This document shows, one piece after another, positions 1-64,000 of a DNA stretch of 64,000 bases. The DNA lies in contig NZ_JIAL01000001.1 in NCBI RefSeq assembly GCF_000688455.1, positions 1,085,001 through 1,149,000 on the forward strand. The letters run 5' to 3'. Both the position numbers and the translations under genes were made by a program. Each line of letters opens with the position of its first letter. The stretch's first letter is position 1. The DNA is from Pseudacidobacterium ailaaui (lineage in GTDB: Bacteria > Acidobacteriota > Terriglobia > Terriglobales > Acidobacteriaceae). A model generated the notes under the pieces. It did no database searches and was not told the DNA's origin. It worked only from the letters and a program-made list of their open reading frames with translations.

Positions 1-544
1 ACGCATCACGGACGGCAAGCAGATTGTGTTTCTCGCCACACATGAAGGTATGGCCATCCGCTTTGATGAGGAGGACGTCCGCTCTATGGGCCGTCCGGCA
101 CGTGGCGTGCGCGGTATCGAACTGGGTAAGAACGATTATGTCGTCGGCATTGCCGTCACTCCCAAGGAGCGCAAAAACGAAAACGGCGTAAGCTGCCCCT
201 GCCTCATTCTCAGCGTGACGGAAAATGGCTATGGCAAACGCACCGACGTAGACGAATACCGTTTGCAGTCGCGCGGCGGCAAGGGCGTCATTAACGTTAA
301 AACAACAGCGCGAAACGGCAAGGTCTCCTCCATCCAGCTCGTGGATGAAACATCAGAGCTGATGATCATCAGCCAGTACGGCAAGATTATCCGTATTGAT
401 ACCAAGACCATCCGCGAAGCCGGCCGCTCTACCCAGGGTGTAAAGCTTCTGACCCTTGAGGAAGATGACAAAGTGGCTGCCGCAGTTGTCATCCCTCCGG
501 AAGAAGCCAAGCAGGAACAAGAAAACGGCACCTTGCTCCAATAG
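1..544 (+). CDS. gyrA: DNA gyrase subunit A, C-terminal part (5' end outside window)
   Basis: Only the last 180 codons are present; the reading frame is open from base 2. The segment is the GyrA C-terminal beta-pinwheel that wraps DNA. At least three blade repeats are visible, each with a basic/Gly-rich turn (GRPARGVRGI, SRGGKGVINV, GRSTQGVKLL). It ends in an acidic/Gln-rich tail, as GyrA proteins usually do. In the cell it pairs with GyrB to introduce negative supercoils. The gene is followed at once by a strong intrinsic terminator. ParC is the alternative, but the well-kept blades favour GyrA. Confidence 0.93.
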   Translation, partial: RITDGKQIVFLATHEGMAIRFDEEDVRSMGRPARGVRGIELGKNDYVVGIAVTPKERKNENGVSCPCLILSVTENGYGKRTDVDEYRLQSRGGKGVINVKTTARNGKVSSIQLVDETSELMIISQYGKIIRIDTKTIREAGRSTQGVKLLTLEEDDKVAAAVVIPPEEAKQEQENGTLLQ

Positions 545-570
545 CTGTGCCTTCTGCAATCTCTTCGTCC

Positions 571-597
571 AGGCACCGCTAATGCGGTGCCTTTTTT
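571..597 (+). terminator. Intrinsic terminator of gyrA
   Basis: Nine-base stem AGGCACCGC / GCGGTGCCT (571-579 with 584-592), loop TAAT, then a T run to 597. It lies 27 bases after the gyrA stop and in front of the next gene on the same strand. Confidence 0.92.
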
Positions 598-727
598 GCT
601 GCACCGGACCGGGCAGGTCGTGATATCAGCTTTGCCGAAACGGCCGCGCTCTGCGTATACTCCCAATGCCAATCGAGAGAGGATTTCTTGTGCGGCGAAA
701 TGTTATCCCCGGGGGCCCCGGTTCTTT

Positions 728-1795
728 ATGGACCTCGTTCTTGTACGCATTCTTTTTGCCTTGATTTTTGCCGCTGCCTGCTACTATTTCAGGCCCTTCG
801 GGCTGTCAGAGATTGTTTCAGCATCGCTTGGAGTTGCCATCGCCGCTGTGGTCATCGTCTTTGAGGTGCGCGTGCGGGCCCTGAGCCTGCGGCGTCTGAT
901 TGGCGCAGTTGCCGGAAGTGTTCCGGGTATCTTTGGGGCCTTTCTCTTCTGCCTGGTGCTGTCCAGCAGCCTGCCCGCGGGGAGCGCACGCAGTATTCTA
1001 CAGATTTTCGTCCTCCTACTCATGTCCTATGTTGGACTCGTTGTAGGAGCCAGTAAAGGTGACCTGCTGGACCTGACGGCACTTGGCGGCCTGTTCAGCA
1101 GCGAACGGCAGATAAAACATGCGGTAAAACTGCTGGACACCAGCGCCATTATTGATGGACGCATTGCCGACATGGCCGAAACTGGTTTTGTAGATGGCAC
1201 CCTGGTGGTCCCCGAATTTGTACTGCATGAATTACAAATGGTGGCTGATTCCGCTGATGCTTCCAAACGGCAGCGTGGACGCCGCGGTCTGGACGTGCTG
1301 CAACGCATGCAGGGAAATTCCCTGTTGAATGTACAGATCGTCAAAGATGATTTTCCCCAGGTACGCGAAGTAGACCTGAAGCTGATTGAACTGGCCAGGA
1401 AATTGGAGGCCAAAATCATCACCAATGATTTCAACCTGAACAAAGTGGCGCAGCTACACCGCGTTCAGGCATTAAATATCAATGATCTGGCCAATTCGCT
1501 CAAGCCCGTTGTCCTGCCAGGAGAAAAGATGCACGTGGCCATTCTGAAAGAAGGCAAAGAGTATGACCAGGGCGTAGGATACCTTGACGATGGAACAATG
1601 GTGGTGGTGGACCATGCGCGGCGCATGATTGGGCGATCGGTAGAAATCTCTGTGACCTCTGTTCTGCAGACGGCTTCAGGCAAAATGATCTTTGGCAGGG
1701 TGGAAGAAGTCCCGCAAAGATCGGAAGCCATGCGCAATGTACCGGATGTCCGGGGAGTGTCCGGCGAATCGGAATACCAGCCGTCTACAAAGTAA
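728..1795 (+). CDS. YacL-like membrane protein with PIN and TRAM domains
   Basis: A 355-residue protein. Residues 1-110 form about four membrane helices. A PIN nuclease-fold domain starts near residue 134 (KLLDTSAIIDGR, acidic D137 and D143, later TNDFNLNKVA), and a TRAM-like RNA-binding domain occupies about 285-345. This is the layout of Bacillus YacL and related membrane PIN proteins, thought to be RNases; the substrate is unknown. I chose the ATG at 728 because the membrane segment begins there. The frame stays open upstream to 587, but that part covers the gyrA terminator and looks non-coding. The Shine-Dalgarno is weak. Confidence 0.85.
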   Translation: MDLVLVRILFALIFAAACYYFRPFGLSEIVSASLGVAIAAVVIVFEVRVRALSLRRLIGAVAGSVPGIFGAFLFCLVLSSSLPAGSARSILQIFVLLLMSYVGLVVGASKGDLLDLTALGGLFSSERQIKHAVKLLDTSAIIDGRIADMAETGFVDGTLVVPEFVLHELQMVADSADASKRQRGRRGLDVLQRMQGNSLLNVQIVKDDFPQVREVDLKLIELARKLEAKIITNDFNLNKVAQLHRVQALNINDLANSLKPVVLPGEKMHVAILKEGKEYDQGVGYLDDGTMVVVDHARRMIGRSVEISVTSVLQTASGKMIFGRVEEVPQRSEAMRNVPDVRGVSGESEYQPSTK

Positions 1796-1809
1796 GCCCA
1801 GAAATCTTT

Positions 1810-2943
1810 TCAGTCTTCCCGCTTCAATCTGCGGTGTTCGGCCAGCATCCCCATGCTATGCATCAGGTTCTGGAGAGTCACGATTCCAATCACTTTGCCA
1901 CCCTCGGTGACAGGCACGAGCGACATTTTGCCGCCTGCCATGCGGCGGATCATGGCCCCCAGAGAATCATCGGGCTGGGCGGCGAGAAGGGCGCGCGACA
2001 TAATGGACTGAACGTATCCATTCCCCTCACTACGTAATGCCTCGATGATGCCCTGGCGTGAAACCACTCCAACCAGGTTGGCCCCGCGCACCACCGGGAA
2101 CTCATCCTGCAGACTGTGGATCGCCTTGGACAAGGCATCTTCGAGTGTGTCAGAAGGAGAGAGGGTCGTGAAGTCGGTCAGCATGACGTCACGCATGGTT
2201 ACAGTGTCTACAACAAACTGGAACATCAGCCCCTGGTCTTCAAGCTGTGCGCCGACGAAGATAAAAAAGCCGCTCATGATGAGCCATGGACTAAGCTCTG
2301 TACCCAGTCCAGCCCCGGGAAGAAAGAGCAGCGCTATGCCTACCAGTACGGCCAACAGGCCAATCACTTGTCCCAGTCCGGAAGCGGCACGCGTTGCCTT
2401 GACCATGCCGTGGGCGCGGCTGAAGCCGCTGCGGAGGACCCGACCGGCGTCCAGCGGGTAGGCGGGGACGAAATTCAGTGCTCCCAGAATCACATTGAGC
2501 CAGACGGTCGAACGCATCAGATGCAAGGGAGTGACCAGAGGCCTGGCAAATACCGGGACATCCGGGGAGGCCCCAGCGATGAGGCATCCTACTGCCAGGG
2601 CAAAGGCAAAATTGGTCAAAGGACCAATCGCAGCAATCGAGGTCTGTACCTTGCCTTCACTGGCGCGTTCTGCGCTGTCAGGATTGGCGTAAGAGAAGAG
2701 TCCTCCAATGGGCAGCAAAAGAATACTGCGCAATTGAACACCGTGATAGGCCGCAGTGATGACGCGCGCAATTTCACGGACGAGGACCGCAAGTAACAAA
2801 ATTCCCCAGAGAAAAACCGCACGCCAGGTAGGCACATTCAGGCTTGTGGCCAGCAGACAAAGGCCGAGCAGCAACAAAAAGAAGGTATGGATGCGCAAAT
2901 CTACGCCCATCCAGCGACCCAGCGGAAATGACCAGCCGCGCAT
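1810..2943 (-). CDS. M50 site-2-protease-like membrane protein with two CBS domains, catalytic motif degenerate
   Basis: A 377-residue protein with the order of the M50B/Rv2869-SpoIVFB type with CBS: N-terminal membrane helices, a central membrane core, then a CBS pair (about 250-370, beginning MRDVMLTDF and ending in HRRLKRED). The family normally has HExxH in helix 2; here residues 56-60 read REIAR, so both zinc histidines are gone, although E57 remains. The second motif is partly kept (NFVPAYPLDAGR, with the Asp). The protein is therefore probably not an active metalloprotease and may be a CBS-gated membrane sensor. It is transcribed away from rsmD with about 50 bases between the starts. 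Convergent with the YacL-like gene, 14 bases apart. Confidence 0.85.
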   Translation of the reverse strand: MRGWSFPLGRWMGVDLRIHTFFLLLLGLCLLATSLNVPTWRAVFLWGILLLAVLVREIARVITAAYHGVQLRSILLLPIGGLFSYANPDSAERASEGKVQTSIAAIGPLTNFAFALAVGCLIAGASPDVPVFARPLVTPLHLMRSTVWLNVILGALNFVPAYPLDAGRVLRSGFSRAHGMVKATRAASGLGQVIGLLAVLVGIALLFLPGAGLGTELSPWLIMSGFFIFVGAQLEDQGLMFQFVVDTVTMRDVMLTDFTTLSPSDTLEDALSKAIHSLQDEFPVVRGANLVGVVSRQGIIEALRSEGNGYVQSIMSRALLAAQPDDSLGAMIRRMAGGKMSLVPVTEGGKVIGIVTLQNLMHSMGMLAEHRRLKRED

Positions 2944-2993
2944 TGCCGTTCTTCCTCGTCATTTCAATTGTATATGGCGTTACCATCTAGAGA

Positions 2994-3557
2994 ATGCGGG
3001 TGATTGCCGGGAAATTCCGTTCACGCACTTTGACTGCTCCTCGCGGCATGAATACGCGACCAACAAGCGACCGTCTGCGTGAAACGCTGTTTAATGTGCT
3101 GGCCCCGAGGATTGAAGGCGCTGCTTTTCTGGACCTTTATGCAGGCTCGGGTGCAAACGGAATTGAGGCACTGAGCCGGGGGGCCAGATGCGCGGTCTTT
3201 GTAGAAAAATCTGCCGCGGCCATCTTCTCTCTGCGCAGAAACCTGAAGGGACTGGGCATTGATGATGGCTTTCAGCTTGAAGCACGAAGTGTTACGCAGG
3301 CGCTTCAAAATCTGCAAAAAATGCAGAGGAAATTCGACATCATTTTTCTCGATCCTCCTTATCAAGCCGAGGACCAGTACAGAATCACGATGGAAATGCT
3401 TGGCGGAGAAATGGCCTCTCTGCTTGCTGCAGACGCCATAGTCGTGGCAGAACACCATCGTAAGCAGGCACTGGAACCTATATATGGCACGCTTTCCCGA
3501 TATCGCCTACTGGCGCAGGGAGATGCGGCCTTGAGCTTTTACAAGACTCTGTTATAA
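2994..3557 (+). CDS. rsmD: 16S rRNA (guanine(966)-N(2))-methyltransferase RsmD
   Basis: A 187-residue SAM-dependent methyltransferase. It has the family start (MRVIAGKFRSRTL), the TRPTSDRLRETLFN segment, the SAM loop DLYAGSG (47-53) and the catalytic DPPY (120-123) used by N2-guanine methylases. It modifies G966 of 16S rRNA during 30S assembly. Length is normal. Its 3' end overlaps the convergent symporter gene by six bases. Confidence 0.93.
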   Translation: MRVIAGKFRSRTLTAPRGMNTRPTSDRLRETLFNVLAPRIEGAAFLDLYAGSGANGIEALSRGARCAVFVEKSAAAIFSLRRNLKGLGIDDGFQLEARSVTQALQNLQKMQRKFDIIFLDPPYQAEDQYRITMEMLGGEMASLLAADAIVVAEHHRKQALEPIYGTLSRYRLLAQGDAALSFYKTLL

Positions 3558-5501
3558 AGCAGACCGTCCAGGAACTACAGATGTTTCTTTGATTTTGGCG
3601 CCGGAAAGCGTCTCCCAGCCACGCCGCGAGAGGTCCCACTTGATGAGATATCCGGCAACAGCCGCCAGCACCAGCAGCACGGTCCCGGCCATCCATTCAC
3701 CGAAAACATATTTGCCGAGCCCGAAGAGTGTGCCGTACACCAGAATGCAACCCATCACAGTATCAAACGCGTTTGCGGCGAAGTCGTGTACCTGCGGCAA
3801 GTCCGGAGCAAGCTGGGCAATGTGCTTCCATCCATAAGCAGCGGGCAAAACGCGCCGATAGAAATTGAGCAGCGTCTCTTCTTTCTCCGGCCTGGTGAGG
3901 AAAGTAAAGGCAATCCATGCAACAGTGGTGATTCCCGCAGTAATCAGCGTGGATTTGGCAAAGACCACTGCATCATTTCCGGTGAAGTGGACATGCGATA
4001 GGGCCATTGCCACCACTGCGGCCACGATCATTGCGGAAATCTCACTCCACGCATTCACGCGCCACCAGAACCACCGCAGAATATAGACCGCTCCTGTACC
4101 TGCGCCCAGGTTCAGAACCAGTTCCCATCCGGCGCTGATCGAAGTAAGCTGGCTGGCCACATATCCGCTGGCCAACACCAGAACCACAGTAATGATCTTG
4201 CTGACGAAGACGTAGTGCCGTTCGCTGCCCTGCCGGACCCAGAAGCGGCGGTAAAAATCATTCACCAGATAGGATGTGCCCCAGTTGAGCTGTGTCCCAA
4301 TTGTGGACATATAGGCGGCCAAAAACGCTGCCACCATAAGCCCACGCAGCGCAGGAGGCAGATAATCGCGCAGCACCATCACATAGCCCTGCTGCGGATT
4401 GGCTGCAAAGGCCGCGCTGGGATGCAGGCCGCCATGCGGCGAGTAGACCGCGAGCGCCACCAGCCCGGTTACAATCCACGGCCACGGACGGAGTGCGTAG
4501 TGCGCAATGTTGAACCACAGGGTCGCACCCAGCGAATGCTGCTCATTCTTTGCGCTGAACATGCGCTGGGCCACGTATCCGCCGCCTCCAGGCTCTGCTC
4601 CCGGATACCACGAGGCCCACCACTGCACGCCAATGTACATCATGAAGGTGAGCAGGGGCAGTGTCCAGAGATGGTTTGTGACCAATCCAGCATGAAAGTC
4701 GGGCAGGAACGAAAGAACATTGGAAGTCGGCTGTCCAGCTGCGCGAGTGGCCGCATCTACCACGGAAAGCTGCACCTTGAGAGCGTGCATTCCGCCGAGG
4801 TCTACCACTGCAATCCAGGCAAGGACGATAATCATCGCCATCTTGAGCGCGAACTGGAAGAGGTCGGTCACCAGCACACCCCACAGCCCGCCAAGAAATG
4901 TATACAGGCCGGTAAAGGGCACCAAAATGAAGATGCAGATGGCAAGCGCCGTATGACGCGGATCGCCCAGCATATAGTGCATCAGCGCGTGCCCGCCGAT
5001 GCTGAGCTCCAGAACGCGCCCCTGAGCTATGACCGGACCGAGCACGACGGCGATGATGTCCACCATCGCACGCGTCACCCATCCCAGGATGAAGCAGTTC
5101 ATCAGCAAACCGAGATAGATTGCCTTAAATCCGCGAAGAAACGCCGCAGGCCTGCCGCCATAACGAATCTCAACCAGCTCCACGTCCGTAAGGATTTCCG
5201 CGCGCCGCCAGTAGCGCGCGAAGAAAAAGACCGTTGTCATGCCGCTCAGGCACAGACTCCACCAAATCCAGTTGCCAGAGATGCCCTGTGTTGCTACCAG
5301 TCCACAGACCAGCAGCGGAGTATCGGCGGCAAATGTTGTCGCCACCATCGAGGTACCTGCGAGCCACCAGGAAACATCGCGCCCCGAAACAAAAAAGTCC
5401 TCGGTGGAGCCACTGGCCTTGCTGCGATAGTAAAGACCAATCAGCAGATTAAAAAGCAGGTATCCGGCAATGACAAGCCAGTCAGTCAGGGTAAGCGGCA
5501 T
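3552..5501 (-). CDS. Sodium:solute symporter family (SSS) transporter
   Basis: A 649-residue polytopic inner-membrane protein with more than twelve hydrophobic segments. The N-terminus (LTDWLVIAGYLLFNLLIGLY, then STEDFFVSGRDVSWWLAG) is the classic SSS start. It is longer than the usual 500-550 residues, with an extended C-terminal region. It should import a small organic solute, probably a sugar, with Na+. The preceding gene on the same strand is a secreted GH31 glycosidase (195-base gap), which suggests uptake of the released sugar; that coupling is inference from position only. Confidence 0.9.
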   Translation of the reverse strand: MPLTLTDWLVIAGYLLFNLLIGLYYRSKASGSTEDFFVSGRDVSWWLAGTSMVATTFAADTPLLVCGLVATQGISGNWIWWSLCLSGMTTVFFFARYWRRAEILTDVELVEIRYGGRPAAFLRGFKAIYLGLLMNCFILGWVTRAMVDIIAVVLGPVIAQGRVLELSIGGHALMHYMLGDPRHTALAICIFILVPFTGLYTFLGGLWGVLVTDLFQFALKMAMIIVLAWIAVVDLGGMHALKVQLSVVDAATRAAGQPTSNVLSFLPDFHAGLVTNHLWTLPLLTFMMYIGVQWWASWYPGAEPGGGGYVAQRMFSAKNEQHSLGATLWFNIAHYALRPWPWIVTGLVALAVYSPHGGLHPSAAFAANPQQGYVMVLRDYLPPALRGLMVAAFLAAYMSTIGTQLNWGTSYLVNDFYRRFWVRQGSERHYVFVSKIITVVLVLASGYVASQLTSISAGWELVLNLGAGTGAVYILRWFWWRVNAWSEISAMIVAAVVAMALSHVHFTGNDAVVFAKSTLITAGITTVAWIAFTFLTRPEKEETLLNFYRRVLPAAYGWKHIAQLAPDLPQVHDFAANAFDTVMGCILVYGTLFGLGKYVFGEWMAGTVLLVLAAVAGYLIKWDLSRRGWETLSGAKIKETSVVPGRSAL

Positions 5502-5696
5502 CGGGGTTCTCTCTGAATGCTGAATTATGGATGTGCAAGCAGTATATACAGGTTTACATCCCCAGAAAACAACTTTCTATGGATTGAATCAGAGAGTCCT
5601 TCTTCTCTTTCTCGCTGAGGATGTTGACGGGAGGCATACTGCAGCCAAATTTTTCCCGCCAACAGCCTTCTCTTCTGTTGCGTTCCAGCAACGGCA

Positions 5697-8069
5697 TCAG
5701 GGTGTGATGACAGAAACAATCTGCTGGTCCGGAGCGCTCCATGCCTCAGCTCCGGTATGAGTAAGCCTTTGATGCGCATCGTCCCAATGGAGGTGGGTGA
5801 TTTTTGCGTCCCCCTTTTCATAGGCATATGTGGTGCCATCGTCATCAAAAAGGGTAAAGTCGGCATCTGCTCCGGGATAGATACTGACTTTGACAATCTT
5901 CTGCGGCTGCGCCGTACTCTCAATATACGAACCCAACGGAACAATCGAGCCCGCGCGTACAAAGAGGGGAAGTGTATCAATCGGTGCGTTTACAGTGATG
6001 GTCTGGCCACCCTTGATTCGCTCCCGGGTCCAGTAGTTATACCAGTCAGATCCAGCAGGAAGGTAGACTTTACGACTGGTTGCGCCCTGCACCGTCACAG
6101 GGGCAACCAGAAATGCCGGCCCGAACATATACTCATCGCGTAGATCGCTTACGTTTGGATCCGTCGGGAAATCCATGAAAAGTGCACGCATAAAAGGCGC
6201 TCCCGTTTTATAAGTCTGGTACCCCAGCGAATAAATGTAGGGCAGCAGTTCGTATCTCAGCCTCAGATACTTTTCCAGAATCGGCTCAGCCTGCTTTCCA
6301 TACGACCAGACTTCGTTATAGCGACGGCTGCCGTGCGTGCGGAACACAGGCAGGAAGCTGGCATACTCAAACCAGCGGGTATACAACTCAGGGTAATCGT
6401 CGTCATCATAGACATTTTCGCGTGCGTCGGAGGGGTCCAGTAGCGGAGGGTGCTCAGGATGATGCACTTGCGGCAAAGGCTGCCATCCTCCCGTGTCATT
6501 ACTCCAGTAAGTAAGCCCAGTCGCAGCGAAGTCCAACCCGGTAGGGACCTGGCGCCGAAAAGCATCCCAGGTGGGTGTAATGTCTGAAGACCAGAAAATT
6601 GCTGCATTGCGCTGCGCCCCGAGATAGGCATCTCGTGAAAGGATGAGGGCGCGATGGGGCATGTCTTTGCGAAAGCCGTTGTAGATCGCTGCGGTATGGA
6701 ACAGAGGATATACGTTGAAATACTCTGTGCCGGGCCCGATGTGCAGATAACTTCCGTTGGGCGGCAGATCCGGTTCAGTCTCATCGGCCCAAATAGAATC
6801 AAACCCTTTGCTCAGAATATTTTCTCGAATGCGGTCCCAATACCAGTGGGCGGCATCCGGGTCCGTAGTATCGATGTCGGATCCGGCCTTGTCGTAAGGC
6901 AGGCCATTGGTCGGGGTGCCATCGGCCAGATGCTCAAACCATCCCTTTTGCAGCAGAAAGTCGTAGTAGCGTGAGCCGGGTTCAAAACGAGGCCAGACGC
7001 TGATCATGGTCTGAAAACCCATCTGATGAAGCTGCCTGTTCATTGCCAGCGGGTCAGGCCACAAAGAAGGAATGAAATCCATCTGCCCCATTTTGGTGTA
7101 GTAGAACCAGTCCACCACAATCACATCTGCAGGAAGGTGGCGCTCGCGATAGCCTCTGGCCACAGCGAGGACCTCATCCTGAGACCGATACCTTTGTTTG
7201 CATTGGATATATCCGTAGGCGGCCTTTGGCAGCATGGGCGTGGGCCCGGTCAGCAGGCGATAGCCGGCGTAGATCTCATCGATATTTTTGCCCGCAATCA
7301 GAAAGAACGAAACACGGTCCCCCACGTCTGAGGTCCACGTGGTGCGATCGTTAAATCCAGGGGCTACAGTGGTCTTGGAAGGATTGTCCCAGATCACACC
7401 ATAGCCATAATTTGTAACCATAAAAGGTACACATACGCTTTGCCCGCCGGGTGCATTGTAATCATGCCAGCAATGGACCACATGCCCTCGATGATCGAGG
7501 TACCCTTCCTGGTTCTGGCCCAACCCATAGTAGTGTTCATCTGCGGGCGACACAAAGCTTGCTCCAACCTGGTAGAACTCCGGATCGGAAGGCCGGCGGT
7601 CATAGAGGAGCTGTGAGTTGCCGTCTTTGTGGTTCAGAACAGACATGGACCAGCCATCCATTTCGGCAAGTTTCTTCCCCTCTGGGGTGGAAAAAACAAT
7701 GTCCGCGCCAGGAGTGGAGCCGCTGAAGTATTTTCCAGGATCCATCACAGACTGGGGCACGGGATATTTTCCCGGCCGCCATCCTTTGATCGTCACGACC
7801 ATACGCGGCGACTGATACACCTCATCCATGGCTTTGCGCTGATGCGTCCAGCCGGCAGCATCAGGGGACGCTGTCACACCATATCCGGGAGGAGCCAAAG
7901 CAGCGTCCCTCTTCAGACTGAGCGTTACGCGAATCACGTTCGGCGCATACGGTTCCAGCACGATGGTGGATGGGCCACGCTCCACGACGACACGAGGTTC
8001 TGTGGTCTGTGTATGCGCAAAAAAAGACACTGCCAGACAGATGCTAAAGAAAACGGTCCTACGGATCAT
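5697..8069 (-). CDS. Secreted glycoside hydrolase family 31 (alpha-xylosidase/alpha-glucosidase type)
   Basis: A 790-residue GH31 enzyme. A signal peptide (MIRRTVFFSICLAVSFFAHT) is followed by an N-terminal beta-sandwich, a TIM barrel and a C-terminal beta domain. The nucleophile region reads GFDSIWADETEPD, with the Asp of the WxD motif; the xEP form resembles alpha-xylosidases of the Cellvibrio Xyl31A kind more than YicI. I chose the start at 8069 because AGGAGC (complement of 8079-8084) lies nine bases upstream and the signal peptide begins there. An upstream in-frame start at 8135 would bury the signal peptide. It probably releases xylose or glucose from oligosaccharides in the periplasm. 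Substrate unproven. Confidence 0.9.
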   Translation of the reverse strand: MIRRTVFFSICLAVSFFAHTQTTEPRVVVERGPSTIVLEPYAPNVIRVTLSLKRDAALAPPGYGVTASPDAAGWTHQRKAMDEVYQSPRMVVTIKGWRPGKYPVPQSVMDPGKYFSGSTPGADIVFSTPEGKKLAEMDGWSMSVLNHKDGNSQLLYDRRPSDPEFYQVGASFVSPADEHYYGLGQNQEGYLDHRGHVVHCWHDYNAPGGQSVCVPFMVTNYGYGVIWDNPSKTTVAPGFNDRTTWTSDVGDRVSFFLIAGKNIDEIYAGYRLLTGPTPMLPKAAYGYIQCKQRYRSQDEVLAVARGYRERHLPADVIVVDWFYYTKMGQMDFIPSLWPDPLAMNRQLHQMGFQTMISVWPRFEPGSRYYDFLLQKGWFEHLADGTPTNGLPYDKAGSDIDTTDPDAAHWYWDRIRENILSKGFDSIWADETEPDLPPNGSYLHIGPGTEYFNVYPLFHTAAIYNGFRKDMPHRALILSRDAYLGAQRNAAIFWSSDITPTWDAFRRQVPTGLDFAATGLTYWSNDTGGWQPLPQVHHPEHPPLLDPSDARENVYDDDDYPELYTRWFEYASFLPVFRTHGSRRYNEVWSYGKQAEPILEKYLRLRYELLPYIYSLGYQTYKTGAPFMRALFMDFPTDPNVSDLRDEYMFGPAFLVAPVTVQGATSRKVYLPAGSDWYNYWTRERIKGGQTITVNAPIDTLPLFVRAGSIVPLGSYIESTAQPQKIVKVSIYPGADADFTLFDDDGTTYAYEKGDAKITHLHWDDAHQRLTHTGAEAWSAPDQQIVSVITP

Positions 8070-8197
8070 CGGCGCAAAGCTCCTGAGTGATCTAGCGCCA
8101 TCATTGTAAATCGTTTTATTCATTTGCGCTTCCACTTGTCACGATTCCTGCACGACCGCACAAAGTCTGTAGCGGAAGGCGCGATACAGGGCATAAT

Positions 8198-8677
8198 ATG
8201 GTTGCCCCCATGCAAACGCACCCGACACAGATACACATCCGCCGCGCAGCCCTGAATGAGATGGACGCTGCTTATGAAATTGTGTGCGAATACTATGAAG
8301 CTGTTGGAGTTCTGGTGCGCGAAGACAGAGCTTCCTTTGAACATCAGTATTCGGGAGAGGGAGCCGGGGTCTGGCTGGCCTCAGCCGCGGGGGAGGTTGT
8401 TGGCTGCATCGCCCTGCGCCGCCTCTCCCCTCGCTCAAAGAGCGGCGAGATCAAGCGTCTGTATGTTCGTCCGGAACATCGTGGACATGGGATTGCTGAG
8501 GCGCTTCTGCATCATTTGGAAAAATACGCCCGGAATTGTGGATATAAAACACTTTTCCTTGATTCGAAAAAAGATCTGATGCCCGCGGTCCGTTTTTACC
8601 GCAGGCATGGATATGAGTTCTGTGGCCGCTATAACGACAACCCCCAGGCAACCATCTTCATGCGTAAAGAGCTTTAG
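8198..8677 (+). CDS. GNAT-family N-acetyltransferase
   Basis: A 159-residue single-domain acetyltransferase. The acetyl-CoA binding motif A is clear (IKRLYVRPEHRGHGIAEALL), followed by the beta-5/alpha-4 segment (LDSKKDLMPAVRFYRRHGY) and a typical C-terminus. The substrate cannot be predicted. A second ATG lies four codons in (MQTHPTQIHI), so the true start may be 8210. It stands alone between the GH31 gene (divergent) and tRNA-Thr. Confidence 0.88.
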   Translation: MVAPMQTHPTQIHIRRAALNEMDAAYEIVCEYYEAVGVLVREDRASFEHQYSGEGAGVWLASAAGEVVGCIALRRLSPRSKSGEIKRLYVRPEHRGHGIAEALLHHLEKYARNCGYKTLFLDSKKDLMPAVRFYRRHGYEFCGRYNDNPQATIFMRKEL

Positions 8678-8744
8678 GCCTGTCCGGGAAAGGCCATAAC
8701 CAGACGACCTGTTTCTGATAAACTAAAGTGGCACCTGACATGAT

Positions 8745-8820
8745 GCCGACGTAGCTCAGTTGGTAGAGCAGCCGATTCGTAATCGGCAGGTCACCGGTTC
8801 AAGTCCGGTCGTCGGCTCCA
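8745..8820 (+). tRNA. tRNA-Thr (anticodon CGT)
   Basis: A 76-base cloverleaf: acceptor GCCGACG pairs with CGTCGGC, D arm GCTC/GAGC, anticodon stem GCCGA/TCGGC around loop TTCGTAA (anticodon CGT, reads ACG), T arm ACCGG-TTCAAGT-CCGGT, discriminator T and an encoded CCA end. No intron or irregularity. Confidence 0.98.
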
Positions 8821-8892
8821 GCATTTTGGGGCATTTTCTATCGCCCAGCATTTCGGGCCTTGTTACTCAAAACGCCCCGGAGACCAATCTTT

Positions 8893-9687
8893 TCAAAACT
8901 GGGCCAGTGTTTCCAGAAGTTTGCGGGCCACAGCCTGTCTGCCCTCTTCGTTCAAATGGCCGCCATCATACGTGTACTCCGGGGCCAGAGTGTAGATTTT
9001 TTCCCCATGAGAGATGAAATATACGCGAGACCCGTCGGGAAGAGTGGACTCTGCCTCTGCAAGGTCAAAGAGAGGCTGTTTTCCGGCATATTCCTGTCGA
9101 AGAAGCTGATTGAAGTGATGTCGTTTTTCTGCGATGGCGCGCTCGGTAGGACGACCAAGCAGGTTTTTCAGCCATGCCTTCCATGATGGCTCGACGGTCG
9201 TCAGCGGGATCGTGACATGAATGAGAGTCAATTGCGGATAGCGTGCGGCCAGCATACGCATGTTCTCCCGGTAGTCTGCGAACATTTTGTTTATGTCTGT
9301 CTCAGGACGAATGTCCACAAAGCAGTATTTGTAGAGGGCGATGCCTCCCTGCTCTCCGAATCCTTTCTCGATGATGTCGCGAAAAGCCAGATTTTTCGAC
9401 TCAGGGTCTCCGTTACGACCGATATGCGATTCCATCCATGCCGGCCCCGGCACGCGATGCGGGTCCTCACTCGAAATGATGTGCAGATTGTTTCTATGAG
9501 CCTGCTTTTCAATATCGCGCACACCGTCCAGTATGTTTTCTCCGACCGATTGATGACCGAAGTAAATGCGCAAAGATTCAAGCTTTTTCCATTGTGTCTC
9601 TGAGATCATGACCGGCTGATGTTCCTTTTTTTGGCAGGAAGAGAGTACTGGTAAAACAAACAGGAGCGCTATGGCCAACTTTTGCAT
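8893..9687 (-). CDS. SGNH-hydrolase-like lipoprotein
   Basis: A 264-residue exported protein. The N-terminus is a lipoprotein signal (MQKLAIALLFVLPVLSSC, lipobox LSSC), so it is probably lipid-anchored. The mature part starts with YFGHQSVGENILDGV and ends with a YDGGHLNEEGRQ block, resembling the first and last blocks of SGNH/GDSL hydrolases, where the final DxxH supplies Asp and His. The classic GDS serine motif is replaced by GHQS, so the assignment is tentative. I chose the ATG at 9687 because it overlaps the stop of the acyl-AMP ligase gene (TAATG), implying coupled translation; an ATG at 9708 is possible. It could act on O-acyl groups of an exported product. Confidence 0.6.
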   Translation of the reverse strand: MQKLAIALLFVLPVLSSCQKKEHQPVMISETQWKKLESLRIYFGHQSVGENILDGVRDIEKQAHRNNLHIISSEDPHRVPGPAWMESHIGRNGDPESKNLAFRDIIEKGFGEQGGIALYKYCFVDIRPETDINKMFADYRENMRMLAARYPQLTLIHVTIPLTTVEPSWKAWLKNLLGRPTERAIAEKRHHFNQLLRQEYAGKQPLFDLAEAESTLPDGSRVYFISHGEKIYTLAPEYTYDGGHLNEEGRQAVARKLLETLAQF

Positions 9688-11300
9688 TACGATGCCACAG
9701 TTTTGCATTCCCGCAGCGCGGCCTTCACCACTTTGCCAGATGCATTTTTGGGCAACACATCCAGAAAGACAAATTCTTTGGGAACCTGCATGGATGGAAG
9801 GGTCCTGAGGCAGAATTCACGCAAAGACAGCTCCGTTTGCGATGCCTTGCCCTCACGAAGAACGACATACGCTTTCACTGCTTCTCCTAAGATTTCATCG
9901 GGCACGCCAATCACGGCAGCCTCCAGCAGGTCTCCACACTCAAGAAGTTTCTCTTCGATTGCGCGGCAGCTTACACGGTTCCCACCGCATTTGATGAAGT
10001 CCTTGGCACGGTCCACCACGTAGATATAACCATCGCTATCTACTGTGGCCAGATCACCAGTATGAAGCTGGCCATTCTGGAAGACGGCCGCTGTGTCCTC
10101 AGGCGAGCGCCAATAACCCTGGGCAATGTTCTCGCCTTCAGCAACAATCTCTCCCACTTCTCCTGGGGCGGCCTCCCGTCCTTCACACAGGACCCGAAGC
10201 TTGACACCCGGTATTCCCTTTCCGATCGATCCCGGCTTGCTGTCCAGCATTTGCGGAGGCAAATAAGAAAGCCGTGCTGTCGCTTCGGTCTGCCCGTACA
10301 TAAGAAAAACCTCAACCCCGGGCAATGCGTCGCGCAATTCATGTACGAATGCCGGGGCCAGATGTCCTCCAGCCTGCTGCACATAACGGAGACATGGGAA
10401 GCTATATTTTCTTAACGACGATTTACGCAACAAGATCTGGTAGTGGCTTGGGACCCCAGCAAAGCCCGTACAGCGGGTCTCAAGCATTCTCTCCAGAATC
10501 TTCTCAGGAAACAGAAAGCGCGGATCGATTACGAGGCTTCCTCCTACGCGAAGATGGGTATGCAGAAGAGAGGCCCCAAAGCAATAGTGGAAGGGCAGGA
10601 CCGTCATGATGCGGTCACTGCTGGTAAGCCTTAGATATTCAAGAATAGATTGCGTGTTAGCAATGATGTTTCCATGCGAAATCATCACCCCGCGGGGCCT
10701 GCCTGTGGTACCGCTGGTGAACATCAGAGCTGCAAGGTCCTTGCGGCAGATTTCAGGAAAGTCCAGATCTGAACCGAAGCGGTTTTGCTGCTGCTGGACC
10801 GACCCTTCCTGCCGGTATAAAGGAACATCCGAAATTACCGGCACGCTCAAGGAAAGCTTATTCTTCAAAAACACCCGGGCCGGAGCACAGGCAGCTTTTG
10901 GCGCGGCCACTTCGAGAATGTAGGCCAGTGTTTCCTGATCAACATTCGCTGGCAGCGGCACGCAGACCAGACCGGCCCGCAAAATCCCAAGATAAGCCGC
11001 AACCCAGAAGTACCCGTTTTCTCCAATCAGGAGCACGCGGTCTCCTTTGCGACACCCTAGCTGCAGCAGATGGGAAGCCATGCACTGTGCTCCAAACGCC
11101 AGATCGCCATAGGTCTTCTCAGAATCCAGCAGGAGGAGCGCTGTCTGCTCCGGATCTTTCCCGGCGAGCAGGTAGTCATAGACACTTGAAGAAGCTTCGT
11201 TTTCTGGCGTTTGGGTTTCGTGCGTCCCAGACTGGAGCAACAAGGGTCTTTTCCTTTCTCTTCTTTGGTTTTCGAGGGCCCGTCGGGTCAAATCTCGCAT
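9687..11300 (-). CDS. Acyl-AMP/acyl-CoA ligase (ANL superfamily)
   Basis: A 537-residue adenylate-forming enzyme with the standard motifs: the ATP loop MFTSGTTGRPRG (about 190-200), YGQTEATARL (A5), GDLATVDSDGYIYVVDRAKDFIK (A7-A8 region) and the catalytic Lys loop NASGKVVK near the C-terminus. ANL enzymes activate a carboxylate as acyl-AMP and pass it to CoA or a carrier protein. The gene lies two genes after an acyl carrier protein in an overlapping operon, which favours loading of that carrier. It overlaps the NadE-like gene by 13 bases. This resembles the AMP-forming ligase of exosortase-type EPS loci. Confidence 0.9.
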   Translation of the reverse strand: MRDLTRRALENQRRERKRPLLLQSGTHETQTPENEASSSVYDYLLAGKDPEQTALLLLDSEKTYGDLAFGAQCMASHLLQLGCRKGDRVLLIGENGYFWVAAYLGILRAGLVCVPLPANVDQETLAYILEVAAPKAACAPARVFLKNKLSLSVPVISDVPLYRQEGSVQQQQNRFGSDLDFPEICRKDLAALMFTSGTTGRPRGVMISHGNIIANTQSILEYLRLTSSDRIMTVLPFHYCFGASLLHTHLRVGGSLVIDPRFLFPEKILERMLETRCTGFAGVPSHYQILLRKSSLRKYSFPCLRYVQQAGGHLAPAFVHELRDALPGVEVFLMYGQTEATARLSYLPPQMLDSKPGSIGKGIPGVKLRVLCEGREAAPGEVGEIVAEGENIAQGYWRSPEDTAAVFQNGQLHTGDLATVDSDGYIYVVDRAKDFIKCGGNRVSCRAIEEKLLECGDLLEAAVIGVPDEILGEAVKAYVVLREGKASQTELSLREFCLRTLPSMQVPKEFVFLDVLPKNASGKVVKAALRECKTVAS

Positions 11301-12289
11301 TCATCCACGGGTTCCACCAGCAGAGGTTCCATGCGCAGATATCGCGTGACAGACCGCTTCGCGTCAATCTGTTGATAGGCGCGCTCCACTGCACTGACGG
11401 AAAGTCCTGCACACTGGGCGATTTCCTCGGGCGGCAGTTCATGGTTCCGGCCAAAAAGACAGAGGTCAAACTGACGCAGAGGCATCGAAAAGTAAAACTC
11501 TTCCTGAGTCTGCTCCAGAGAATAGGTGTCGGTTGTTGGCGGCCGCTTCCGTATCTCCTCAGGGACGCCCAGATACTCAGCCAACTGATACACCTGGGAC
11601 TTATATAAATGTGCAATGGGCTTAAAGTCCGCCGCTCCGTCCCCATTCTTCACAAAAAAACCCTGATCGTATTCAAGACGATTCGGCGTGCCAGCCACGG
11701 CAAACTGGTACCGGTCTGCATAGTGATACTCAATCATCTTGCGGGCGCGCTGCTTAAAGTTGGTTGAGGCAAGAATGCCCAGGTAAGCCTCCGCCGTAAG
11801 TCTTCTCTTGTGGACCGTACCATCCGGGGCCTGTACAACGAGAGAAAAGAGGGAATACTTGCTGTCTTCGTGAATGGAAGGCAGGACAATCTTCATTTTG
11901 TATCCCTGCCCATACTCGGGAAAAACCGTGCGGATGGCTTCGTCCCGCCGCTCATAGCAACGGGCGCCTTTTAAAATGGGGCTGATGTCTTCAATAAACG
12001 CGCGCGCACCAAGTGCTTGAGCGACGCTCTGGCCGAGACGCAGACTGTCATTGGAAGAATCAAGCTCGGGCGTAAAGAGAAGGACGGTACGTTCCGGGCC
12101 GAGAGCGCGGGCACACAAAAACGCCACAACACTACTGTCAATTCCGCCAGAAACACCGATCACAGCACCCTTGCGCCTCAGGCGCCTGAAGACCATCTCC
12201 CGAATAGAAGACTCGATACGCTGCACCTCGGCTTCGGCATCCAGTCGCAGCGGATCGCTGAGCAAGGTCATGGACTCTGTTTGCTTCAC
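11288..12289 (-). CDS. NAD synthase-like PP-loop amide ligase
   Basis: A 333-residue NadE-fold protein without the N-terminal nitrilase (glutaminase) domain of long NadE. The PP-loop SGGIDSS is at residues 47-53, and the second signature reads GTPNRLEYDQGFFVKNGDGAADFKPI in pieces (family: GTxNxxE, GDGxxD). NadE uses ATP to convert a carboxylate to an amide via an adenylate. This copy sits between a carrier protein and an acyl-AMP ligase, so it may be a pathway-specific amide-forming enzyme rather than the housekeeping NAD synthase; that is inference. It starts inside the ACP gene end (ATGA-type overlap at 12286-12289). Confidence 0.82.
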   Translation of the reverse strand: MKQTESMTLLSDPLRLDAEAEVQRIESSIREMVFRRLRRKGAVIGVSGGIDSSVVAFLCARALGPERTVLLFTPELDSSNDSLRLGQSVAQALGARAFIEDISPILKGARCYERRDEAIRTVFPEYGQGYKMKIVLPSIHEDSKYSLFSLVVQAPDGTVHKRRLTAEAYLGILASTNFKQRARKMIEYHYADRYQFAVAGTPNRLEYDQGFFVKNGDGAADFKPIAHLYKSQVYQLAEYLGVPEEIRKRPPTTDTYSLEQTQEEFYFSMPLRQFDLCLFGRNHELPPEEIAQCAGLSVSAVERAYQQIDAKRSVTRYLRMEPLLVEPVDECEI

Positions 12290-12591
12290 GGTTTGTCTCC
12301 GTTCACACCTGCAGCTGCAAGTTCCGGCTCTGCAGAAGCCGACTTCAGGGCCAACTTGCGGGAAATATAGGCGACGAGGTTGTCGATTGAGTCCAGGTTT
12401 TCCGGAATGAGCTCGTGGTCCTCAACCTGGATCTGATACGTCTCCTCAATATGGAGAACGAGTTCCAGGACACCGGTGGAATCAATTACGCCCTTGCTGA
12501 TAAAAGAATCTTTGTCTGTCAGCCCGGCGTCGTCACCGAACAGATAATTCGTTACGATGAAATCGCGAAGTTCTCGCTGTAGGTCGTACAT
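12286..12591 (-). CDS. Acyl carrier protein
   Basis: A 101-residue phosphopantetheine-binding protein. The attachment Ser38 lies in GVIDSTGVLELV (family DSLxxVEL; here DST), flanked by acidic helices. A 20-residue Ala/Glu tail extends past the usual 80-residue fold. It presumably carries an acyl or aminoacyl intermediate for the neighbouring ANL, AsnB and NadE-like enzymes. Its start lies 40 bases inside the end of the asnB gene, so translation is likely coupled. Confidence 0.9.
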   Translation of the reverse strand: MYDLQRELRDFIVTNYLFGDDAGLTDKDSFISKGVIDSTGVLELVLHIEETYQIQVEDHELIPENLDSIDNLVAYISRKLALKSASAEPELAAAGVNGDKP

Positions 12592-14537
12592 TCGCTTTCC
12601 TGCTTTCTCTCTATTTTTCGATTCTGGTCAATCAATTGGTCTATCAGGAGTGACGTGGAGAGGATGCCAACCAACGCCATATTGTCTCCGGCATTGGTAG
12701 GCCGCCCGGACCGGAATTTCTCCAACAGCATCCGGACTGGTTCTGGTTTAAAGATGCCTGTATTCTTCAGCGCTTCAGGCGACAAAAGCTCGTCTACATA
12801 GCTGCATGCTTTTCCGGTAACAAAACTCCGGCCATCCGGAGCTCGATAAGGCTGCTTGGGGCGCGACAGAATGGACTCAGGCACGAGCCCTTTGGCCATG
12901 CGCTTCAGCAGATGTTTCTCATCAAGCGCCTTCATCTTCAGCCTGGGCGAAAGACGTGAAGCAAATTCGACGACGCGGTAATCCAAAAACGGATAGCGGC
13001 CCTCAATCGAATGAGCCATGGCCACCCTGTCCCCTTGCGCCGAGAGAATATAGCTGGGGAGAAGATGTGCAGTCTCCAGGTACTGGGCCTGACAAAATCC
13101 GTCCCACCCTGAAAATCCTTCTGGAAGACCATCCAGCATCTCAGACATGCAGTCATAACCGGCAAGCTGAGAGTGCACTTCATCACTGAAGAAGTTTTTG
13201 GCACGCGAGGTAAGCGTCCAGCGCGGCAGATGAGAAAAGAAAGGATCATTTAAGCCAGATGGATCTACGTGAAAAAACCGTTGCAGGTAGGCAGGAGATT
13301 GCTTTTGCACCGATTCTATATAGGGGTAGAGCTTCTTGAGCAGAAGAGGACGCAACCTGGAATTCAAGTCCCTGGCTATGAAACGGCGCACCTTCGCCTC
13401 TTTGAAGATGTCATAGCCTCCCAGTATCTCGTCGGACCCCTCGCCTGTAAGGACAACCTTGAATCCGTTCTCACGCACCAGCCGGGACAACAGATAAAGC
13501 GGAGCAGGTGCCGTGCGCAGGACAGGCTGCTCCATATGCCAAACTACATCGGGGAAAATTTCTCCAATGTCCTGTGCTGAGCAGCGGATGGTTTCATGCC
13601 GGGTCCCAAAGAATCTTGCAGCTTCGCGCTGCCAGAGGCTCTCATCAAGATCCGCATCCTCAAATGCGACAGAGAATGTTTGCAGATTTTCCGGAACAAA
13701 TCTGGTAATGAGCGCGGTCGTGACTGCCGAATCCAAGCCGCCGCTCAGATACGCTCCTACCGGCACATCGGCACGAAGGCGGATCCGTGCCGCGTCCAGA
13801 AGCAGTTCAAAAAGCAAGTCAGAGGCGCGGTCCGCCGCCTGAGGCGAGTCGTCCACATCCCACTCATAATGCAGCTTCCAGTATTGCCAAACTTTAAGAT
13901 CGCCATCTTTCAAAATGGCGGAATGCCCCGGAGGAAGCTGATGAATGCCTTTAAAAATTGTCCGTGAAGGAAGCGGGCACCAGAAAGTGAAGATCTGATC
14001 GAGTGCCTGCAAATCAATCTGCCGAGGGACACGAGGGTAGGTAAGGATGGCCTTTATCTCTGAGGCAAAAAGAAAGGCCCTCCCCACGCTTGCATAATAG
14101 AGTGGCCGAATGCCCAGGCGGTCACGCGACAAAAACAACTGCTGCCGGATATCGTCCCAGATGGCAAAGGCCCATTGACCATTCATCCGCTGAACAAAAT
14201 CCGGGCCATACTCCTGATAAAGATGCAGAATGACTTCTGTGTCTGATTTGGTCTTGAACGAATGCCCCTTCTGCTCCAGCTCCCGTCTAAGTTCGATGTA
14301 GTTAAAGATCTCCCCATTAAAGGTAATCCACAACGGAGCATCGTGAAGCTGCATGGGCTGTTGCCCACCGGCCAGGTCCAGGATGCTCAGGCGCGCGTGC
14401 CCCAGCGACGCAGTACCGTCGATATGCAGTCCCTGCTCATCGGGTCCGCGGTGAACCAGCGTCTGCACCATGCGCTCCAGTGCAAGAGCCCGGAAGGCAG
14501 TGGAATCCTGGCTGATGATCCCGGCAATGCCACACAT
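12552..14537 (-). CDS. asnB: AsnB-type glutamine amidotransferase (asparagine synthase family), first copy
   Basis: A 661-residue protein with Cys2 (MCGIAGI) as glutaminase nucleophile, the class-II glutamine amidotransferase domain to about 200 (FNGEIFNY present), and a synthetase domain with PP-loop SGGLDSA near 265 and GEGSDEILGGY. The family converts a carboxylate to an amide with glutamine and ATP. As lead gene of the ACP/NadE-like/ANL cassette it probably amidates a non-protein substrate, as do the AsnB paralogues of exosortase-type EPS loci, not free aspartate. GAGG lies eight bases before the ATG, and a sigma-54-like site lies 28-42 bases upstream. Confidence 0.88.
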   Translation of the reverse strand: MCGIAGIISQDSTAFRALALERMVQTLVHRGPDEQGLHIDGTASLGHARLSILDLAGGQQPMQLHDAPLWITFNGEIFNYIELRRELEQKGHSFKTKSDTEVILHLYQEYGPDFVQRMNGQWAFAIWDDIRQQLFLSRDRLGIRPLYYASVGRAFLFASEIKAILTYPRVPRQIDLQALDQIFTFWCPLPSRTIFKGIHQLPPGHSAILKDGDLKVWQYWKLHYEWDVDDSPQAADRASDLLFELLLDAARIRLRADVPVGAYLSGGLDSAVTTALITRFVPENLQTFSVAFEDADLDESLWQREAARFFGTRHETIRCSAQDIGEIFPDVVWHMEQPVLRTAPAPLYLLSRLVRENGFKVVLTGEGSDEILGGYDIFKEAKVRRFIARDLNSRLRPLLLKKLYPYIESVQKQSPAYLQRFFHVDPSGLNDPFFSHLPRWTLTSRAKNFFSDEVHSQLAGYDCMSEMLDGLPEGFSGWDGFCQAQYLETAHLLPSYILSAQGDRVAMAHSIEGRYPFLDYRVVEFASRLSPRLKMKALDEKHLLKRMAKGLVPESILSRPKQPYRAPDGRSFVTGKACSYVDELLSPEALKNTGIFKPEPVRMLLEKFRSGRPTNAGDNMALVGILSTSLLIDQLIDQNRKIERKQESECTTYSENFAISS

Positions 14538-14564
14538 AATTCAGCCTCTCACCCGTATCAGCAA

Positions 14565-14579
14565 GCAATTTGGCTTCCA
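14565..14579 (-). promoter_or_regulatory. Candidate sigma-54 promoter of the asnB-ACP operon
   Basis: The minus strand reads TGGAAG-CCAAA-TTGC, with GG and GC exactly 10 bases apart as sigma-54 needs (consensus TGGCAC-N5-TTGC). The predicted start is near 14553, giving a 16-base leader that still holds GAGG. The short leader lowers confidence. Confidence 0.5.
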
Positions 14580-14798
14580 GAAAAGGCACCACTGATGGCC
14601 GGAACAACAAATAACCCGCACCTTGCGGTAGGAATTTTGCCTTGAAATACAGGCGAGACGGCATAATGACCCACAGGCCACAAATGATTTTCCCTTTGAG
14701 AAAAACTTTTCACAAAGGCGGCAGCACGTTGCCGCCACGAGAAAGGCCGTCCCTCTTCATGCGTTGGCCCAAAACTTAAATTTGCGGATCTCGCCTTT

Positions 14799-14814
14799 CG
14801 GCATTCGGTTTGCA
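14799..14814 (+). promoter_or_regulatory. Weak candidate sigma-54 promoter before the PilZ-like gene
   Basis: CGGCAT-TCGGT-TTGCA has correct GG/GC spacing, but C replaces the first T. The predicted start near 14825 would leave a 124-base leader. The remaining 14538-14948 intergenic stretch, between divergent genes, shows nothing else I can name. Confidence 0.28.
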
Positions 14815-14948
14815 ATGTAAGAAACAGGCTTCATTTCACCCAGGAGTAAGAGGTCCGTCCCCAAACAGATGAAAAATACAATCCATCGACCAAAGTACGT
14901 GATGCAGACGCTGTTTTTCTGTTTCGCCCTGAAAGAGAGAAAGTAATC

Positions 14949-15299
14949 ATGCGCGAAACGGATCCCAGCTTGTTTCCTGCAAGAATGCCGATTGAACTTC
15001 GGTTTCCTGACGATGGTCCTGTCCTTGAGGGGGTGATCGCAGAAGTACGGGGGAGAAAACTCTTCTTCTACACGAATTGCCAGATGAAGCAAGGAGATGT
15101 TGTTTTTGTCGTGAGTATTCCTCCTGAACTTACGATGGAGCCTACGATCAACATTGCCGGCTCAGGAAGGATTCTGGACATTGAGACCATTTCGGCCAGA
15201 AATTTCTATGTTGAGATGGAAATTGACGAAGCGGCACCTTTGACGAGGGCCGCTTCTCATTATCCGTTTGCCAATGTACGAACGCCCAGAACGCGATAA
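14949..15299 (+). CDS. Small PilZ-like protein (tentative)
   Basis: A 116-residue soluble protein. The pattern (PARMPIELRF, a small beta-rich body, GSGRILDIETISARNFYVEMEI) resembles a compact PilZ barrel, but the RxxxR and D/NxSxxG c-di-GMP motifs are not convincing, so binding is doubtful. GAGAGAAAG precedes the ATG. The last 13 codons overlap the convergent gene at 15260-15781, which may mean this reading frame has been extended or truncated at its end. It sits between the amide cassette and the sigma-54 regulators. Confidence 0.5.
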   Translation: MRETDPSLFPARMPIELRFPDDGPVLEGVIAEVRGRKLFFYTNCQMKQGDVVFVVSIPPELTMEPTINIAGSGRILDIETISARNFYVEMEIDEAAPLTRAASHYPFANVRTPRTR

Positions 15300-15781
15300 T
15301 CCTTGATCGCGCTTTTCGGAATATAGACAAGCCTGTTGTTGCTGCCAGGATCCGATGGATGCAGAAAGAACCCATCTGCAATTAAATGATGGATGGAGTT
15401 GTGTACTGTGCCCTCCATAATCTCATCATCCTTGAATTGGACTTCCACCCAGATGGCCCCGACCTCTGGACCGTGAATATAGTAGCGCAAATTGTTACGC
15501 TCGCTGTTTCCCGTGAAGGAATTCACAAAAAACATGGCCTTGATGCTAGAAAGGTCTACCTGCACGGGGCTTCTGTCTTCTGAAGAAAAAACAGTGATCG
15601 TTTCCTGAAAATTCTGCCGAGGCCTTTCCAGTACAGATTGCAGGTCTTTCGGATCTTCGACAGGCAGGAAACCTTTTACAATCTGCCCACCTTCTAGATG
15701 GACCACTACCTTTTCTTCCGATTTTGAATTTCTTTTCTCTTTTACATGCCTGGATGCTGTATCTTCTGCCTCTGTTTTCAT
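15260..15781 (-). CDS. Conserved hypothetical protein downstream of the response regulator
   Basis: A 173-residue protein with a charged N-terminus (1-25, Lys/Glu-rich) followed by two beta-rich repeats: VVVHLEGGQIVKGFLPVE with VDLSSIKAMFFVNSF, and WVEVQFKDDEIMEGTVHN with VYIPKSAIKDYRVLG. The duplicated 'xVxFxDGxxxxG ... xxxSSIKxxF' pattern suggests two small barrels. I recognise this style from acidobacterial proteins but cannot give a function. It starts two bases after the response regulator stop, so they form one operon and it may help in that signal pathway. Confidence 0.7.
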   Translation of the reverse strand: MKTEAEDTASRHVKEKRNSKSEEKVVVHLEGGQIVKGFLPVEDPKDLQSVLERPRQNFQETITVFSSEDRSPVQVDLSSIKAMFFVNSFTGNSERNNLRYYIHGPEVGAIWVEVQFKDDEIMEGTVHNSIHHLIADGFFLHPSDPGSNNRLVYIPKSAIKDYRVLGVRTLANG

Positions 15782-15783
15782 CT

Positions 15784-17229
15784 TTATGCCCTTATGGATT
15801 GAGGTTCAGAGAGACCATAGTCCCGGATCTTATACAAGAGCGCTTTGTAACTGATCTTCAATTCTGCTGCCGCCTGGCGTCTGCTCCAGTTGTTGCGATC
15901 GAGGGCCGCCACGATGGCTTCGGCTTCTGCATCGGCCTTCACACGGCGTACGAGCTTTTTCAGGCTCATCGCAGTTGTATCAGCACTCTGATTTGCACTA
16001 GGGAAAGACCTGCGATCTCCGCGCAATTCGGCCATCATCATCTGCTCATCGCCCAAGACAAGAAGGCGCTTAACAAAGTTTTCCAATTCCCGCAGGTTTC
16101 CAGGCCAGGGATAACTCTTACAGGCACGCAGCATTTCATCGGAAAGCGTCAAAGACTTTTGTCCATACTTGTCCGACAGCTTGCGTACAAAGTGGCGAAT
16201 CAGGATGGGAATTTCTTCTCTCCGCTCGCGCAAGGGTGGCAAGTGAAGAGAAAAACCGTTCAACCGATAGAAAAGATCTTCCCGGAAGCGGCGTTCCGCA
16301 ATGGCCACCTTCATATCAATATTTGTGGCCGCTACCACTCGCACGTTGACTTTGATTGTGGTGCGCCCGCCTAACCGGGAAAAGCTGCCGTCCTGCAATA
16401 CATGCAAAAGCTTGGCCTGAAGCGCAGGAGGCATTTCACCAATTTCATCAAGAAAAATAGTGCCGTTGTTGCAAAGTTCAAATTTTCCTGGCTTCGCTTT
16501 TACAGCGCCCGTAAATGCACCCTGCTCATAGCCGAACAACTCGCTTTCCAGAAGGTCTGCTGGCATTGCGGCGCAGTTGACCTTGAGAAAGGTTCGATGG
16601 GCCGCGGGTGACATCTTATGAATAAACTGGGCCAAAACTTCTTTGCCCGTACCGCTCTCTCCCAAAATGAGCACTGGCAGATCCACGCGAGCAATGGTTG
16701 TGCATTGAGAAAACACCGTCCTCATGCGCTCGCTGGCAAATACAAAAGAATTACCGTCAGCCAGGGGGACCTCGCGCGCCTGGTTTTCCAGAGAGCAATC
16801 CACGATTTGAACACAGCGACGGAGCGTTTCGACCACATCGTTCTTGAACAGTGGCTTCAGAATGACGTCGAGTGCCCCGCGTCGCATGGCATCAACAATT
16901 AGGCGCGGGTCATAAGAGCACGACATAATGACACAGGGAACGCTCGGATAGATCTCGCGCACCATTGATAAAAAAGCAAGCCCATCTTGCCCTTGCAAGT
17001 GCGCGTCAATAAGAATCGCGTCCGGTCGAGGACCGCTCTTGAGTTTTGCCAATGCTTCCTCGCTTCGGGAAGCTCCGGTGACCCGGCAGGCTTCGCCGGC
17101 AAGAAGTGAGCGTAGATGTTCCAATACTCCTGGCTGATCGACCAGAAATATCTGGGCGCCATTGAGTCCAGAGTTAAGGCCAGAATGAAAACCTGGATTG
17201 GCAGGCGGCAGAGCTTGTACGGTTGCCAT
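15784..17229 (-). CDS. NtrC-family sigma-54 response regulator (PrsR-like)
   Basis: A 481-residue protein with a receiver domain (about 20-145), AAA+ domain (about 165-400: GESGTGKE Walker A, GAFTGA loop present in YEQGAFTGAV, FLDEIGEM Walker B, arginine finger FREDLFYRLNG) and a Fis-type HTH (NNWSRRQAAAELKISYKALLYKIRDYG). The receiver keeps the phospho-acceptor Asp (AILIDAHLQG) and Lys (LKPL), but the usual acidic pair reads DQ (FLVDQPG). I chose 17229 because GGAG lies eight bases upstream and the domain starts soon after; the frame runs open to 17382. It is probably the direct activator of the sigma-54 promoters nearby. No histidine kinase is in the window. Confidence 0.9.
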   Translation of the reverse strand: MATVQALPPANPGFHSGLNSGLNGAQIFLVDQPGVLEHLRSLLAGEACRVTGASRSEEALAKLKSGPRPDAILIDAHLQGQDGLAFLSMVREIYPSVPCVIMSCSYDPRLIVDAMRRGALDVILKPLFKNDVVETLRRCVQIVDCSLENQAREVPLADGNSFVFASERMRTVFSQCTTIARVDLPVLILGESGTGKEVLAQFIHKMSPAAHRTFLKVNCAAMPADLLESELFGYEQGAFTGAVKAKPGKFELCNNGTIFLDEIGEMPPALQAKLLHVLQDGSFSRLGGRTTIKVNVRVVAATNIDMKVAIAERRFREDLFYRLNGFSLHLPPLRERREEIPILIRHFVRKLSDKYGQKSLTLSDEMLRACKSYPWPGNLRELENFVKRLLVLGDEQMMMAELRGDRRSFPSANQSADTTAMSLKKLVRRVKADAEAEAIVAALDRNNWSRRQAAAELKISYKALLYKIRDYGLSEPQSIRA

Positions 17230-17684
17230 GTTCGTTTCTCCAAGGCGATACGGATTTCTTCCATGAAATACTGCGTGTCTGGTCCATGGTGGCAGACACC
17301 AGTTATATCCCTGCTCGTGTTCAGGAACACCCTTAATGGAAGCGCACCATGAATTGCTTGCCAAATAGTGTTTCCCGATCAAACATCGTTACGGCAACTA
17401 CGGGGAGGGATTTTTGCTGCCAGACGCACTCTCATCGGTGCGCTCCAGCGCCACTTTCATACTTTAGGGGAAAGGTACAACAGGAACGACTATACAAAAG
17501 CAAAATTTTGCATGTCAAATGAAAAAGTATTTACACAAACGATTTTTGAATAAGTGTTGCAGAACCGAACATATGACTCAAGATATAGTACTTTCTTCTT
17601 ATTTGTATCAGCACTTATTACTCATCGTAGCTGCTGCAAGCCGCAAGATTTGGCCAGAGAAATGCACAACTATTCTGAAACACT
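17230..17684. other. Divergent regulatory region between the two sigma-54-type regulators
   Basis: A 455-base stretch without a believable gene. It holds a 12-base perfect palindrome GCAAAATTTTGC (17500-17511) in AT-rich DNA, a possible operator. At 17651-17666 TGGCCA-GAGAA-ATGCA has sigma-54 spacing, but the predicted start would lie only eight bases before the next ATG. No strong sigma-70 promoter stands out. Confidence 0.4.
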
Positions 17685-18728
17685 ATGCACCTGGAACTCG
17701 ATACGATCTCCTTACTCTCGGCCGAATGGAAGCTACCGCCACCAGACGTCATTTTTGGCGAGAGTGCCGTGATGAAAGCACTGCGGAGCAAGCTGGTGCG
17801 CATTGCTGAAACAAATATCCCCGTACTGATTCGTGGAGAGAGCGGAACTGGCAAAGAAGTAATCGCGCGTCTTTTACATATGATTTCTCCAGGGAAGCCA
17901 GGGGCCTTTGTAAAAATAAACTGCCCAGCAATTTCCGCCACACTGCTCGAAAGCGACTTCCCAGGCAATGTGCGTGGCACCTGGCCCGGTGTTCTTTCCA
18001 GTTCATCTGAAAACTCAGAAGATTCTCCACCCGGGACTTTGTTTCTCGATGAAATCGGAGATCTGGATACTGATTTACAAGCCAGATTGCTTGAACTACT
18101 CCAGGATGGGAGTGTTTGCCGTACCGGAGAAAGGGCGGAAAAGCAGTTCCCTACCCGTATTATCTCCGCATCGAACCACAACCTGGAAGAAGATGTTGTC
18201 GCCGGAACATTTCGCGAGGACCTTCTGTACCGGTTGGATGGCGTCACAATCTCACTACCACCTCTACGCGAGCGTAAAGAAGATATTCCGCGGATGATCG
18301 ATTTTCTTATGGCGCATCATGGCGAGGCACTCAATTGTGCAGCCCGACCTCTGTCATCTTCTGCAATGCAGGCAATGATGGACTACCCCTGGTATGGAAA
18401 CATTCGCGAGCTAGAAAATGTGGTCCGCAGGTACATCATCTTCGGACAGGAAGATGCCATTCTGGATGATCTGACCCGGGGAAATGCTCCGTTCTTTGCC
18501 GCAGCTCCATCTTTTGATGCTGACTTTTCGCTAAAGCGGATTACCCGGCAGACCGTACAGGAATTAGAGCGAAAACTTATCCTTCAAGTATTGGCAGCTA
18601 ATAACTGGAACCGCAAAAAAGCTGCACGCATACTCAAAATCAGTTATCGATCACTCATGTATAAAATCCGAGAAATGAACGTTCCGCCTTTGCGTGCAAG
18701 AGATACACAGCAGGCAGATCCTGCATAA
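17685..18728 (+). CDS. Sigma-54 activator-like AAA+ protein lacking both receiver domain and GAFTGA
   Basis: A 347-residue protein with an AAA+ domain from about residue 20 to 260 and a Fis-type HTH (NNWNRKKAARILKISYRSLMYKIREMN). Walker A (GESGTGKE), Walker B (FLDEIGDL) and the arginine finger (FREDLLYRLDG) are intact. The sigma-54 contact loop, normally GAFTGA, reads GTWPGV (98-103, bases 17976-17993) in a region of otherwise normal length. It has no sensor domain. It may bind DNA and hydrolyse ATP yet fail to contact sigma-54, for instance as a modulator that co-assembles with the neighbouring response regulator; that is speculation. The start is the first ATG after an in-frame stop; no good Shine-Dalgarno. 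Confidence 0.85.
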   Translation: MHLELDTISLLSAEWKLPPPDVIFGESAVMKALRSKLVRIAETNIPVLIRGESGTGKEVIARLLHMISPGKPGAFVKINCPAISATLLESDFPGNVRGTWPGVLSSSSENSEDSPPGTLFLDEIGDLDTDLQARLLELLQDGSVCRTGERAEKQFPTRIISASNHNLEEDVVAGTFREDLLYRLDGVTISLPPLRERKEDIPRMIDFLMAHHGEALNCAARPLSSSAMQAMMDYPWYGNIRELENVVRRYIIFGQEDAILDDLTRGNAPFFAAAPSFDADFSLKRITRQTVQELERKLILQVLAANNWNRKKAARILKISYRSLMYKIREMNVPPLRARDTQQADPA

Positions 18729-18760
18729 ATTTACGCCTTCTTCTTTTCGAAAGGGATTTG

Positions 18761-21700
18761 CTATCGCACAATCAATGTGACAGGCACACTTTTCGTCAGA
18801 CCATCCAGCGTCGCATGGATCTGGACTGTGTAAGTGCCGGCCTGCAACCCTGCTGGCGCTGTAAAGCTTCCGGGCTGAATACCACAGGCCAGGGATGCTA
18901 ACAATATCCCAGAGACCAGGCAAAATAACATGGTGCGCATAAGATAGCGGCGCCGTTTCAACCCTGTGAGAAATGGGAGAAAGACTGCCAGACTGAATGC
19001 GGTCGTCTCAAAAGATCTTGCAGTCGATTGAGGACCAATACTCACAACCGCATTAAAGGTTTGCCCATTCGCGGAGGCCGCCGCACTCCCTAGCTGCTGC
19101 ACAGTACAAATTGTATTTTTCGGAAGGCCAGAGCAAGTAAAACTCGGCTTATCATTCGATGCGCCTACAAACGTAAATTGCAATTGATAATTTGCAGCCT
19201 GACCGCTGGTCAAGATTTGCGAAGATTGGCCAATGACGGCAAGCAGAAAATCAACCCCTGTGCCTTGAAGCGGTACGACCAAAGATGAGGCTAGATTAGT
19301 GCCGGATACGGTCAGCATTCCGGTACGGCTTCCTGTTTGTGTTGGAGTAAAAGTAATACCCAGGATGCAGGAGCTGCTCACTGCCAGTGAGCTTCCTGCG
19401 GGGCATGTATTGCTGGCAACCGCAAAATCGCCACTTATCGTAAAACTCAGCGCCGTAACTGGGGCGCCTCCGTTGTTGACCAGGGTAATCTGTTGGGGGC
19501 TACTGGTTGTATTAATTCCTTGTCCGCCAAAACCTGAGAGAGTTGAACTCAGCGAAAGGAGTGGCGGAGAAAGCCCTGTGCCGGAAAGCCTGACTTCCTG
19601 GGCACCAAAGACTGTACTTACCTGAAGCACTCCCTCTTCTACACCACTATGTGTCGGAACAAAAGTTACCGACACCGGACAGGACGTATGGCCTGCAAGT
19701 TGTGGAGCGCAACCATTGTCCATGGTGAAATCTCCGGAGAGGCTAACGGTCACCTGCTCCAGTGACGCATCACCATTATTAGTCAACGTCAATACCTGGG
19801 ACGTGCTCTTATTTCCAACGATTACAGGAGAGGGAAAGGTCAGCATGGATGCCGAGAGATCTGCCGTTGCCTGCGTCAAACCATTTCCAGAAAGCGCTAC
19901 CAGATGGCTACCTTCCGCATCCTGGATGCTTAATGTTCCTGTCCGCGTTCCGGAGAGTTTCGGAGCAAAAGCAACTGCGACCGTACAACTGGCGCTCGGC
20001 GCTACGGACGTTCCGCAGGTGTTCCCGCTAATTGTGAAATCACCGCTGACAGTGGACGATTGCAATGTTGCACTGCTATTTCCTACATTCGCGACGGTGA
20101 CAGTCTGTGTAGGTGTTGTGTTGCCGATAACTGTAGCGGGGAAGTTGACTGCGCTTGGTTGCAATTGAAGTTTTGCTTGCGTCTGAGATTGTTGCGTGGT
20201 GGATGCTTCTATCCAGCAACCCAGAATTGCGGCTCCCGTGTCAGGGCCGATTGTACTGGTCAGCGTCGTTGAGGCCTGCGTTCCGGATGGGACCTCACCC
20301 CACATCGTCACCAGGTTTTTACCTGGATAATTCGCACTTTGTGGATTATGGAAGTTTGTAACATCGAGCAGCGTGAAGTTATTTGTAACCGAGAAGTCTG
20401 ATATCGGAGGCGTGGGCACTTGATTTACACCAGCGGCACCAATGCAGACGTCTTTGGTCCCTGTAGTGGCGGAAGTGGGACCAAGTGTCCAGGACGTGTT
20501 GTAGTAAAGGGGATCGGCAGCATAGGTATCTGTTGCGGTTACCGGACCGATATCATAAACATAGAGATTCCATGCACCCCAGAATTGTGGCGGCACCAAT
20601 GTAATGATGTCTCCCGCATTCAGGGGATTTTTGAGCACCGAGGACCAGGCCCAGATTGTGTCTGCTGTGCCTTCGTCCTGCTGTGTTGTCAGGTAAGTAT
20701 AGGTATTGCCTTCTGTGTCTGACACAGCATTGGTGGCAATGGTTGTTGTGCTGGGGAACGAGACGAAGACCACCACGCCGTGTCCGGCAGGTACAGTTAC
20801 TCCGCTGGGCAGAGTACAGGTGGCCGGCGAAGCTGCTCCACCGTTGACCTCAGCCTGGGTAAGACAAATGCGATAGACGCGAGCATTGCCACCGCCGCCT
20901 CCAATGGTTCCTCCGCCCTGGGTTGTGATTGGGCCTACGCTTGTGGCTGGCTCGGTAGCAGCGTACTGCCTCACGAGTACATTTTCAAATTCGGCGGTGG
21001 AACCAGTTTCGCCATACAGCGCGATTCCGCCTGAAGGTAATGCATTGGAACTATCTGTTACGGAAACAACCGGGACATTATTCGCAAGGATGTCGATCAC
21101 GTTTCCGTGTACTTTTGCGGTGAGACGGTTCCACGTGTTTGCAGTGATCGTTCCCGCATTGCCGCCACCCAGGGTCGCTGTAGCATTTCCCCCTGAATTG
21201 TTTACCCAGCTATAGGCATACAGATTTGTACCGCCATTCAGGTCATCATAGAGATTGATTGAGTACAGATTCGAGCCATTGGTGGCGCGAACACCGAGTC
21301 CCCAGACGCGCCCTGCGGTCTGCTTGCCAAAAACGTCCGCAACATAATTCGTTCCGGAATACGTCGAGTAAAGAATTTGCCGGTTCGTAGTAATTCCCTG
21401 GGCTACGGAGGACATTACGCCATTTTCATTTGTATCGGAAACAACGGACCATGTTCCGCCGGAAGCAGTCCAGTTGCTCGAATTGATATTGCCTTCACTG
21501 AAATCATCAAAGAAGAGAAAGGTTGCAGGGCCATTAGATGCCGTGGTTGCCGAGGGATTGCCATAGTACATGAAAATGGTTGTCCCTGTAGTGGGGATTG
21601 AAGGCACATTGACCCAGAGGACCGCACTCGTACTATTCCAGCTCTCAATCCAGAACGGGATTGCCGTCAGCCCGTCCGATGCCGTAAAGCGGATGTCCGC

Positions 21701-24700
21701 ACCGTTCGCTGCTGCCTTCGTAAAGTCAAAGTTCGAACCAAGCTGCACCTTTACCTGGAAGTTGGAGAGCGTCGATCCGTTCGAGTTCGTGATTGTCACG
21801 GCACTGCGATATTGCCAGGAAGGCGAGAACCAGTTCCCTGAGGCCGGAGCAATCGTAAGGCTGGCCGTACTTGACGACCCCAGACTGGAAGCTATGATAT
21901 TGGCTGTCGTATTGGCAGAGACCGTTGTTGTCGTTACCGTAAAGGTTGCGCTTGTGGCCCCGGCTGCAATCGCCACAGTTGCAGGAACAGATGCAGCACT
22001 GTTGTCACTCGACAGATTCACTACTGTACCACCGCTGGGTGCTGCCCCATTGAGCGTCACCGTTCCCTGCGTGGTATTTCCACCAAAAATATTATTCTGG
22101 CTCAAGGAAAGCGACGCCAGCACGGGCAGCACTGTAATAGATGCTGTCTGGGTACTGCCCATGTAAGAAGCTGTGATCGTAGCAAGAACGCTCACAGCCG
22201 TGGGTCCGCCGCTGATTGTAAAGTTAGCTGAAGACGCACCTGCCGGGACCGTAACCGCAGCAGGCACACTTGCTGCGGCGTTATTACTGCTTAGAGAAAC
22301 GGTTGCTCCTGTTGATGGAGCCGGACTGCCAAGAGTTATCGTCCCTTGGGTTGTTGCGCCGGCAAGGATCGACGATGGAGCGATGACAAACGATGACAGC
22401 GGAGGCTGGATGGTCAGGGTCGAACTGACGCTTGCTCCCGAATAACTGGCAGTTATCTGTGCCGCAGTGGTTGTGTTCACCGCGCTTGTGTTAATCGGAA
22501 AGACACCTGAGGTTTGTCCGGCTGGAATCATGATGCTTGCCGGAACTGACGCAACGGAATTGCCGCTCGAAAGAGTTATCGTCGCGCCGCCTGAGGGCGC
22601 AGGTGCGTAGAGCGTAACAGTCCCCTGGGAAGGACTTCCTCCCTGCACGGTAGAGGGCGAAATCGACACGGATGAGAGATATGGATTGATGGAGAGTGTT
22701 GCCGTCTGACCGGAGCTTCCATAGGTTGCGGAAATGGTTGCAGAAGTTGTCGTGGCAACAGACGTAGTCGTTATCTGAAACGATGCAGAGGTTGCGCCAG
22801 CAGGCACCGTTACGCTGGCAGGCACCGATGCAGAAGAAGAAGTACTGGATAGAGAAACAACTGCTCCGCCTGCAGGCGCGGCAATCGCCAGAGTGACTGT
22901 TCCCTGCGAGGTTGCACCACCCAGCACAGAAGATGGAGAAACGGTCAGAGAGGAAATTCCCGCCTGAGTAGCTTGCCCAACAGACGCAGTTGGATCCACG
23001 ACCGCATATTTTCTTACCAGCAGATTGTCCCACTCCGCATTCGAACCAGCTTCGGCATAAAGGGCCACGCCACCAGTGGCCAGAGTAGAACTTGAACCCT
23101 GCGCACTTTGGCCGTTTGTGTCTACTTCAATTGTTCCCTGATGGACCTTGGTAACTATCTTGTACCAGGTATTCGGCTGGATATTGCCTGCCTGTAGCTG
23201 CAGCACCTGCATGTTGGCAATATCGCTGGTGTTGTTAAACCATCCATACGAATAGAGGTTGTAGCCGCCATTCATATCTCCATAGAGATTGACGGAATAC
23301 AAGTTGGACCAGGCCGTCGCATGGACCCCCACTCCCCATACATCTCCCAGAATTTCCCTGCCGCTGGCCTGCACGACATAATCACCTGCGGAATAATTCG
23401 ATGTGACCAGGACCTGCCTGGATGAGGTTTGCGCCTGCGCTACATGTCCCTGTGTTCCATCCGGCTGCGTGGCAGGAACAATTGCCCAGACGCCACCCCC
23501 GCTGACCTTCCATTTGGAAGGGTTAAAGGTTCCGAAGGCCTGCGGTCCGGCAGAAAGACTTGCAGTGCGCAATTGCAGTGTCCAAACGCCATTTGTCTGC
23601 TGGCAGTTGTAGTTATAAAGTGTGCTTCCGAAAGCCTGCTGGAACATGCAGGCCCCACCATTGGCCAGGACGGGATTTCCGGGAACGAGTGTAAATCCGG
23701 ACTTCGGGGAGCTACTTGAATAAACATTCGTGACCCACTGCTGCGTGGGATCTGTCCCCTCAGTGGAAAGATAATATTTTCCGTTGTAGTAGAACATGCT
23801 GGGAGCAGCCATCTTCGCCTTTGAGCTCAGCACAGTCGAGGTTGCAGCCGTGTCCAGCGCTGTAATCGAAGACGCGCTCCTTACATAAATGTTGAAGTTG
23901 GATGAATCGTCGCCATGATAGTAGTACAAATACCAAAGATTGTCGTTCGGATTAAAAAACAGATTCGGATTCTGGTTTCTTAAACCAGATTGCGCCTTCA
24001 CAATGGGCTTCACATCGGTGAAATGGAGTCCATCGGTGCTGGTAGCAAGCTCGATATAACTGCTGCTGGTGCAGAAGTTCTTTTCATACAGCATGTAGTA
24101 GACACCGTTGACCAGCTGCACGGTCGGCCAGCGGCCGCCGCTGATAAGCGGGTTACCGGTGTACTTTGTCCAGTGGGTAAGGTCATTACTGTAAGCAATA
24201 CCAATTCCGTCGCATTGGTAAGTGCCATAGTAACCCGAATAAGTGTAGCCATTTTGGTTTGCCTGTACCACGCTCAGGGTGTGCGGAGGATTGGCCTCCC
24301 AGGTTTGGTCCTGCACCATAACAGTAGTGGGACTGCTCTGGGCAAAATATCCCGTCTGCGTGCCATAAGGAGTTTCAAAATCATCAAAGAACTCAAACAC
24401 ATTGTTGCCGTTAGAGGCCGTGGCTGCATTAGGGTTCCCGTAATAGATAAAAAGAGTGGTACCTGTGGTTGGAAGATTCGGCACCTTGACCCAGATGCTG
24501 GCCTTCGAGGAAGCCGCATTCCAACTCTCAATCCAGAATGGAAGCTGCGTCACGCCATCGCTTGCAGTCACTCGAAGATCAGAGCCGTCGCTTTTCGCCG
24601 CTGAAAAATTCGTCTCGCTGCCCAGGTTGATGTTGACCTGAAATTGTGAAAGTACGTTCCCGCTGGAGTTATTGATGGTGACTGGGTTACGGTACAACCA

Positions 24701-24790
24701 GGCAGGATCCATCCAGGCTGCGTTCTGGGCGTGCGCCGGGCGCAGAACGACGATACAAAGTGCGATTGCGAATATCAGGTTTCTCTTCAT
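18761..24790 (-). CDS. Giant secreted modular protein (DUF2341, GH43-like, Ig-like and choice-of-anchor-D repeats)
   Basis: A 2009-residue protein. Signal peptide 1-22; DUF2341 about 24-145; a five-bladed-propeller glycosidase-like region (GH43/32 style) about 165-405; a LamG-like domain 415-603; four Ig-like repeats of about 92 residues (605-983; each with xxGTVTLxxPAPSGG and SVPAxVxVPAGATS); a second DUF2341 plus LamG-like pair 984-1290; a Gly-rich linker and cell-surface domain to 1540; three choice-of-anchor-D/HYDIN-type domains (1545-1843). The C-terminus has a hydrophobic helix, KRRR, a second helix ending LASLACG, then a last beta domain. Probably a surface adhesin or polysaccharide-binding protein of the EPS matrix. 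The catalytic state of the propeller is not clear. A sigma-54-like promoter lies 54-68 bases upstream. Confidence 0.85.
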   Translation of the reverse strand: MKRNLIFAIALCIVVLRPAHAQNAAWMDPAWLYRNPVTINNSSGNVLSQFQVNINLGSETNFSAAKSDGSDLRVTASDGVTQLPFWIESWNAASSKASIWVKVPNLPTTGTTLFIYYGNPNAATASNGNNVFEFFDDFETPYGTQTGYFAQSSPTTVMVQDQTWEANPPHTLSVVQANQNGYTYSGYYGTYQCDGIGIAYSNDLTHWTKYTGNPLISGGRWPTVQLVNGVYYMLYEKNFCTSSSYIELATSTDGLHFTDVKPIVKAQSGLRNQNPNLFFNPNDNLWYLYYYHGDDSSNFNIYVRSASSITALDTAATSTVLSSKAKMAAPSMFYYNGKYYLSTEGTDPTQQWVTNVYSSSSPKSGFTLVPGNPVLANGGACMFQQAFGSTLYNYNCQQTNGVWTLQLRTASLSAGPQAFGTFNPSKWKVSGGGVWAIVPATQPDGTQGHVAQAQTSSRQVLVTSNYSAGDYVVQASGREILGDVWGVGVHATAWSNLYSVNLYGDMNGGYNLYSYGWFNNTSDIANMQVLQLQAGNIQPNTWYKIVTKVHQGTIEVDTNGQSAQGSSSTLATGGVALYAEAGSNAEWDNLLVRKYAVVDPTASVGQATQAGISSLTVSPSSVLGGATSQGTVTLAIAAPAGGAVVSLSSTSSSASVPASVTVPAGATSASFQITTTSVATTTSATISATYGSSGQTATLSINPYLSSVSISPSTVQGGSPSQGTVTLYAPAPSGGATITLSSGNSVASVPASIMIPAGQTSGVFPINTSAVNTTTAAQITASYSGASVSSTLTIQPPLSSFVIAPSSILAGATTQGTITLGSPAPSTGATVSLSSNNAAASVPAAVTVPAGASSANFTISGGPTAVSVLATITASYMGSTQTASITVLPVLASLSLSQNNIFGGNTTQGTVTLNGAAPSGGTVVNLSSDNSAASVPATVAIAAGATSATFTVTTTTVSANTTANIIASSLGSSSTASLTIAPASGNWFSPSWQYRSAVTITNSNGSTLSNFQVKVQLGSNFDFTKAAANGADIRFTASDGLTAIPFWIESWNSTSAVLWVNVPSIPTTGTTIFMYYGNPSATTASNGPATFLFFDDFSEGNINSSNWTASGGTWSVVSDTNENGVMSSVAQGITTNRQILYSTYSGTNYVADVFGKQTAGRVWGLGVRATNGSNLYSINLYDDLNGGTNLYAYSWVNNSGGNATATLGGGNAGTITANTWNRLTAKVHGNVIDILANNVPVVSVTDSSNALPSGGIALYGETGSTAEFENVLVRQYAATEPATSVGPITTQGGGTIGGGGGNARVYRICLTQAEVNGGAASPATCTLPSGVTVPAGHGVVVFVSFPSTTTIATNAVSDTEGNTYTYLTTQQDEGTADTIWAWSSVLKNPLNAGDIITLVPPQFWGAWNLYVYDIGPVTATDTYAADPLYYNTSWTLGPTSATTGTKDVCIGAAGVNQVPTPPISDFSVTNNFTLLDVTNFHNPQSANYPGKNLVTMWGEVPSGTQASTTLTSTIGPDTGAAILGCWIEASTTQQSQTQAKLQLQPSAVNFPATVIGNTTPTQTVTVANVGNSSATLQSSTVSGDFTISGNTCGTSVAPSASCTVAVAFAPKLSGTRTGTLSIQDAEGSHLVALSGNGLTQATADLSASMLTFPSPVIVGNKSTSQVLTLTNNGDASLEQVTVSLSGDFTMDNGCAPQLAGHTSCPVSVTFVPTHSGVEEGVLQVSTVFGAQEVRLSGTGLSPPLLSLSSTLSGFGGQGINTTSSPQQITLVNNGGAPVTALSFTISGDFAVASNTCPAGSSLAVSSSCILGITFTPTQTGSRTGMLTVSGTNLASSLVVPLQGTGVDFLLAVIGQSSQILTSGQAANYQLQFTFVGASNDKPSFTCSGLPKNTICTVQQLGSAAASANGQTFNAVVSIGPQSTARSFETTAFSLAVFLPFLTGLKRRRYLMRTMLFCLVSGILLASLACGIQPGSFTAPAGLQAGTYTVQIHATLDGLTKSVPVTLIVR
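21840..22970 (-). repeat. Four tandem Ig-like repeats coded within the giant protein
   Basis: Four copies of about 92 codons each (about residues 605-983). Every copy has an opening SxSxxxxxGGxxxQGTVTL segment, a central SVPAxVxVPAGATSxxF segment and a closing TASxxGxxxTAxLTI segment. The copies differ enough to exclude a very recent duplication. Confidence 0.8.
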
Positions 24791-24843
24791 TCTTTTTTCC
24801 AGTCAGAAACAGACAACTGGCCCCATCCTGCAGGGACAAGCTT

Positions 24844-24858
24844 GCATGTGAAATGCCA
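24844..24858 (-). promoter_or_regulatory. Candidate sigma-54 promoter of the giant secreted protein
   Basis: The minus strand reads TGGCAT-TTCAC-ATGC with exact GG/GC spacing. The predicted start near 24832 gives a 42-base leader to the ATG at 24790. Confidence 0.6.
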
Positions 24859-24909
24859 TTTGCTCCCCGGCCCCAAAGTGGCTTAAGACATCTGCACAGC
24901 AAGTCTTGA

Positions 24910-24927
24910 TGCGCAAGACTTTTCACA
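24910..24927. promoter_or_regulatory. Candidate enhancer (activator) site, copy 1
   Basis: TGCGCAAGACTTTTCACA, an imperfect inverted repeat (TGYGCAA-N4-TTKCACA). Its centre is 86.5 bases upstream of the predicted start for the giant gene. It matches the site at 29073-29090 in 16 of 18 bases, and in 20 of 23 when the five flanking bases CTTNA are included. Confidence 0.55.
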
Positions 24928-24957
24928 TCCGTGGAACAGGTGTCTGTTTTGGTGGAT

Positions 24958-26340
24958 CTAGATCGCGCTTGTCTCGGCAGGGACAATGGAAGAAGACATC
25001 TGTTTCCGCTCTGCGGATTTCGCGCGCGCAATCAAGAGCCATGCAAACGCTATGGTCCAAGTGGCATGTGCCAAGTAGGCCAGGAGCCTTGCAAGCCCAA
25101 GTCCGAAGGCCCCACGATGGACAAGCAGCAGGGTGCTCGCAATAAACACTGCAGCCCAGCCGGCATTCATGACCATGCCCGTCCACATGCGCCCGGATGC
25201 CGCGATGACATCTCCAACCGGAATGAGCACAGCAAAAATGGCGGCGGTAAACAGGACCGCAACAAGCGTGGACCAACCATGTGCATACGCCGGTCCGTAA
25301 AGTCGCATGATCCATGGACTCAGGGCCGAGCCCAGGAATGCCGCAGGCAGCACAATCACCGCATTCAGACGCAGCATAAAGAGCAAAACTTTTCCCGAAG
25401 AATGGCTGTCTTTGTTTCCCATGCGCTCAGAGAGCAGCGGCAATAATCCACTGCCAAGGACAGTCGGCAGAAAAAGCAAAGCACCGTACCACTGGTTCGC
25501 AGCGTTATAGATGCCCATTTGCGCATAACCTTTGGGCTGGTTTACCAGCATCGCAGCACAGATCCAGTTCACTGGTGCAACCATGACACCCGATAAAAGC
25601 GCCGGAACGCTGTACTTCCATAGAACATGGAGCTCCTGTGTCCAACCCTGCAGGCGAAGCGGAACACCGCTCTTGCGCGACTCCTCAAGCAAAGCAAGAC
25701 GACGGAGAAACCAGTCTGCACCGCGGCTGGCCACCATACCCCAAAGTACGCCGTTCAGCCCATCGGCCCAATAGCCAATCAGGCTGAACGGAAGGTTTAA
25801 AAGACCTACAATCGCCTGTATCTTTGCGGTTGTGCGAAACGCCTCAAACCCGTAAAGAGCGCCCTGTTGGGCTCCATTGATGGCGGCCAGCAGCAGAATC
25901 AAAGAACCGATGCGCAGCGATCCTGTGAGCTGTGGAGCGTTCAGCGTATGGGCTGCCAGATACGGCGCGGCCACATAGAGCACGATGGCCGTAATGGTCG
26001 CGGTAAATCCCGCAGTTACAGTGGAGAGCGCCAATATCCGCCCTGCACGTTCTGGGTCTGTGGCCCGCAGTTCGGCCACATGTTTTGTCGCGGTCAGCCC
26101 CAGTCCGAACCCCGCAAATACAATAAAAAGATCCACGCTGTTGTTGATGACGCCAAGCTCGCCATAGTGCGACGGCCCCATCCACCGGGCAAGAATTACA
26201 GAAACCGGAATCGCAAGGACACGTGAGGCAACGGTACCGAGGAGCGTCCAGAACGCGCCATGCGCAAGACGCCGCCCCAGAGGATTATGACTCATCCATT
26301 GCTGAACCGGTCGGGAAACGAAGTAAAGGAGCTGTTTCAT
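24958..26340 (-). CDS. Oligosaccharide flippase (Wzx-like, MOP superfamily)
   Basis: A 460-residue polytopic membrane protein with about twelve to fourteen hydrophobic segments. The N-terminus (GRRLAHGAFWTLLGTVASR, then ARWMGPSHYGELGVINNSVD) is typical of polysaccharide flippases. It should move lipid-linked repeat units across the inner membrane for polymerisation. Its start overlaps the glycosyltransferase gene by four bases (26337-26340), so the order of transcription is wecB, GT4, flippase. Confidence 0.88.
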   Translation of the reverse strand: MKQLLYFVSRPVQQWMSHNPLGRRLAHGAFWTLLGTVASRVLAIPVSVILARWMGPSHYGELGVINNSVDLFIVFAGFGLGLTATKHVAELRATDPERAGRILALSTVTAGFTATITAIVLYVAAPYLAAHTLNAPQLTGSLRIGSLILLLAAINGAQQGALYGFEAFRTTAKIQAIVGLLNLPFSLIGYWADGLNGVLWGMVASRGADWFLRRLALLEESRKSGVPLRLQGWTQELHVLWKYSVPALLSGVMVAPVNWICAAMLVNQPKGYAQMGIYNAANQWYGALLFLPTVLGSGLLPLLSERMGNKDSHSSGKVLLFMLRLNAVIVLPAAFLGSALSPWIMRLYGPAYAHGWSTLVAVLFTAAIFAVLIPVGDVIAASGRMWTGMVMNAGWAAVFIASTLLLVHRGAFGLGLARLLAYLAHATWTIAFAWLLIARAKSAERKQMSSSIVPAETSAI

Positions 26341-27698
26341 TTGTGTGCGCTACTGGTTTCTGCCTGTTGCGATGTGAAAGTTTTTTCCCATAGCGGAAAT
26401 CTGGTCGCCGTTTTTTCCTCTACCTTGAGAAGCGCACGCCGAGTTGCCTCCAGAAATGCTTGAGCAACCTCGTGTGAAGAACACAATTGCCGCAATGCTT
26501 CATGAGGAGCAAGCTGCTCAAGTGTTCCATTTTGCTGCGCCAGACTGAGGCCTTCGAAAACCGCTACCAGCCGATCACTGTCGCCTTCCCGGATTTGCGT
26601 GAATCCTGTACCGAAGGCGGCCAGGTCTGCAACGACCCCTTTTTCCGGACTGAACGTCAGAATTGGCTTTCCTGCAGCGATATAGTCAGCACACTTGGAA
26701 GGGAAAAAGATTCCCTCTTCCATGCGGGCCTCAACCAGAACACATACTGTAGCGCTGGCGATCCAACGCAGGCTTTCTTCGTAACTCACCGGGCCGACGC
26801 TATGCACAAACTCCTGCAGTCCAAGCATGCGGACCAGATTCGCTGTTTCTGGGTCTTCCGGGCCCACCAAGGTAAGAAAGAATTCGGATGGCCTGGGTTG
26901 ATGCTTCTGGACGAATGCAGCCATTCCATGGAGAAGCGTCCGAGTCGAGCGGCCAGTAAACTCATTGGCGCCCAGCTTTCCTGCATGAACAAGATGCAAT
27001 CCCTGGCCTGGGCGGGAAGGAAGGCTCCAACCGATGTGCGGCAGAACAGTACTCCGATGCGGAATATCTGCCAACGCCAGATGATAATTGCGGAGTCGAG
27101 AGGAACAATATGTGACGAGATCCGAATTGCGAAATGTTTTTCGCATCCAGTAGTTTGAAATGACTTCAACACGTTGAAAATACAAAAGAGCACGCACTGC
27201 ATGGATATACCGGTGCAGTCGATTTCTCCGCATCGCATCGGGAAACAAGTGAAAGTCCCACGGATCATTGATGTTTGCATTCCATGGAATGCTCAATCTT
27301 TTCGATACGTGATATCCGGCAACATGCGCAATCATCGGTAGGGATCGAGACTGCACAAGATCGAATGGATTCGCTGCATGGAGCTGCTCAGCCAGGTCGA
27401 CAACATCGCGCACCCACCGGGAAAAGAAGACCGTTCCGAATCGCAGGACAGATGGAATGGACTTGACCCAACTTCCAGACGTAAGTGGAAGGTCATGGGT
27501 AAAAGAAGAAAATTCCTTCCATAGACGCGAATTGTCTCTGCGTACTGCACCTGGATAGTTACTACAGGAAATTACCTCCACATCGCAGCCAGCATCCCGA
27601 AGTGCCTGGGCAGTCTTCCCTGCGCAGAAGGCCTCAGAATCCGCAGCGGGCGGAAACAAAGGACTAATCATCAGGACACGTTTGCGAGAGGTCGTCAC
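26337..27698 (-). CDS. Glycosyltransferase, GT4-type GT-B fold
   Basis: A 453-residue protein with an N-terminal Rossmann half (KRVLMISPLFPPAADSEA, a GxGK-like segment) and a C-terminal donor half with LHVHAGKLG-like and EGIFFPSKCADYIAAGKPI motifs; the latter resembles the donor-binding E-x7-E region in GT4. It should add a sugar to the lipid-linked EPS unit. It overlaps the wecB gene (27695-27698) and the flippase gene by four bases each, so the three are translationally coupled. Confidence 0.82.
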   Translation of the reverse strand: MTTSRKRVLMISPLFPPAADSEAFCAGKTAQALRDAGCDVEVISCSNYPGAVRRDNSRLWKEFSSFTHDLPLTSGSWVKSIPSVLRFGTVFFSRWVRDVVDLAEQLHAANPFDLVQSRSLPMIAHVAGYHVSKRLSIPWNANINDPWDFHLFPDAMRRNRLHRYIHAVRALLYFQRVEVISNYWMRKTFRNSDLVTYCSSRLRNYHLALADIPHRSTVLPHIGWSLPSRPGQGLHLVHAGKLGANEFTGRSTRTLLHGMAAFVQKHQPRPSEFFLTLVGPEDPETANLVRMLGLQEFVHSVGPVSYEESLRWIASATVCVLVEARMEEGIFFPSKCADYIAAGKPILTFSPEKGVVADLAAFGTGFTQIREGDSDRLVAVFEGLSLAQQNGTLEQLAPHEALRQLCSSHEVAQAFLEATRRALLKVEEKTATRFPLWEKTFTSQQAETSSAHK

Positions 27699-28867
27699 TG
27701 GCCCACCGCCACAGGCAAAAGTTCTTCCTGCTGTACCGGTGCAACATCAAAACGCGCAGCAATCGCGTCCAGAATCCTCTGCGTCGCCTTGCCATCGCCA
27801 TAAGGCAGGCAAATGCGCGACATGGCATGACAATATGCAGCATCGCTTAATAGCCTGGACGCTTCGCGCACGATGGCCTGGCGGTCTGCGCCCACAAGTT
27901 TTACCGTTCCACCCGTCAGCGCTTCCGGGCGCTCCGTTGTGTCGCGCGTTACTAAAACAGGTTTTCCCAGCGCCGGAGCTTCTTCCTGAACGCCACCTGA
28001 ATCCGTAATCAAAAGAGTGGCACGCTCCATCAACGCTACAAATGGGAGGTACGAAAGCGGTGCAATGAGATGAATATTTCCAGAAGAGGATCCAGACAGC
28101 ATTCTCATCACTGTATCGCGCACCTGCGGATTGAGGTGAACGGGATACACAAACTGCACCTCAGGAAATGCCTCGGCAAGTTCAAGAATGGCCGCACAAA
28201 TGGCTTCGAGTTTTTCTCCAAAACTCTCCCGTCGATGTCCTGTAATCAATACGAGCGGTGTTTCCCGGCTAATGAGTTCGGAGGACAAACCGGGCACCTG
28301 AGGAAAAGAACTTCGTACACGGTCCACCGCAAGATACAAAGCATCAATCACAGTATTTCCCGTAACAAAGATGTCGTTGTCCGGAACACCCTCCCGCAGC
28401 AGATTCTGCCGCGCGCTCTCCGTTGGGGCAAAATGCAGCTTGGCGAGACGGCTTGTAAGAACACGGTTTGCCTCCTCTGGCCATGGAGACCGGAGGTTCC
28501 AGGTGCGCAGACCGGCCTCCACATGCCCGACCGGGATCCCGTGATAGAAAGCAGCCAATGCAGCCGTAAAGACTGTAGTGGTGTCGCCCTGGACAAGAAC
28601 AATGTCTGGCCGCTCCCGCGCCAGATACCCATCCAGCGCGGTCATTGCGCGCGCCGTCAGGCCGCTCAATGTCTGGCCATCGGTCATCAGGTCCAGGTCC
28701 GCATCTGGAGTAATACCAAAGACTTCCAGCACCTGGTCGAGCATCTGGCGATGCTGCGCAGTGACACAAACATCGCATGTGTACTCGCAGTTTGCTTTCA
28801 TCGCCAGGATGATGGGCGCTAGCTTAATGGCTTCGGGGCGCGTCCCCAAAATGACAGACACTTTCAT
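27695..28867 (-). CDS. wecB: UDP-N-acetylglucosamine 2-epimerase (non-hydrolysing)
   Basis: A 390-residue enzyme with the family start (MKVSVILGTRPEAIKLAPII) and the motifs QHRQMLDQVLEVF, VQGDTTTVF, HVEAGLRTW, GHRRESFGE and SGGVQEEAPALGKPVL. It interconverts UDP-GlcNAc and UDP-ManNAc; a related role on the 2,3-diacetamido uronate (WbpI-like) is possible given the sugar genes that start 335 bases away on the other strand, but the sequence looks more like WecB. It is the first gene of the wecB-GT4-flippase operon; no convincing promoter is seen. Confidence 0.92.
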   Translation of the reverse strand: MKVSVILGTRPEAIKLAPIILAMKANCEYTCDVCVTAQHRQMLDQVLEVFGITPDADLDLMTDGQTLSGLTARAMTALDGYLARERPDIVLVQGDTTTVFTAALAAFYHGIPVGHVEAGLRTWNLRSPWPEEANRVLTSRLAKLHFAPTESARQNLLREGVPDNDIFVTGNTVIDALYLAVDRVRSSFPQVPGLSSELISRETPLVLITGHRRESFGEKLEAICAAILELAEAFPEVQFVYPVHLNPQVRDTVMRMLSGSSSGNIHLIAPLSYLPFVALMERATLLITDSGGVQEEAPALGKPVLVTRDTTERPEALTGGTVKLVGADRQAIVREASRLLSDAAYCHAMSRICLPYGDGKATQRILDAIAARFDVAPVQQEELLPVAVGQ

Positions 28868-29072
28868 ACGCAGTGCTGTCTTGCATTCTCCAGACCAAAC
28901 CCGTTTTCAAGGCAAAAAGAGGCTTCGCCCAGATACCTTGTTCCAACCAGCATCGCAGAGGACGCCTTGCTGTCATTGAAAGGAAGGGGTTTGCCAAAGA
29001 TCTGTGAAAGAAGTGACTTTACCTAAAAGGAAAAGATTTTCTCCCGGAAATCGCTGGCGCTTGTTCACTTCA

Positions 29073-29090
29073 TGCGCAAGTCTTTGCACA
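29073..29090. promoter_or_regulatory. Candidate enhancer (activator) site, copy 2
   Basis: TGCGCAAGTCTTTGCACA, inverted repeat TGYGCAA-N4-TTGCRCA. Its centre is 86.5 bases upstream of the predicted sigma-54 start at 29168, the same distance as copy 1 from its own promoter. Confidence 0.58.
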
Positions 29091-29141
29091 GGTGTAGTGC
29101 AGGAAGCAGATACCTTGCGGGAGCCATGCCGGATGATGCTT

Positions 29142-29157
29142 TGGCATCAGGATTGCT
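29142..29157 (+). promoter_or_regulatory. Candidate sigma-54 promoter of the uronate-sugar operon
   Basis: TGGCAT-CAGGA-TTGCT: every key position matches the consensus except T for C at the sixth base. The predicted start near 29168 gives a 34-base leader to the ATG at 29202, which has GGAGG four bases upstream. Confidence 0.7.
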
Positions 29158-29201
29158 GTGTTACATGCAGAAATTTTTGATGACATCCCCCCGGAGGCAG
29201 G

Positions 29202-30317
29202 ATGGGAGAGATACCGGTTACAGTGAATGTGCGTCCTGTGATGACAGAGGCGCCATTGCTTATGCCCATGCCGTGGGCAAATACTGCACTCCACTCCACG
29301 CTCAAATCGGATGTGCTGCGAGTTGGAGTGGTTGGCTATGGATATTGGGGGCCAAACATCGTCCGTAATTTTAGTGCCCAGGAGCACTCCCGGGTCACGA
29401 TGGTGTGTGACCGCAGGCCGGAAGCCCTGGCCCGCGTCATGAAGGGGCATCCGGATGTGGAGGCATCCACCGATGTCATGGAAATGATTCGCTCTCCGCA
29501 CATTGATGTGGTCGCCGTCGTGACTCCTGTCTGGACACACTATGAATTGGCGAAAGCGGCCCTGTTGCAGGGAAAACACGTTTTTGTGGAAAAGCCTTTC
29601 ACGTCCAACTCGGCCCAGGCAGAAGAGCTGATTGAGCTTGCGGAGCGCAAGGGGCTGAAAATCATGGTCGACCATACTTTTCTGTTTACCCCCGCTGTAC
29701 GCAAGATCAAGCAGCTGATAGAAGCGCGCGAACTCGGTGATATCTACTATTACGACGCCATGCGTGTAAACCTTGGCCTCTTTCAGCATGATGTCAATGT
29801 GATCTGGGACCTTGCTCCGCACGATTTTGCCATTATGGATTACCTTTTGCCGGAGCGCGCTGAGGCCGTGGTAGCCACAGGACAGAAACATGTAAATGGC
29901 GTGGAAGATGTGGCGTTTGTCACGATCTACTATCCAAACAAACTGATTGCCCATGTCAATGTCAATTGGCTTTCTCCAGTAAAAGTGCGTACGACGCTTG
30001 TTGGCGGGGATAAAAAGATGCTCATCTGGAATGACCTTGAGTCCGATGAGAAGATCAAGGTCTACGACCGCGGAGTCAAGCATACGAGGACAGGCGAGGG
30101 AATCTATGATCTGCTCGTCAGTTATCGCTCAGGCGATATGTGGGCGCCGCAGCTGGAAAACGCTGAAGCACTCAAGCTGGAAATCGAGCACTTCAACGAG
30201 TGCATTCGCGAAAACAAGCAGCCCATCAACGATGGGAACTCAGGGCTACGGATTGTCAAAATGCTTCAGGCCGCTGACGAATCGCTGAAAAGCCGTGGAA
30301 CACAGGTGTTAATATGA
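29202..30317 (+). CDS. Gfo/Idh/MocA oxidoreductase, WbpB/WlbA-like UDP-sugar dehydrogenase
   Basis: A 371-residue NAD(P)-dependent oxidoreductase: a Rossmann motif near residue 40 (GVVGYGYWGPNIVRNF), VFVEKPF and the C-terminal alpha/beta domain (VDHTFLFTPAVRKIK). In the WbpB/WlbA family it oxidises the 3-OH of UDP-GlcNAcA for later amination. The next two genes are the acetyltransferase and the aminotransferase of that pathway, which supports this assignment. I chose 29202 because of GGAGG, although the first 35 residues are not conserved-looking and a later start is possible. Overlaps the next gene by ATGA. Confidence 0.85.
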   Translation: MGEIPVTVNVRPVMTEAPLLMPMPWANTALHSTLKSDVLRVGVVGYGYWGPNIVRNFSAQEHSRVTMVCDRRPEALARVMKGHPDVEASTDVMEMIRSPHIDVVAVVTPVWTHYELAKAALLQGKHVFVEKPFTSNSAQAEELIELAERKGLKIMVDHTFLFTPAVRKIKQLIEARELGDIYYYDAMRVNLGLFQHDVNVIWDLAPHDFAIMDYLLPERAEAVVATGQKHVNGVEDVAFVTIYYPNKLIAHVNVNWLSPVKVRTTLVGGDKKMLIWNDLESDEKIKVYDRGVKHTRTGEGIYDLLVSYRSGDMWAPQLENAEALKLEIEHFNECIRENKQPINDGNSGLRIVKMLQAADESLKSRGTQVLI

Positions 30318-30811
30318 GCGAATTTGTTTGTATTGCCCCCGATGTCAAACTGGGGAAGGACGTTAAGCTGTCGAAATTCATCAACCTCTATGGTTGTGAA
30401 ATTGGCAACAACACAAAGATCGGCGCCTTTGTTGAAGTCCAGAAGAATGCAAAGATTGGCAGCAACTGTAAAATTTCAAGCCACACTTTTGTCTGTGAGG
30501 GTGTCGTGATTGAAGACAATGTATTTATTGGACACAATGTCGCCTTCATTAATGACACCTATCCTCGTGCTACAAACGCAAAAGGTTCACTGCAGACGGA
30601 ACAGGACTGGAAGGTGGAAAAAACGTTGGTGAAAAAGGGCGCCTCGATCGGATCCGGCGTCACCATTCTTTCTCAGGTCATTATTGGTGAAAATGCAATC
30701 GTCGGCGCTGGGAGCGTAGTTACACGAGATGTCCCTGATAACACAATCGTCGCCGGAGTACCCGCTCGTGTGATGCGCTCTCTCGAAGAAGAAAAGGTCC
30801 TGATGCCATGA
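30314..30811 (+). CDS. N-acetyltransferase with left-handed beta-helix (WbpD/WlbB-like)
   Basis: A 165-residue hexapeptide-repeat protein; the repeats run from about residue 8 to 145 (IGNNTKIGAFVEVQKNAKIGSN and later IGENAIVGAGSVVTRDVP in pieces). The loop around YPRATNAKGS follows the second turn, as in WbpD-type enzymes. It should acetylate the 3-amino group of the UDP-uronate using acetyl-CoA; family members form trimers. The start overlaps the oxidoreductase stop and the stop overlaps the next ATG, so the operon is tightly coupled. Confidence 0.85.
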   Translation: MSEFVCIAPDVKLGKDVKLSKFINLYGCEIGNNTKIGAFVEVQKNAKIGSNCKISSHTFVCEGVVIEDNVFIGHNVAFINDTYPRATNAKGSLQTEQDWKVEKTLVKKGASIGSGVTILSQVIIGENAIVGAGSVVTRDVPDNTIVAGVPARVMRSLEEEKVLMP

Positions 30812-32004
30812 ACAGAAACATTCCATTCCTTGACCTGGTAACGCCTCATGTGGAACTCGAAGAAGAGCTGGTCCATGTCTTCCGGAAAGCTTTGCACACC
30901 GCCGGATTTATTGGGGGGGCCGCGCTCCAGAATTTTGAAAAAAACTTCGCTGAATTCTGCCAGACAAACGAATGTGTAGGAGTGGCCAGCGGAACAGATG
31001 CGCTCCTTCTGGCGTTTCTGGCCGGAGGCATCCATCCTGGCGAGACGGTGCTGACCGTAGCCAACACCTTTATCGCTACCGCTGAAGCCATCACCCAGGC
31101 TGGCGCCGTTCCCGAATTCGTGGACATCGAAGAGGGCACATACACCATGGATGCGCAAGAGCTGCGCCGCTACCTTGAAAGCTGTCCCTCGGACCCGGTG
31201 ACAGGAAAACGACTCAGTCGACGGACTGGCAATCCCATAACTGCTGTTGTTCCTGTCCACCTGTACGGCCAGATGGCCGATATGGACAGCATTATGGAGA
31301 TCGCGGACGAGTTTGGCCTGCAGGTTTATGAAGATGCGTGCCAGGCCCACGGAGCAAAGTATTTTTCCCAACGGGAAAATCGCTGGCTGACCGCGGGATC
31401 CATTGGCCGGGCGGCGGCGTTCAGCTTTTACCCAGGCAAAAATCTTGGCGCTTGCGGCGAAGCAGGTGCTGTTACCACCAACGATCCGGAAATTGCACGG
31501 AAGGTACGCATCCTGCGCGACCATGGACAGCCGCGCAAATACTTTCACGAAGCCATTGGCTACAATGGTCGCCTTGATTCCATCCAGGCAGGTATCCTGG
31601 ACGTGAAACTAAAACACCTGTCGCGATGGACAGAACAACGCCGCGCGGCGGCCAAGGTTTATGACAAATTGCTTTCCGAGATCGAAGGAATTTTCCTTCC
31701 ATTGGAAAGAGAGAACTTCCTGTCGGTATACCACCTTTACGTCATTCATACCAGAGAGCGCGACAGCATTCAGCAGAAACTGACAAAGAAAGGCATCGGT
31801 ACCGGCATTCATTATCCTGTGCCCCTGCACTTGCAGCCGGCCTATGCCTTTCTGGGGTATGGGGAGGGTGATCTTCCGGTCACAGAAGCTTCGGCTGCCA
31901 TGACTCTGTCCTTGCCGATGTATCCGAACATTTCCTCACAGGACCAGGAATACGTTGCGCAGGTATTGTCTTGTGCCATGGAAGAAGCGATTGTTACGGT
32001 CTGA
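30808..32004 (+). CDS. DegT/DnrJ/EryC1 aminotransferase (WbpE/WlbC-like)
   Basis: A 398-residue PLP-dependent sugar aminotransferase. It has VASGTDALLLAF near the start, the EDACQAHGAKY aspartate motif and the Schiff-base Lys in SFYPGKNLGACGEAGAV. Partners as expected: 3-keto UDP-GlcNAcA made by the upstream dehydrogenase, with glutamate as amino donor. With the acetyltransferase it completes a UDP-2,3-diacetamido-2,3-dideoxy-glucuronate type precursor. The UDP-GlcNAc 6-dehydrogenase (WbpA) is not in the window. Confidence 0.9.
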   Translation: MNRNIPFLDLVTPHVELEEELVHVFRKALHTAGFIGGAALQNFEKNFAEFCQTNECVGVASGTDALLLAFLAGGIHPGETVLTVANTFIATAEAITQAGAVPEFVDIEEGTYTMDAQELRRYLESCPSDPVTGKRLSRRTGNPITAVVPVHLYGQMADMDSIMEIADEFGLQVYEDACQAHGAKYFSQRENRWLTAGSIGRAAAFSFYPGKNLGACGEAGAVTTNDPEIARKVRILRDHGQPRKYFHEAIGYNGRLDSIQAGILDVKLKHLSRWTEQRRAAAKVYDKLLSEIEGIFLPLERENFLSVYHLYVIHTRERDSIQQKLTKKGIGTGIHYPVPLHLQPAYAFLGYGEGDLPVTEASAAMTLSLPMYPNISSQDQEYVAQVLSCAMEEAIVTV

Positions 32005-32167
32005 AACAGGCATTCCATCTCTCCCCCAACACATCCCTTTTAAGGTGAGCTTCCGAGCAGAAGGAAATTCTTTTCCGTGCCTTCCCCTGCTCTTCCTAAT
32101 CCATGATGGTGGACCGTGACACAGGCCGGCACAAAAGATTTGGTCCTGACTCGGTTTTTCCTTCTTC

Positions 32168-32183
32168 TGGAACAGTAATTGCT
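32168..32183 (+). promoter_or_regulatory. Candidate sigma-54 promoter of the EPS glycosyltransferase operon
   Basis: TGGAAC-AGTAA-TTGCT with exact spacing. The predicted start near 32194 gives a 42-base leader to the ATG at 32236, as in the giant-protein gene. The 32005-32167 remainder shows no gene and no clear copy of the enhancer repeat. Confidence 0.65.
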
Positions 32184-32235
32184 TCTCATACAGGTGGCGC
32201 AATGGACTCCGTGAAGCATTGCGCTTGAGGAGATT

Positions 32236-33324
32236 ATGGTGACTCGATCCGTTGCAGGACTCTCATTTGCCTCAATCCCAAGGCGAACGGAAGACCAGGA
32301 ACACTTCCTGCAGAAACTGGCGCACGAGTGGAGACGCGCTGAGCGATCACGCCGCCCGCTCCTGCTTGTTCTATTCGAGGCCGCTGACGGCGATGCAACA
32401 CAATTGAAGAGAATTCCGCAGCTTGTTGCACCAGACACCCGTGAGACGGACATCTGGGGATGGTTTGAACAGAACACAATTCTGGGCGCTATTTTCGCAG
32501 AGTTGGGGAACACCTCAGTAGATGAAGCTCGCGACTCCATTGTGAGAAAAATCCGCAGATCGCTGGACGCCTCTGCAATTAAAAATGTTCATCTCTCAGC
32601 CTATGTTTTACCGGCCCGCTTTGCGTCCGGGCAAAGAGATCAGGAGGAAGACCTGTCTCAAGTTTTCTCCGTTCTTGCACCCAGGGAAAAGCAATTCCAG
32701 CAAGCAGTCAAGCGCGTGGGAGACATATTAGGGTCATCTCTGTTGTTGTTTTTTCTTTCTCCTCTTTTTGCTTTGATCGCAATTGCGGTCAAATGCACCT
32801 CCGGAGGACCCATACTTTACCGTCAGACTCGGGTGGGGCAGCATGGGAGACATTTTACTTTCATGAAGTTCCGCTCCATGAAGGCCGGCAATGACCCTTC
32901 GCTCCATGAAGCCTATTGTCGCAAGCTAATTGAGGGCAAGGCCGAAAAACACAAGGACGAAAACGGAGCAGAGGTATTTAAAATTACGAGCGACCCTCGC
33001 ATCACTCCCGTTGGCAAATTTCTGCGCAAAACAAGTCTGGACGAGCTTCCCCAACTTTGGAATGTACTCAGAGGCGAGATGTCGCTGGTCGGCCCTCGGC
33101 CGCCTATCCCTTATGAAGTCTCTTGCTACGACGTGTGGCACAGAAGACGGGTGCTTGAAGTGAAGCCCGGAATGACCGGGCTATGGCAAGTACGCGGGCG
33201 TAACCGCACCACCTTTGACGAAATGGTACGGCTCGATCTTCGCTACGCCCATAAATGGTCTCTCTGGCTGGATCTGAAAATCCTTCTGGAAACACCCTTT
33301 GCCGTGCTGAAGGGAGCGCACTAA
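32236..33324 (+). CDS. Priming sugar transferase with GGDEF-like N-terminal domain
   Basis: A 362-residue protein. The C-terminal part is a bacterial sugar transferase: one membrane segment (about 167-192), then [44 protein letters not shown] and [10 protein letters not shown], the catalytic set of undecaprenyl-phosphate sugar-1-phosphate transferases. It starts EPS unit assembly on the lipid carrier. Instead of several membrane helices, the N-terminal 150 residues look like a worn GGDEF fold ([18 protein letters not shown], then [21 protein letters not shown]), without the GGDEF active-site residues. GAGGAG lies four bases before the ATG. A long same-strand run of genes follows. Confidence 0.86.
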
Positions 33325-34299
33325 ATGCCGGACCCCCTGGTAAGCGTCATCATCCCTACTTACAATCGCGCCCATTCGTTAGGACAGGCCATTGAGAGTG
33401 TTCTAAAGCAGCGATATTCTGAGCTGGAGATCATCGTGATTGACGATGGCTCTACCGATCACACTGCAGCACTCCTCACGCAGAAGTATCCACAGGTATC
33501 TTATGCATGGCAGAGCAATCGGGGACCCTCAGCCGCACGGAACCATGGTGTTCGCATCTCCTCCGGTGAGATCATCATGTTTCTTGACTCCGATGATACC
33601 TGGCTTCCAGGCAAGGTGCGACGCCAGGTAGATTTGCTGCAGAAGGCCGGGTCTTCTGTCTGCTGCTGCGTCACAAATGCCATTCTGCGCGGAGAGCGTG
33701 GAGAGCACAGACTTTCGTTTGAAGTAGCAGAAATCTTTCCTCGCCTTCCACAAGGTCTTTGGACCAACCCTTCACAAGTGCTGGCCTCCAGATTTCTCTT
33801 CTTTAATCAGGTCGCAGCAGTCCGGCGCGACGCTTTGCTTCTCTGCAAAGGATTCGATGAACAACTGACCTTGCTGGAAGATTGGGACCTGGCCCTCCGT
33901 CTCTCTGAACTCGGTTCGTGGGTCTACACCATCGAACCTTTCGCTGTCTGGAACCCGAATAGCAATGAGAGCCTCGTGACTCGCGCAAGTAAAGACCGAA
34001 TTTCACTGCGGGAATCGGCGCTATGTGTACATAAAAACGCTCTGGCCAGGGCCCAAGGAGCCCTCAATCAATCATCCATGAAATTACTCGATCGCAAGAT
34101 CAAAAGCACGCAACACGAACTGTTGGGCTTGCGCCTTTCGCGCTCCAGGAATCCATTGAAGAAGGTACTGGGAAATGGAATTTCGTTGGCTGAACGAGGC
34201 AGCGCTGCCCTGTTTAAGAGGTCTCGCTACTGGCCGGCCATGGAAGTTACAGCCTTAAGCCATCATCCCGTGAGAGATTTTGCAGCAGCCACCGCATAA
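33325..34299 (+). CDS. Glycosyltransferase family 2
   Basis: A 324-residue GT-A enzyme. It has VSVIIPTYNRAHSLGQAIES, the DDGSTDHT loop, the metal-binding FLDSDDTW and the LLEDWDLALRL motif of the acceptor side. It starts directly after the sugar transferase stop (ATG at 33325). The last 80 residues are basic and helix-rich. It should add one residue of the repeat unit on the cytoplasmic face; linkage unknown. Confidence 0.88.
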   Translation: MPDPLVSVIIPTYNRAHSLGQAIESVLKQRYSELEIIVIDDGSTDHTAALLTQKYPQVSYAWQSNRGPSAARNHGVRISSGEIIMFLDSDDTWLPGKVRRQVDLLQKAGSSVCCCVTNAILRGERGEHRLSFEVAEIFPRLPQGLWTNPSQVLASRFLFFNQVAAVRRDALLLCKGFDEQLTLLEDWDLALRLSELGSWVYTIEPFAVWNPNSNESLVTRASKDRISLRESALCVHKNALARAQGALNQSSMKLLDRKIKSTQHELLGLRLSRSRNPLKKVLGNGISLAERGSAALFKRSRYWPAMEVTALSHHPVRDFAAATA

Positions 34300-34331
34300 G
34301 TGAATCGGTGGGTAAGCGTCAGGAAAAGGGA

Positions 34332-35156
34332 ATGTTTCGCATAGACAGAGCAATTTCGGTACATCTTATGCAACCCTGGTGCAAACGCAGGGGCATACCC
34401 ATTCTCATGTACCACAGCGTTTCAGATATCTCTTCCGCCAGGCGTCATCCTTATTACGAACTGCATACTCCAGTAAGAGTTTTTGAAGAACATCTAGACT
34501 GGCTTGCCTGCAATGGATACCAGACACTCCATCTAAGCCATCTTGCATCTTCTCTGGCACAAGATCCAACGCAGAATTTCGTTGTGATCACATTCGATGA
34601 TGGGTTCCGCGACTTTTATACCAGTGCATTTCCTGTTCTCAAAAAGTATGGATTCACCGCGACTGTATTCTTGCCTACAGCGTATATCGCCAATCATCGT
34701 CAGCAGTTTCTTGGCAAGGAATGCATGACATGGGATGAGGTTCGTGAGTTACATCAGGCCGGTATTGAGTTTGGGTCCCACACCGTTTCTCATCCATTTC
34801 TTTATGATTTGACCGATTCCAGGCTCGAAAAAGAGATCGCGGAATCAAAAGAAACCATTGAAGAGGAGCTGATAAGTCCTGTTGCTAGCTTCTCCCATCC
34901 TTATGCATTTCCGGCAGATTCGACCTATTCTGCACGTCTTCGGGCATTGCTTGTCAAGCATGGCTATACAACCGGAGTATGCACAACATTGGGGACGGCG
35001 AATTCCTCTTCTGACCCCTATTTTCTTCGCCGCCTTCCCATCAATGGTTTTGATGATCCTGTACTCTTTCAAGCCAAGCTTGAAGGCGCTTATGACTGGC
35101 TCGGGATCCTGCAGTCCATGAAGAAGTCCATTTCCAGGAAGAACCAGCATGGATGA
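34332..35156 (+). CDS. Polysaccharide deacetylase (NodB-like, CE4)
   Basis: A 274-residue protein with the CE4 motifs: first metal motif TFDDGFRDFY and second motif SHTVSHPF (H-x3-H), plus the ILMYHSV start that EPS-associated deacetylases share. No clear signal peptide, so it may act in the cytoplasm or use an atypical signal. I chose the ATG at 34332, preceded by AGGAAAAGGGA; a GTG at 34308 in the same frame is possible. It would remove N- or O-acetyl groups from EPS sugars. Its end overlaps the next start. Confidence 0.86.
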   Translation: MFRIDRAISVHLMQPWCKRRGIPILMYHSVSDISSARRHPYYELHTPVRVFEEHLDWLACNGYQTLHLSHLASSLAQDPTQNFVVITFDDGFRDFYTSAFPVLKKYGFTATVFLPTAYIANHRQQFLGKECMTWDEVRELHQAGIEFGSHTVSHPFLYDLTDSRLEKEIAESKETIEEELISPVASFSHPYAFPADSTYSARLRALLVKHGYTTGVCTTLGTANSSSDPYFLRRLPINGFDDPVLFQAKLEGAYDWLGILQSMKKSISRKNQHG

Positions 35157-36036
35157 GCAATTCAAACAATACGTCATCATTTCTCCCGTAAAGGATGAGG
35201 AGCGCTTTGTTCGGGAAACCCTGGAATCCGTAACGCAGCAAACGGTTCGGCCGGCACGGTGGGTTATTGTCGATGATGGATCTACCGACAGTACTCCGCA
35301 CATTGTCCAGGAATTTGCTGCGCGCTTTGACTGGATCAGGCTTGTGCACACCCAGGGCGGTCCCCGTCAGCCGGGTTCCGCCGTCATTCGCGCCTTCCAA
35401 TACGGGACCCAGTTTTTAAGCGACCTGGATTATGACTTCATCGTAAAACTCGATTGCGATCTGCGGCTGCCTGCTTACTATTTTGAGCTCCTTCTTCTTC
35501 GTTTCGCTCTCGACCCGGCCCTCGGAATAGCATCAGGTGTCTATCAGGAGAAAAAGCGTGGTCGAATGCAAATCGTCCCCATGCCCAAGTACCATGCAGC
35601 CGGAGCAAGCAAGCTCCTGCGCAGAAAGTGCTTTGAAGACATTGGAGGATTCATTCCAGAACGCGGATGGGACACCTTGGATGAAGTCCGTGCACATCTG
35701 CATGGATGGAAGACCTGCCATTTTTCCGATCTGGTCATGGACCATCTCAAGCCAGAAGGAACGGGCATTGGATGGATGCGCACGAACATCATGCACGGAG
35801 AAATTTACTACAAAACAGGAGGCAGCCTTCTGTTCTTTTTAGGGAAACTGGCTGCGCGGGCCATTCACGGACGGCCTTTTGTATTTGGCAGCGCGGCGAT
35901 GCTCTATGGCTTCGCCGCTCCATACTTTCAAGGCACAAAACGCCTGGTAAATGCGGAAGAAGCGCGTCATTATCGTTCTCTCTTGAATCAGCGACTCCTG
36001 GAGGGAATGAAGCGCGGACTCGGGAGGACATACTGA
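35149..36036 (+). CDS. Glycosyltransferase family 2
   Basis: A 295-residue GT-A enzyme with a YVIISPVKDEERFVRETLES start, DDGSTDSTP loop, KLDCDLRLPAYYF metal motif and a GWDTLDEVRAHLHGW acceptor-side motif. The ATG lies eight bases before the deacetylase stop, and its own stop overlaps the asnB start (TGATG at 36034-36038). It belongs to the same EPS operon. Confidence 0.87.
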   Translation: MDEQFKQYVIISPVKDEERFVRETLESVTQQTVRPARWVIVDDGSTDSTPHIVQEFAARFDWIRLVHTQGGPRQPGSAVIRAFQYGTQFLSDLDYDFIVKLDCDLRLPAYYFELLLLRFALDPALGIASGVYQEKKRGRMQIVPMPKYHAAGASKLLRRKCFEDIGGFIPERGWDTLDEVRAHLHGWKTCHFSDLVMDHLKPEGTGIGWMRTNIMHGEIYYKTGGSLLFFLGKLAARAIHGRPFVFGSAAMLYGFAAPYFQGTKRLVNAEEARHYRSLLNQRLLEGMKRGLGRTY

Positions 36037-37943
36037 TGTGCGGAATCTGCGGAACGATGGAGATGTCTGGAAGACCCGTCCTCAAAAAGGACATTTCTGC
36101 CATGATGTCGGCCCTTGCGCATCGCGGACCGGATGGCGCAGGCAGCTATGTACAGGGAGAAGTAGGACTCGGTCATCGCCGTTTAAGCATCATCGATTTG
36201 AATGGAGGATCTCAGCCCATCTCAAATGAAGATGGGACCCTGCACATTATCTTCAATGGAGAAATTTATAACTACATCGAACTGAGAGAGGAACTTCTGA
36301 CTTATGGTCATGTGTTCATTACTCAGTCGGATACAGAAGTGATCGTTCATGCATACGAACAGTGGGGCCCGGATTGCGTGACGCGCCTGAACGGCATTTT
36401 TGCTTTTGCAATCTGGGACCAGCGGGATCGCGAACTATTTCTGGCGCGCGATCATCTGGGCGTAAAACCACTCTACTTTACCCAGCGGGGCTCTCGCTTT
36501 TCTTTTGCCTCCGAGATCAAGGCCTTGCTTGTGGATTGCGATTGCGAGCGCGACGTGGACCTGACGGCACTGGCACAGCTTTTTACGCTGCGTTATGTTC
36601 CATCTCCCAGAACGCTGTTTCATGGCATCAGCAAATTGCCTCCTGCCTGCTGGATGCGCGTTTCTCATCTTGGCATTGAGCAGAAACATTACTGGAAGCC
36701 TGTTCCTGTAGTAAACCATGGGGCTTCCCCTGATACGTTGCTGGAACAATACCAGTCACTGGTTGAAAGCGCTGTGCGTCTGCAAATGCGTAGCGATGTT
36801 CCGGTTGGATTATTTTTAAGTTCCGGAGTGGATTCAAGCGCATTGCTCTCGCTGATGCATCAGCTCACCAATCATCCCGTGAAGACCTTCACCATCGGAT
36901 TTGAGGAGGGCGAAAGCACCAATGAGACAAGCGAGGCCAGAGAAGTAGCCAGAATGTTTGGCGCTACGCACTCGGAAATGATGGTAAGTGCGCGCGATTA
37001 CGAAGACTACTACGAACGTTATTTATGGGACATTGAGGAGCCAGTTGGAAATGAAAGCGCCGCTGCATTTTATTTTGTCAGCCTGATTGCAGGCCGCTCG
37101 GTCAAAGTAGCACTCACGGGCCAGGGAGCAGATGAGCCTTGGGGTGGTTATCACCGCTATATTGGTGTGCAGCTCTCAAAAACATACAGCCATCTGCCGC
37201 AAAACATTACGAACGGGATTGTCCGACCACTCGTCCTGTCTTTCGTCAGACAGGAAAGACTGCGTCGTGGAGTCATTTCCCTAACTGAGCCCGACATCTT
37301 AAAGCGCTTTACAAATATCTACTCTTTCTACGATTCGCACATGAAGGAGCATCTCTTTCAGCCTTGGCTGCGCGAAGCGATTGGGACCGACGGGGCACAG
37401 GCGCTGGGACCACTCGGGCTGCTACAAAAACAAGTTGCCCATCTCGATCCTGTTGCGCAGATGATGTATATCGATACCCGCACCAATCTGCCTGATGACC
37501 TTCTTATGGTTGGTGACAAAACGTCTATGGCCAATTCGCTTGAAGCACGAGTGCCTTTTTTGGATCCGCGCATCATTGAGTTCGTAGAATCACTGCCGCA
37601 CAACCTGAAGCTACGTCGTTTTGAACGCAAATACCTCCATAAAAGAGCGATGGAAAAGTATCTTCCCCGCGAAATTGTGTACCGCAAAAAAAAGGGTTTT
37701 GCCAATCCTGTGGATAAATGGCTTCGTCACAGTCTTAAAAAATATATCGGAGACTGTCTGCTGTCTGAGACATCTTCCATCAATCAATACTTCAACCGCT
37801 CTTATGTAAAACAGCTAATTGCAGATCATGAAGCTGGCCGCCGTGAGCATCTGCGTCACATTTATCTTTTGATCTCCTTTGAGCTTTGGCATCGCACCTT
37901 TATGCGCACCGCCGCTCCAGTCTGTAGCGAGGCAGCATCATGA
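36036..37943 (+). CDS. asnB: AsnB-type glutamine amidotransferase, second copy (EPS operon)
   Basis: A 635-residue protein: Cys2 (MCGICGT), FNGEIYNYIEL glutaminase motifs and a synthetase domain with PP-loop FLSSGVDSS and TGQGADEPWGGY. The start codon overlaps the GT2 stop (TGATG), with GGGAGGA eight bases upstream. Because it sits in the middle of the glycosyltransferase operon, the likely substrate is a uronic acid carboxyl of the EPS unit, as proposed for WbpS of Pseudomonas O-antigen loci; this is inference. A general asparagine synthetase is less likely in this setting. Confidence 0.85.
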   Translation: MCGICGTMEMSGRPVLKKDISAMMSALAHRGPDGAGSYVQGEVGLGHRRLSIIDLNGGSQPISNEDGTLHIIFNGEIYNYIELREELLTYGHVFITQSDTEVIVHAYEQWGPDCVTRLNGIFAFAIWDQRDRELFLARDHLGVKPLYFTQRGSRFSFASEIKALLVDCDCERDVDLTALAQLFTLRYVPSPRTLFHGISKLPPACWMRVSHLGIEQKHYWKPVPVVNHGASPDTLLEQYQSLVESAVRLQMRSDVPVGLFLSSGVDSSALLSLMHQLTNHPVKTFTIGFEEGESTNETSEAREVARMFGATHSEMMVSARDYEDYYERYLWDIEEPVGNESAAAFYFVSLIAGRSVKVALTGQGADEPWGGYHRYIGVQLSKTYSHLPQNITNGIVRPLVLSFVRQERLRRGVISLTEPDILKRFTNIYSFYDSHMKEHLFQPWLREAIGTDGAQALGPLGLLQKQVAHLDPVAQMMYIDTRTNLPDDLLMVGDKTSMANSLEARVPFLDPRIIEFVESLPHNLKLRRFERKYLHKRAMEKYLPREIVYRKKKGFANPVDKWLRHSLKKYIGDCLLSETSSINQYFNRSYVKQLIADHEAGRREHLRHIYLLISFELWHRTFMRTAAPVCSEAAS

Positions 37944-38932
37944 GATCAGGCATGGATTTATCGATCATTATCGTTAATTGGAAATCATCTGCTTTCGTCC
38001 GAAAGTGCATCCAGAGCATCTATGCCGATTCCGCTTGTCTGCGTTGCGAAATCCTTGTGGTGGATAATGCTTCCGGAGATGACTGCGGAAAAATGCTGGC
38101 TTCGGAATTTCCCGATGTGGTCTTTATTCCAAGCCGAAAAAATCTGGGCTTTGCAGGGGCCAACAATCTTGCTTTTGAGCGGTCCATCGCCAGAAATGTG
38201 CTTTTCCTCAACCCTGACACTGAACTCCTTCCCGGTGCAATACAGGAAATGCTAAAAGCACTCTATTCCGCTCCCGAGGTTGCTTTAGTTGGTGCGCAAC
38301 TGCTGAACACAGACCTTAGCCTGCAAGACAGTTGTATTCAGCGCTTTCCTACGATACTGAACCAGTTGTTCGACTTTGATTACTTGCGAAAACGGTGCCC
38401 TCCATCTGACTTTTTTGCCACGCGCCCATTTCACGATCCACAGGCCGTGGTTACAGAGGTCGATTGCGTCTCTGGAGCGTGCATGCTGGTCAAGCGAGAT
38501 ATCTTCTCCGCAGTTGGCATGTTCAGCAACCGTTATTTCATGTACACAGAAGATGTAGATCTTTGTTACAAGATCAGGCTCGCCGGGAACAAAGTGTGCT
38601 ATGCCTCGCTTGCCCGCGTGATACACCACGGAGGCCGTAGCAGCGCCCTCGAACCGCAAAGCCACTTTGCCACCATCGTCATGCGCGAGTCGCGCTGGCG
38701 GTTCATGACAGCATGGTACGGCGGCTCGTATGCGATGGCCTATCGCCTCACAACTGCTCTGAGTGCTATTGCAAGAATCCTGATGCTTGGCACGGCTATC
38801 GCTGTTGCCAGGAACACTGAGCGCCGCTCGCGCTTATTCGCCGCTGCCGGTAAATGGTTCAAGGTCCTGCGCTGGTCTCTTGGTATGGAAGCTTGGGCAG
38901 GGCAACTGGAAGCAAAGGTGCAAAACATATGA
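37940..38932 (+). CDS. Glycosyltransferase family 2, rhamnosyltransferase-like
   Basis: A 330-residue protein with LSIIIVNWKSSAFVRKCI, DNASGDD, NLGFAGANNLAF and LNPDTELLPGA, the set of WbbL-type rhamnosyltransferases, and FMYTEDVDLCYKIRLAG on the acceptor side. It starts on the four-base overlap with asnB (37940) and ends on an ATGA overlap with the polymerase gene (38929). Confidence 0.88.
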   Translation: MRSGMDLSIIIVNWKSSAFVRKCIQSIYADSACLRCEILVVDNASGDDCGKMLASEFPDVVFIPSRKNLGFAGANNLAFERSIARNVLFLNPDTELLPGAIQEMLKALYSAPEVALVGAQLLNTDLSLQDSCIQRFPTILNQLFDFDYLRKRCPPSDFFATRPFHDPQAVVTEVDCVSGACMLVKRDIFSAVGMFSNRYFMYTEDVDLCYKIRLAGNKVCYASLARVIHHGGRSSALEPQSHFATIVMRESRWRFMTAWYGGSYAMAYRLTTALSAIARILMLGTAIAVARNTERRSRLFAAAGKWFKVLRWSLGMEAWAGQLEAKVQNI

Positions 38933-40281
38933 ACCCGAACCAGTTTGCATGGGTCACAGATAACATGACTTTCGTCAGCCCTCTGGGACTTGGCTTTACG
39001 CTGGTGCTATGTCTTGCCCTGCTATTTCTTCCTCGCCGCTATGCCATCGTGCCAGTGCTGGCACTTACCTGTTTTATGACGATGGGGCAACGGGTCGTTC
39101 TGGGTGGCTTGAATTTCACCATGATCCGTATCCTGCTCCTTTTTGGTTGGGCGCGCCTTGCCTTTCATGGAGAGTTTCGCAGGCTGAAATGGAATGCGAT
39201 TGACATTTGCCTGATTGCCTGGGCAATCTCCGGCTTTGTTGCCCATACGATTCTGGAGCCAAGTGACGCGGCATACAGACTTGGCGTGGCCTACAACTGC
39301 GTGGGCACATATTTTCTTTTGCGCTTTCTTCTGCGCGAGCGTCATGACGTCATCCATGTTATGCGCATGCTCGCCTGGTTTGTCGTCCCTTTGTCCATCC
39401 TGATGCTGTGGGAACACTTGAGTGGGCACAATCTCTTTGCCTTTCTTGGTGGAGTTCCTGCTATCAGTGAAATCCGTGAAGGCAGAATTCGCTCTCAGGG
39501 ACCATTTGGACATTCCATTCTGGGGGGAACCTTTGGCGCTACCGTCTTTCCCTTCTTCTATGCTCTGCATTTTCGCAGCGGTACAGATCGAATCCTTGGC
39601 TATGCGGGCATGATGGCTTCTCTCATCATTGTTTTCAGTTCTGGATCCAGCGGTCCTGCCTTTGCATGGATCTTCAGTGTCCTCGCATTTTGCCTGTGGC
39701 CCCTGCGGCAGCATATGCGCGCACTGCGCTGGGGACTGCTGGGATTGACCGTTCTCCTCCACCTTGTGATGAAAGCACCCGTGTGGTTTCTGATTGGGCG
39801 TATTACTGTCTTTCAGGCGTCCACCGGATTCCATCGCGCAATGTTAATTGATGCGGCCATTCATAATTTTTCCGAGTGGTGGCTTGTCGGTACTCCTTCA
39901 ACCGCGCATTGGGGCTACGAGTTGATGGATGTAACAAACTACTACATTCGGCAGGGCGTTGAAGGCGGATTTCTTACGCTGGTCCTGTTTCTGGCTGTTG
40001 TTTCCTATGCTTTTGGAGCAGTGGGACGTGCGCGGAAAGCCGCATCTCGGCAGCCCAAATGGGAACAAATGATGATCTGGTCTCTTGGCGCCGCTTTGCT
40101 CGCACACGCAGTATCTTTTATTTCTGTCTCCTATTTCGATCAAAACTTTGTTTCCTGGTATCTGTTGCTCGCCATGATTTCTCATGTATCCACAATGAAA
40201 CCGTCAGAGCAGTTCCTCTCCGTACCGGTGAGAATTCGTCGCTCCTGGCGCGATCTGCAATGGGAAGGAGTTGCTCAATGA
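38929..40281 (+). CDS. O-antigen ligase/polymerase-like membrane protein (Wzy-type)
   Basis: A 450-residue protein with about eleven membrane helices and the long loop (HWGYELMDVTNYYIRQGVEG) typical of O-antigen ligase and Wzy proteins. I chose 38929 because it overlaps the previous stop (ATGA) and the first helix follows; an open frame extends upstream to 38854. It probably joins EPS repeat units at the periplasmic side, fitting with the Wzx-like flippase and Wzz. The exact role, polymerase or ligase, cannot be told from sequence. Confidence 0.83.
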   Translation: MNPNQFAWVTDNMTFVSPLGLGFTLVLCLALLFLPRRYAIVPVLALTCFMTMGQRVVLGGLNFTMIRILLLFGWARLAFHGEFRRLKWNAIDICLIAWAISGFVAHTILEPSDAAYRLGVAYNCVGTYFLLRFLLRERHDVIHVMRMLAWFVVPLSILMLWEHLSGHNLFAFLGGVPAISEIREGRIRSQGPFGHSILGGTFGATVFPFFYALHFRSGTDRILGYAGMMASLIIVFSSGSSGPAFAWIFSVLAFCLWPLRQHMRALRWGLLGLTVLLHLVMKAPVWFLIGRITVFQASTGFHRAMLIDAAIHNFSEWWLVGTPSTAHWGYELMDVTNYYIRQGVEGGFLTLVLFLAVVSYAFGAVGRARKAASRQPKWEQMMIWSLGAALLAHAVSFISVSYFDQNFVSWYLLLAMISHVSTMKPSEQFLSVPVRIRRSWRDLQWEGVAQ

Positions 40282-40937
40282 TTGCCCATACCCTGATGAC
40301 CGTGCCTGCACGTGCATTCCATGCTGTTCTCAAACGGTGGGGCGCGTCCGCAACGAAGCAGAAGATCTGGAATGCCGAATATCAATCCGGGAAATGGACA
40401 GCCATTGATCCGCAGGAAACAGAAGCCGTACCCCGAGATCTGATTTATCCCGTACTGGAGAAGTGGGGAGCAAAAGGTGACATCCTCGACCTGGGATGCG
40501 GCACAGGATCTACTGCGGTACAAATTGCGGACGTCTACCGCTCCTATCTGGGAATCGACATTTCACCGGTGGCAATTGAACGGGCAGAGAAAAACCTCGA
40601 TCCAATAGTCGCAAAGAGGGATAAAACAGAGTTTGCCGTGGCGCCAATTGAATCATTCACTACACAGCGCCGATTTCACATCGTGCTGTATCGTGAATGT
40701 CTTTACTATTTTTCTCTTGGCCAAATTAAAACCATCCTGAACCGTCATGCGCTCTTTCTCCGGCCTGATGGAGTTTTTGTTGTTCGCCTATACGATCGCA
40801 ACCGCTACGAAAAGATTGTGGATCACATTTTCGAGACTTATGAAGTAAAAGAAACTGTTGCTCCTGCTGACAACCCGACCATCATCCTTATCTTCAAACC
40901 ACGAAATTTACCTTCCCGTTCAGAGGCCACCAAATGA
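40278..40937 (+). CDS. SAM-dependent methyltransferase
   Basis: A 219-residue protein of the methyltransferase-25 type: the SAM loop reads ILDLGCGTGST near residue 70, then YLGIDISPVAIERAE, and the C-terminal FVVRLYDRNRYEK. The start overlaps the polymerase stop (ATGA at 40278), with AAGGAG eight bases upstream. It could methylate an EPS sugar; no substrate evidence. An upstream open frame to 40059 overlaps the polymerase and is not used. Confidence 0.85.
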   Translation: MIAHTLMTVPARAFHAVLKRWGASATKQKIWNAEYQSGKWTAIDPQETEAVPRDLIYPVLEKWGAKGDILDLGCGTGSTAVQIADVYRSYLGIDISPVAIERAEKNLDPIVAKRDKTEFAVAPIESFTTQRRFHIVLYRECLYYFSLGQIKTILNRHALFLRPDGVFVVRLYDRNRYEKIVDHIFETYEVKETVAPADNPTIILIFKPRNLPSRSEATK

Positions 40938-42139
40938 AAGTCTGCATGATTACATATTCGTTTTATGAAGCAGACAACCGCGTCATGCGCTACGCAGAAA
41001 CGCTGGCCGCACGTGGAGATACGGTCGACGTAATCTCCCTGCGTGTCCCCCAGCAAGAAAAAACAACCTGCTTGAATGGCGTGAATGTGTATCGTCTGCA
41101 AGAGCGCATCCGCAACGAGCGCGGAAAACTGTCTTATCTGATTCGCATCCTGCAATTCTTCTTACGGGCTGTGGCATGGTTGACATTTCGAAACCTGAAA
41201 TACAGGTATGATGTTGTCCACGTTCATTCCGTTCCGGATTTTCTAGTGTTTGCCGCAGTGGTGCCGCGAATCACAGGAGCCAGGATTGTCCTCGATATTC
41301 ACGATATCCTGCCTGAGCTTTATGCAAGCAAATTCAAACTCTCGGACAAAAGCCTCCTATTTCGTGTGCTGTTATGGATTGAACGTATTTCAACGGCATT
41401 CGCCGATCAGGTCATTATCGCAAACCATTTATGGCGCGAGCGCATCGTTGCGCGGTCTGTATCGGCACATAAGTGCACAGCATTGATGAATTATCCAGAT
41501 CCGTCCATCTTTTTTCCACGAGAACGTACCCGCAATGATGGAAAGTTCCTGATTCTTTACCCGGGAACATTGCAAATCCATCAAGGCGTGGACCTGATGA
41601 TTCGTGCGCTGTATCTCATTCAAGATGATTTACCGTCTGCTGAGCTCCATATCTATGGAGAAGGCGATGCCAAGCGGTCGCAGCAAGACCTTGTGTCGAC
41701 TCTTGGGCTTCAGGGCCGAGTCATCTTTCACGCCGCCCGCCCTATTCGAGAAATTGCTGAGATCATGGCTGAAGCAGACCTGGGGATCGTTGCCAAACGG
41801 CAGGACTCCTTTGGCAATGAGGCGCAGAGCACGAAGATTCTTGAGTTTATGTCCGTTGGAATCCCCATGATTGTCGCAGAAACAAAAATTGACCGCTGCT
41901 ATTACGACGACTCTCTCGTGGAATTCTTTAAAAGTGGTGACGAGCATGATCTGGCACGTGCCATTCTCCGCATGGCGACTGATCCAGAACTGCGCAATAC
42001 TCGCGTTAGGAATGCTTTACAGTTTGCGTCGGAAAATTCCTGGGCACATGCAAAGCATACATACCTGGACATGCTTGACAATCTCGTCTGCAAAACACCG
42101 CCACAGAAGATTTTGCCGCAAGCAGCTCCCCAATCATGA
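40934..42139 (+). CDS. Glycosyltransferase family 4 (GT-B)
   Basis: A 401-residue protein with MKVCMITYSFYEADNRVMRYAETLAARGDTV in pieces, VVHVHSVPDFL, the LYPGTLQIHQGVDLMIRAL start of the donor domain and QSTKILEFMSVGIPMI, the donor-binding motif. It should add a sugar to the EPS unit. It overlaps both neighbours by four bases (40934-40937, 42136-42139). Confidence 0.88.
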   Translation: MKVCMITYSFYEADNRVMRYAETLAARGDTVDVISLRVPQQEKTTCLNGVNVYRLQERIRNERGKLSYLIRILQFFLRAVAWLTFRNLKYRYDVVHVHSVPDFLVFAAVVPRITGARIVLDIHDILPELYASKFKLSDKSLLFRVLLWIERISTAFADQVIIANHLWRERIVARSVSAHKCTALMNYPDPSIFFPRERTRNDGKFLILYPGTLQIHQGVDLMIRALYLIQDDLPSAELHIYGEGDAKRSQQDLVSTLGLQGRVIFHAARPIREIAEIMAEADLGIVAKRQDSFGNEAQSTKILEFMSVGIPMIVAETKIDRCYYDDSLVEFFKSGDEHDLARAILRMATDPELRNTRVRNALQFASENSWAHAKHTYLDMLDNLVCKTPPQKILPQAAPQS

Positions 42140-42846
42140 GGCTGGAAATGAACCCTTCGATTTCGACCATTTCGCAAGACCTGCCCCTAGAGACGCAAGA
42201 GAGTCCGAACGTGTTAGCTCCGGAAACCATGGACGATCCACTGTATCTCTTTGAGAGAGTCGTTTCAAAGCTGTATACCTTGTGGGCCAGGACCACTTAT
42301 CCTTTTGCCTCAATCGGGCACGATGTGGCATTTCATTACTCCGTAGATGTTCGTCGCAGCAAAGCGAATCGTATCGCGATTGGAAATGGCGTTTATCTCG
42401 GCAAGGACGTCTGGTTAAATGTGACTTTGACCAATAACAGCGATGACCATGTCATCGCGCTGGGAGACCGCTGTGTCCTCGGGCGGCGTACGATGCTTTC
42501 GGCCAAAAATCAGATTCTTCTGGAAAACGATGTCACGACCGGCCCAGGAGTACTGATTATGGACCACAATCATGCCTATGAGGACATTACCAGGCCGGTT
42601 GAGCAACAGGGCGTTACCGAAGGTGGGACCGTCCGGATTGGCGAAGGCTCATTTCTCGGCTTTGGCTGCGCGATTGTGTGTTCGAAAGGCGATTTGACCC
42701 TTGGCAAACACTGCGTTGTAGCAGCCAATTCAGTAGTCACGCGGAGCTTCCCTGATTACTGTGTAATTAGCGGGAACCCAGCACGGGTCATCAGTCAATT
42801 TGACCATGACAAAAAGATGTGGGTGCTGGGAGGAATCGCCAGATAA
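42136..42846 (+). CDS. Left-handed beta-helix O-acetyltransferase
   Basis: A 236-residue protein. The first 60 residues are variable; from about 70 on hexapeptide repeats are evident (IGNGVYLGKDVWLNV, LGKHCVVAANSVVTRSFP), with the MDHNHAYED loop of the maltose/serine acetyltransferase type. It ends with ISGNPARVIS as in this family. It is the last gene of the long EPS operon and probably acetylates an EPS sugar. A second in-frame ATG is at 42148. It ends 12 bases from the convergent beta-helix gene. Confidence 0.86.
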   Translation: MRLEMNPSISTISQDLPLETQESPNVLAPETMDDPLYLFERVVSKLYTLWARTTYPFASIGHDVAFHYSVDVRRSKANRIAIGNGVYLGKDVWLNVTLTNNSDDHVIALGDRCVLGRRTMLSAKNQILLENDVTTGPGVLIMDHNHAYEDITRPVEQQGVTEGGTVRIGEGSFLGFGCAIVCSKGDLTLGKHCVVAANSVVTRSFPDYCVISGNPARVISQFDHDKKMWVLGGIAR

Positions 42847-42858
42847 GCCGGCGTGGCT

Positions 42859-44277
42859 TTACTTGTTCGGGGCCTCAAACGCTCCGATGGTCCAGGGCCC
42901 GTCCTGCGGACGCGGTGCTCCTGTAAAGTCTGCGGTGAAATAAGCACTTAAATTGACGCCATGGCCTATTAAAGAAGATCCGGGCCGAGGAACAAACTCC
43001 TGATTTATCTTCGGGTCCCCTGTAATTTTGTGCGGATCATTTCCTGGTACTGTATGCCAATACGCGTTGTAATCCACCATGCCATAAGAGGAACCGTCAT
43101 TTTCTGCCAACGGCACACCAACCCCATCAAAAAGATTGTTTTCTACGTCGATATATCGGGATGAAGTCGACCTGTCTCCAAACGTACTTCCTTCAAGATG
43201 AATTGCATTTCCAGGGCACGCAAACACGTTATTGAAAATACGCACATGCTCTGCAAACTTGAGGGCGATGGCTCCATTTGTAAATCCAGATCGAGTTGAA
43301 ACAATGTTGTTAAAGATGAAGGCCGGGCAATCATTTTCGGGTCCCCGGCATTCCAGGTAAATTGCGCCCGTTGTATTATCTCCCCAGTCTCCCGTAATGC
43401 GATTGTTGTAGATTTTCAGCTCTACAAAACGTGTGTTACTGCTTGTCGTCCAAATATGAAAAGGATCATTGTGAAAATGTCCGTCGCCGGTGGAAATGTG
43501 CCCCGACCAGACATATCCATCCGAAAGATTGTTGCCATAAAACTGCAAGCGCACGTCGCCCCCGCCCCCGAAAGCAAAACCCCAGGACACGCGGCTCATA
43601 GAATTATTGCGGATAATTAGAGTGCCTCCCAGCGTGCTATCGGTATTCCACTGCACACCACAGTTCGCGTCTTCGATGACGTTATTTTCAAAAACATTGG
43701 TTCCGGTCATGGAACTGCCCCACGTCCCACACCCATATTTGTTTGCATCCTGTGAGTTAGGGACCCGCCGATACATGCCTCGGATAGTCAGATTACGAAC
43801 TACAATATCGCCTGCGTGGTCTGTATGGATTCCGGAAATGTCCTCGCTATGTTGGTAGCTACCAGGAGTTCCATTGCTCGTAGCTTCGATGGTGCCATTT
43901 TCTCCGCCATCCACAATATAGAAGTGTCTTCCTTCAAGGTTGATTCCTGCTCCGAAATGCCTGGCTTCTATCCAGAACGTTGGAGCAGAGATCTTCGCAT
44001 TCTTTTCAAAGATGATGCGTATGGGGTCGTCAGGGGAGCCATCACCTTTTGGTTCCAGCATCGAGGTAATGACATCGCAAATGTGGATTTTATCTCCGCC
44101 AACAAGCGTGGTTGACTCTTGATTCAGCCACATGACTGGTTGTGCGTTTGCACAAGATGATCCGTCCTGCAATCCGCTCCCGGATTGGGAGAGATAGACC
44201 TCTTTTGCTTCTGCGGGGCAGACTACGGAAAATACCAGCAGAACAACAAAAATATGCATCAGGCGGGACACGATCAT
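42859..44277 (-). CDS. Secreted right-handed parallel beta-helix protein (polysaccharide lyase-like)
   Basis: A 472-residue exported protein. The signal peptide (MHIFVVLLVFSVVCPAEAK; M7 is the likelier start, 44259) is followed by a right-handed parallel beta-helix with repeated NNxI/FxN turns (IRNNSMSRV, IYNNRITG, IFNNIVSTR, IFNNVFACPG, VENNLFDG) and a C-terminal PDGxGAFE-like end. This fold is used by polysaccharide lyases, epimerases and some depolymerases; I see no decisive catalytic set. The ORF start overlaps the CpsD stop by four bases (44274-44277), so it is the last gene of the EPS export operon. Confidence 0.78.
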   Translation of the reverse strand: MIVSRLMHIFVVLLVFSVVCPAEAKEVYLSQSGSGLQDGSSCANAQPVMWLNQESTTLVGGDKIHICDVITSMLEPKGDGSPDDPIRIIFEKNAKISAPTFWIEARHFGAGINLEGRHFYIVDGGENGTIEATSNGTPGSYQHSEDISGIHTDHAGDIVVRNLTIRGMYRRVPNSQDANKYGCGTWGSSMTGTNVFENNVIEDANCGVQWNTDSTLGGTLIIRNNSMSRVSWGFAFGGGGDVRLQFYGNNLSDGYVWSGHISTGDGHFHNDPFHIWTTSSNTRFVELKIYNNRITGDWGDNTTGAIYLECRGPENDCPAFIFNNIVSTRSGFTNGAIALKFAEHVRIFNNVFACPGNAIHLEGSTFGDRSTSSRYIDVENNLFDGVGVPLAENDGSSYGMVDYNAYWHTVPGNDPHKITGDPKINQEFVPRPGSSLIGHGVNLSAYFTADFTGAPRPQDGPWTIGAFEAPNK

Positions 44278-45116
44278 TCCTGCGCTTCCGCACTTGCATA
44301 AGCATAATAGGAAGCATCCTGAAGCACATCTGCAGACTGGTTCAGAACAACACCGAGCAGGCTCTTCTTTTTGAACTCCAGGCTCGCGATTTTTGCCTGA
44401 CGAATAGGCGTGGCCCCTGATTTCACTACAAAAAGCACGCCATCACAAAGATCTGCCAGCACACTTGCATCGGAAAATAAGGCGGCTGGTGGGGTGTCCA
44501 CAATGATCCAGTCAAAGCGCGCACGCAGCTGCTCAAGAAGCCTCCCCATGCGCGAGCTGGAGATCAATTCGCCCGGCTGCTGGATCCGGGTTCCGCAAGG
44601 AATGAAAAAGAAGTTCTCAGGACCGCCGGACTGCAGAATCTCTTCGTGAGAAACTTCACCGTTGAGATATTCAGAAAGTCCCGGAGTATGCGGAGCACCA
44701 AAAAACGATGCCAAAGTCCCTCTGCGAAGGTCGCAGTCGACAAGCACAACACGACGCTCACGCTGCAAGGCAAAGACATGGGCCAGATTTGCGGCCGTGA
44801 AACTCTTTCCTTCTCCGGCCATCGCACTGGAGATGAGCAGCGCCGACAGTCTGCGCTGCTCTCGTAGCTGATATAAACGCGAGCGGAGCGTTCGTAATTG
44901 TTCCTTCCCAAGGGAATCCGCAGTGTCAAAAAACGGCATCTTTGCCTTATCAGGTGACCACACATGCTGCACAGGAACTGCAAGTGCAGCCGGTGGTTCT
45001 ACAGGTTCTTCGGCCCGGCGAGGACCGACCATCTCTTCCAGCATCGATATGCCTGTTCGCCCACTGCTCTGCTTTTCCTTCTGCGCCTTCTGTAGTGCTT
45101 CATATATCCGGCTCAT
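44274..45116 (-). CDS. CpsD/CapB-type tyrosine kinase (BY-kinase) ATPase
   Basis: A 280-residue cytoplasmic ATPase. Walker A reads SAMAGEGKSFTAANLA, Walker A' is VVLVDCDLRRGTL and Walker B is WIIVDTPP. The tail is short (DASYYAYASAEAQE), with three Tyr rather than a long Tyr-rich cluster, so autophosphorylation sites are few. It would partner with the Wzz-like protein to control EPS chain length and export. The N-terminus (MSRIYEALQKAQKEK) is the normal start for this exosortase-type EPS class. Confidence 0.87.
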   Translation of the reverse strand: MSRIYEALQKAQKEKQSSGRTGISMLEEMVGPRRAEEPVEPPAALAVPVQHVWSPDKAKMPFFDTADSLGKEQLRTLRSRLYQLREQRRLSALLISSAMAGEGKSFTAANLAHVFALQRERRVVLVDCDLRRGTLASFFGAPHTPGLSEYLNGEVSHEEILQSGGPENFFFIPCGTRIQQPGELISSSRMGRLLEQLRARFDWIIVDTPPAALFSDASVLADLCDGVLFVVKSGATPIRQAKIASLEFKKKSLLGVVLNQSADVLQDASYYAYASAEAQE

Positions 45117-45134
45117 TTCAGATCCTCTTCCCTC

Positions 45135-45965
45135 TCATACACTGGCCAGGTTCTGGGCAGCATAGTGATACTCCCGTGCAATGACTTCGATTGTTTCCGG
45201 AGCAATGGTCGTCTTGTTTTCACAAAACGCGTGAATCAGCGCCTGTTCACAGAGCACATTGATGACTCGCGCAATGCCTCCCGAGATTTCGTGAATGCAG
45301 GCAATGGCCTCCGCAGAGAAGATATCTCGACGTTCGGCCCCGGCAATATGAAGCCGTTGTTCAATGTATTCCTTCGTCTGCTCCGCAGAAAACGCTCCTG
45401 TCCGGCAACGCAGGGTAATCCGCTGCCGAAGCTGGCGCAACGAGGGTTGTGCTAGCAAAGCATCGAGCTCCGGTTGCCCACTGAGAACAATCTGCAACAA
45501 CTTTTCGGTGGGAGTTTCCAGGTTTGTAAGCAGACGAAGTTCTTCAAGCACATCCGCGGAAAGCTGTTGTGCTTCGTCAACAACAAGCACTACAGGTTGT
45601 CCTTCGCGGTGCTTCTCCAGCAGCCAATCAGTCAGCCGCAACAGACGACGGCTCTTGATCGTCGACGGGCAGCGCACGTGAAAATCCGCAAGAATAAAAT
45701 CCAAAAGCTCTTCCGGGCGCAGGCGCGGGTTATAGACAAAAGCTGTCGCAGCATTCTGTGCTCGCAGCCATTGCATGAAAATGTTCAGAATCGTGGTCTT
45801 CCCTGTTCCCACGTCTCCAGTGAGGACAATGAAACCTTTGCGATGGTTGACACCATACGACAGTGTCGCGAGAGCCTCAAGAACCTGGTTCGTTGTATAC
45901 AGAAAGCTTGGATCGGGGCTCACGCTGAAAGGCGCCGTCTTCAACTTGAAATGTTTTTCATACAT
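45135..45965 (-). CDS. ExeA-like AAA secretion ATPase (EPS/exosortase-locus type)
   Basis: A 276-residue protein beginning MYEKHFKLKTAPFSVSPDP, the start of the 'putative secretion ATPase' class found in exosortase-type EPS loci. Walker A is TGDVGTGKTTI and Walker B is VVLVVDEAQQLSA. The C-terminal lid ends with a helix-rich segment and no transmembrane part. It is placed between the Wzz-like and CpsD-like genes (gaps of 23 and 18 bases) in the export operon. Role: probable energy or assembly factor for EPS export. Confidence 0.85.
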   Translation of the reverse strand: MYEKHFKLKTAPFSVSPDPSFLYTTNQVLEALATLSYGVNHRKGFIVLTGDVGTGKTTILNIFMQWLRAQNAATAFVYNPRLRPEELLDFILADFHVRCPSTIKSRRLLRLTDWLLEKHREGQPVVLVVDEAQQLSADVLEELRLLTNLETPTEKLLQIVLSGQPELDALLAQPSLRQLRQRITLRCRTGAFSAEQTKEYIEQRLHIAGAERRDIFSAEAIACIHEISGGIARVINVLCEQALIHAFCENKTTIAPETIEVIAREYHYAAQNLASV

Positions 45966-45988
45966 AAATATTCAGTCGCCTTTGTCTG

Positions 45989-47434
45989 CTACCTTTCAGA
46001 AAAGTCCGGCAAGCTTACAAGAGTCATCAGATCAAGGTGCTTGTGGATGTCCTCTTCTGTCCGGAGAAAGCGCTCTTTCATTTCCAGCATCGCCGCCAAC
46101 GCCGCCCCCAAGAAGAACCCGGCTGCAAGACCTGCCAGAGAGCACTTCAAACGATTGGGCGAACTCGGACTGGCCGGGAGATCCGGGGGATCCATCACGC
46201 GGAATTGTTCTCCTTCTCTGCGAAGCTCCAGATCTGTTGCCATTTCAGCCTGTGTCTTTTTGTTCAGTAGTTCGTTGTAAAACTGCAATGCGCTTTCATA
46301 ATCACGTGTAAGTGATTTGTATTGCTCTTCCACCACAGGACTCAACTGCACGCGCGACTGCATATTGCGGATCTCGCTTTCCAACCTGGCCTGTTCGGCC
46401 CGCTTCAATCGCACAGCTTCATCCATTCCCCGCAGCGCGACGCGCATCTGTGCCACTTCGGGCGTATCCGGGACACTAGGCGCCTTGGTGGAATCATTGC
46501 CTGCATTTTTCCGTGCCGCAGCCAGTTGCTGCGTCAACGTCTGGATCTGCGCTTTGGTCCGGACCACGTCGGGATATTCCGGCGTATAACGCGCTTCAAG
46601 AGTGGCGAGCTGCATCCGCAGATTACTCAGCTCCCGCTCTAGATCCACTGGGCTGTCGGCACCTTTCTGGGACGCCTGCAAACTCGTCAAAGCCTGCGAG
46701 AGCAATGCTTCCTGAGACGCTTTTTGCTGCTGCGCCTGAGCCAGCTCCTGATTGACCGCATCCAGTTGTGAGCTCAAGGTGGAAAGCATCTGAAGGTTCC
46801 GGTCTTCGTCCGTGGGCAGCTGTCCTAGATATCTGCTTTTGAATGCGGCCAGCTTTGCATCATAGTCGTCCAGCTTGTGTTTTGCGTCATCAAGCTGGCC
46901 GGCAAGAAATGTGGTCGTATCCTCAGCACGCTGTGCGCGCACTTTCAGGTTTTCCGCCATAAACATAGAGAGAATTTCAGCACAGACTGCGCGTGCCACT
47001 GCTGGATGATCTGCACTGACGTCAATATAGAACCCTCGCAACACACTCGACCCATCCGGACGAAGCGGTGTAACGCTGATGGCTTTCCGCAGACGTTCTA
47101 CCAGCTCTTCCATGGGGACGCGGCTCTCATCTGCCTTATACAGACCAAAACGACGGATAATCGGCTCCAGATTCGAGCGGCTCAGAATCTGGTCGCGCAT
47201 CGTCATCAGCCGCATCTCAAGCTGGTCTGTCACCACAGGAGCCACAATGGTATCTGGTACCTTCTGCTGCTCAACCAGAACAAAAGTCTGAGAGGTATAA
47301 ACAGGCTTGATGCCAAAGGAAACCAGAAATCCGATGATGGGACCAAACACCAGAGGGACCAGCACCCACCACAGCCTTCGTTTTAAAATGGCCAGAACGT
47401 CCTGAAAAGTAAACTGTGCGCCTTGTTCTTCCAT
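45989..47434 (-). CDS. Wzz/GumC-type polysaccharide chain-length regulator
   Basis: A 481-residue protein: an N-terminal helix after FQDVLAILKRRLWWVLVPLV, a long coiled-coil periplasmic middle (about 150-400, many QLxxAQ and LExEIRNMQ heptads), and a second helix near 440 (LAGLAAGFFLGAALAAML), then a short cytoplasmic end. No kinase domain is fused; that activity is in the CpsD gene downstream. I chose 47434 because AAGGA lies next to it and the first helix follows; the frame runs upstream to 47539 into the barrel gene. It sets EPS chain length with Wza. Confidence 0.88.
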   Translation of the reverse strand: MEEQGAQFTFQDVLAILKRRLWWVLVPLVFGPIIGFLVSFGIKPVYTSQTFVLVEQQKVPDTIVAPVVTDQLEMRLMTMRDQILSRSNLEPIIRRFGLYKADESRVPMEELVERLRKAISVTPLRPDGSSVLRGFYIDVSADHPAVARAVCAEILSMFMAENLKVRAQRAEDTTTFLAGQLDDAKHKLDDYDAKLAAFKSRYLGQLPTDEDRNLQMLSTLSSQLDAVNQELAQAQQQKASQEALLSQALTSLQASQKGADSPVDLERELSNLRMQLATLEARYTPEYPDVVRTKAQIQTLTQQLAAARKNAGNDSTKAPSVPDTPEVAQMRVALRGMDEAVRLKRAEQARLESEIRNMQSRVQLSPVVEEQYKSLTRDYESALQFYNELLNKKTQAEMATDLELRREGEQFRVMDPPDLPASPSSPNRLKCSLAGLAAGFFLGAALAAMLEMKERFLRTEEDIHKHLDLMTLVSLPDFSER

Positions 47435-47448
47435 TTCCTTGTCCTGCC

Positions 47449-48861
47449 TTAATAAATTCCAATCGGATCGTGGCTCCAGACAAACCCAATTCCAAAAACA
47501 TGCCGAATACCGCTTACGGCGCAGGTTGTGGCCGCGCATCCGGACGAGGTCTGGTTCTGAAGGTTATAGCTGAAGAAGATATCCCGGTTGCGGCCCGCAT
47601 GTCGCGTTGCAGTCACACCAAGATACTGCGCGTCGTAGCGCTGCGCAGAGATGATCGCGGTGTTCCGCGCGTAGCCAAAGATCATGTTCGCATCCCAGTT
47701 ACGCCAGAAACCATAATCCAACCCGCCCTGCACACTGTTGGTATAGGCCCCAAAGAGCACTCCCGACCCACCCGTCAGGCTACGGATGACCGAAGCATGG
47801 AGTCCAACCTGCTTCATCTGCCAATCCAGGGTTCCCCGTGCCTGCCATCCCAGCTGGTTATTGTTGTCCGCAGGCCGTCCATCAGAAATGTATTGAGGTC
47901 CCGCCCCAACCGAGGCTGCAATCCGTCCTGTAATCCTGCGGCCATACAACACTCCGAAGTAGTTGTTCGTTAGCGATTGGCTGGTCCCGGAAAAGGTGAA
48001 GTTGGAATAGCCATACTCCAGTGCGATCGAGTCATAAGGCGTGAGCGCCCGGTTTACACCAAAAACAAGTCCTTCCTGTGCCGTGTCAATCAGCCCGCTT
48101 TGCGTAAAATGAAGCAGTCCATAAAAGCCGGTCATGGTGAAGGTGTAAAGCCCATCCGGCCGGTAATCTGCCTCGCCTAAGATCGTATTGCTGATGCGAC
48201 CAGAGCGCAGTGTGAGAATGCTTTGATTGGGCACCAGGTCTGGCTGCAATGCTGTCGACTCAAGCTGAATATTGCCAATTCCGCCCCACGCGCTCGTGGT
48301 TGTAATCACTGAGCCGAGCCCTTCCATTCCGGTTGCGCCAAAATTGGCCCCCTGCGAATATTGCGTCTCATTGTCCATCAGCAGGTCCCACGCGTGCGAC
48401 CGGAACTGCTTGGAAATCGAAAGTGCATGAGCATTGGTAAACTGCTGCAGCCCTTGGATCTGTGCCTGTGTATCAAAACGCACGGCTCCCGCGTAACGAA
48501 TGCTTGCATCTCTGCCCAGATACTGAATCAATTGCAGGTCGCCATTCAGGCTTGTGTATCCGCGGTAATGACTTTGCGGTGTCATGTATGGATTGGAATC
48601 GAGAATCTGTGCGACACGAAAATCGGGGACCCAGAAGCTATGTTGCGGACCACGCACTCCGATCCCCATGACCTGTCCACTGGTCAAAGGATGATCATCG
48701 GGAGTCATGTCCGCAGGCTCTTCATCTGCGTTTTGCTGCACCGTCAGCACGCTGCCGTCCTCCTGCCCTGACGTCGGCTCTTCCTGCACCTGGGCCACCA
48801 GAGCAGTCGCAATCAGGAACAACCAAAGCACGAAAGGAACCCTGTAAAGAAAGTTCTTCAT
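47449..48861 (-). CDS. Outer-membrane beta-barrel protein of the EPS operon
   Basis: A 470-residue exported protein. The signal peptide ends around residue 23 (FLIATALVAQ), then an acidic linker. From about 70 on there are alternating amphipathic strands of the barrel type, and the C-terminus GIGFVWSHDPIGIY ends in an aromatic residue. It resembles the PEP-CTERM/EPS-associated outer-membrane proteins by position and style, not by a strong motif. It lies between wza-like and wzz-like genes (gaps 7 and 14 bases), so it may form an export pore. Confidence 0.72.
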   Translation of the reverse strand: MKNFLYRVPFVLWLFLIATALVAQVQEEPTSGQEDGSVLTVQQNADEEPADMTPDDHPLTSGQVMGIGVRGPQHSFWVPDFRVAQILDSNPYMTPQSHYRGYTSLNGDLQLIQYLGRDASIRYAGAVRFDTQAQIQGLQQFTNAHALSISKQFRSHAWDLLMDNETQYSQGANFGATGMEGLGSVITTTSAWGGIGNIQLESTALQPDLVPNQSILTLRSGRISNTILGEADYRPDGLYTFTMTGFYGLLHFTQSGLIDTAQEGLVFGVNRALTPYDSIALEYGYSNFTFSGTSQSLTNNYFGVLYGRRITGRIAASVGAGPQYISDGRPADNNNQLGWQARGTLDWQMKQVGLHASVIRSLTGGSGVLFGAYTNSVQGGLDYGFWRNWDANMIFGYARNTAIISAQRYDAQYLGVTATRHAGRNRDIFFSYNLQNQTSSGCAATTCAVSGIRHVFGIGFVWSHDPIGIY

Positions 48862-48868
48862 AGTAGCC

Positions 48869-49474
48869 TCACGGAACGACGACTGTGTCCCCCGGCTTCA
48901 GCAATACATTCTGTTCCACATTCTTGCCTTTGATGACCGAGTCGTAGTTGAATGGCAGTTTCTGCTCCTGTCCGTTTTCGCTGCGCAGGACATAGATTTT
49001 TTTGCGATTGGCAAATGGCGCCAGCCCACCCGCGGCGGAAAGGGCCTGAAGCACTGTCATGTTGGCCTGAAGGCGAACCATGCCTTGGTGATTGACCAGA
49101 CCCATAATGTAGGCCTTACGGCTGTTCATTTGTGTAACAATGACGGTAACACTTGGATCTGTAATAAACTTCTTGACCTTTTCACTTACATCCGCAGCTA
49201 ACTGGGACGGAGTCAACCCCGCCGCCTGAACATCATTCAACAGGGGCAGCGATATTTTTCCGTCCGAGCGCACCGGGACTGTCGCGGAGAGTTCAGGCTC
49301 CTTCCACACCGTCACGGCAAGTACATCATCGGCACCAATGACATAGGCCGGATCTGCAGCATCGTTCACAACCTTGTGTGCGCCAGCCTGCACATCCGGC
49401 GCGGCTTTGTTTACAAACGTCTGTGCTGGCGCCGTCCCTATCAAAATCAACAAAAGCGCAGCATATGGTTTCAT
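48869..49474 (-). CDS. Wza-like polysaccharide export protein
   Basis: A 201-residue protein: signal peptide (MKPYAALLLILIGTAPAQT), polysaccharide export domain (YVIGADDVLAVTVWKEPELS then VRSDGKISLPLLNDV), then a SLBB domain (RKAYIMGLVNHQGMVRL). It lacks a lipobox Cys, unlike Escherichia Wza, and is much shorter (Wza 379), so a partner such as the next barrel gene probably forms the channel. I chose 49474 because of GGAGG six bases upstream and the signal peptide; 49516 is open but starts in the leader. First gene of the export operon, with a perfect sigma-54 promoter upstream. Confidence 0.9.
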   Translation of the reverse strand: MKPYAALLLILIGTAPAQTFVNKAAPDVQAGAHKVVNDAADPAYVIGADDVLAVTVWKEPELSATVPVRSDGKISLPLLNDVQAAGLTPSQLAADVSEKVKKFITDPSVTVIVTQMNSRKAYIMGLVNHQGMVRLQANMTVLQALSAAGGLAPFANRKKIYVLRSENGQEQKLPFNYDSVIKGKNVEQNVLLKPGDTVVVP

Positions 49475-49528
49475 GATGACCTCCCCCGACAACCGTACAG
49501 ACACGCGGGCCCGCACACCATAGACCTT

Positions 49529-49543
49529 GCAAAAGGCGTGCCA
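49529..49543 (-). promoter_or_regulatory. Perfect sigma-54 promoter of the EPS export operon
   Basis: The minus strand reads TGGCACGCCTTTTGC, identical to TGGCACG-N4-TTGC. The predicted start near 49517 gives a 43-base leader to the ATG at 49474. Upstream a 6-base inverted repeat CGCACA-N10-TGTGCG (49655-49676) may be an activator site. Confidence 0.85.
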
Positions 49544-49561
49544 TCTTGTGCTGCGCTCATC

Positions 49562-49585
49562 AAAACCTTTACTTTTTAAGGTTTT
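49562..49585. other. Inverted repeat upstream of the EPS export promoter
   Basis: AAAACCTT and AAGGTTTT (49562-49569, 49578-49585) with eight bases between. It lies between ligA and the sigma-54 promoter and could be a weak ligA terminator on the minus strand (four-base U end) or an operator. Confidence 0.35.
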
Positions 49586-49749
49586 GCGACCAAATTTCCA
49601 TCCTTAGAACAAGATAGGAGCGTTTTCTCACCGGGTGCGGGGCCGGCACCTGCACGCACATTGTGGCCTTTGTGCGCTTACAAAGACAAGCTGCCTCTTG
49701 CGGAAAGCAGAAAAGGAAATCTTTTTCCCACCTTCCGGCAGGACATTTC

Positions 49750-51804
<2,055 letters not shown>

Positions 51805-51831
51805 TCATCCTGCGTCACGGGAGGAGCTGAC

Positions 51832-52908
51832 TTGCTATCATCCTTCCAGATGGATCCCGTCACCCACTTGCTTACTGGTGCTGTTCTCGGTCGTGCAGGA
51901 TTGAACCGCAAGGCCGCCTATACCACTTTGGCCATGACACTTGCCGCTGAAGCCCCGGATCTCGATGTGCTGTGGGGCCTCCGAGGTCCTGTGGCCGGCT
52001 TTGAACATCATCGAGGCATCACGCACACTCTGCTGGCTGCGCCTTTCATTGCACTGGTCACCGTGGCCGTGGTCTGGCTTGTCCACCGCTGTCGGAAAAA
52101 GCCGCCGCTCGCTCCCGTACGCTGGGCCCTTTTGTGGTTTTTTGCTTTTCTTGCCGACCTCAGCCACTTGTTGCTCGATTTCACCAACAACTACGGTCTG
52201 CGCCCCTTTTTCCCCTTTTCGCCACGCTGGTATTCATGGGACATCGTCTTCATCGTCGAACCGCTGATGCTGGCTGTGCTGGTCCTCGCCCTCCTCATGC
52301 CATGGATCTTCGGCCTGACCGATCGTGAGATTGGTGCCAGACGCAATCCCTTCCGCGGACGAGGATGGGCCATTACAGCTCTGTTGTTGATCGCATTCCT
52401 CTACGGATTACGCCACGTCGAGCACCAGCGTGCCATGGACCTGGCCCGCAGTGCAGAAATAAACGCCGGTCCTCTCCTTCGCGTCGCCGCTGAACCTTAT
52501 CCTGTCAATCCCTTTCATTGGTATGCCATTCTCGAAACAAAAACTACATACCAAACCATAATAGTAGATACGCATCTTGATGATGCAGATGCAGATTCCG
52601 GACAGACCATCTACAAACCAGCGGTCACCCCGTTGATTACCGCAGCAAAACAGTCGTGGCTTGGCCAGGTTTATCTTGATTGGTCAAAGTTTCCAGTGAT
52701 TGAAGACAAAGGTCCCATCACGCCGCCCGGATACGACGTAGACCCAGCACAGCCCGATTGGCACACCGTGCAGTTTCGCGATCTGCGCTTCGGCTATCCT
52801 GTGCTGTCTTTCAAAGCCAATGACTCTGTTCTTTCCGGATGGGTCTATGTTGGCCCTCAGATGGAAATTGAAGGTATGTTCATGAGTGGAAAAGAACAAA
52901 AGAATTGA
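51832..52908 (+). CDS. Membrane-bound metal-dependent hydrolase (YdjM/DUF457-like)
   Basis: A 358-residue protein with about six membrane helices in the first 200 residues. It has the family motifs MDPVTHLLTGAVLG, APDLDVLW, HHRGITHTLL and DLSHLLLDF, whose His/Asp residues may bind metal. I chose a TTG start at 51832: GGGAGGAG (51819-51826) lies five bases before it, while the next in-frame ATG (51850) has that sequence 23 bases away. The soluble C-terminal 150 residues have no known motif. The substrate is unknown; relatives in bacteria are inner-membrane hydrolases linked to stress or LexA control. Confidence 0.83.
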   Translation: MLSSFQMDPVTHLLTGAVLGRAGLNRKAAYTTLAMTLAAEAPDLDVLWGLRGPVAGFEHHRGITHTLLAAPFIALVTVAVVWLVHRCRKKPPLAPVRWALLWFFAFLADLSHLLLDFTNNYGLRPFFPFSPRWYSWDIVFIVEPLMLAVLVLALLMPWIFGLTDREIGARRNPFRGRGWAITALLLIAFLYGLRHVEHQRAMDLARSAEINAGPLLRVAAEPYPVNPFHWYAILETKTTYQTIIVDTHLDDADADSGQTIYKPAVTPLITAAKQSWLGQVYLDWSKFPVIEDKGPITPPGYDVDPAQPDWHTVQFRDLRFGYPVLSFKANDSVLSGWVYVGPQMEIEGMFMSGKEQKN

Positions 52909-52955
52909 ACCGACTCTCGAAAGTCCGCATACCTTTCACATGGCCCGCCTGGAGA

Positions 52956-52993
52956 CAATGCTCTGGCAAGCAATCCCTCTTGCCAGAGCATTG
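52956..52993. terminator. Bidirectional stem-loop between convergent genes
   Basis: A perfect 15-base stem CAATGCTCTGGCAAG / CTTGCCAGAGCATTG with an eight-base loop, placed between the hydrolase and the aldehyde dehydrogenase genes that point at each other. There is no U run on either side, so it may stop transcription weakly or stabilise both mRNA ends. Confidence 0.72.
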
Positions 52994-53001
52994 AAAGTCA
53001 A

Positions 53002-54501
53002 TTACAGTGCCGTCACCACAGACTTTACTTCGGTATAGTTGTTCAGCACTTCGGCACCCATCTCACGTCCCCATCCGGATTGCTTGTACCCGCCAAAAGG
53101 CAAGGCTGCGTCAAAGACATTATGACAATTGATCCAGACCGTTCCTGAACGGATTCGCTTTGCCATTTTATTCGCTATTGAAATGTCGCGCGTCCATACA
53201 CTCGCAGCGAGTCCATATATCGAATCGTTGGCCTCACGTGCGATGCGGTCCAGGTCTGCATCGGAAAAGGGCACTGCGCAAACGACCGGCCCAAAGATCT
53301 CTTCACGTACGACTTTCATTTCCGGCGTGGTGCGCGTCAATACAGTAGGCTGCACAAAATACCCGCGGTCAGCGGCCTTCTTTCCGCCTACCTCCACCTT
53401 TGCGCCCTCCTTCACTCCGGATTCGATATATCCGGTCACACGCTGGAACTGTTCTTCTGAAACCAGAGGTCCCATCTCCGTCTGCGGATCAAGACCGCTG
53501 CCTACACGGATTTTGGCAGCTATATTTGATACACCTTCCACCACCTTTTCAAAAACATCCTTGTGGGCAAACAGGCGTGACCCGGCACAGCAGCATTGTC
53601 CATGATTAAAGAAGATGGCCGATGCCGTCCCGGGAATCGCCCGGTCCAGGTCCGCATCTGGAAAAACAATGGCGGGAGACTTTCCTCCCAGCTCCAGCGT
53701 GACCTTCTTCAGATTGCCAGCTGCTGCCTTCACAATAAGCTTTCCGACCTCTGTCGATCCGGTAAAGGCCACCTTGTCTACAAGCGGATGTGCCGCAAGA
53801 GGGGCGCCCGCACCCTCTCCGAAACCCGTAAGCACATTCACGACTCCTTCCGGAAAACCTGCTTCATGAATCAGCTCGGCCAGACGCAAACCGGAAAGCG
53901 GCGTCTGCTCGGCCAGCTTTAACACGATCGTACATCCGGCTGCCAGCGCCGGACCGAGTTTCCAGGCTGCCATCAGCAGGGGAAAGTTCCAGGGAATGAT
54001 CTGCGCAACTACCCCAATTGGCTCCCGAAGGGTGTATGCCAGAAATTCTCCAGGAAAGGAAATCGGAAAAGTATGCCCCATGATTTTTGTGGCCCAACCT
54101 GCCATATAACGGAAAAGGTCCACCGCCAGGGGCACGTCTGCAGCGCGTGCCACAGAAAGCGGCTTGCCGTTGTCCATGGATTCAATTTCCGCAAATTCTT
54201 CAAGGTTTTGTTCGAGCAGGTCCGCCAGCTTCCAGATGAGACGCCCGCGCTCGGAGGCCGACATCCTGGCCCAGGGCCCTTCATCAAAAGCGCGGCGCGC
54301 TGCATGCACCGCTTGGTCTACATCTTGACTTTCCGCTTCCGGGACATGCGCAATGATTTCTCCCGTTGCCGGGTTGTAGACAGGAAAAGTCTTACCAGAC
54401 GCGGCTTGAACAAACTTTCCGTCTACATACATACGGTGTTTTTGTGCAATGAAGTCAGCAGCTTTCTTATCGAGACGAGGATCGAGAGCGATGGTTGCCA
54501 T
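53002..54501 (-). CDS. NAD(P)-dependent aldehyde dehydrogenase
   Basis: A 499-residue enzyme with the ALDH motifs: the catalytic Glu region VTLELGGKSPAIV (about 270), the active-site Cys in NHGQCCCAGSR (about 305) and EEIFGPVVCAVPF. Length as usual for class 1/2 ALDHs (about 500). The start at 54501 has AAGGAG seven bases upstream; an open frame to 54588 is less likely. It oxidises an aldehyde to a carboxylate; the substrate cannot be told. Confidence 0.94.
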   Translation of the reverse strand: MATIALDPRLDKKAADFIAQKHRMYVDGKFVQAASGKTFPVYNPATGEIIAHVPEAESQDVDQAVHAARRAFDEGPWARMSASERGRLIWKLADLLEQNLEEFAEIESMDNGKPLSVARAADVPLAVDLFRYMAGWATKIMGHTFPISFPGEFLAYTLREPIGVVAQIIPWNFPLLMAAWKLGPALAAGCTIVLKLAEQTPLSGLRLAELIHEAGFPEGVVNVLTGFGEGAGAPLAAHPLVDKVAFTGSTEVGKLIVKAAAGNLKKVTLELGGKSPAIVFPDADLDRAIPGTASAIFFNHGQCCCAGSRLFAHKDVFEKVVEGVSNIAAKIRVGSGLDPQTEMGPLVSEEQFQRVTGYIESGVKEGAKVEVGGKKAADRGYFVQPTVLTRTTPEMKVVREEIFGPVVCAVPFSDADLDRIAREANDSIYGLAASVWTRDISIANKMAKRIRSGTVWINCHNVFDAALPFGGYKQSGWGREMGAEVLNNYTEVKSVVTAL

Positions 54502-54623
54502 AAGAATGCTCCTTAGAGCGGTCGGCCGGGATTCTGGCTTGCTGTTTGAGAGAGAATTTTGGGGCCGAAACCGCACCGCGCAACACAATACACCCGCACA
54601 CTGAGAATAGGAAAGAGCGCAGC

Positions 54624-56837
54624 CTATTCTCCGAACCTTAGCAGCAGACCTGCCCGTGCTGTTCGTGGAGCAGCCAGCGTGAGCACTGGCGTTTTGCCCA
54701 CCTCAATCGAACGGTCCAGTAGGTTTTCCCCTGCTGCAAACACCGCCATGTGATGCCCGAATTCGTGAGACGCATACATATCAAACCTGAAGTAGCCGTG
54801 CAGCAGATAGCGGTTCGCGTCATCATCAAACTGGCGGCCGCTGATGCGGCCCTGAAAGCTCAAAACGCCAAGATGGATGCTGGTCAATCGCAGCTGTGCT
54901 GTCGCCATATTGCGCGCAACCTGCGGGATCCATTTGCCAATCAGCTGGGGCTGCTGGTCAAAGCGGGTCACCGTTGCATCTGCATATTGGTATCCACCAG
55001 TCAGAGAAGCCCAATGGAGAGGGTGCAGCTCATAATCTACAGAAACGCCGCGGCTTTCAATCTGACCCAGATTTTCCCGACGCAGCAGTGCTGATACAGA
55101 TGTTACCTGAAGCGTAAGCGCCGTAATTGGGCGGTTGACCTGGGTCCAGAAATAGCTGACACGAAGCATGGAGTTCCAGTGTTGCAGGTTCGTCTGCAAT
55201 CCGGCCTCCCACCCCGTGGCCCGCTCAGAGCGCAGGTTGGGATTCGGAAGCGTGGTCTGCTGGCCGACCTGTCCTGTGCGGTAGAGCTCATTTTCAGTAG
55301 GAGCACGGTAAGCGCGGAATGCCAAAGCGTGCAGAGCAAGACCCGGCGTGATTCGCCACGAAATTCCCAGACGCGGATTCAAAACCGTCTCGTCAAACGA
55401 CGGCAGAGAGGCCCCGCCGGACGATGTCCATTGCATGGCATCGAAATTCGAGAAGTGGTCAACGCGCGCGGAAGCACTCAACGTCCAGTTTGCCGGAGTG
55501 GCCAGTGCTTCTCCGTACAAACCCGTCTGGCGCTGTCTTGCCGTTGTACTTTGAAAACTCCTGGATGCAAAAGTCAGCTCATTGTCAGACGCCCGAACAT
55601 CATGAGTATCGGCACCAGCCATCAATATGGCTGAAGACCCTGCCGGTTGCCTCCAACGGAGTGAAGCACCCAGCTCATCTGCAGGATCTTCTGCATAACG
55701 AGTCAGGGTCTCCGACATCCGGTCTGGATGGACGGAGGAAAATGTCTGACGATAATGTTCCGTGCTTCCATAAAAGCGCAGTGTCCACCGCTGCGTATCC
55801 GCACCGGCCGAATATCGCCACAAACGTGTCCCATTCTTTTGCAGAGGAGTTCCATTGTCACGGGCCTCATTCATTCCGCTCCCACGCAAAAAAACAGTAC
55901 CATTGTCAGCTACCGTCCGTTCGATCTCTATCAGCCCGTTCTGCACATGTACATTGGAGGGCCGATCTATAGGACCGCGCAGGGCCGGAGCTACCAAAAT
56001 GTAGCCATCCGTGCCGATCATTCCTGCGGCCACCAATGCGGCCCAGGGCCCTCGTTTTGCCGATGCCAACGCGCCATGGTCGGCAGTCCCTTCTGAACCA
56101 TAGCTTGTGCTGAGCGAGAACATGTCTTGTCTGGGTCGCTCCGTGACTACATCCATGACACCACCGATTGCGCTGGAGCCATATAAGTCCGAGGCGCCGC
56201 CACGGACCACCTCCACCGAATGGACTGCGATCTCCGGAAGTTCCTCCCAATGGATCCATCCGCCATAAGGATCATTCAGTGGCACATCATTGGAAAGAAC
56301 AAGAGTGCGGCTTGCCGCCGTTGAACCCAGCCCGCGCAGGGAGATGCCCTGCGATGTGGGATTGGCCACCAGTTCGCTCGATCTGCGAAACAATTCCAGG
56401 CCAGGTACCTGCCGCAGCTTGCCTGCAAGTCCTGGTGCAGCTCCTTCCCTCAGTTGCTGCTGGTCAAGGACGCGCTCGCTTGCCGGGCTGTCCAGTGTTT
56501 CCATCGGCGTCCGATAGGCCGTCACCACAATCTGCTCGATTTGCCGCATGAGAACAATCTTTGCCACAGACCCTGCTCTGATTGAGACTGTCTCCGTCTC
56601 GTAGCCCGGAGCTTTTACCTGCACCCGCACCTGGGATTGTGGACCCAGAGAAAAGGAAAACCCTCCCTGCTTGCCGGTCACGGCCAGCGCAGTCCCTTGC
56701 ATGTCTGTGACTACTGCATCACTGACAGGCTGGTCCTCAGGATTCACAATGCTCCCTGAAAATACCTGCGCTTTCGTCAGACTGCAAAAGAACAGCAGGA
56801 CCATCAGGAACACTTTCTTGGCATGACTCTTCATCAC
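54624..56837 (-). CDS. TonB-dependent outer-membrane receptor (BtuB/CirA-like)
   Basis: A 737-residue protein: signal peptide 1-23 (MVLLFFCSLTKAQ), a carboxypeptidase-regulatory-like domain (about 25-95), TonB box-like VVTAYRT near 108, plug domain (PGLELFRRSSELVANPTSQG, GGASDLYGSSAIGGVMDVV) and a 22-strand-type barrel to the C-terminal LLLRFGE. It imports a ligand, perhaps a metal chelate or cobalamin, with TonB energy; the ligand is unknown. It follows folK with a one-base gap, so they are probably cotranscribed. A cobO gene 6 kb away gives a weak hint to cobalamin. Confidence 0.9.
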   Translation of the reverse strand: MMKSHAKKVFLMVLLFFCSLTKAQVFSGSIVNPEDQPVSDAVVTDMQGTALAVTGKQGGFSFSLGPQSQVRVQVKAPGYETETVSIRAGSVAKIVLMRQIEQIVVTAYRTPMETLDSPASERVLDQQQLREGAAPGLAGKLRQVPGLELFRRSSELVANPTSQGISLRGLGSTAASRTLVLSNDVPLNDPYGGWIHWEELPEIAVHSVEVVRGGASDLYGSSAIGGVMDVVTERPRQDMFSLSTSYGSEGTADHGALASAKRGPWAALVAAGMIGTDGYILVAPALRGPIDRPSNVHVQNGLIEIERTVADNGTVFLRGSGMNEARDNGTPLQKNGTRLWRYSAGADTQRWTLRFYGSTEHYRQTFSSVHPDRMSETLTRYAEDPADELGASLRWRQPAGSSAILMAGADTHDVRASDNELTFASRSFQSTTARQRQTGLYGEALATPANWTLSASARVDHFSNFDAMQWTSSGGASLPSFDETVLNPRLGISWRITPGLALHALAFRAYRAPTENELYRTGQVGQQTTLPNPNLRSERATGWEAGLQTNLQHWNSMLRVSYFWTQVNRPITALTLQVTSVSALLRRENLGQIESRGVSVDYELHPLHWASLTGGYQYADATVTRFDQQPQLIGKWIPQVARNMATAQLRLTSIHLGVLSFQGRISGRQFDDDANRYLLHGYFRFDMYASHEFGHHMAVFAAGENLLDRSIEVGKTPVLTLAAPRTARAGLLLRFGE

Positions 56838-56838
56838 T

Positions 56839-57336
56839 TCAACGGCCCAGCAGCCGTACCCCTTCTTCTTCCGGCAATTCCTGCAAGAGCTCTCGTATGG
56901 TTTTCTTCAAAATCGGGTGCCGCAGTTCCGGGGCAATTTCTGCCAGTGGAACCAGGACAAACCTGCGTTTCTCCAGTGCAGGATGCGGCAACGTAAGCAT
57001 GGGTGTCTTCAGGATCCAATCTCCTGCCAGCAACAGGTCTAAGTCCAGCGTGCGCGGGCCTTTTGGGATGCCGGCATTGCGGTCACGCCCGAACCGTCGT
57101 TCAAGAGACAGCAGATTTTCAAGCAGTTCTTCCGGTGAAAGCTCGCTTTCCAGCGCAGCCACAGCATTCATAAATAAAGGCTGGTCCTGATAACCCACAG
57201 GTTCCGTCTCATACAAAGAAGACCGCGCTACGACCGTGCCTAGTTGACTCAACGCAACAATCGCAGCCTCGATCGTCTCTGCTGGAAGGCCTGCCTGTGA
57301 TGGCAGATTCGAACCGATCCCGATATATGCCTTCAT
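56839..57336 (-). CDS. folK: 2-amino-4-hydroxy-6-hydroxymethyldihydropteridine diphosphokinase
   Basis: A 165-residue HPPK. It starts MKAYIGIGSNLPSQ, with SSLYETEPVGYQDQPLFMNAVA in pieces and the substrate motif RDRNAGIPKGPRTLDLDLLLAGD (positions 94-116) whose Asp pair binds Mg. It transfers pyrophosphate from ATP to the pterin in folate synthesis. Length normal. It is divergent from nadD (30 bases between starts) and precedes the TonB receptor. Confidence 0.95.
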   Translation of the reverse strand: MKAYIGIGSNLPSQAGLPAETIEAAIVALSQLGTVVARSSLYETEPVGYQDQPLFMNAVAALESELSPEELLENLLSLERRFGRDRNAGIPKGPRTLDLDLLLAGDWILKTPMLTLPHPALEKRRFVLVPLAEIAPELRHPILKKTIRELLQELPEEEGVRLLGR

Positions 57337-57366
57337 AAAGACAGATTACGTTACGATCATCAAAGG

Positions 57367-58038
57367 ATGAGAATTGCTTTCTTTGGCGGCACCTTCGATC
57401 CTCCCCATTGTGGACACCTGAAAATTGCACAGGCCGCTACCCAGCGACTGCATCTGGACAGAGTACTGTTCGCACCCGTTGGGCATCAGCCACTGAAACT
57501 TCATGGATCGAGCGCCAGCTTTGAGGACCGTATGGCAATGGTAAAACTGGCCATTGCTCCCTTTCCGGCTTTCGAGGCATCAGAACTCGACGCTCCGCTG
57601 CCAGGCCGCCGCCCCAATTACACCATAGATACTCTGCTCAGGCTGAAAGCTTCTCTGCACCCTCATGACGACCTCTTTTGCCTCATAGGGGCGGACTCTT
57701 TCCTGACATTGAAGGATTGGCAGCGTGCCGCTGAATTAATTTTTGTTTGCAACTTCATCGTTGCCGCCAGGCCAGGGTTCACCCTGGATCAAATGGACCG
57801 TGCACTGCCATGCAATATACAAAGACAAACCATTCTCCAGCAGTCCAAAGAGCTTATCCGGTTTTGCCTGCGAAATCCTCAGGGAAAACAAACGGAGCTG
57901 AATCTTCTGCCTGACATCCATGAGGAGATTTCCGCTACCGCGATTCGTGCGGCGATTGCCGCAGGCCAGCCGACCTCTCCGCTCCTTCCGCAGAGCGTGC
58001 TTGCTTATATCTATCAGCGCGGTCTTTATCAAAGCTGA
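57367..58038 (+). CDS. nadD: Nicotinate-nucleotide adenylyltransferase
   Basis: A 223-residue enzyme. The nucleotidyltransferase motif GGTFDPPHCGHLKIA is at 8-22 (HxGH as HCGH), and ISATAIRAAIAAGQ gives the second motif near the C-terminus. It makes deamido-NAD from nicotinate mononucleotide and ATP. A normal bacterial length. It is followed by rsfS 74 bases on; the two are frequent neighbours in bacteria. Confidence 0.95.
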   Translation: MRIAFFGGTFDPPHCGHLKIAQAATQRLHLDRVLFAPVGHQPLKLHGSSASFEDRMAMVKLAIAPFPAFEASELDAPLPGRRPNYTIDTLLRLKASLHPHDDLFCLIGADSFLTLKDWQRAAELIFVCNFIVAARPGFTLDQMDRALPCNIQRQTILQQSKELIRFCLRNPQGKQTELNLLPDIHEEISATAIRAAIAAGQPTSPLLPQSVLAYIYQRGLYQS

Positions 58039-58112
58039 CGAGTTCCCAGGCTTCATGCTGGCTTTTCCCCGCTCTCCACGCTACGATGGAGCGTTGGAGT
58101 ACCTGCTACCGA

Positions 58113-58640
58113 ATGGCATCGACTGAAACTCGTCAAATGGTGCTGGCCGCCGCTTCGGCCTGCGAAGAGAAAAAGGCAGAAAACACCCGTATCCTCGAAC
58201 TGGACCCGGCTGACTCCGGCTTTACGGACTTCTTCCTCATTACCAGCGCAGCCAACGACCGGCAGGCTGTGGCCATCAGCGACGAAATCGAATTGCGCCT
58301 GAAACGCGATTTCCACACCTTGCCTCATTCCGTGGAGGGCCGTCGCGTAGGCGAATGGATCCTGATGGATTATGTAGACTTCGTCGCCCATATCTTTCTG
58401 CATGAAAAACGCGCATTTTATGACTTGGAAAGATTATGGAAATCCGCCACTCCTGTAGACCTGGAAGAACTGAAGGCCACTCTCAAGAAGAAGACCGCTG
58501 CTGTAAGAAAAAAGGCAGTTCGCAAAAAGTCTGCACCGATGAAGACCTCGGTTAAGAAGGCCGCGAAAAAGAAGTCCACCTCAAAAAAGACTGCATCCAA
58601 AAAAGCGAAGCCCTCTGGTCAGTCACGCAAAAAACAATAA
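58113..58640 (+). CDS. rsfS: Ribosomal silencing factor RsfS with Lys-rich tail
   Basis: A 175-residue protein. Residues 1-120 form the Iojap/YbeB fold (RILELDPADSGFTDFFLITSA, then RVGEWILMDYVDFVAHIF and EKRAFYDLERLW). This protein binds ribosomal protein uL14 and blocks subunit joining in starvation. The usual length is 105-125; here about 55 residues of Lys/Ala/Ser (KKAAKKKSTSKKTASKKAKP) follow, as in histone H1-like tails. The start at 58113 fits the family; 58086 is possible. A terminator follows. Confidence 0.92.
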   Translation: MASTETRQMVLAAASACEEKKAENTRILELDPADSGFTDFFLITSAANDRQAVAISDEIELRLKRDFHTLPHSVEGRRVGEWILMDYVDFVAHIFLHEKRAFYDLERLWKSATPVDLEELKATLKKKTAAVRKKAVRKKSAPMKTSVKKAAKKKSTSKKTASKKAKPSGQSRKKQ

Positions 58641-58664
58641 GCTGCTCGTAAGGAGTAAGAAAAT

Positions 58665-58697
58665 GGGGCTGCCCAGTTGGCAGCCCCCTGATTTTTT
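58665..58697 (+). terminator. Intrinsic terminator of nadD-rsfS
   Basis: Nine-base stem GGGGCTGCC / GGCAGCCCC (58665-58673, 58679-58687), loop CAGTT, then CTGATTTTTT. It lies 25 bases after the rsfS stop, before the convergent receptor gene at 58709. Confidence 0.93.
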
Positions 58698-58708
58698 CTA
58701 GCGGGACT

Positions 58709-61700
58709 TCAGAATTCGAAACGCAGTGCTAATTGAATCGCACGACGCTCATCTCCTGAACTGGGTACACCTCCAGGTGAACCCTTTACAGCCTGAACAG
58801 AAGTTCCTTCAGCATAATCCGCCGTTCCTACTACAGGATAAAAGTTATGATGGTTCAGCGCATCGTAGAATTCCGAGCGGAACTGAATGTTCATCTGTTC
58901 CCTGATGTGGAAGTTCTTATACACTCCCAAGTCAAGGTTATATCTGCCCGGAGACCACCAGGAATTCCGTCCTAGCCCCGGATTCTGATAGCAGCCGTTG
59001 CTGGTGCAGGTTGGAATATCCGAACCTCCCAGTATTGGATCCGTATAAGGATTCTTTGAATCGGCCGGAATGTTGATATAGGTGTAGCTGTTGACCCCAC
59101 CATTGTTGACTGGAGTTCCGTGGAATTTCAATCCCGGTGCATTCACAATCCGTGGGCAGGCATTAATACCATTCGTGCAGTCATAAATGGTAAAGGGTGT
59201 TCCTGTCTCCGCATAAAAGATGGGGGCAAACTGCCAACCACCAAGTACGGTTTGCACAAACGCAGACTGTCCGCGGAACCTCAACCAGGTTGGCTCATAG
59301 GTTCCGCCAACAGTGACCCGTTGACGAATATCAAAATCCGCATTTCCCCTGTCCAGTGCCGGATTGAACGGGTTCAGAAATCCCAGGTTGAAATTGTTAC
59401 TGGACTGGCTGAAAGTCGAGCTTAGATTGTCCATTGCATGTGCGAAAGTGTAATTCGCAACCACCTGGAAGCCTTCTGAGGCAAACCGACTGCTGTTCAA
59501 CCGGATATTCAGGGCATTATACTAGCTATCACCATTGGCGCCACGAACATTGATGTTGGAGTATTGGTAATTCAGGCGGTTGCCCACATGAGCGTCGCCC
59601 ATGTACGCATTGCCACTCCCGATAAAGTTCCAGTTTGCGATTGAGTACTGATGAATCCCTCTGCTTCCTGAATACTCAATTCCTACCGTTGTGTTGGCTG
59701 CAACTTCGTGCTCCACACCAAGGCTGTAGATATGAGCATAGGAAACAGGGATGTTCTGCACTGGCGCGCGCAAACTGGTCTTGGGCAACGCTTTGGTACC
59801 AGATCCAGCCAGGGGACCAGCGTTGTCCGTGTAAACCGGCATCGACGGAACGTCGACTCCGGCGACCAGTGAAATGACCGCATAGTTGGGCGGGTTTTGG
59901 ATGACATTATAGGTCACATTGCCGAAGTCACGTTCGTATGCAATTCCATAACCACCGCGAATGGCCCACTTCCCATCGCCTTTTACGTCCCAGGCAAAAC
60001 CAACACGAGGGGCAAAGTTATGAAACTGTTGTTTGTAAAGACCGCCTACGGGGCTGTTGGGCGTCGTCAACACTTGCCCATTGCGGATCTGCTGGAACAG
60101 ATTGCTTCCAGAGCCAAGGAAGAAGTTTGATTCAAGATTCGGATTGGAATTGTGCTGGACGCCATAGTATTCCCACCGAATTCCCAGATTCAACGTAAAG
60201 TTCGGGAATACTTTCCAGGAATCTTGGCCAAAGACATTCCCGTCGTTAAAGGTGTTTTCGCGCTTAAAGCTCGGTGGCCCTGCGGGAAGATTGACTGTGC
60301 ATGCCGGAGTTACAATCGTGTTTCCCGAAGCATCTGTTGCACATGGGAATTTTCCCTGAGGATTAATTGCACCCTGGAAGCTGTAAATGGACCCGGCCTG
60401 TAAGGCCTGTAGTGCGCTTGTTTCGGCCGTGCCATTCTTTGCAACCTGCTGCACAGAGTTCTCATAGGCACCAAAGATACGATTGTCGCGTATCTGAATA
60501 AACTGGCCACCAAAACGGAAAGTATGTTGTTTTACACTCCAGGTAAGGTCGGGGCTGATTTCATATACATTCTGCGGGCCGCCAAACGGAATTGCATTGC
60601 CCGGGCTGAATGGCAGGTAACCTGGCAACGCAATCTGCCTTCCTGTCATGCCATCCACACTGGCTGTATTGCCCTGGTTCAAATAGAGTGTCGGGCCAAC
60701 CGGAGCAGAGGCCAGCGGCTGATTGTTATTCAGACGGTTATAAGCAAGACGTAAACCGGATACAATCGACGGATTGAATGTATGCGTAACATTGATCAGA
60801 ATGTTCTGGTTGTAGTTGTTGTATCCCGTGTCATAACCGGCATACGGACTGAATGCGTTTGTGCCCGGGAGCGCGTCTTGATTAAAAACGCCATAGCGTC
60901 CATAAATTAAGGTTTTGTCGGAGACATTCCAGTCAATACGATTCAGAATGGAGTACGCCGATTGCGGATCTCCTGCGCCCGCGTTTGAAGGCACAGAGTA
61001 GGACACCAGCTCCAATGGAGCCGCTCCCGTCCATCCGGACGGGGTAATGGTTTGAAGAACAGTTGCATTCGAGCGCAGCTTCCCATACTTAGCAAAAAAG
61101 GCCTGGGTTGCGGCTGCCGAGGAAGAAATAAATGAATCAGTTGGCACCACTGTCTCTTGCTGCCCAGCACTGGCGACACGGGTCCATTCAGTGTTTGAAA
61201 AGAAAAACAGCTTATCCTTCTTGATAGGGCCGCCTACGGAATATCCAAACTGATTTCGCGCGAACCGGTCGTGCGGAAGCCGCGGAATTCCGTTCGCCAG
61301 GTTATAGGCATTCGTCGAAGACTCATTGAAGGTATTGGCCGAGAGTGCAGAGATTCGATTGTACTCGTAAAGAGAACCATGAAAATTGTTCGTTCCTGAT
61401 TTGGTCGTTACGTTCACCACCCCACCGGAAGCACGGCCCATCTCGGCAGTGAAGCCATTCGTTACGATACTGTATTCCTGCACAGAATCCAGAGGAATGC
61501 TCTGGCCTACACTGGCGCTGAATGTATCCACGTTTTCCGCACCATCCAGCAGGATCCCGGTACTTGCTGAGCGCAGACCGTCAATCGCAACTCCAACACC
61601 GTTTGGCCCAGTTGAACCATTGGGATCCGCGCTTACGTTGCCGGAAAGCTGCACAAAGTCATATGGATTTCTTGTCAGACTGGGCAAGGACTGCATCTCA

Positions 61701-62143
61701 CGCGGAGTAATGACCTGCGCGACCTGCTGATCAGTCGTATTCACTGCCGCGGCTGCATCCAGTTCACTTACCTGCACCGTAGTCTGAGCACTGGAAACAC
61801 TAAGCCGGATCTCCTGGTTGATGCGCCCACCCACTGTAAGAGTCAAATTTTGGCTGTAGGCGCTAAAACCTGATGCCGACACCGACAATTGATAGGGCCC
61901 AGGAACCAAAGAGGCAAACTGGAATTCCCCTGACGCTCCCGAAGTTGCTTCGCGGGTCAGGCCTGTATCTGTTTTTTTGAGTGTTACCTGGGCTCCTGCT
62001 ACGGCAGCTCCGCTGGAATCCAAGACTGTTCCAGAGATTGTGCCGGACTCAGCCTGACCGAAGCTAAACTTCGCACCGGCAAACCATAGCACTAACCCCA
62101 AGGCCAGTAAAAAGGCTCTTCTGAAATATGGTGTGCAATTCAT
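58709..62143 (-). pseudogene. Oar-like TonB-dependent receptor interrupted by an in-frame amber codon
   Basis: The single reading frame runs 1144 codons from 62143 to 58709, apart from a TAG at 59522-59524 (codon 874). Both halves match one Oar-type receptor: signal peptide (AFLLALGLVLWFAGAKFSFG), carboxypeptidase-regulatory domain (GTISGTVLDSSGAAVAGAQ), plug (LPSLTRNPYDFVQLSGNVS) and barrel; the second half begins YNALNIRLN, the usual strand after the missing residue, and ends with LALRFEF. I chose 62143 (GGGGG upstream); 62182 is open but lacks a Shine-Dalgarno. Either a recent nonsense mutation, a sequencing error, or readthrough. Family members import large substrates or bind extracellular matrix. 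Confidence 0.85.
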
Positions 62144-62443
62144 ACATCCCCCTGCAGGAAATTTTGAGAAGCAAAATTTCATGTTTGTTACTAATTACTA
62201 AGCAAACCAGATTCCAGAAACCGCAGGTTCGAACGGAAAGTACCCCCGATGCAAAATCTGACCCTAATTTTCAAGGATTTAACGAATTTTCTGTTTACCT
62301 TTAAACAAATATATATTCGATTTTGTTTACGCATTGAGAAATCAATCCGTTTTGTGTGTCTCCGATTTTTAGGAAACAGACTGCATATGTTATGAAAATT
62401 CATATTTGCTGCGCATACACTGGAATTGCGGCATGAAATCGAC
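62144..62443. other. Divergent intergenic region upstream of the Oar-like receptor
   Basis: 300 bases with no gene: AT-rich, with many T runs. It holds the sigma-54-like site at 62202-62216 and nothing else I can name. Confidence 0.5.
62202..62216 (-). promoter_or_regulatory. Candidate sigma-54 promoter of the Oar-like receptor
   Basis: The minus strand reads TGGAAT-CTGGT-TTGC, with correct spacing. The predicted start near 62190 gives a 47-base leader to the ATG at 62143, close to the other candidates (34-43). Confidence 0.5.
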
Positions 62444-62881
62444 ATGAAACTTTTGTTGGCATGGATTGGTTCACGGAACGTGCGTGATTCGCGCGAAGCG
62501 GAGTACCTCCGCCTGATCCAACCTTTCGCATCGATAGATTCGGCTGTCTTCCGCTCTGAAAAGGACTTTTTTGACAAAGCTGCCGCGCTAAAGGGGCGGA
62601 CGGCACCCGTCCTGGTCCTTTTGGACAGTCGAGGAAAGCAATGGACTTCAGAAACATTTGCTGCATGGCTTGGCCGCCAGCGTGATGATGGGTGTCAACG
62701 AATCATTTTTGCGATAGGGCCGGCTGATGGATGGTCGGAAGAGGCGCGCGGGCGCGCAGATCTGCTGCTTTCTCTCTCCATGATGACGCTGCCGCACGAA
62801 CTGGCGCGGGTCATGCTCTGCGAACAGGTCTATCGGGCATTTACAATCCTCTCTGGGCATCCCTATCACACGGGACACTGA
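62444..62881 (+). CDS. rlmH: 23S rRNA (pseudouridine(1915)-N(3))-methyltransferase RlmH
   Basis: A 145-residue SPOUT methyltransferase: FAIGPADGWSEEARGRADLL knot loop, then SLSMMTLPHELARVMLCEQ and VYRAFTILSGHPYHTGH, the conserved C-terminus. It methylates pseudouridine 1915 in helix 69. The typical IGGxxG reads IGPADG. A TTG at 62426 is an alternative start; I keep the ATG at 62444, which fits the family start (MKLLLAWIGS). It overlaps the next gene (TGATG at 62879). Confidence 0.9.
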   Translation: MKLLLAWIGSRNVRDSREAEYLRLIQPFASIDSAVFRSEKDFFDKAAALKGRTAPVLVLLDSRGKQWTSETFAAWLGRQRDDGCQRIIFAIGPADGWSEEARGRADLLLSLSMMTLPHELARVMLCEQVYRAFTILSGHPYHTGH

Positions 62882-63423
62882 TGGACATGGTTGATTCTCG
62901 TAAAGGACTGGTCCTCATTCACACGGGCCCAGGCAAGGGCAAGACCACTGCCGCCATGGGCACGGCCCTGCGCGCAGTCGGCAACGGCATGAAGGTGCTC
63001 ATGCTCCAGTTTCTGAAAGGATCCTGGCATTACGGCGAGCTGGACGCGGTCAAGGTCTTTGACGGCAACTTCGTCATGCGGCAGATGGGCCGCGGCTTCG
63101 TGAAAATCGGTGGGGCCGAGACGGACCCGGAAGACATTCGCCTGGTCGAGGAAGCCTGGGAGGAAGCCAGCAAGGCCATCCTCTCCGGGGAGTGGGACAT
63201 GGTGGTGCTGGACGAGATCAACTATGCTATCAGCTATCGGATGCTGGACCCGGCCAAAGTAGTTGAGGTCCTCCAAGCGCGCCCAGAAATGGTGCACGTG
63301 ATCCTGACGGGGAGAAATGCGCATCCTTCCCTGGTTGAGATCGCAGATACAGTCACCGAAATGCGCGAGGTGAAACATGCTTACCAGAAAGGTATTCTGG
63401 CCCAACGAGGAATAGAGTATTAG
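62881..63423 (+). CDS. cobO: Cob(I)yrinic acid a,c-diamide adenosyltransferase
   Basis: A 180-residue ATP:corrinoid adenosyltransferase of the CobA/BtuR type. The P-loop is GPGKGKTTAAMGTALRAVG (about 16-34), followed by MLQFLKG, VVLDEINYAI and LTGRNAHP, all family hallmarks. It adds the adenosyl group to cobalamin or its precursor. The start overlaps the rlmH stop (TGATG). No other cobalamin gene is in the window. Confidence 0.93.
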   Translation: MDMVDSRKGLVLIHTGPGKGKTTAAMGTALRAVGNGMKVLMLQFLKGSWHYGELDAVKVFDGNFVMRQMGRGFVKIGGAETDPEDIRLVEEAWEEASKAILSGEWDMVVLDEINYAISYRMLDPAKVVEVLQARPEMVHVILTGRNAHPSLVEIADTVTEMREVKHAYQKGILAQRGIEY

Positions 63424-63496
63424 GTAAGACCATGCAGGGTCGCTTCGCTATGCGCTCGCGCGTTTTGGCGGAGAACAAGATTGAGAGAGAGGTGGC

Positions 63497-64000
63497 ATGT
63501 CCTGGTTTAAAAGACAGGAGAACCGGATTGAGAACGCTGGGGAAAAAAGCGTTCGCACGGAAGGGCTGTGGATAAAATGCGAAAAGTGCAGCCAGATCAT
63601 CTTCAAGGCCGACGTCGAGGCCAATCTGCAAGTTTGCCCGAAATGCGGGCACCACTTCCGGATGGGGGCAAGGGCGCGGATTGAAAGCCTGCTTGAGCCG
63701 GGATATGAGATTGTGGATACGGAGCTGAAGTCTACAGATCCCCTCCATTTTACTGACCTGAAGCCCTATCAGTCCCGCCTGAAGAAGGCCCAGCAGGAGA
63801 CCGGACTGAATGATGCCATCGTGAATGCGGTAGGGAAAATGGGACCGCATTCGGTTGTCCTGTCGGTGCTCGAATACTCCTTTATTGGCGGCAGTATGGG
63901 CGCGGTGATGGGAGAGACCATTGCCCGCGCTGCCGACCGGGCCTATACGTCGCACCATCCGCTGATCGTCGTCTCAGCTTCCGGAGGAGCGCGCATGATG
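63497..64000 (+). CDS. accD: Acetyl-CoA carboxylase carboxyltransferase beta subunit, N-terminal part (3' end outside window)
   Basis: 168 codons are present, beginning MSWFKRQENR. A zinc ribbon of four Cys follows (CEKCSQIIF, CPKCGHHFRM), then the crotonase-like core (EYSFIGGSMGAVMGE, VVSASGGARMM), the usual AccD order. It transfers carboxyl from biotin to acetyl-CoA with AccA in fatty acid synthesis. GAGAGAGG lies five bases before the ATG. The gene runs off the end of the window. Confidence 0.95.
   Translation, partial: MSWFKRQENRIENAGEKSVRTEGLWIKCEKCSQIIFKADVEANLQVCPKCGHHFRMGARARIESLLEPGYEIVDTELKSTDPLHFTDLKPYQSRLKKAQQETGLNDAIVNAVGKMGPHSVVLSVLEYSFIGGSMGAVMGETIARAADRAYTSHHPLIVVSASGGARMM

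Follow-up and report, generated by a model that had tools for sequence, protein, structure and literature searches.

An operon-borne protein of the NadE family, distinct from the canonical NAD synthetase, is kept together with an ANL (acyl-AMP) ligase and mostly also with an acyl carrier protein (ACP) and an AsnB-type glutamine amidotransferase. The example studied lies in a 64,000-nucleotide stretch of DNA from the soil bacterium Pseudacidobacterium ailaaui, here called the window, where an open-reading-frame listing places five overlapping minus-strand genes at positions 8893-14537 (Table 1). The reading preferred, with a probability of roughly 0.4, is that this cassette is a carrier-protein-dependent amide-forming module whose acyl amide is passed on, probably to a surface sugar.

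Table 1. Coordinates of the cassette genes and of the features upstream, numbered from the first base of the window
Feature	Position	Strand	Remarks
SGNH-fold lipoprotein, lipobox Cys25, optional member	8893..9708	-	271 aa
ANL (acyl-AMP) ligase	9687..11300	-	537 aa; PF00501 250 bits
NadE-like, NF002048/PRK00876, without glutaminase domain	11288..12289	-	333 aa; GTG start
Acyl carrier protein (ACP), Ser38 in DSxG motif	12286..12591	-	101 aa; PF00550 20.7 bits
AsnB-type glutamine amidotransferase, first gene	12552..14537	-	661 aa; PF00733 307 bits
Sigma-54-like site TGGAAGCCAAATTGCT	14564..14579	-	2 mismatches; ends 26 bases before AsnB ATG
DUF6982 protein	15260..15781	-	adjoins cassette in sister genome too
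NtrC-type sigma-54 activator	15784..17382	-	adjoins cassette in sister genome too
Second sigma-54 activator, AAA+, Fis-type HTH, divergent	17685..18728	+	adjoins cassette in sister genome too

The five same-strand overlapping genes of the initial annotation are all confirmed on the minus strand. Its overlaps of 40, 4 and 13 bases, counted from AsnB onwards, are those of the ORF coordinates; the last, between ANL and lipoprotein, had been given as 3 bases and is instead 22, or 1 if Met8 is the true start of the lipoprotein. The AsnB, ACP, NadE and ANL identities hold in Pfam and NCBIfam searches, with the ACP just below the PF00550 cut-off of 20.8 bits. No gene fusions between cassette members were seen in the NadE-containing runs (n=53).

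Linkage of the NadE-like gene with ANL, ACP and AsnB exceeds chance. Within 8 kb of 45 acidobacterial NF002048 loci, ANL is found at 39, ACP at 32 and AsnB at 28, versus 0, 0 and 0 within 8 kb of 20 canonical nadE loci. Three genomes contribute a pair each to the 45 loci, in which a single genus is represented by many species; the controls were drawn from the family and class of the organism itself, and 7 of the 20 are in genomes where the cassette also occurs. The locus and run counts relied on HMMs (ANL, ACP, AsnB, NadE and lipoprotein) built from cassette loci, and match strength is therefore partly by construction; gene positions are unaffected. ANL is not seen within 8 kb at six of the 45 loci (L081, L084, L109, L111, L113 and L114), of which L109 is a 4.7-kb contig; several contigs are short. 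AsnB is not seen within 8 kb at 17 loci and ACP at 13, although some short ACPs may have escaped the counts. Thus AsnB is a common member of the cassette, not an obligatory one. Among same-strand runs containing NadE, with gaps of less than 400 bases between genes, 48 of 53 have at least one partner and 25 of 53 have all four genes, in six orders.

Across the phylum, 39 of the 396 genomes have NF002048 above its cut-off; when named genomes were scanned with the window protein as sole query, three loci came out, one of which (L044) is on the same contig as L042. The same four-gene set is also present on alphaproteobacterial plasmids, namely of Sinorhizobium meliloti, Nitratireductor, Mesorhizobium and Shinella, and in a different order of Azospirillum. 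A tblastn search (E <= 1e-20) of 72,556 plasmid records detected relatives of the NadE-like gene in 117, 76 of them named Sinorhizobium; where a record has an annotation beneath the match, this is mostly nadE, NAD(+) synthase. The gene-neighbourhood search for AsnB-ACP-NadE-ANL that had been proposed thus shows a set kept in relatives with its order shuffled. In S. meliloti 1021 the match is on pSymB at 1450582-1451586. An assignment of this operon to SMb20481-20484 was rejected, since tags 20484 and 20485 belong to a sugar transporter.

The ANL has a history of its own. Compared with loci L037, L038, L039 and L046, the AsnB, NadE and ACP of the window are 52-63% identical, and the ANL 34-36%. 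Replacement of the ANL is indicated by trees and an AU test (p-AU 4.5e-5) for a group picked after the NadE and ANL trees were seen; the trees were quick ones that omitted short rows and five near-duplicate loci (L093, L097, L103, L115 and L116). A comparison of 7/20 with 0/18 that accompanies the AU and tree analysis gives a Fisher p of 0.0087, uncorrected for relatedness. By sequence comparison, the window lineage has evidently exchanged its ANL for a subtype other than that of the nearest sister cassettes and retained AsnB and NadE. A MatB-like substrate for the ANL is a guess and is not relied on.

AsnB has intact residues for both the class II glutaminase (Cys2) and the PP-loop synthetase. 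Cys2, Arg49, Asn74, Gly75, Glu76 and the SGGxDS motif are the same in all 33 cassette AsnB sequences aligned. All 33 cassette ACPs that score above 90 bits with the cassette-built model have Ser38 of the DS motif, and a protein search of the ACP against its own genome matches its own locus only.

The sigma-54-like site upstream of AsnB had been taken to tie the cassette to the EPS regulon. Its sequence is weak, and such sites occur in the window at chance level (44 found versus 45.75 expected with up to 2 mismatches, 5 versus 3.61 with up to 1), so that the count was rejected as a regulon signal. What stands is that the site is identical in the sister locus L042, though much of the upstream region differs there. 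Its exact 17-base form is in no further genome among the loci compared; in a mismatch scan upstream of AsnB at eight loci, the AsnB start was located in two, the window and L042.

The fifth gene product, described in the initial annotation as an exported esterase-like lipoprotein, has no match in Pfam or NCBIfam at E <= 0.001. A predicted model, built from three sequences (pLDDT 74.8), has an SGNH fold with 28 Foldseek matches at E <= 0.001, the best being to PatB (7tjb; E 5.9e-6, TM-score 0.47 by query, rmsd 6.8). The fold is thus supported at the level of the model. However, the gene is present at only 7 of 45 NF002048 loci, i.e., it is an optional rather than a constant member of the set, and the GDS motif is absent from the cassette lipoproteins, which display GHxS in 6/7 and GHRA in 1/7 (L041), with a DGGH block in 7/7. 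Without GDS, the protein is at most a putative esterase. At the seven loci that have it, the lipoprotein implies work at the cell surface.

Several loci have polysaccharide genes close to the cassette. PIG-L and YdjC deacetylases and two glycosyltransferases adjoin it at L039; sulfotransferase, carbamoyltransferase and epimerase genes flank it at L040; and at L081 a sulfotransferase sits between AsnB and NadE. In Azospirillum ramasamyi a polysaccharide deacetylase, glycosyltransferases and a GNAT protein are nearby, and in Shinella zoogloeoides an EPS transport protein and glycosyltransferases. In the window, an EPS locus lies about 10-35 kb from the cassette, with some genes of exosortase-EPS style and with amino-sugar genes (UDP-GlcNAc 2-epimerase, Gfo/Idh, hexapeptide transferase and DegT aminotransferase). 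A recurrent neighbour family of about 370 aa is related to GNAT (hhalign probability 95.9); a search of the organism's own genome for this tandem-GNAT family, run without a positive control, gave no match. The proposed EPS link finds support at these loci but is weakened in two respects. The four-gene operon of S. meliloti, which stands between sugar transporter genes, aldo/keto reductases and minCDE, has no polysaccharide gene within 9 kb on each side. A Pfam count of 115 neighbours (43 loci, window excluded; at most 3 nearest per locus, 200-700 aa, within 5 kb) against 107 control neighbours (20 control loci, at most 6 per locus) shows no clear enrichment of glycan families, whose counts among the 25 commonest families are small (exosortase 3, phosphoglucomutase 3, GT1 2, polysaccharide synthesis 2). 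The association of the cassette with polysaccharide genes is partial.

A rival reading is that the product is a free small amidated acid, osmolyte-like or signal-like, the nearby polysaccharide genes being a regional feature only. The stand-alone S. meliloti operon, the wide differences in cassette neighbours among loci and the recurrent acyltransferase family without a match in the organism's own genome all point this way. Genes for EPS, sugar deacetylase, glycosyltransferase and sulfotransferase beside the cassette at several loci, and the surface work implied by the lipoprotein where it occurs, argue against it, and the free product is rated a somewhat doubtful explanation.

The NadE-like protein itself scores 152.3 bits with PF02540 and 491.5 bits with the NCBIfam model NF002048 (curated cut-off 313), and its fold matches NAD synthetases (Z 19.9 over 231 residues, rmsd 3.3 to 2e18). 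The SGGxDS PP-loop, Thr201, Glu206 and Lys230 are invariant in an alignment of 54 of 54 NF002048 proteins. So are Tyr112, Gly157 and Arg163, which lie in an insert (about residues 107-170) where 24 of 24 other NadE sequences have gaps. Since the ATP-pyrophosphatase residues are kept and the insert carries invariant residues, the protein is probably an active amide-forming enzyme that uses another substrate. In the same alignment, residues that we take to be NaAD contacts are largely kept, and NaAD or a similar nucleotide is therefore still a candidate substrate. These retained catalytic and presumed NaAD-side residues, the fold match and the amino-sugar genes of the window's EPS locus would suit an enzyme that amidates a nucleotide-like carboxylate, such as an NDP-uronic acid or a CoA- or pantetheine-linked acid, while ANL and ACP decorate the same sugar in parallel. 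This is unlikely, as none of the neighbour clusters examined is a sugar-nucleotide family with a spread like that of ANL and ACP.

All 43 genomes with NF002048 have a separate match to the canonical NAD synthetase (NF010588, E <= 1e-40), which in 14 of the 43 is above that model's own cut-off. A candidate for the other canonical nadE that the initial annotation advised looking for is thus present, and the NadE-like protein is a paralogue; its candidacy as the cell's sole NAD synthetase was rejected. The initial proposal, which was to be abandoned if this were the only NAD synthase and the gene order were lost in relatives, is not refuted on that ground, because another candidate exists and relatives keep the gene set. 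The idea of an additional NAD synthetase, used under some conditions and placed in the operon by chance, would agree with the NCBI name of the family, NAD(+) synthase, and with the intact catalytic core. It is a poor explanation of the canonical match in every genome, of partners not known to be connected with NAD yet retained through six gene orders, and of the invariant residues in the family-specific insert, and is considered quite improbable. The name of NF002048 implies NAD synthesis, yet both the separate canonical match and the operon context point elsewhere, and annotation of these genes as nadE, NAD(+) synthase is probably misleading.

The cassette can be compared with four known systems. 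It shares the ANL and AsnB superfamilies with the exosortase A (XrtA/PEP-CTERM) EPS sets, and differs from these in its NadE-type partner. The initial annotation's likening to exosortase-type loci does not hold: the ANL scores 329.8 bits with TIGR03098 (cut-off 592.35), the AsnB 445 bits with TIGR03108 (cut-off 816.9), and an exosortase search (PF09721), which matches 1 of 14 control genomes, gave no match in the organism's own genome at E <= 0.001. An exosortase system was rejected on that absence. In the NAGGN operon, an AsnB-type enzyme (TIGR03104) makes a terminal amide. The cassette has an AsnB-type enzyme too, but one that falls short of the TIGR03104 cut-off (393 bits, cut-off 570.1), and is unlike that operon in its ACP, ANL and NadE-type partners.

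The Dlt system consists of DltA, an ANL enzyme, DltC, a carrier, DltB, an MBOAT protein, and DltD, an SGNH protein. One operon with an ANL, a carrier and an SGNH-fold exported protein is common to both, the two amide-forming enzymes being found in the cassette only; a Dlt-like route, in which ANL puts an amino acid on the ACP and a membrane acyltransferase moves it to a surface polymer with the lipoprotein as DltD, is highly improbable and was rejected, given an ACP score of 21.5 bits with the DltC model (cut-off 68) and no MBOAT match (PF03062, E <= 0.001) in the organism's own genome by a search that matches 3 of 14 controls. In Nod-factor style decoration, amino sugars are modified by a deacetylase, a carrier-fed acyltransferase, a sulfotransferase and a carbamoyltransferase. 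The same kinds of enzyme flank the cassette at L039, L040 and in A. ramasamyi, as an analogy only; the annotated flanks of the window cassette have no such set.

The amide-forming module would work as follows. The ANL would adenylate a carboxylic acid and load it onto Ser38 of the ACP. The NadE-type enzyme would adenylate a carboxylate, either of the ACP-bound acyl group or of its partner, and couple it to ammonia or an amine. That the recruited NF002048 enzyme in this way amidates, or joins to an amine, the ACP-held acyl group or its acceptor is a tentative assignment. AsnB would take nitrogen from glutamine to form a second amide, and ammonia released by its glutaminase might in addition reach the NadE-type enzyme, which is itself without a glutaminase. 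The amidated acyl group would then be transferred, the probable acceptor being an amino group of a surface sugar, with the tandem-GNAT protein as the transfer enzyme at some relatives. In the window lineage, replacement of the ANL would have changed the acid, and the exported SGNH-fold lipoprotein may act later, at the cell surface.

No description of the gene set was found in the literature searched, which included PMC2922099, PMC4961836, PMC4581636, PMC11302038, PMC7196632, PMC7646526 and PMC3376133 and few subscription papers. The presence of the same gene team in distant bacteria, including plant-root symbionts, suggests an undescribed amide-making pathway. It may be, at somewhat less than even odds, that an NAD synthetase fold was recruited as a carrier-dependent amide synthetase in a widespread pathway whose acid can be changed by exchange of the ANL. 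If true, this would be a new use of the NadE fold in an undescribed biosynthetic pathway. The question is open to direct test in Sinorhizobium, a tractable laboratory species in which the four genes form one compact operon.

The five same-strand, overlapping genes of the cassette, as initially annotated, are confirmed by their open frames. The overlaps are 40, 4, 13 and 22 bases, the last being 1 base if the lipoprotein starts at Met8. The ACP scores 0.1 bit below the Pfam cut-off, and its Ser38 in the DS motif is invariant (33/33 aligned rows above 90 bits).

Coordinates of the cassette genes and of other features discussed (window positions unless a locus, L, or the genome contig C1 is named)
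Feature	Position	Strand	Remark
AsnB	12552-14537	minus	first gene from promoter side; name agrees with Pfam and NCBIfam
ACP	12286-12591	minus	second gene; name agrees with Pfam and NCBIfam
NadE-like	11288-12289	minus	third gene; name agrees with Pfam and NCBIfam
ANL	9687-11300	minus	fourth gene; name agrees with Pfam and NCBIfam
Exported protein (lipoprotein)	8893-9708	minus	last gene from promoter side
Two sigma-54 activators and DUF6982 protein	15260-18728; L042:13436-16942		
2009-aa open frame	18761-24790		
EPS locus	24958-49516		
Putative amino-sugar genes	27695-32004		
Second AsnB-type amidotransferase	35706-37943		within EPS locus
Export-protein gene	48869-49516		
Perfect sigma-54 match	49528-49543		
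Canonical NAD synthetase match	C1:2356208-2356957		inside 658-aa open frame
~370-aa family members	L037:14277-15395; L078:10018-11133; L087:5761-7014; L077:4077-5189; L079:4138-5247		

With 491.5 bits against a cut-off of 313, the NadE-like protein clearly falls into NCBIfam NF002048 (PRK00876). HMMs made from the cassette proteins were run against regions of up to 20 kb around NF002048 genes. At 45 acidobacterial loci an ANL is found within 8 kb of the NF002048 gene in 39, an ACP in 32, AsnB in 28 and the lipoprotein in 7, and the same search found none of these around 20 canonical nadE genes. The ANL is absent within 8 kb at six loci, L081, L084, L109 (a 4.7-kb contig), L111, L113 and L114. 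L113 and L114 lack any cassette partner, and in the NadE tree both belong to a well-supported divergent group with L111 and one NadE copy each from L096, L099 and L100; these last three loci have two NF002048-type genes apiece.

Same-strand runs (gaps under 400 bases) were drawn from 51 loci, six of them from plasmids. At least one partner is present in 48 of 53 NadE-containing runs and all four genes in 25, in six different orders. Thus the set noted initially recurs elsewhere, but its order is not kept; constant membership with shuffled order argues for a shared function. The incomplete runs include nine of ACP-ANL-NadE without AsnB and four of NadE-AsnB, so that among the partners the ANL varies least and AsnB can be missing.

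The set also extends beyond the phylum. In a protein search, 117 of 72,556 plasmid records match the NadE-like protein at E ≤ 1e-20 (Sinorhizobium 76, Azospirillum 12, Ensifer 9, Shinella 8, Mesorhizobium 8, others 4). Sinorhizobium meliloti RCAM1115 has an isolated AsnB-ACP-ANL-NadE operon, with sugar transporter genes on one side and minCDE on the other, and this order is also found in Nitratireductor, Mesorhizobium and Shinella. The four genes of Shinella zoogloeoides adjoin an exopolysaccharide transport protein and glycosyltransferases. Azospirillum ramasamyi has the order ACP-ANL-AsnB-NadE, flanked by glycosyltransferases and a polysaccharide deacetylase, and by a GNAT acyltransferase. 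A study of Azospirillum brasilense states that NadE1 and NadE2 are glutamine-dependent, and that a third isoform, without a glutaminase domain, was detected in the proteome but was not among the proteins fished by GlnZ, a PII protein (PMC7646526). We infer that this isoform is the relative found on A. brasilense replicons.

The distribution of NF002048 is patchy, with scores above cut-off in 7/100 relatives (own genome included) and in 39/396 genomes drawn from the phylum. A second, canonical nadE, suggested initially as a point to check, is matched elsewhere in the own genome. All 43 NF002048 genomes in the union of both samples carry such a match at a separate place (NF010588, E ≤ 1e-40; 14/43 above the family cut-off, the remainder scoring lower). 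Therefore the cassette NadE gene is a paralogue with a different job, or a redundant one.

Residues were compared between 54 NF002048-type proteins and 24 other NadE proteins from related genomes. The PP-loop SGGxDS, Thr201, Glu206, Arg181, Arg183 and Lys230 are invariant in the 54, so these proteins should have kept their ATP-pyrophosphatase chemistry. Around residues 107-170 they carry an insert with Tyr112, Gly157 and Arg163 (54/54) and Lys133 (52/54), in columns that are gaps in 24/24 other NadE proteins. An AlphaFold model built from four sequences (mean pLDDT 74.4) is closest to NAD synthetases (Z 19.9, 231 residues, rmsd 3.3 against 2e18). Residues that we take to be NaAD contacts are largely retained, so NaAD as substrate is compatible with the sequence.

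The lipobox cysteine is present in 7/7 lipoproteins. A model from three sequences (pLDDT 74.8) has an SGNH fold that most resembles PatB and acyl hydrolases (best E 5.9e-6, TM-score 0.47). The first motif is GHxS in 6/7 and GHRA in L041 instead of GDS, and DGGH is invariant; thus the lipoprotein is only a putative hydrolase.

A sigma-54-like site, TGGAAGCCAAATTGCT, ends 26 bases ahead of the AsnB start and had been taken to tie the cassette to the EPS regulon. Such sites occur in the window at chance level; however, a 19-base stretch across the site is identical in the sister genome (L042), where most of the surrounding region aligns poorly. In both genomes the cassette also adjoins a conserved block of two sigma-54 activators and a DUF6982 protein. 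Exact matches among the fetched loci are found in L042 and L044 only, both the same contig. Thus the plausible range of sigma-54 control of the cassette is limited to this genus. Elsewhere in the window a single site fits the consensus used perfectly, and it lies 11 bases from the start of an export-protein gene. As to the supposed likeness to an exosortase-type locus, the EPS locus has some XrtA/PEP-CTERM-style genes, including an ATPase and an export protein below cut-offs, but exosortase has no match in the own genome. This locus also has a second AsnB-type protein, 35% identical to that of the cassette and closest to TIGR03108 (530.3 bits against a cut-off of 816.9), and clustered UDP-GlcNAc 2-epimerase, Gfo/Idh oxidoreductase, hexapeptide transferase and DegT aminotransferase genes, which look like an amino-sugar pathway for EPS. 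The region between activators and EPS locus holds an open frame of 2009 aa; it contains repeated segments, begins in a signal-like way and may encode a secreted multi-domain protein.

As to the acceptor, several neighbours point to acyl transfer on sugars. In the long same-strand array of L039 a PIG-L deacetylase adjoins NadE, and beyond the cassette are a protein whose GNAT match is sub-threshold (19.1 bits, with the cut-off at 25), a pair of glycosyltransferases and a YdjC deacetylase. Upstream in L040 are an epimerase, a sulfotransferase, a carbamoyltransferase and a protein weakly similar to the GNAT set, and in L081 a sulfotransferase lies between AsnB and NadE. Six loci (L037, L075, L077, L078, L079 and L087) share a ~370-aa protein, placed at the cassette or close to it; its L037 and L077 members have no Pfam or NCBIfam match, and by profile comparison (probability 95.9) the family is related to the GNAT pair found in L076 and L039. 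Against this, a Pfam count of 115 neighbours, with a control set also counted, shows small numbers only, no such gene context is present within 9 kb of the S. meliloti operon, and a search of the own genome, run without a positive control, gave no match to this ~370-aa family.

The window's lineage has swapped its ANL. Between the window and L037, L038, L039 and L046, whose order is AsnB-ACP-ANL-NadE, identity is 56-59% for AsnB, 61-63% for NadE and 52-58% for ACP, but only 34-36% for ANL. The window, L042, L040 and L041 cluster with these four in the NadE tree (SH-aLRT 89) and, together with L087, in the AsnB tree (support 99); in the ANL tree the window's four fall in the other deep half (support 100). 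Forcing the eight loci together there is rejected (p-AU 4.5e-5, for a group picked after the trees were seen). All seven lipoprotein loci carry ANLs of the window's half (7/20 rows against 0/18, Fisher p 0.0087 with kinship ignored).

No description of the gene set was found in the literature searched. The cassette is a real, widely kept gene set, best read as a predicted amide-forming module that works with a carrier protein and has taken a relative of NAD synthetase into a new role, in which the acid may change while the amide chemistry stays.
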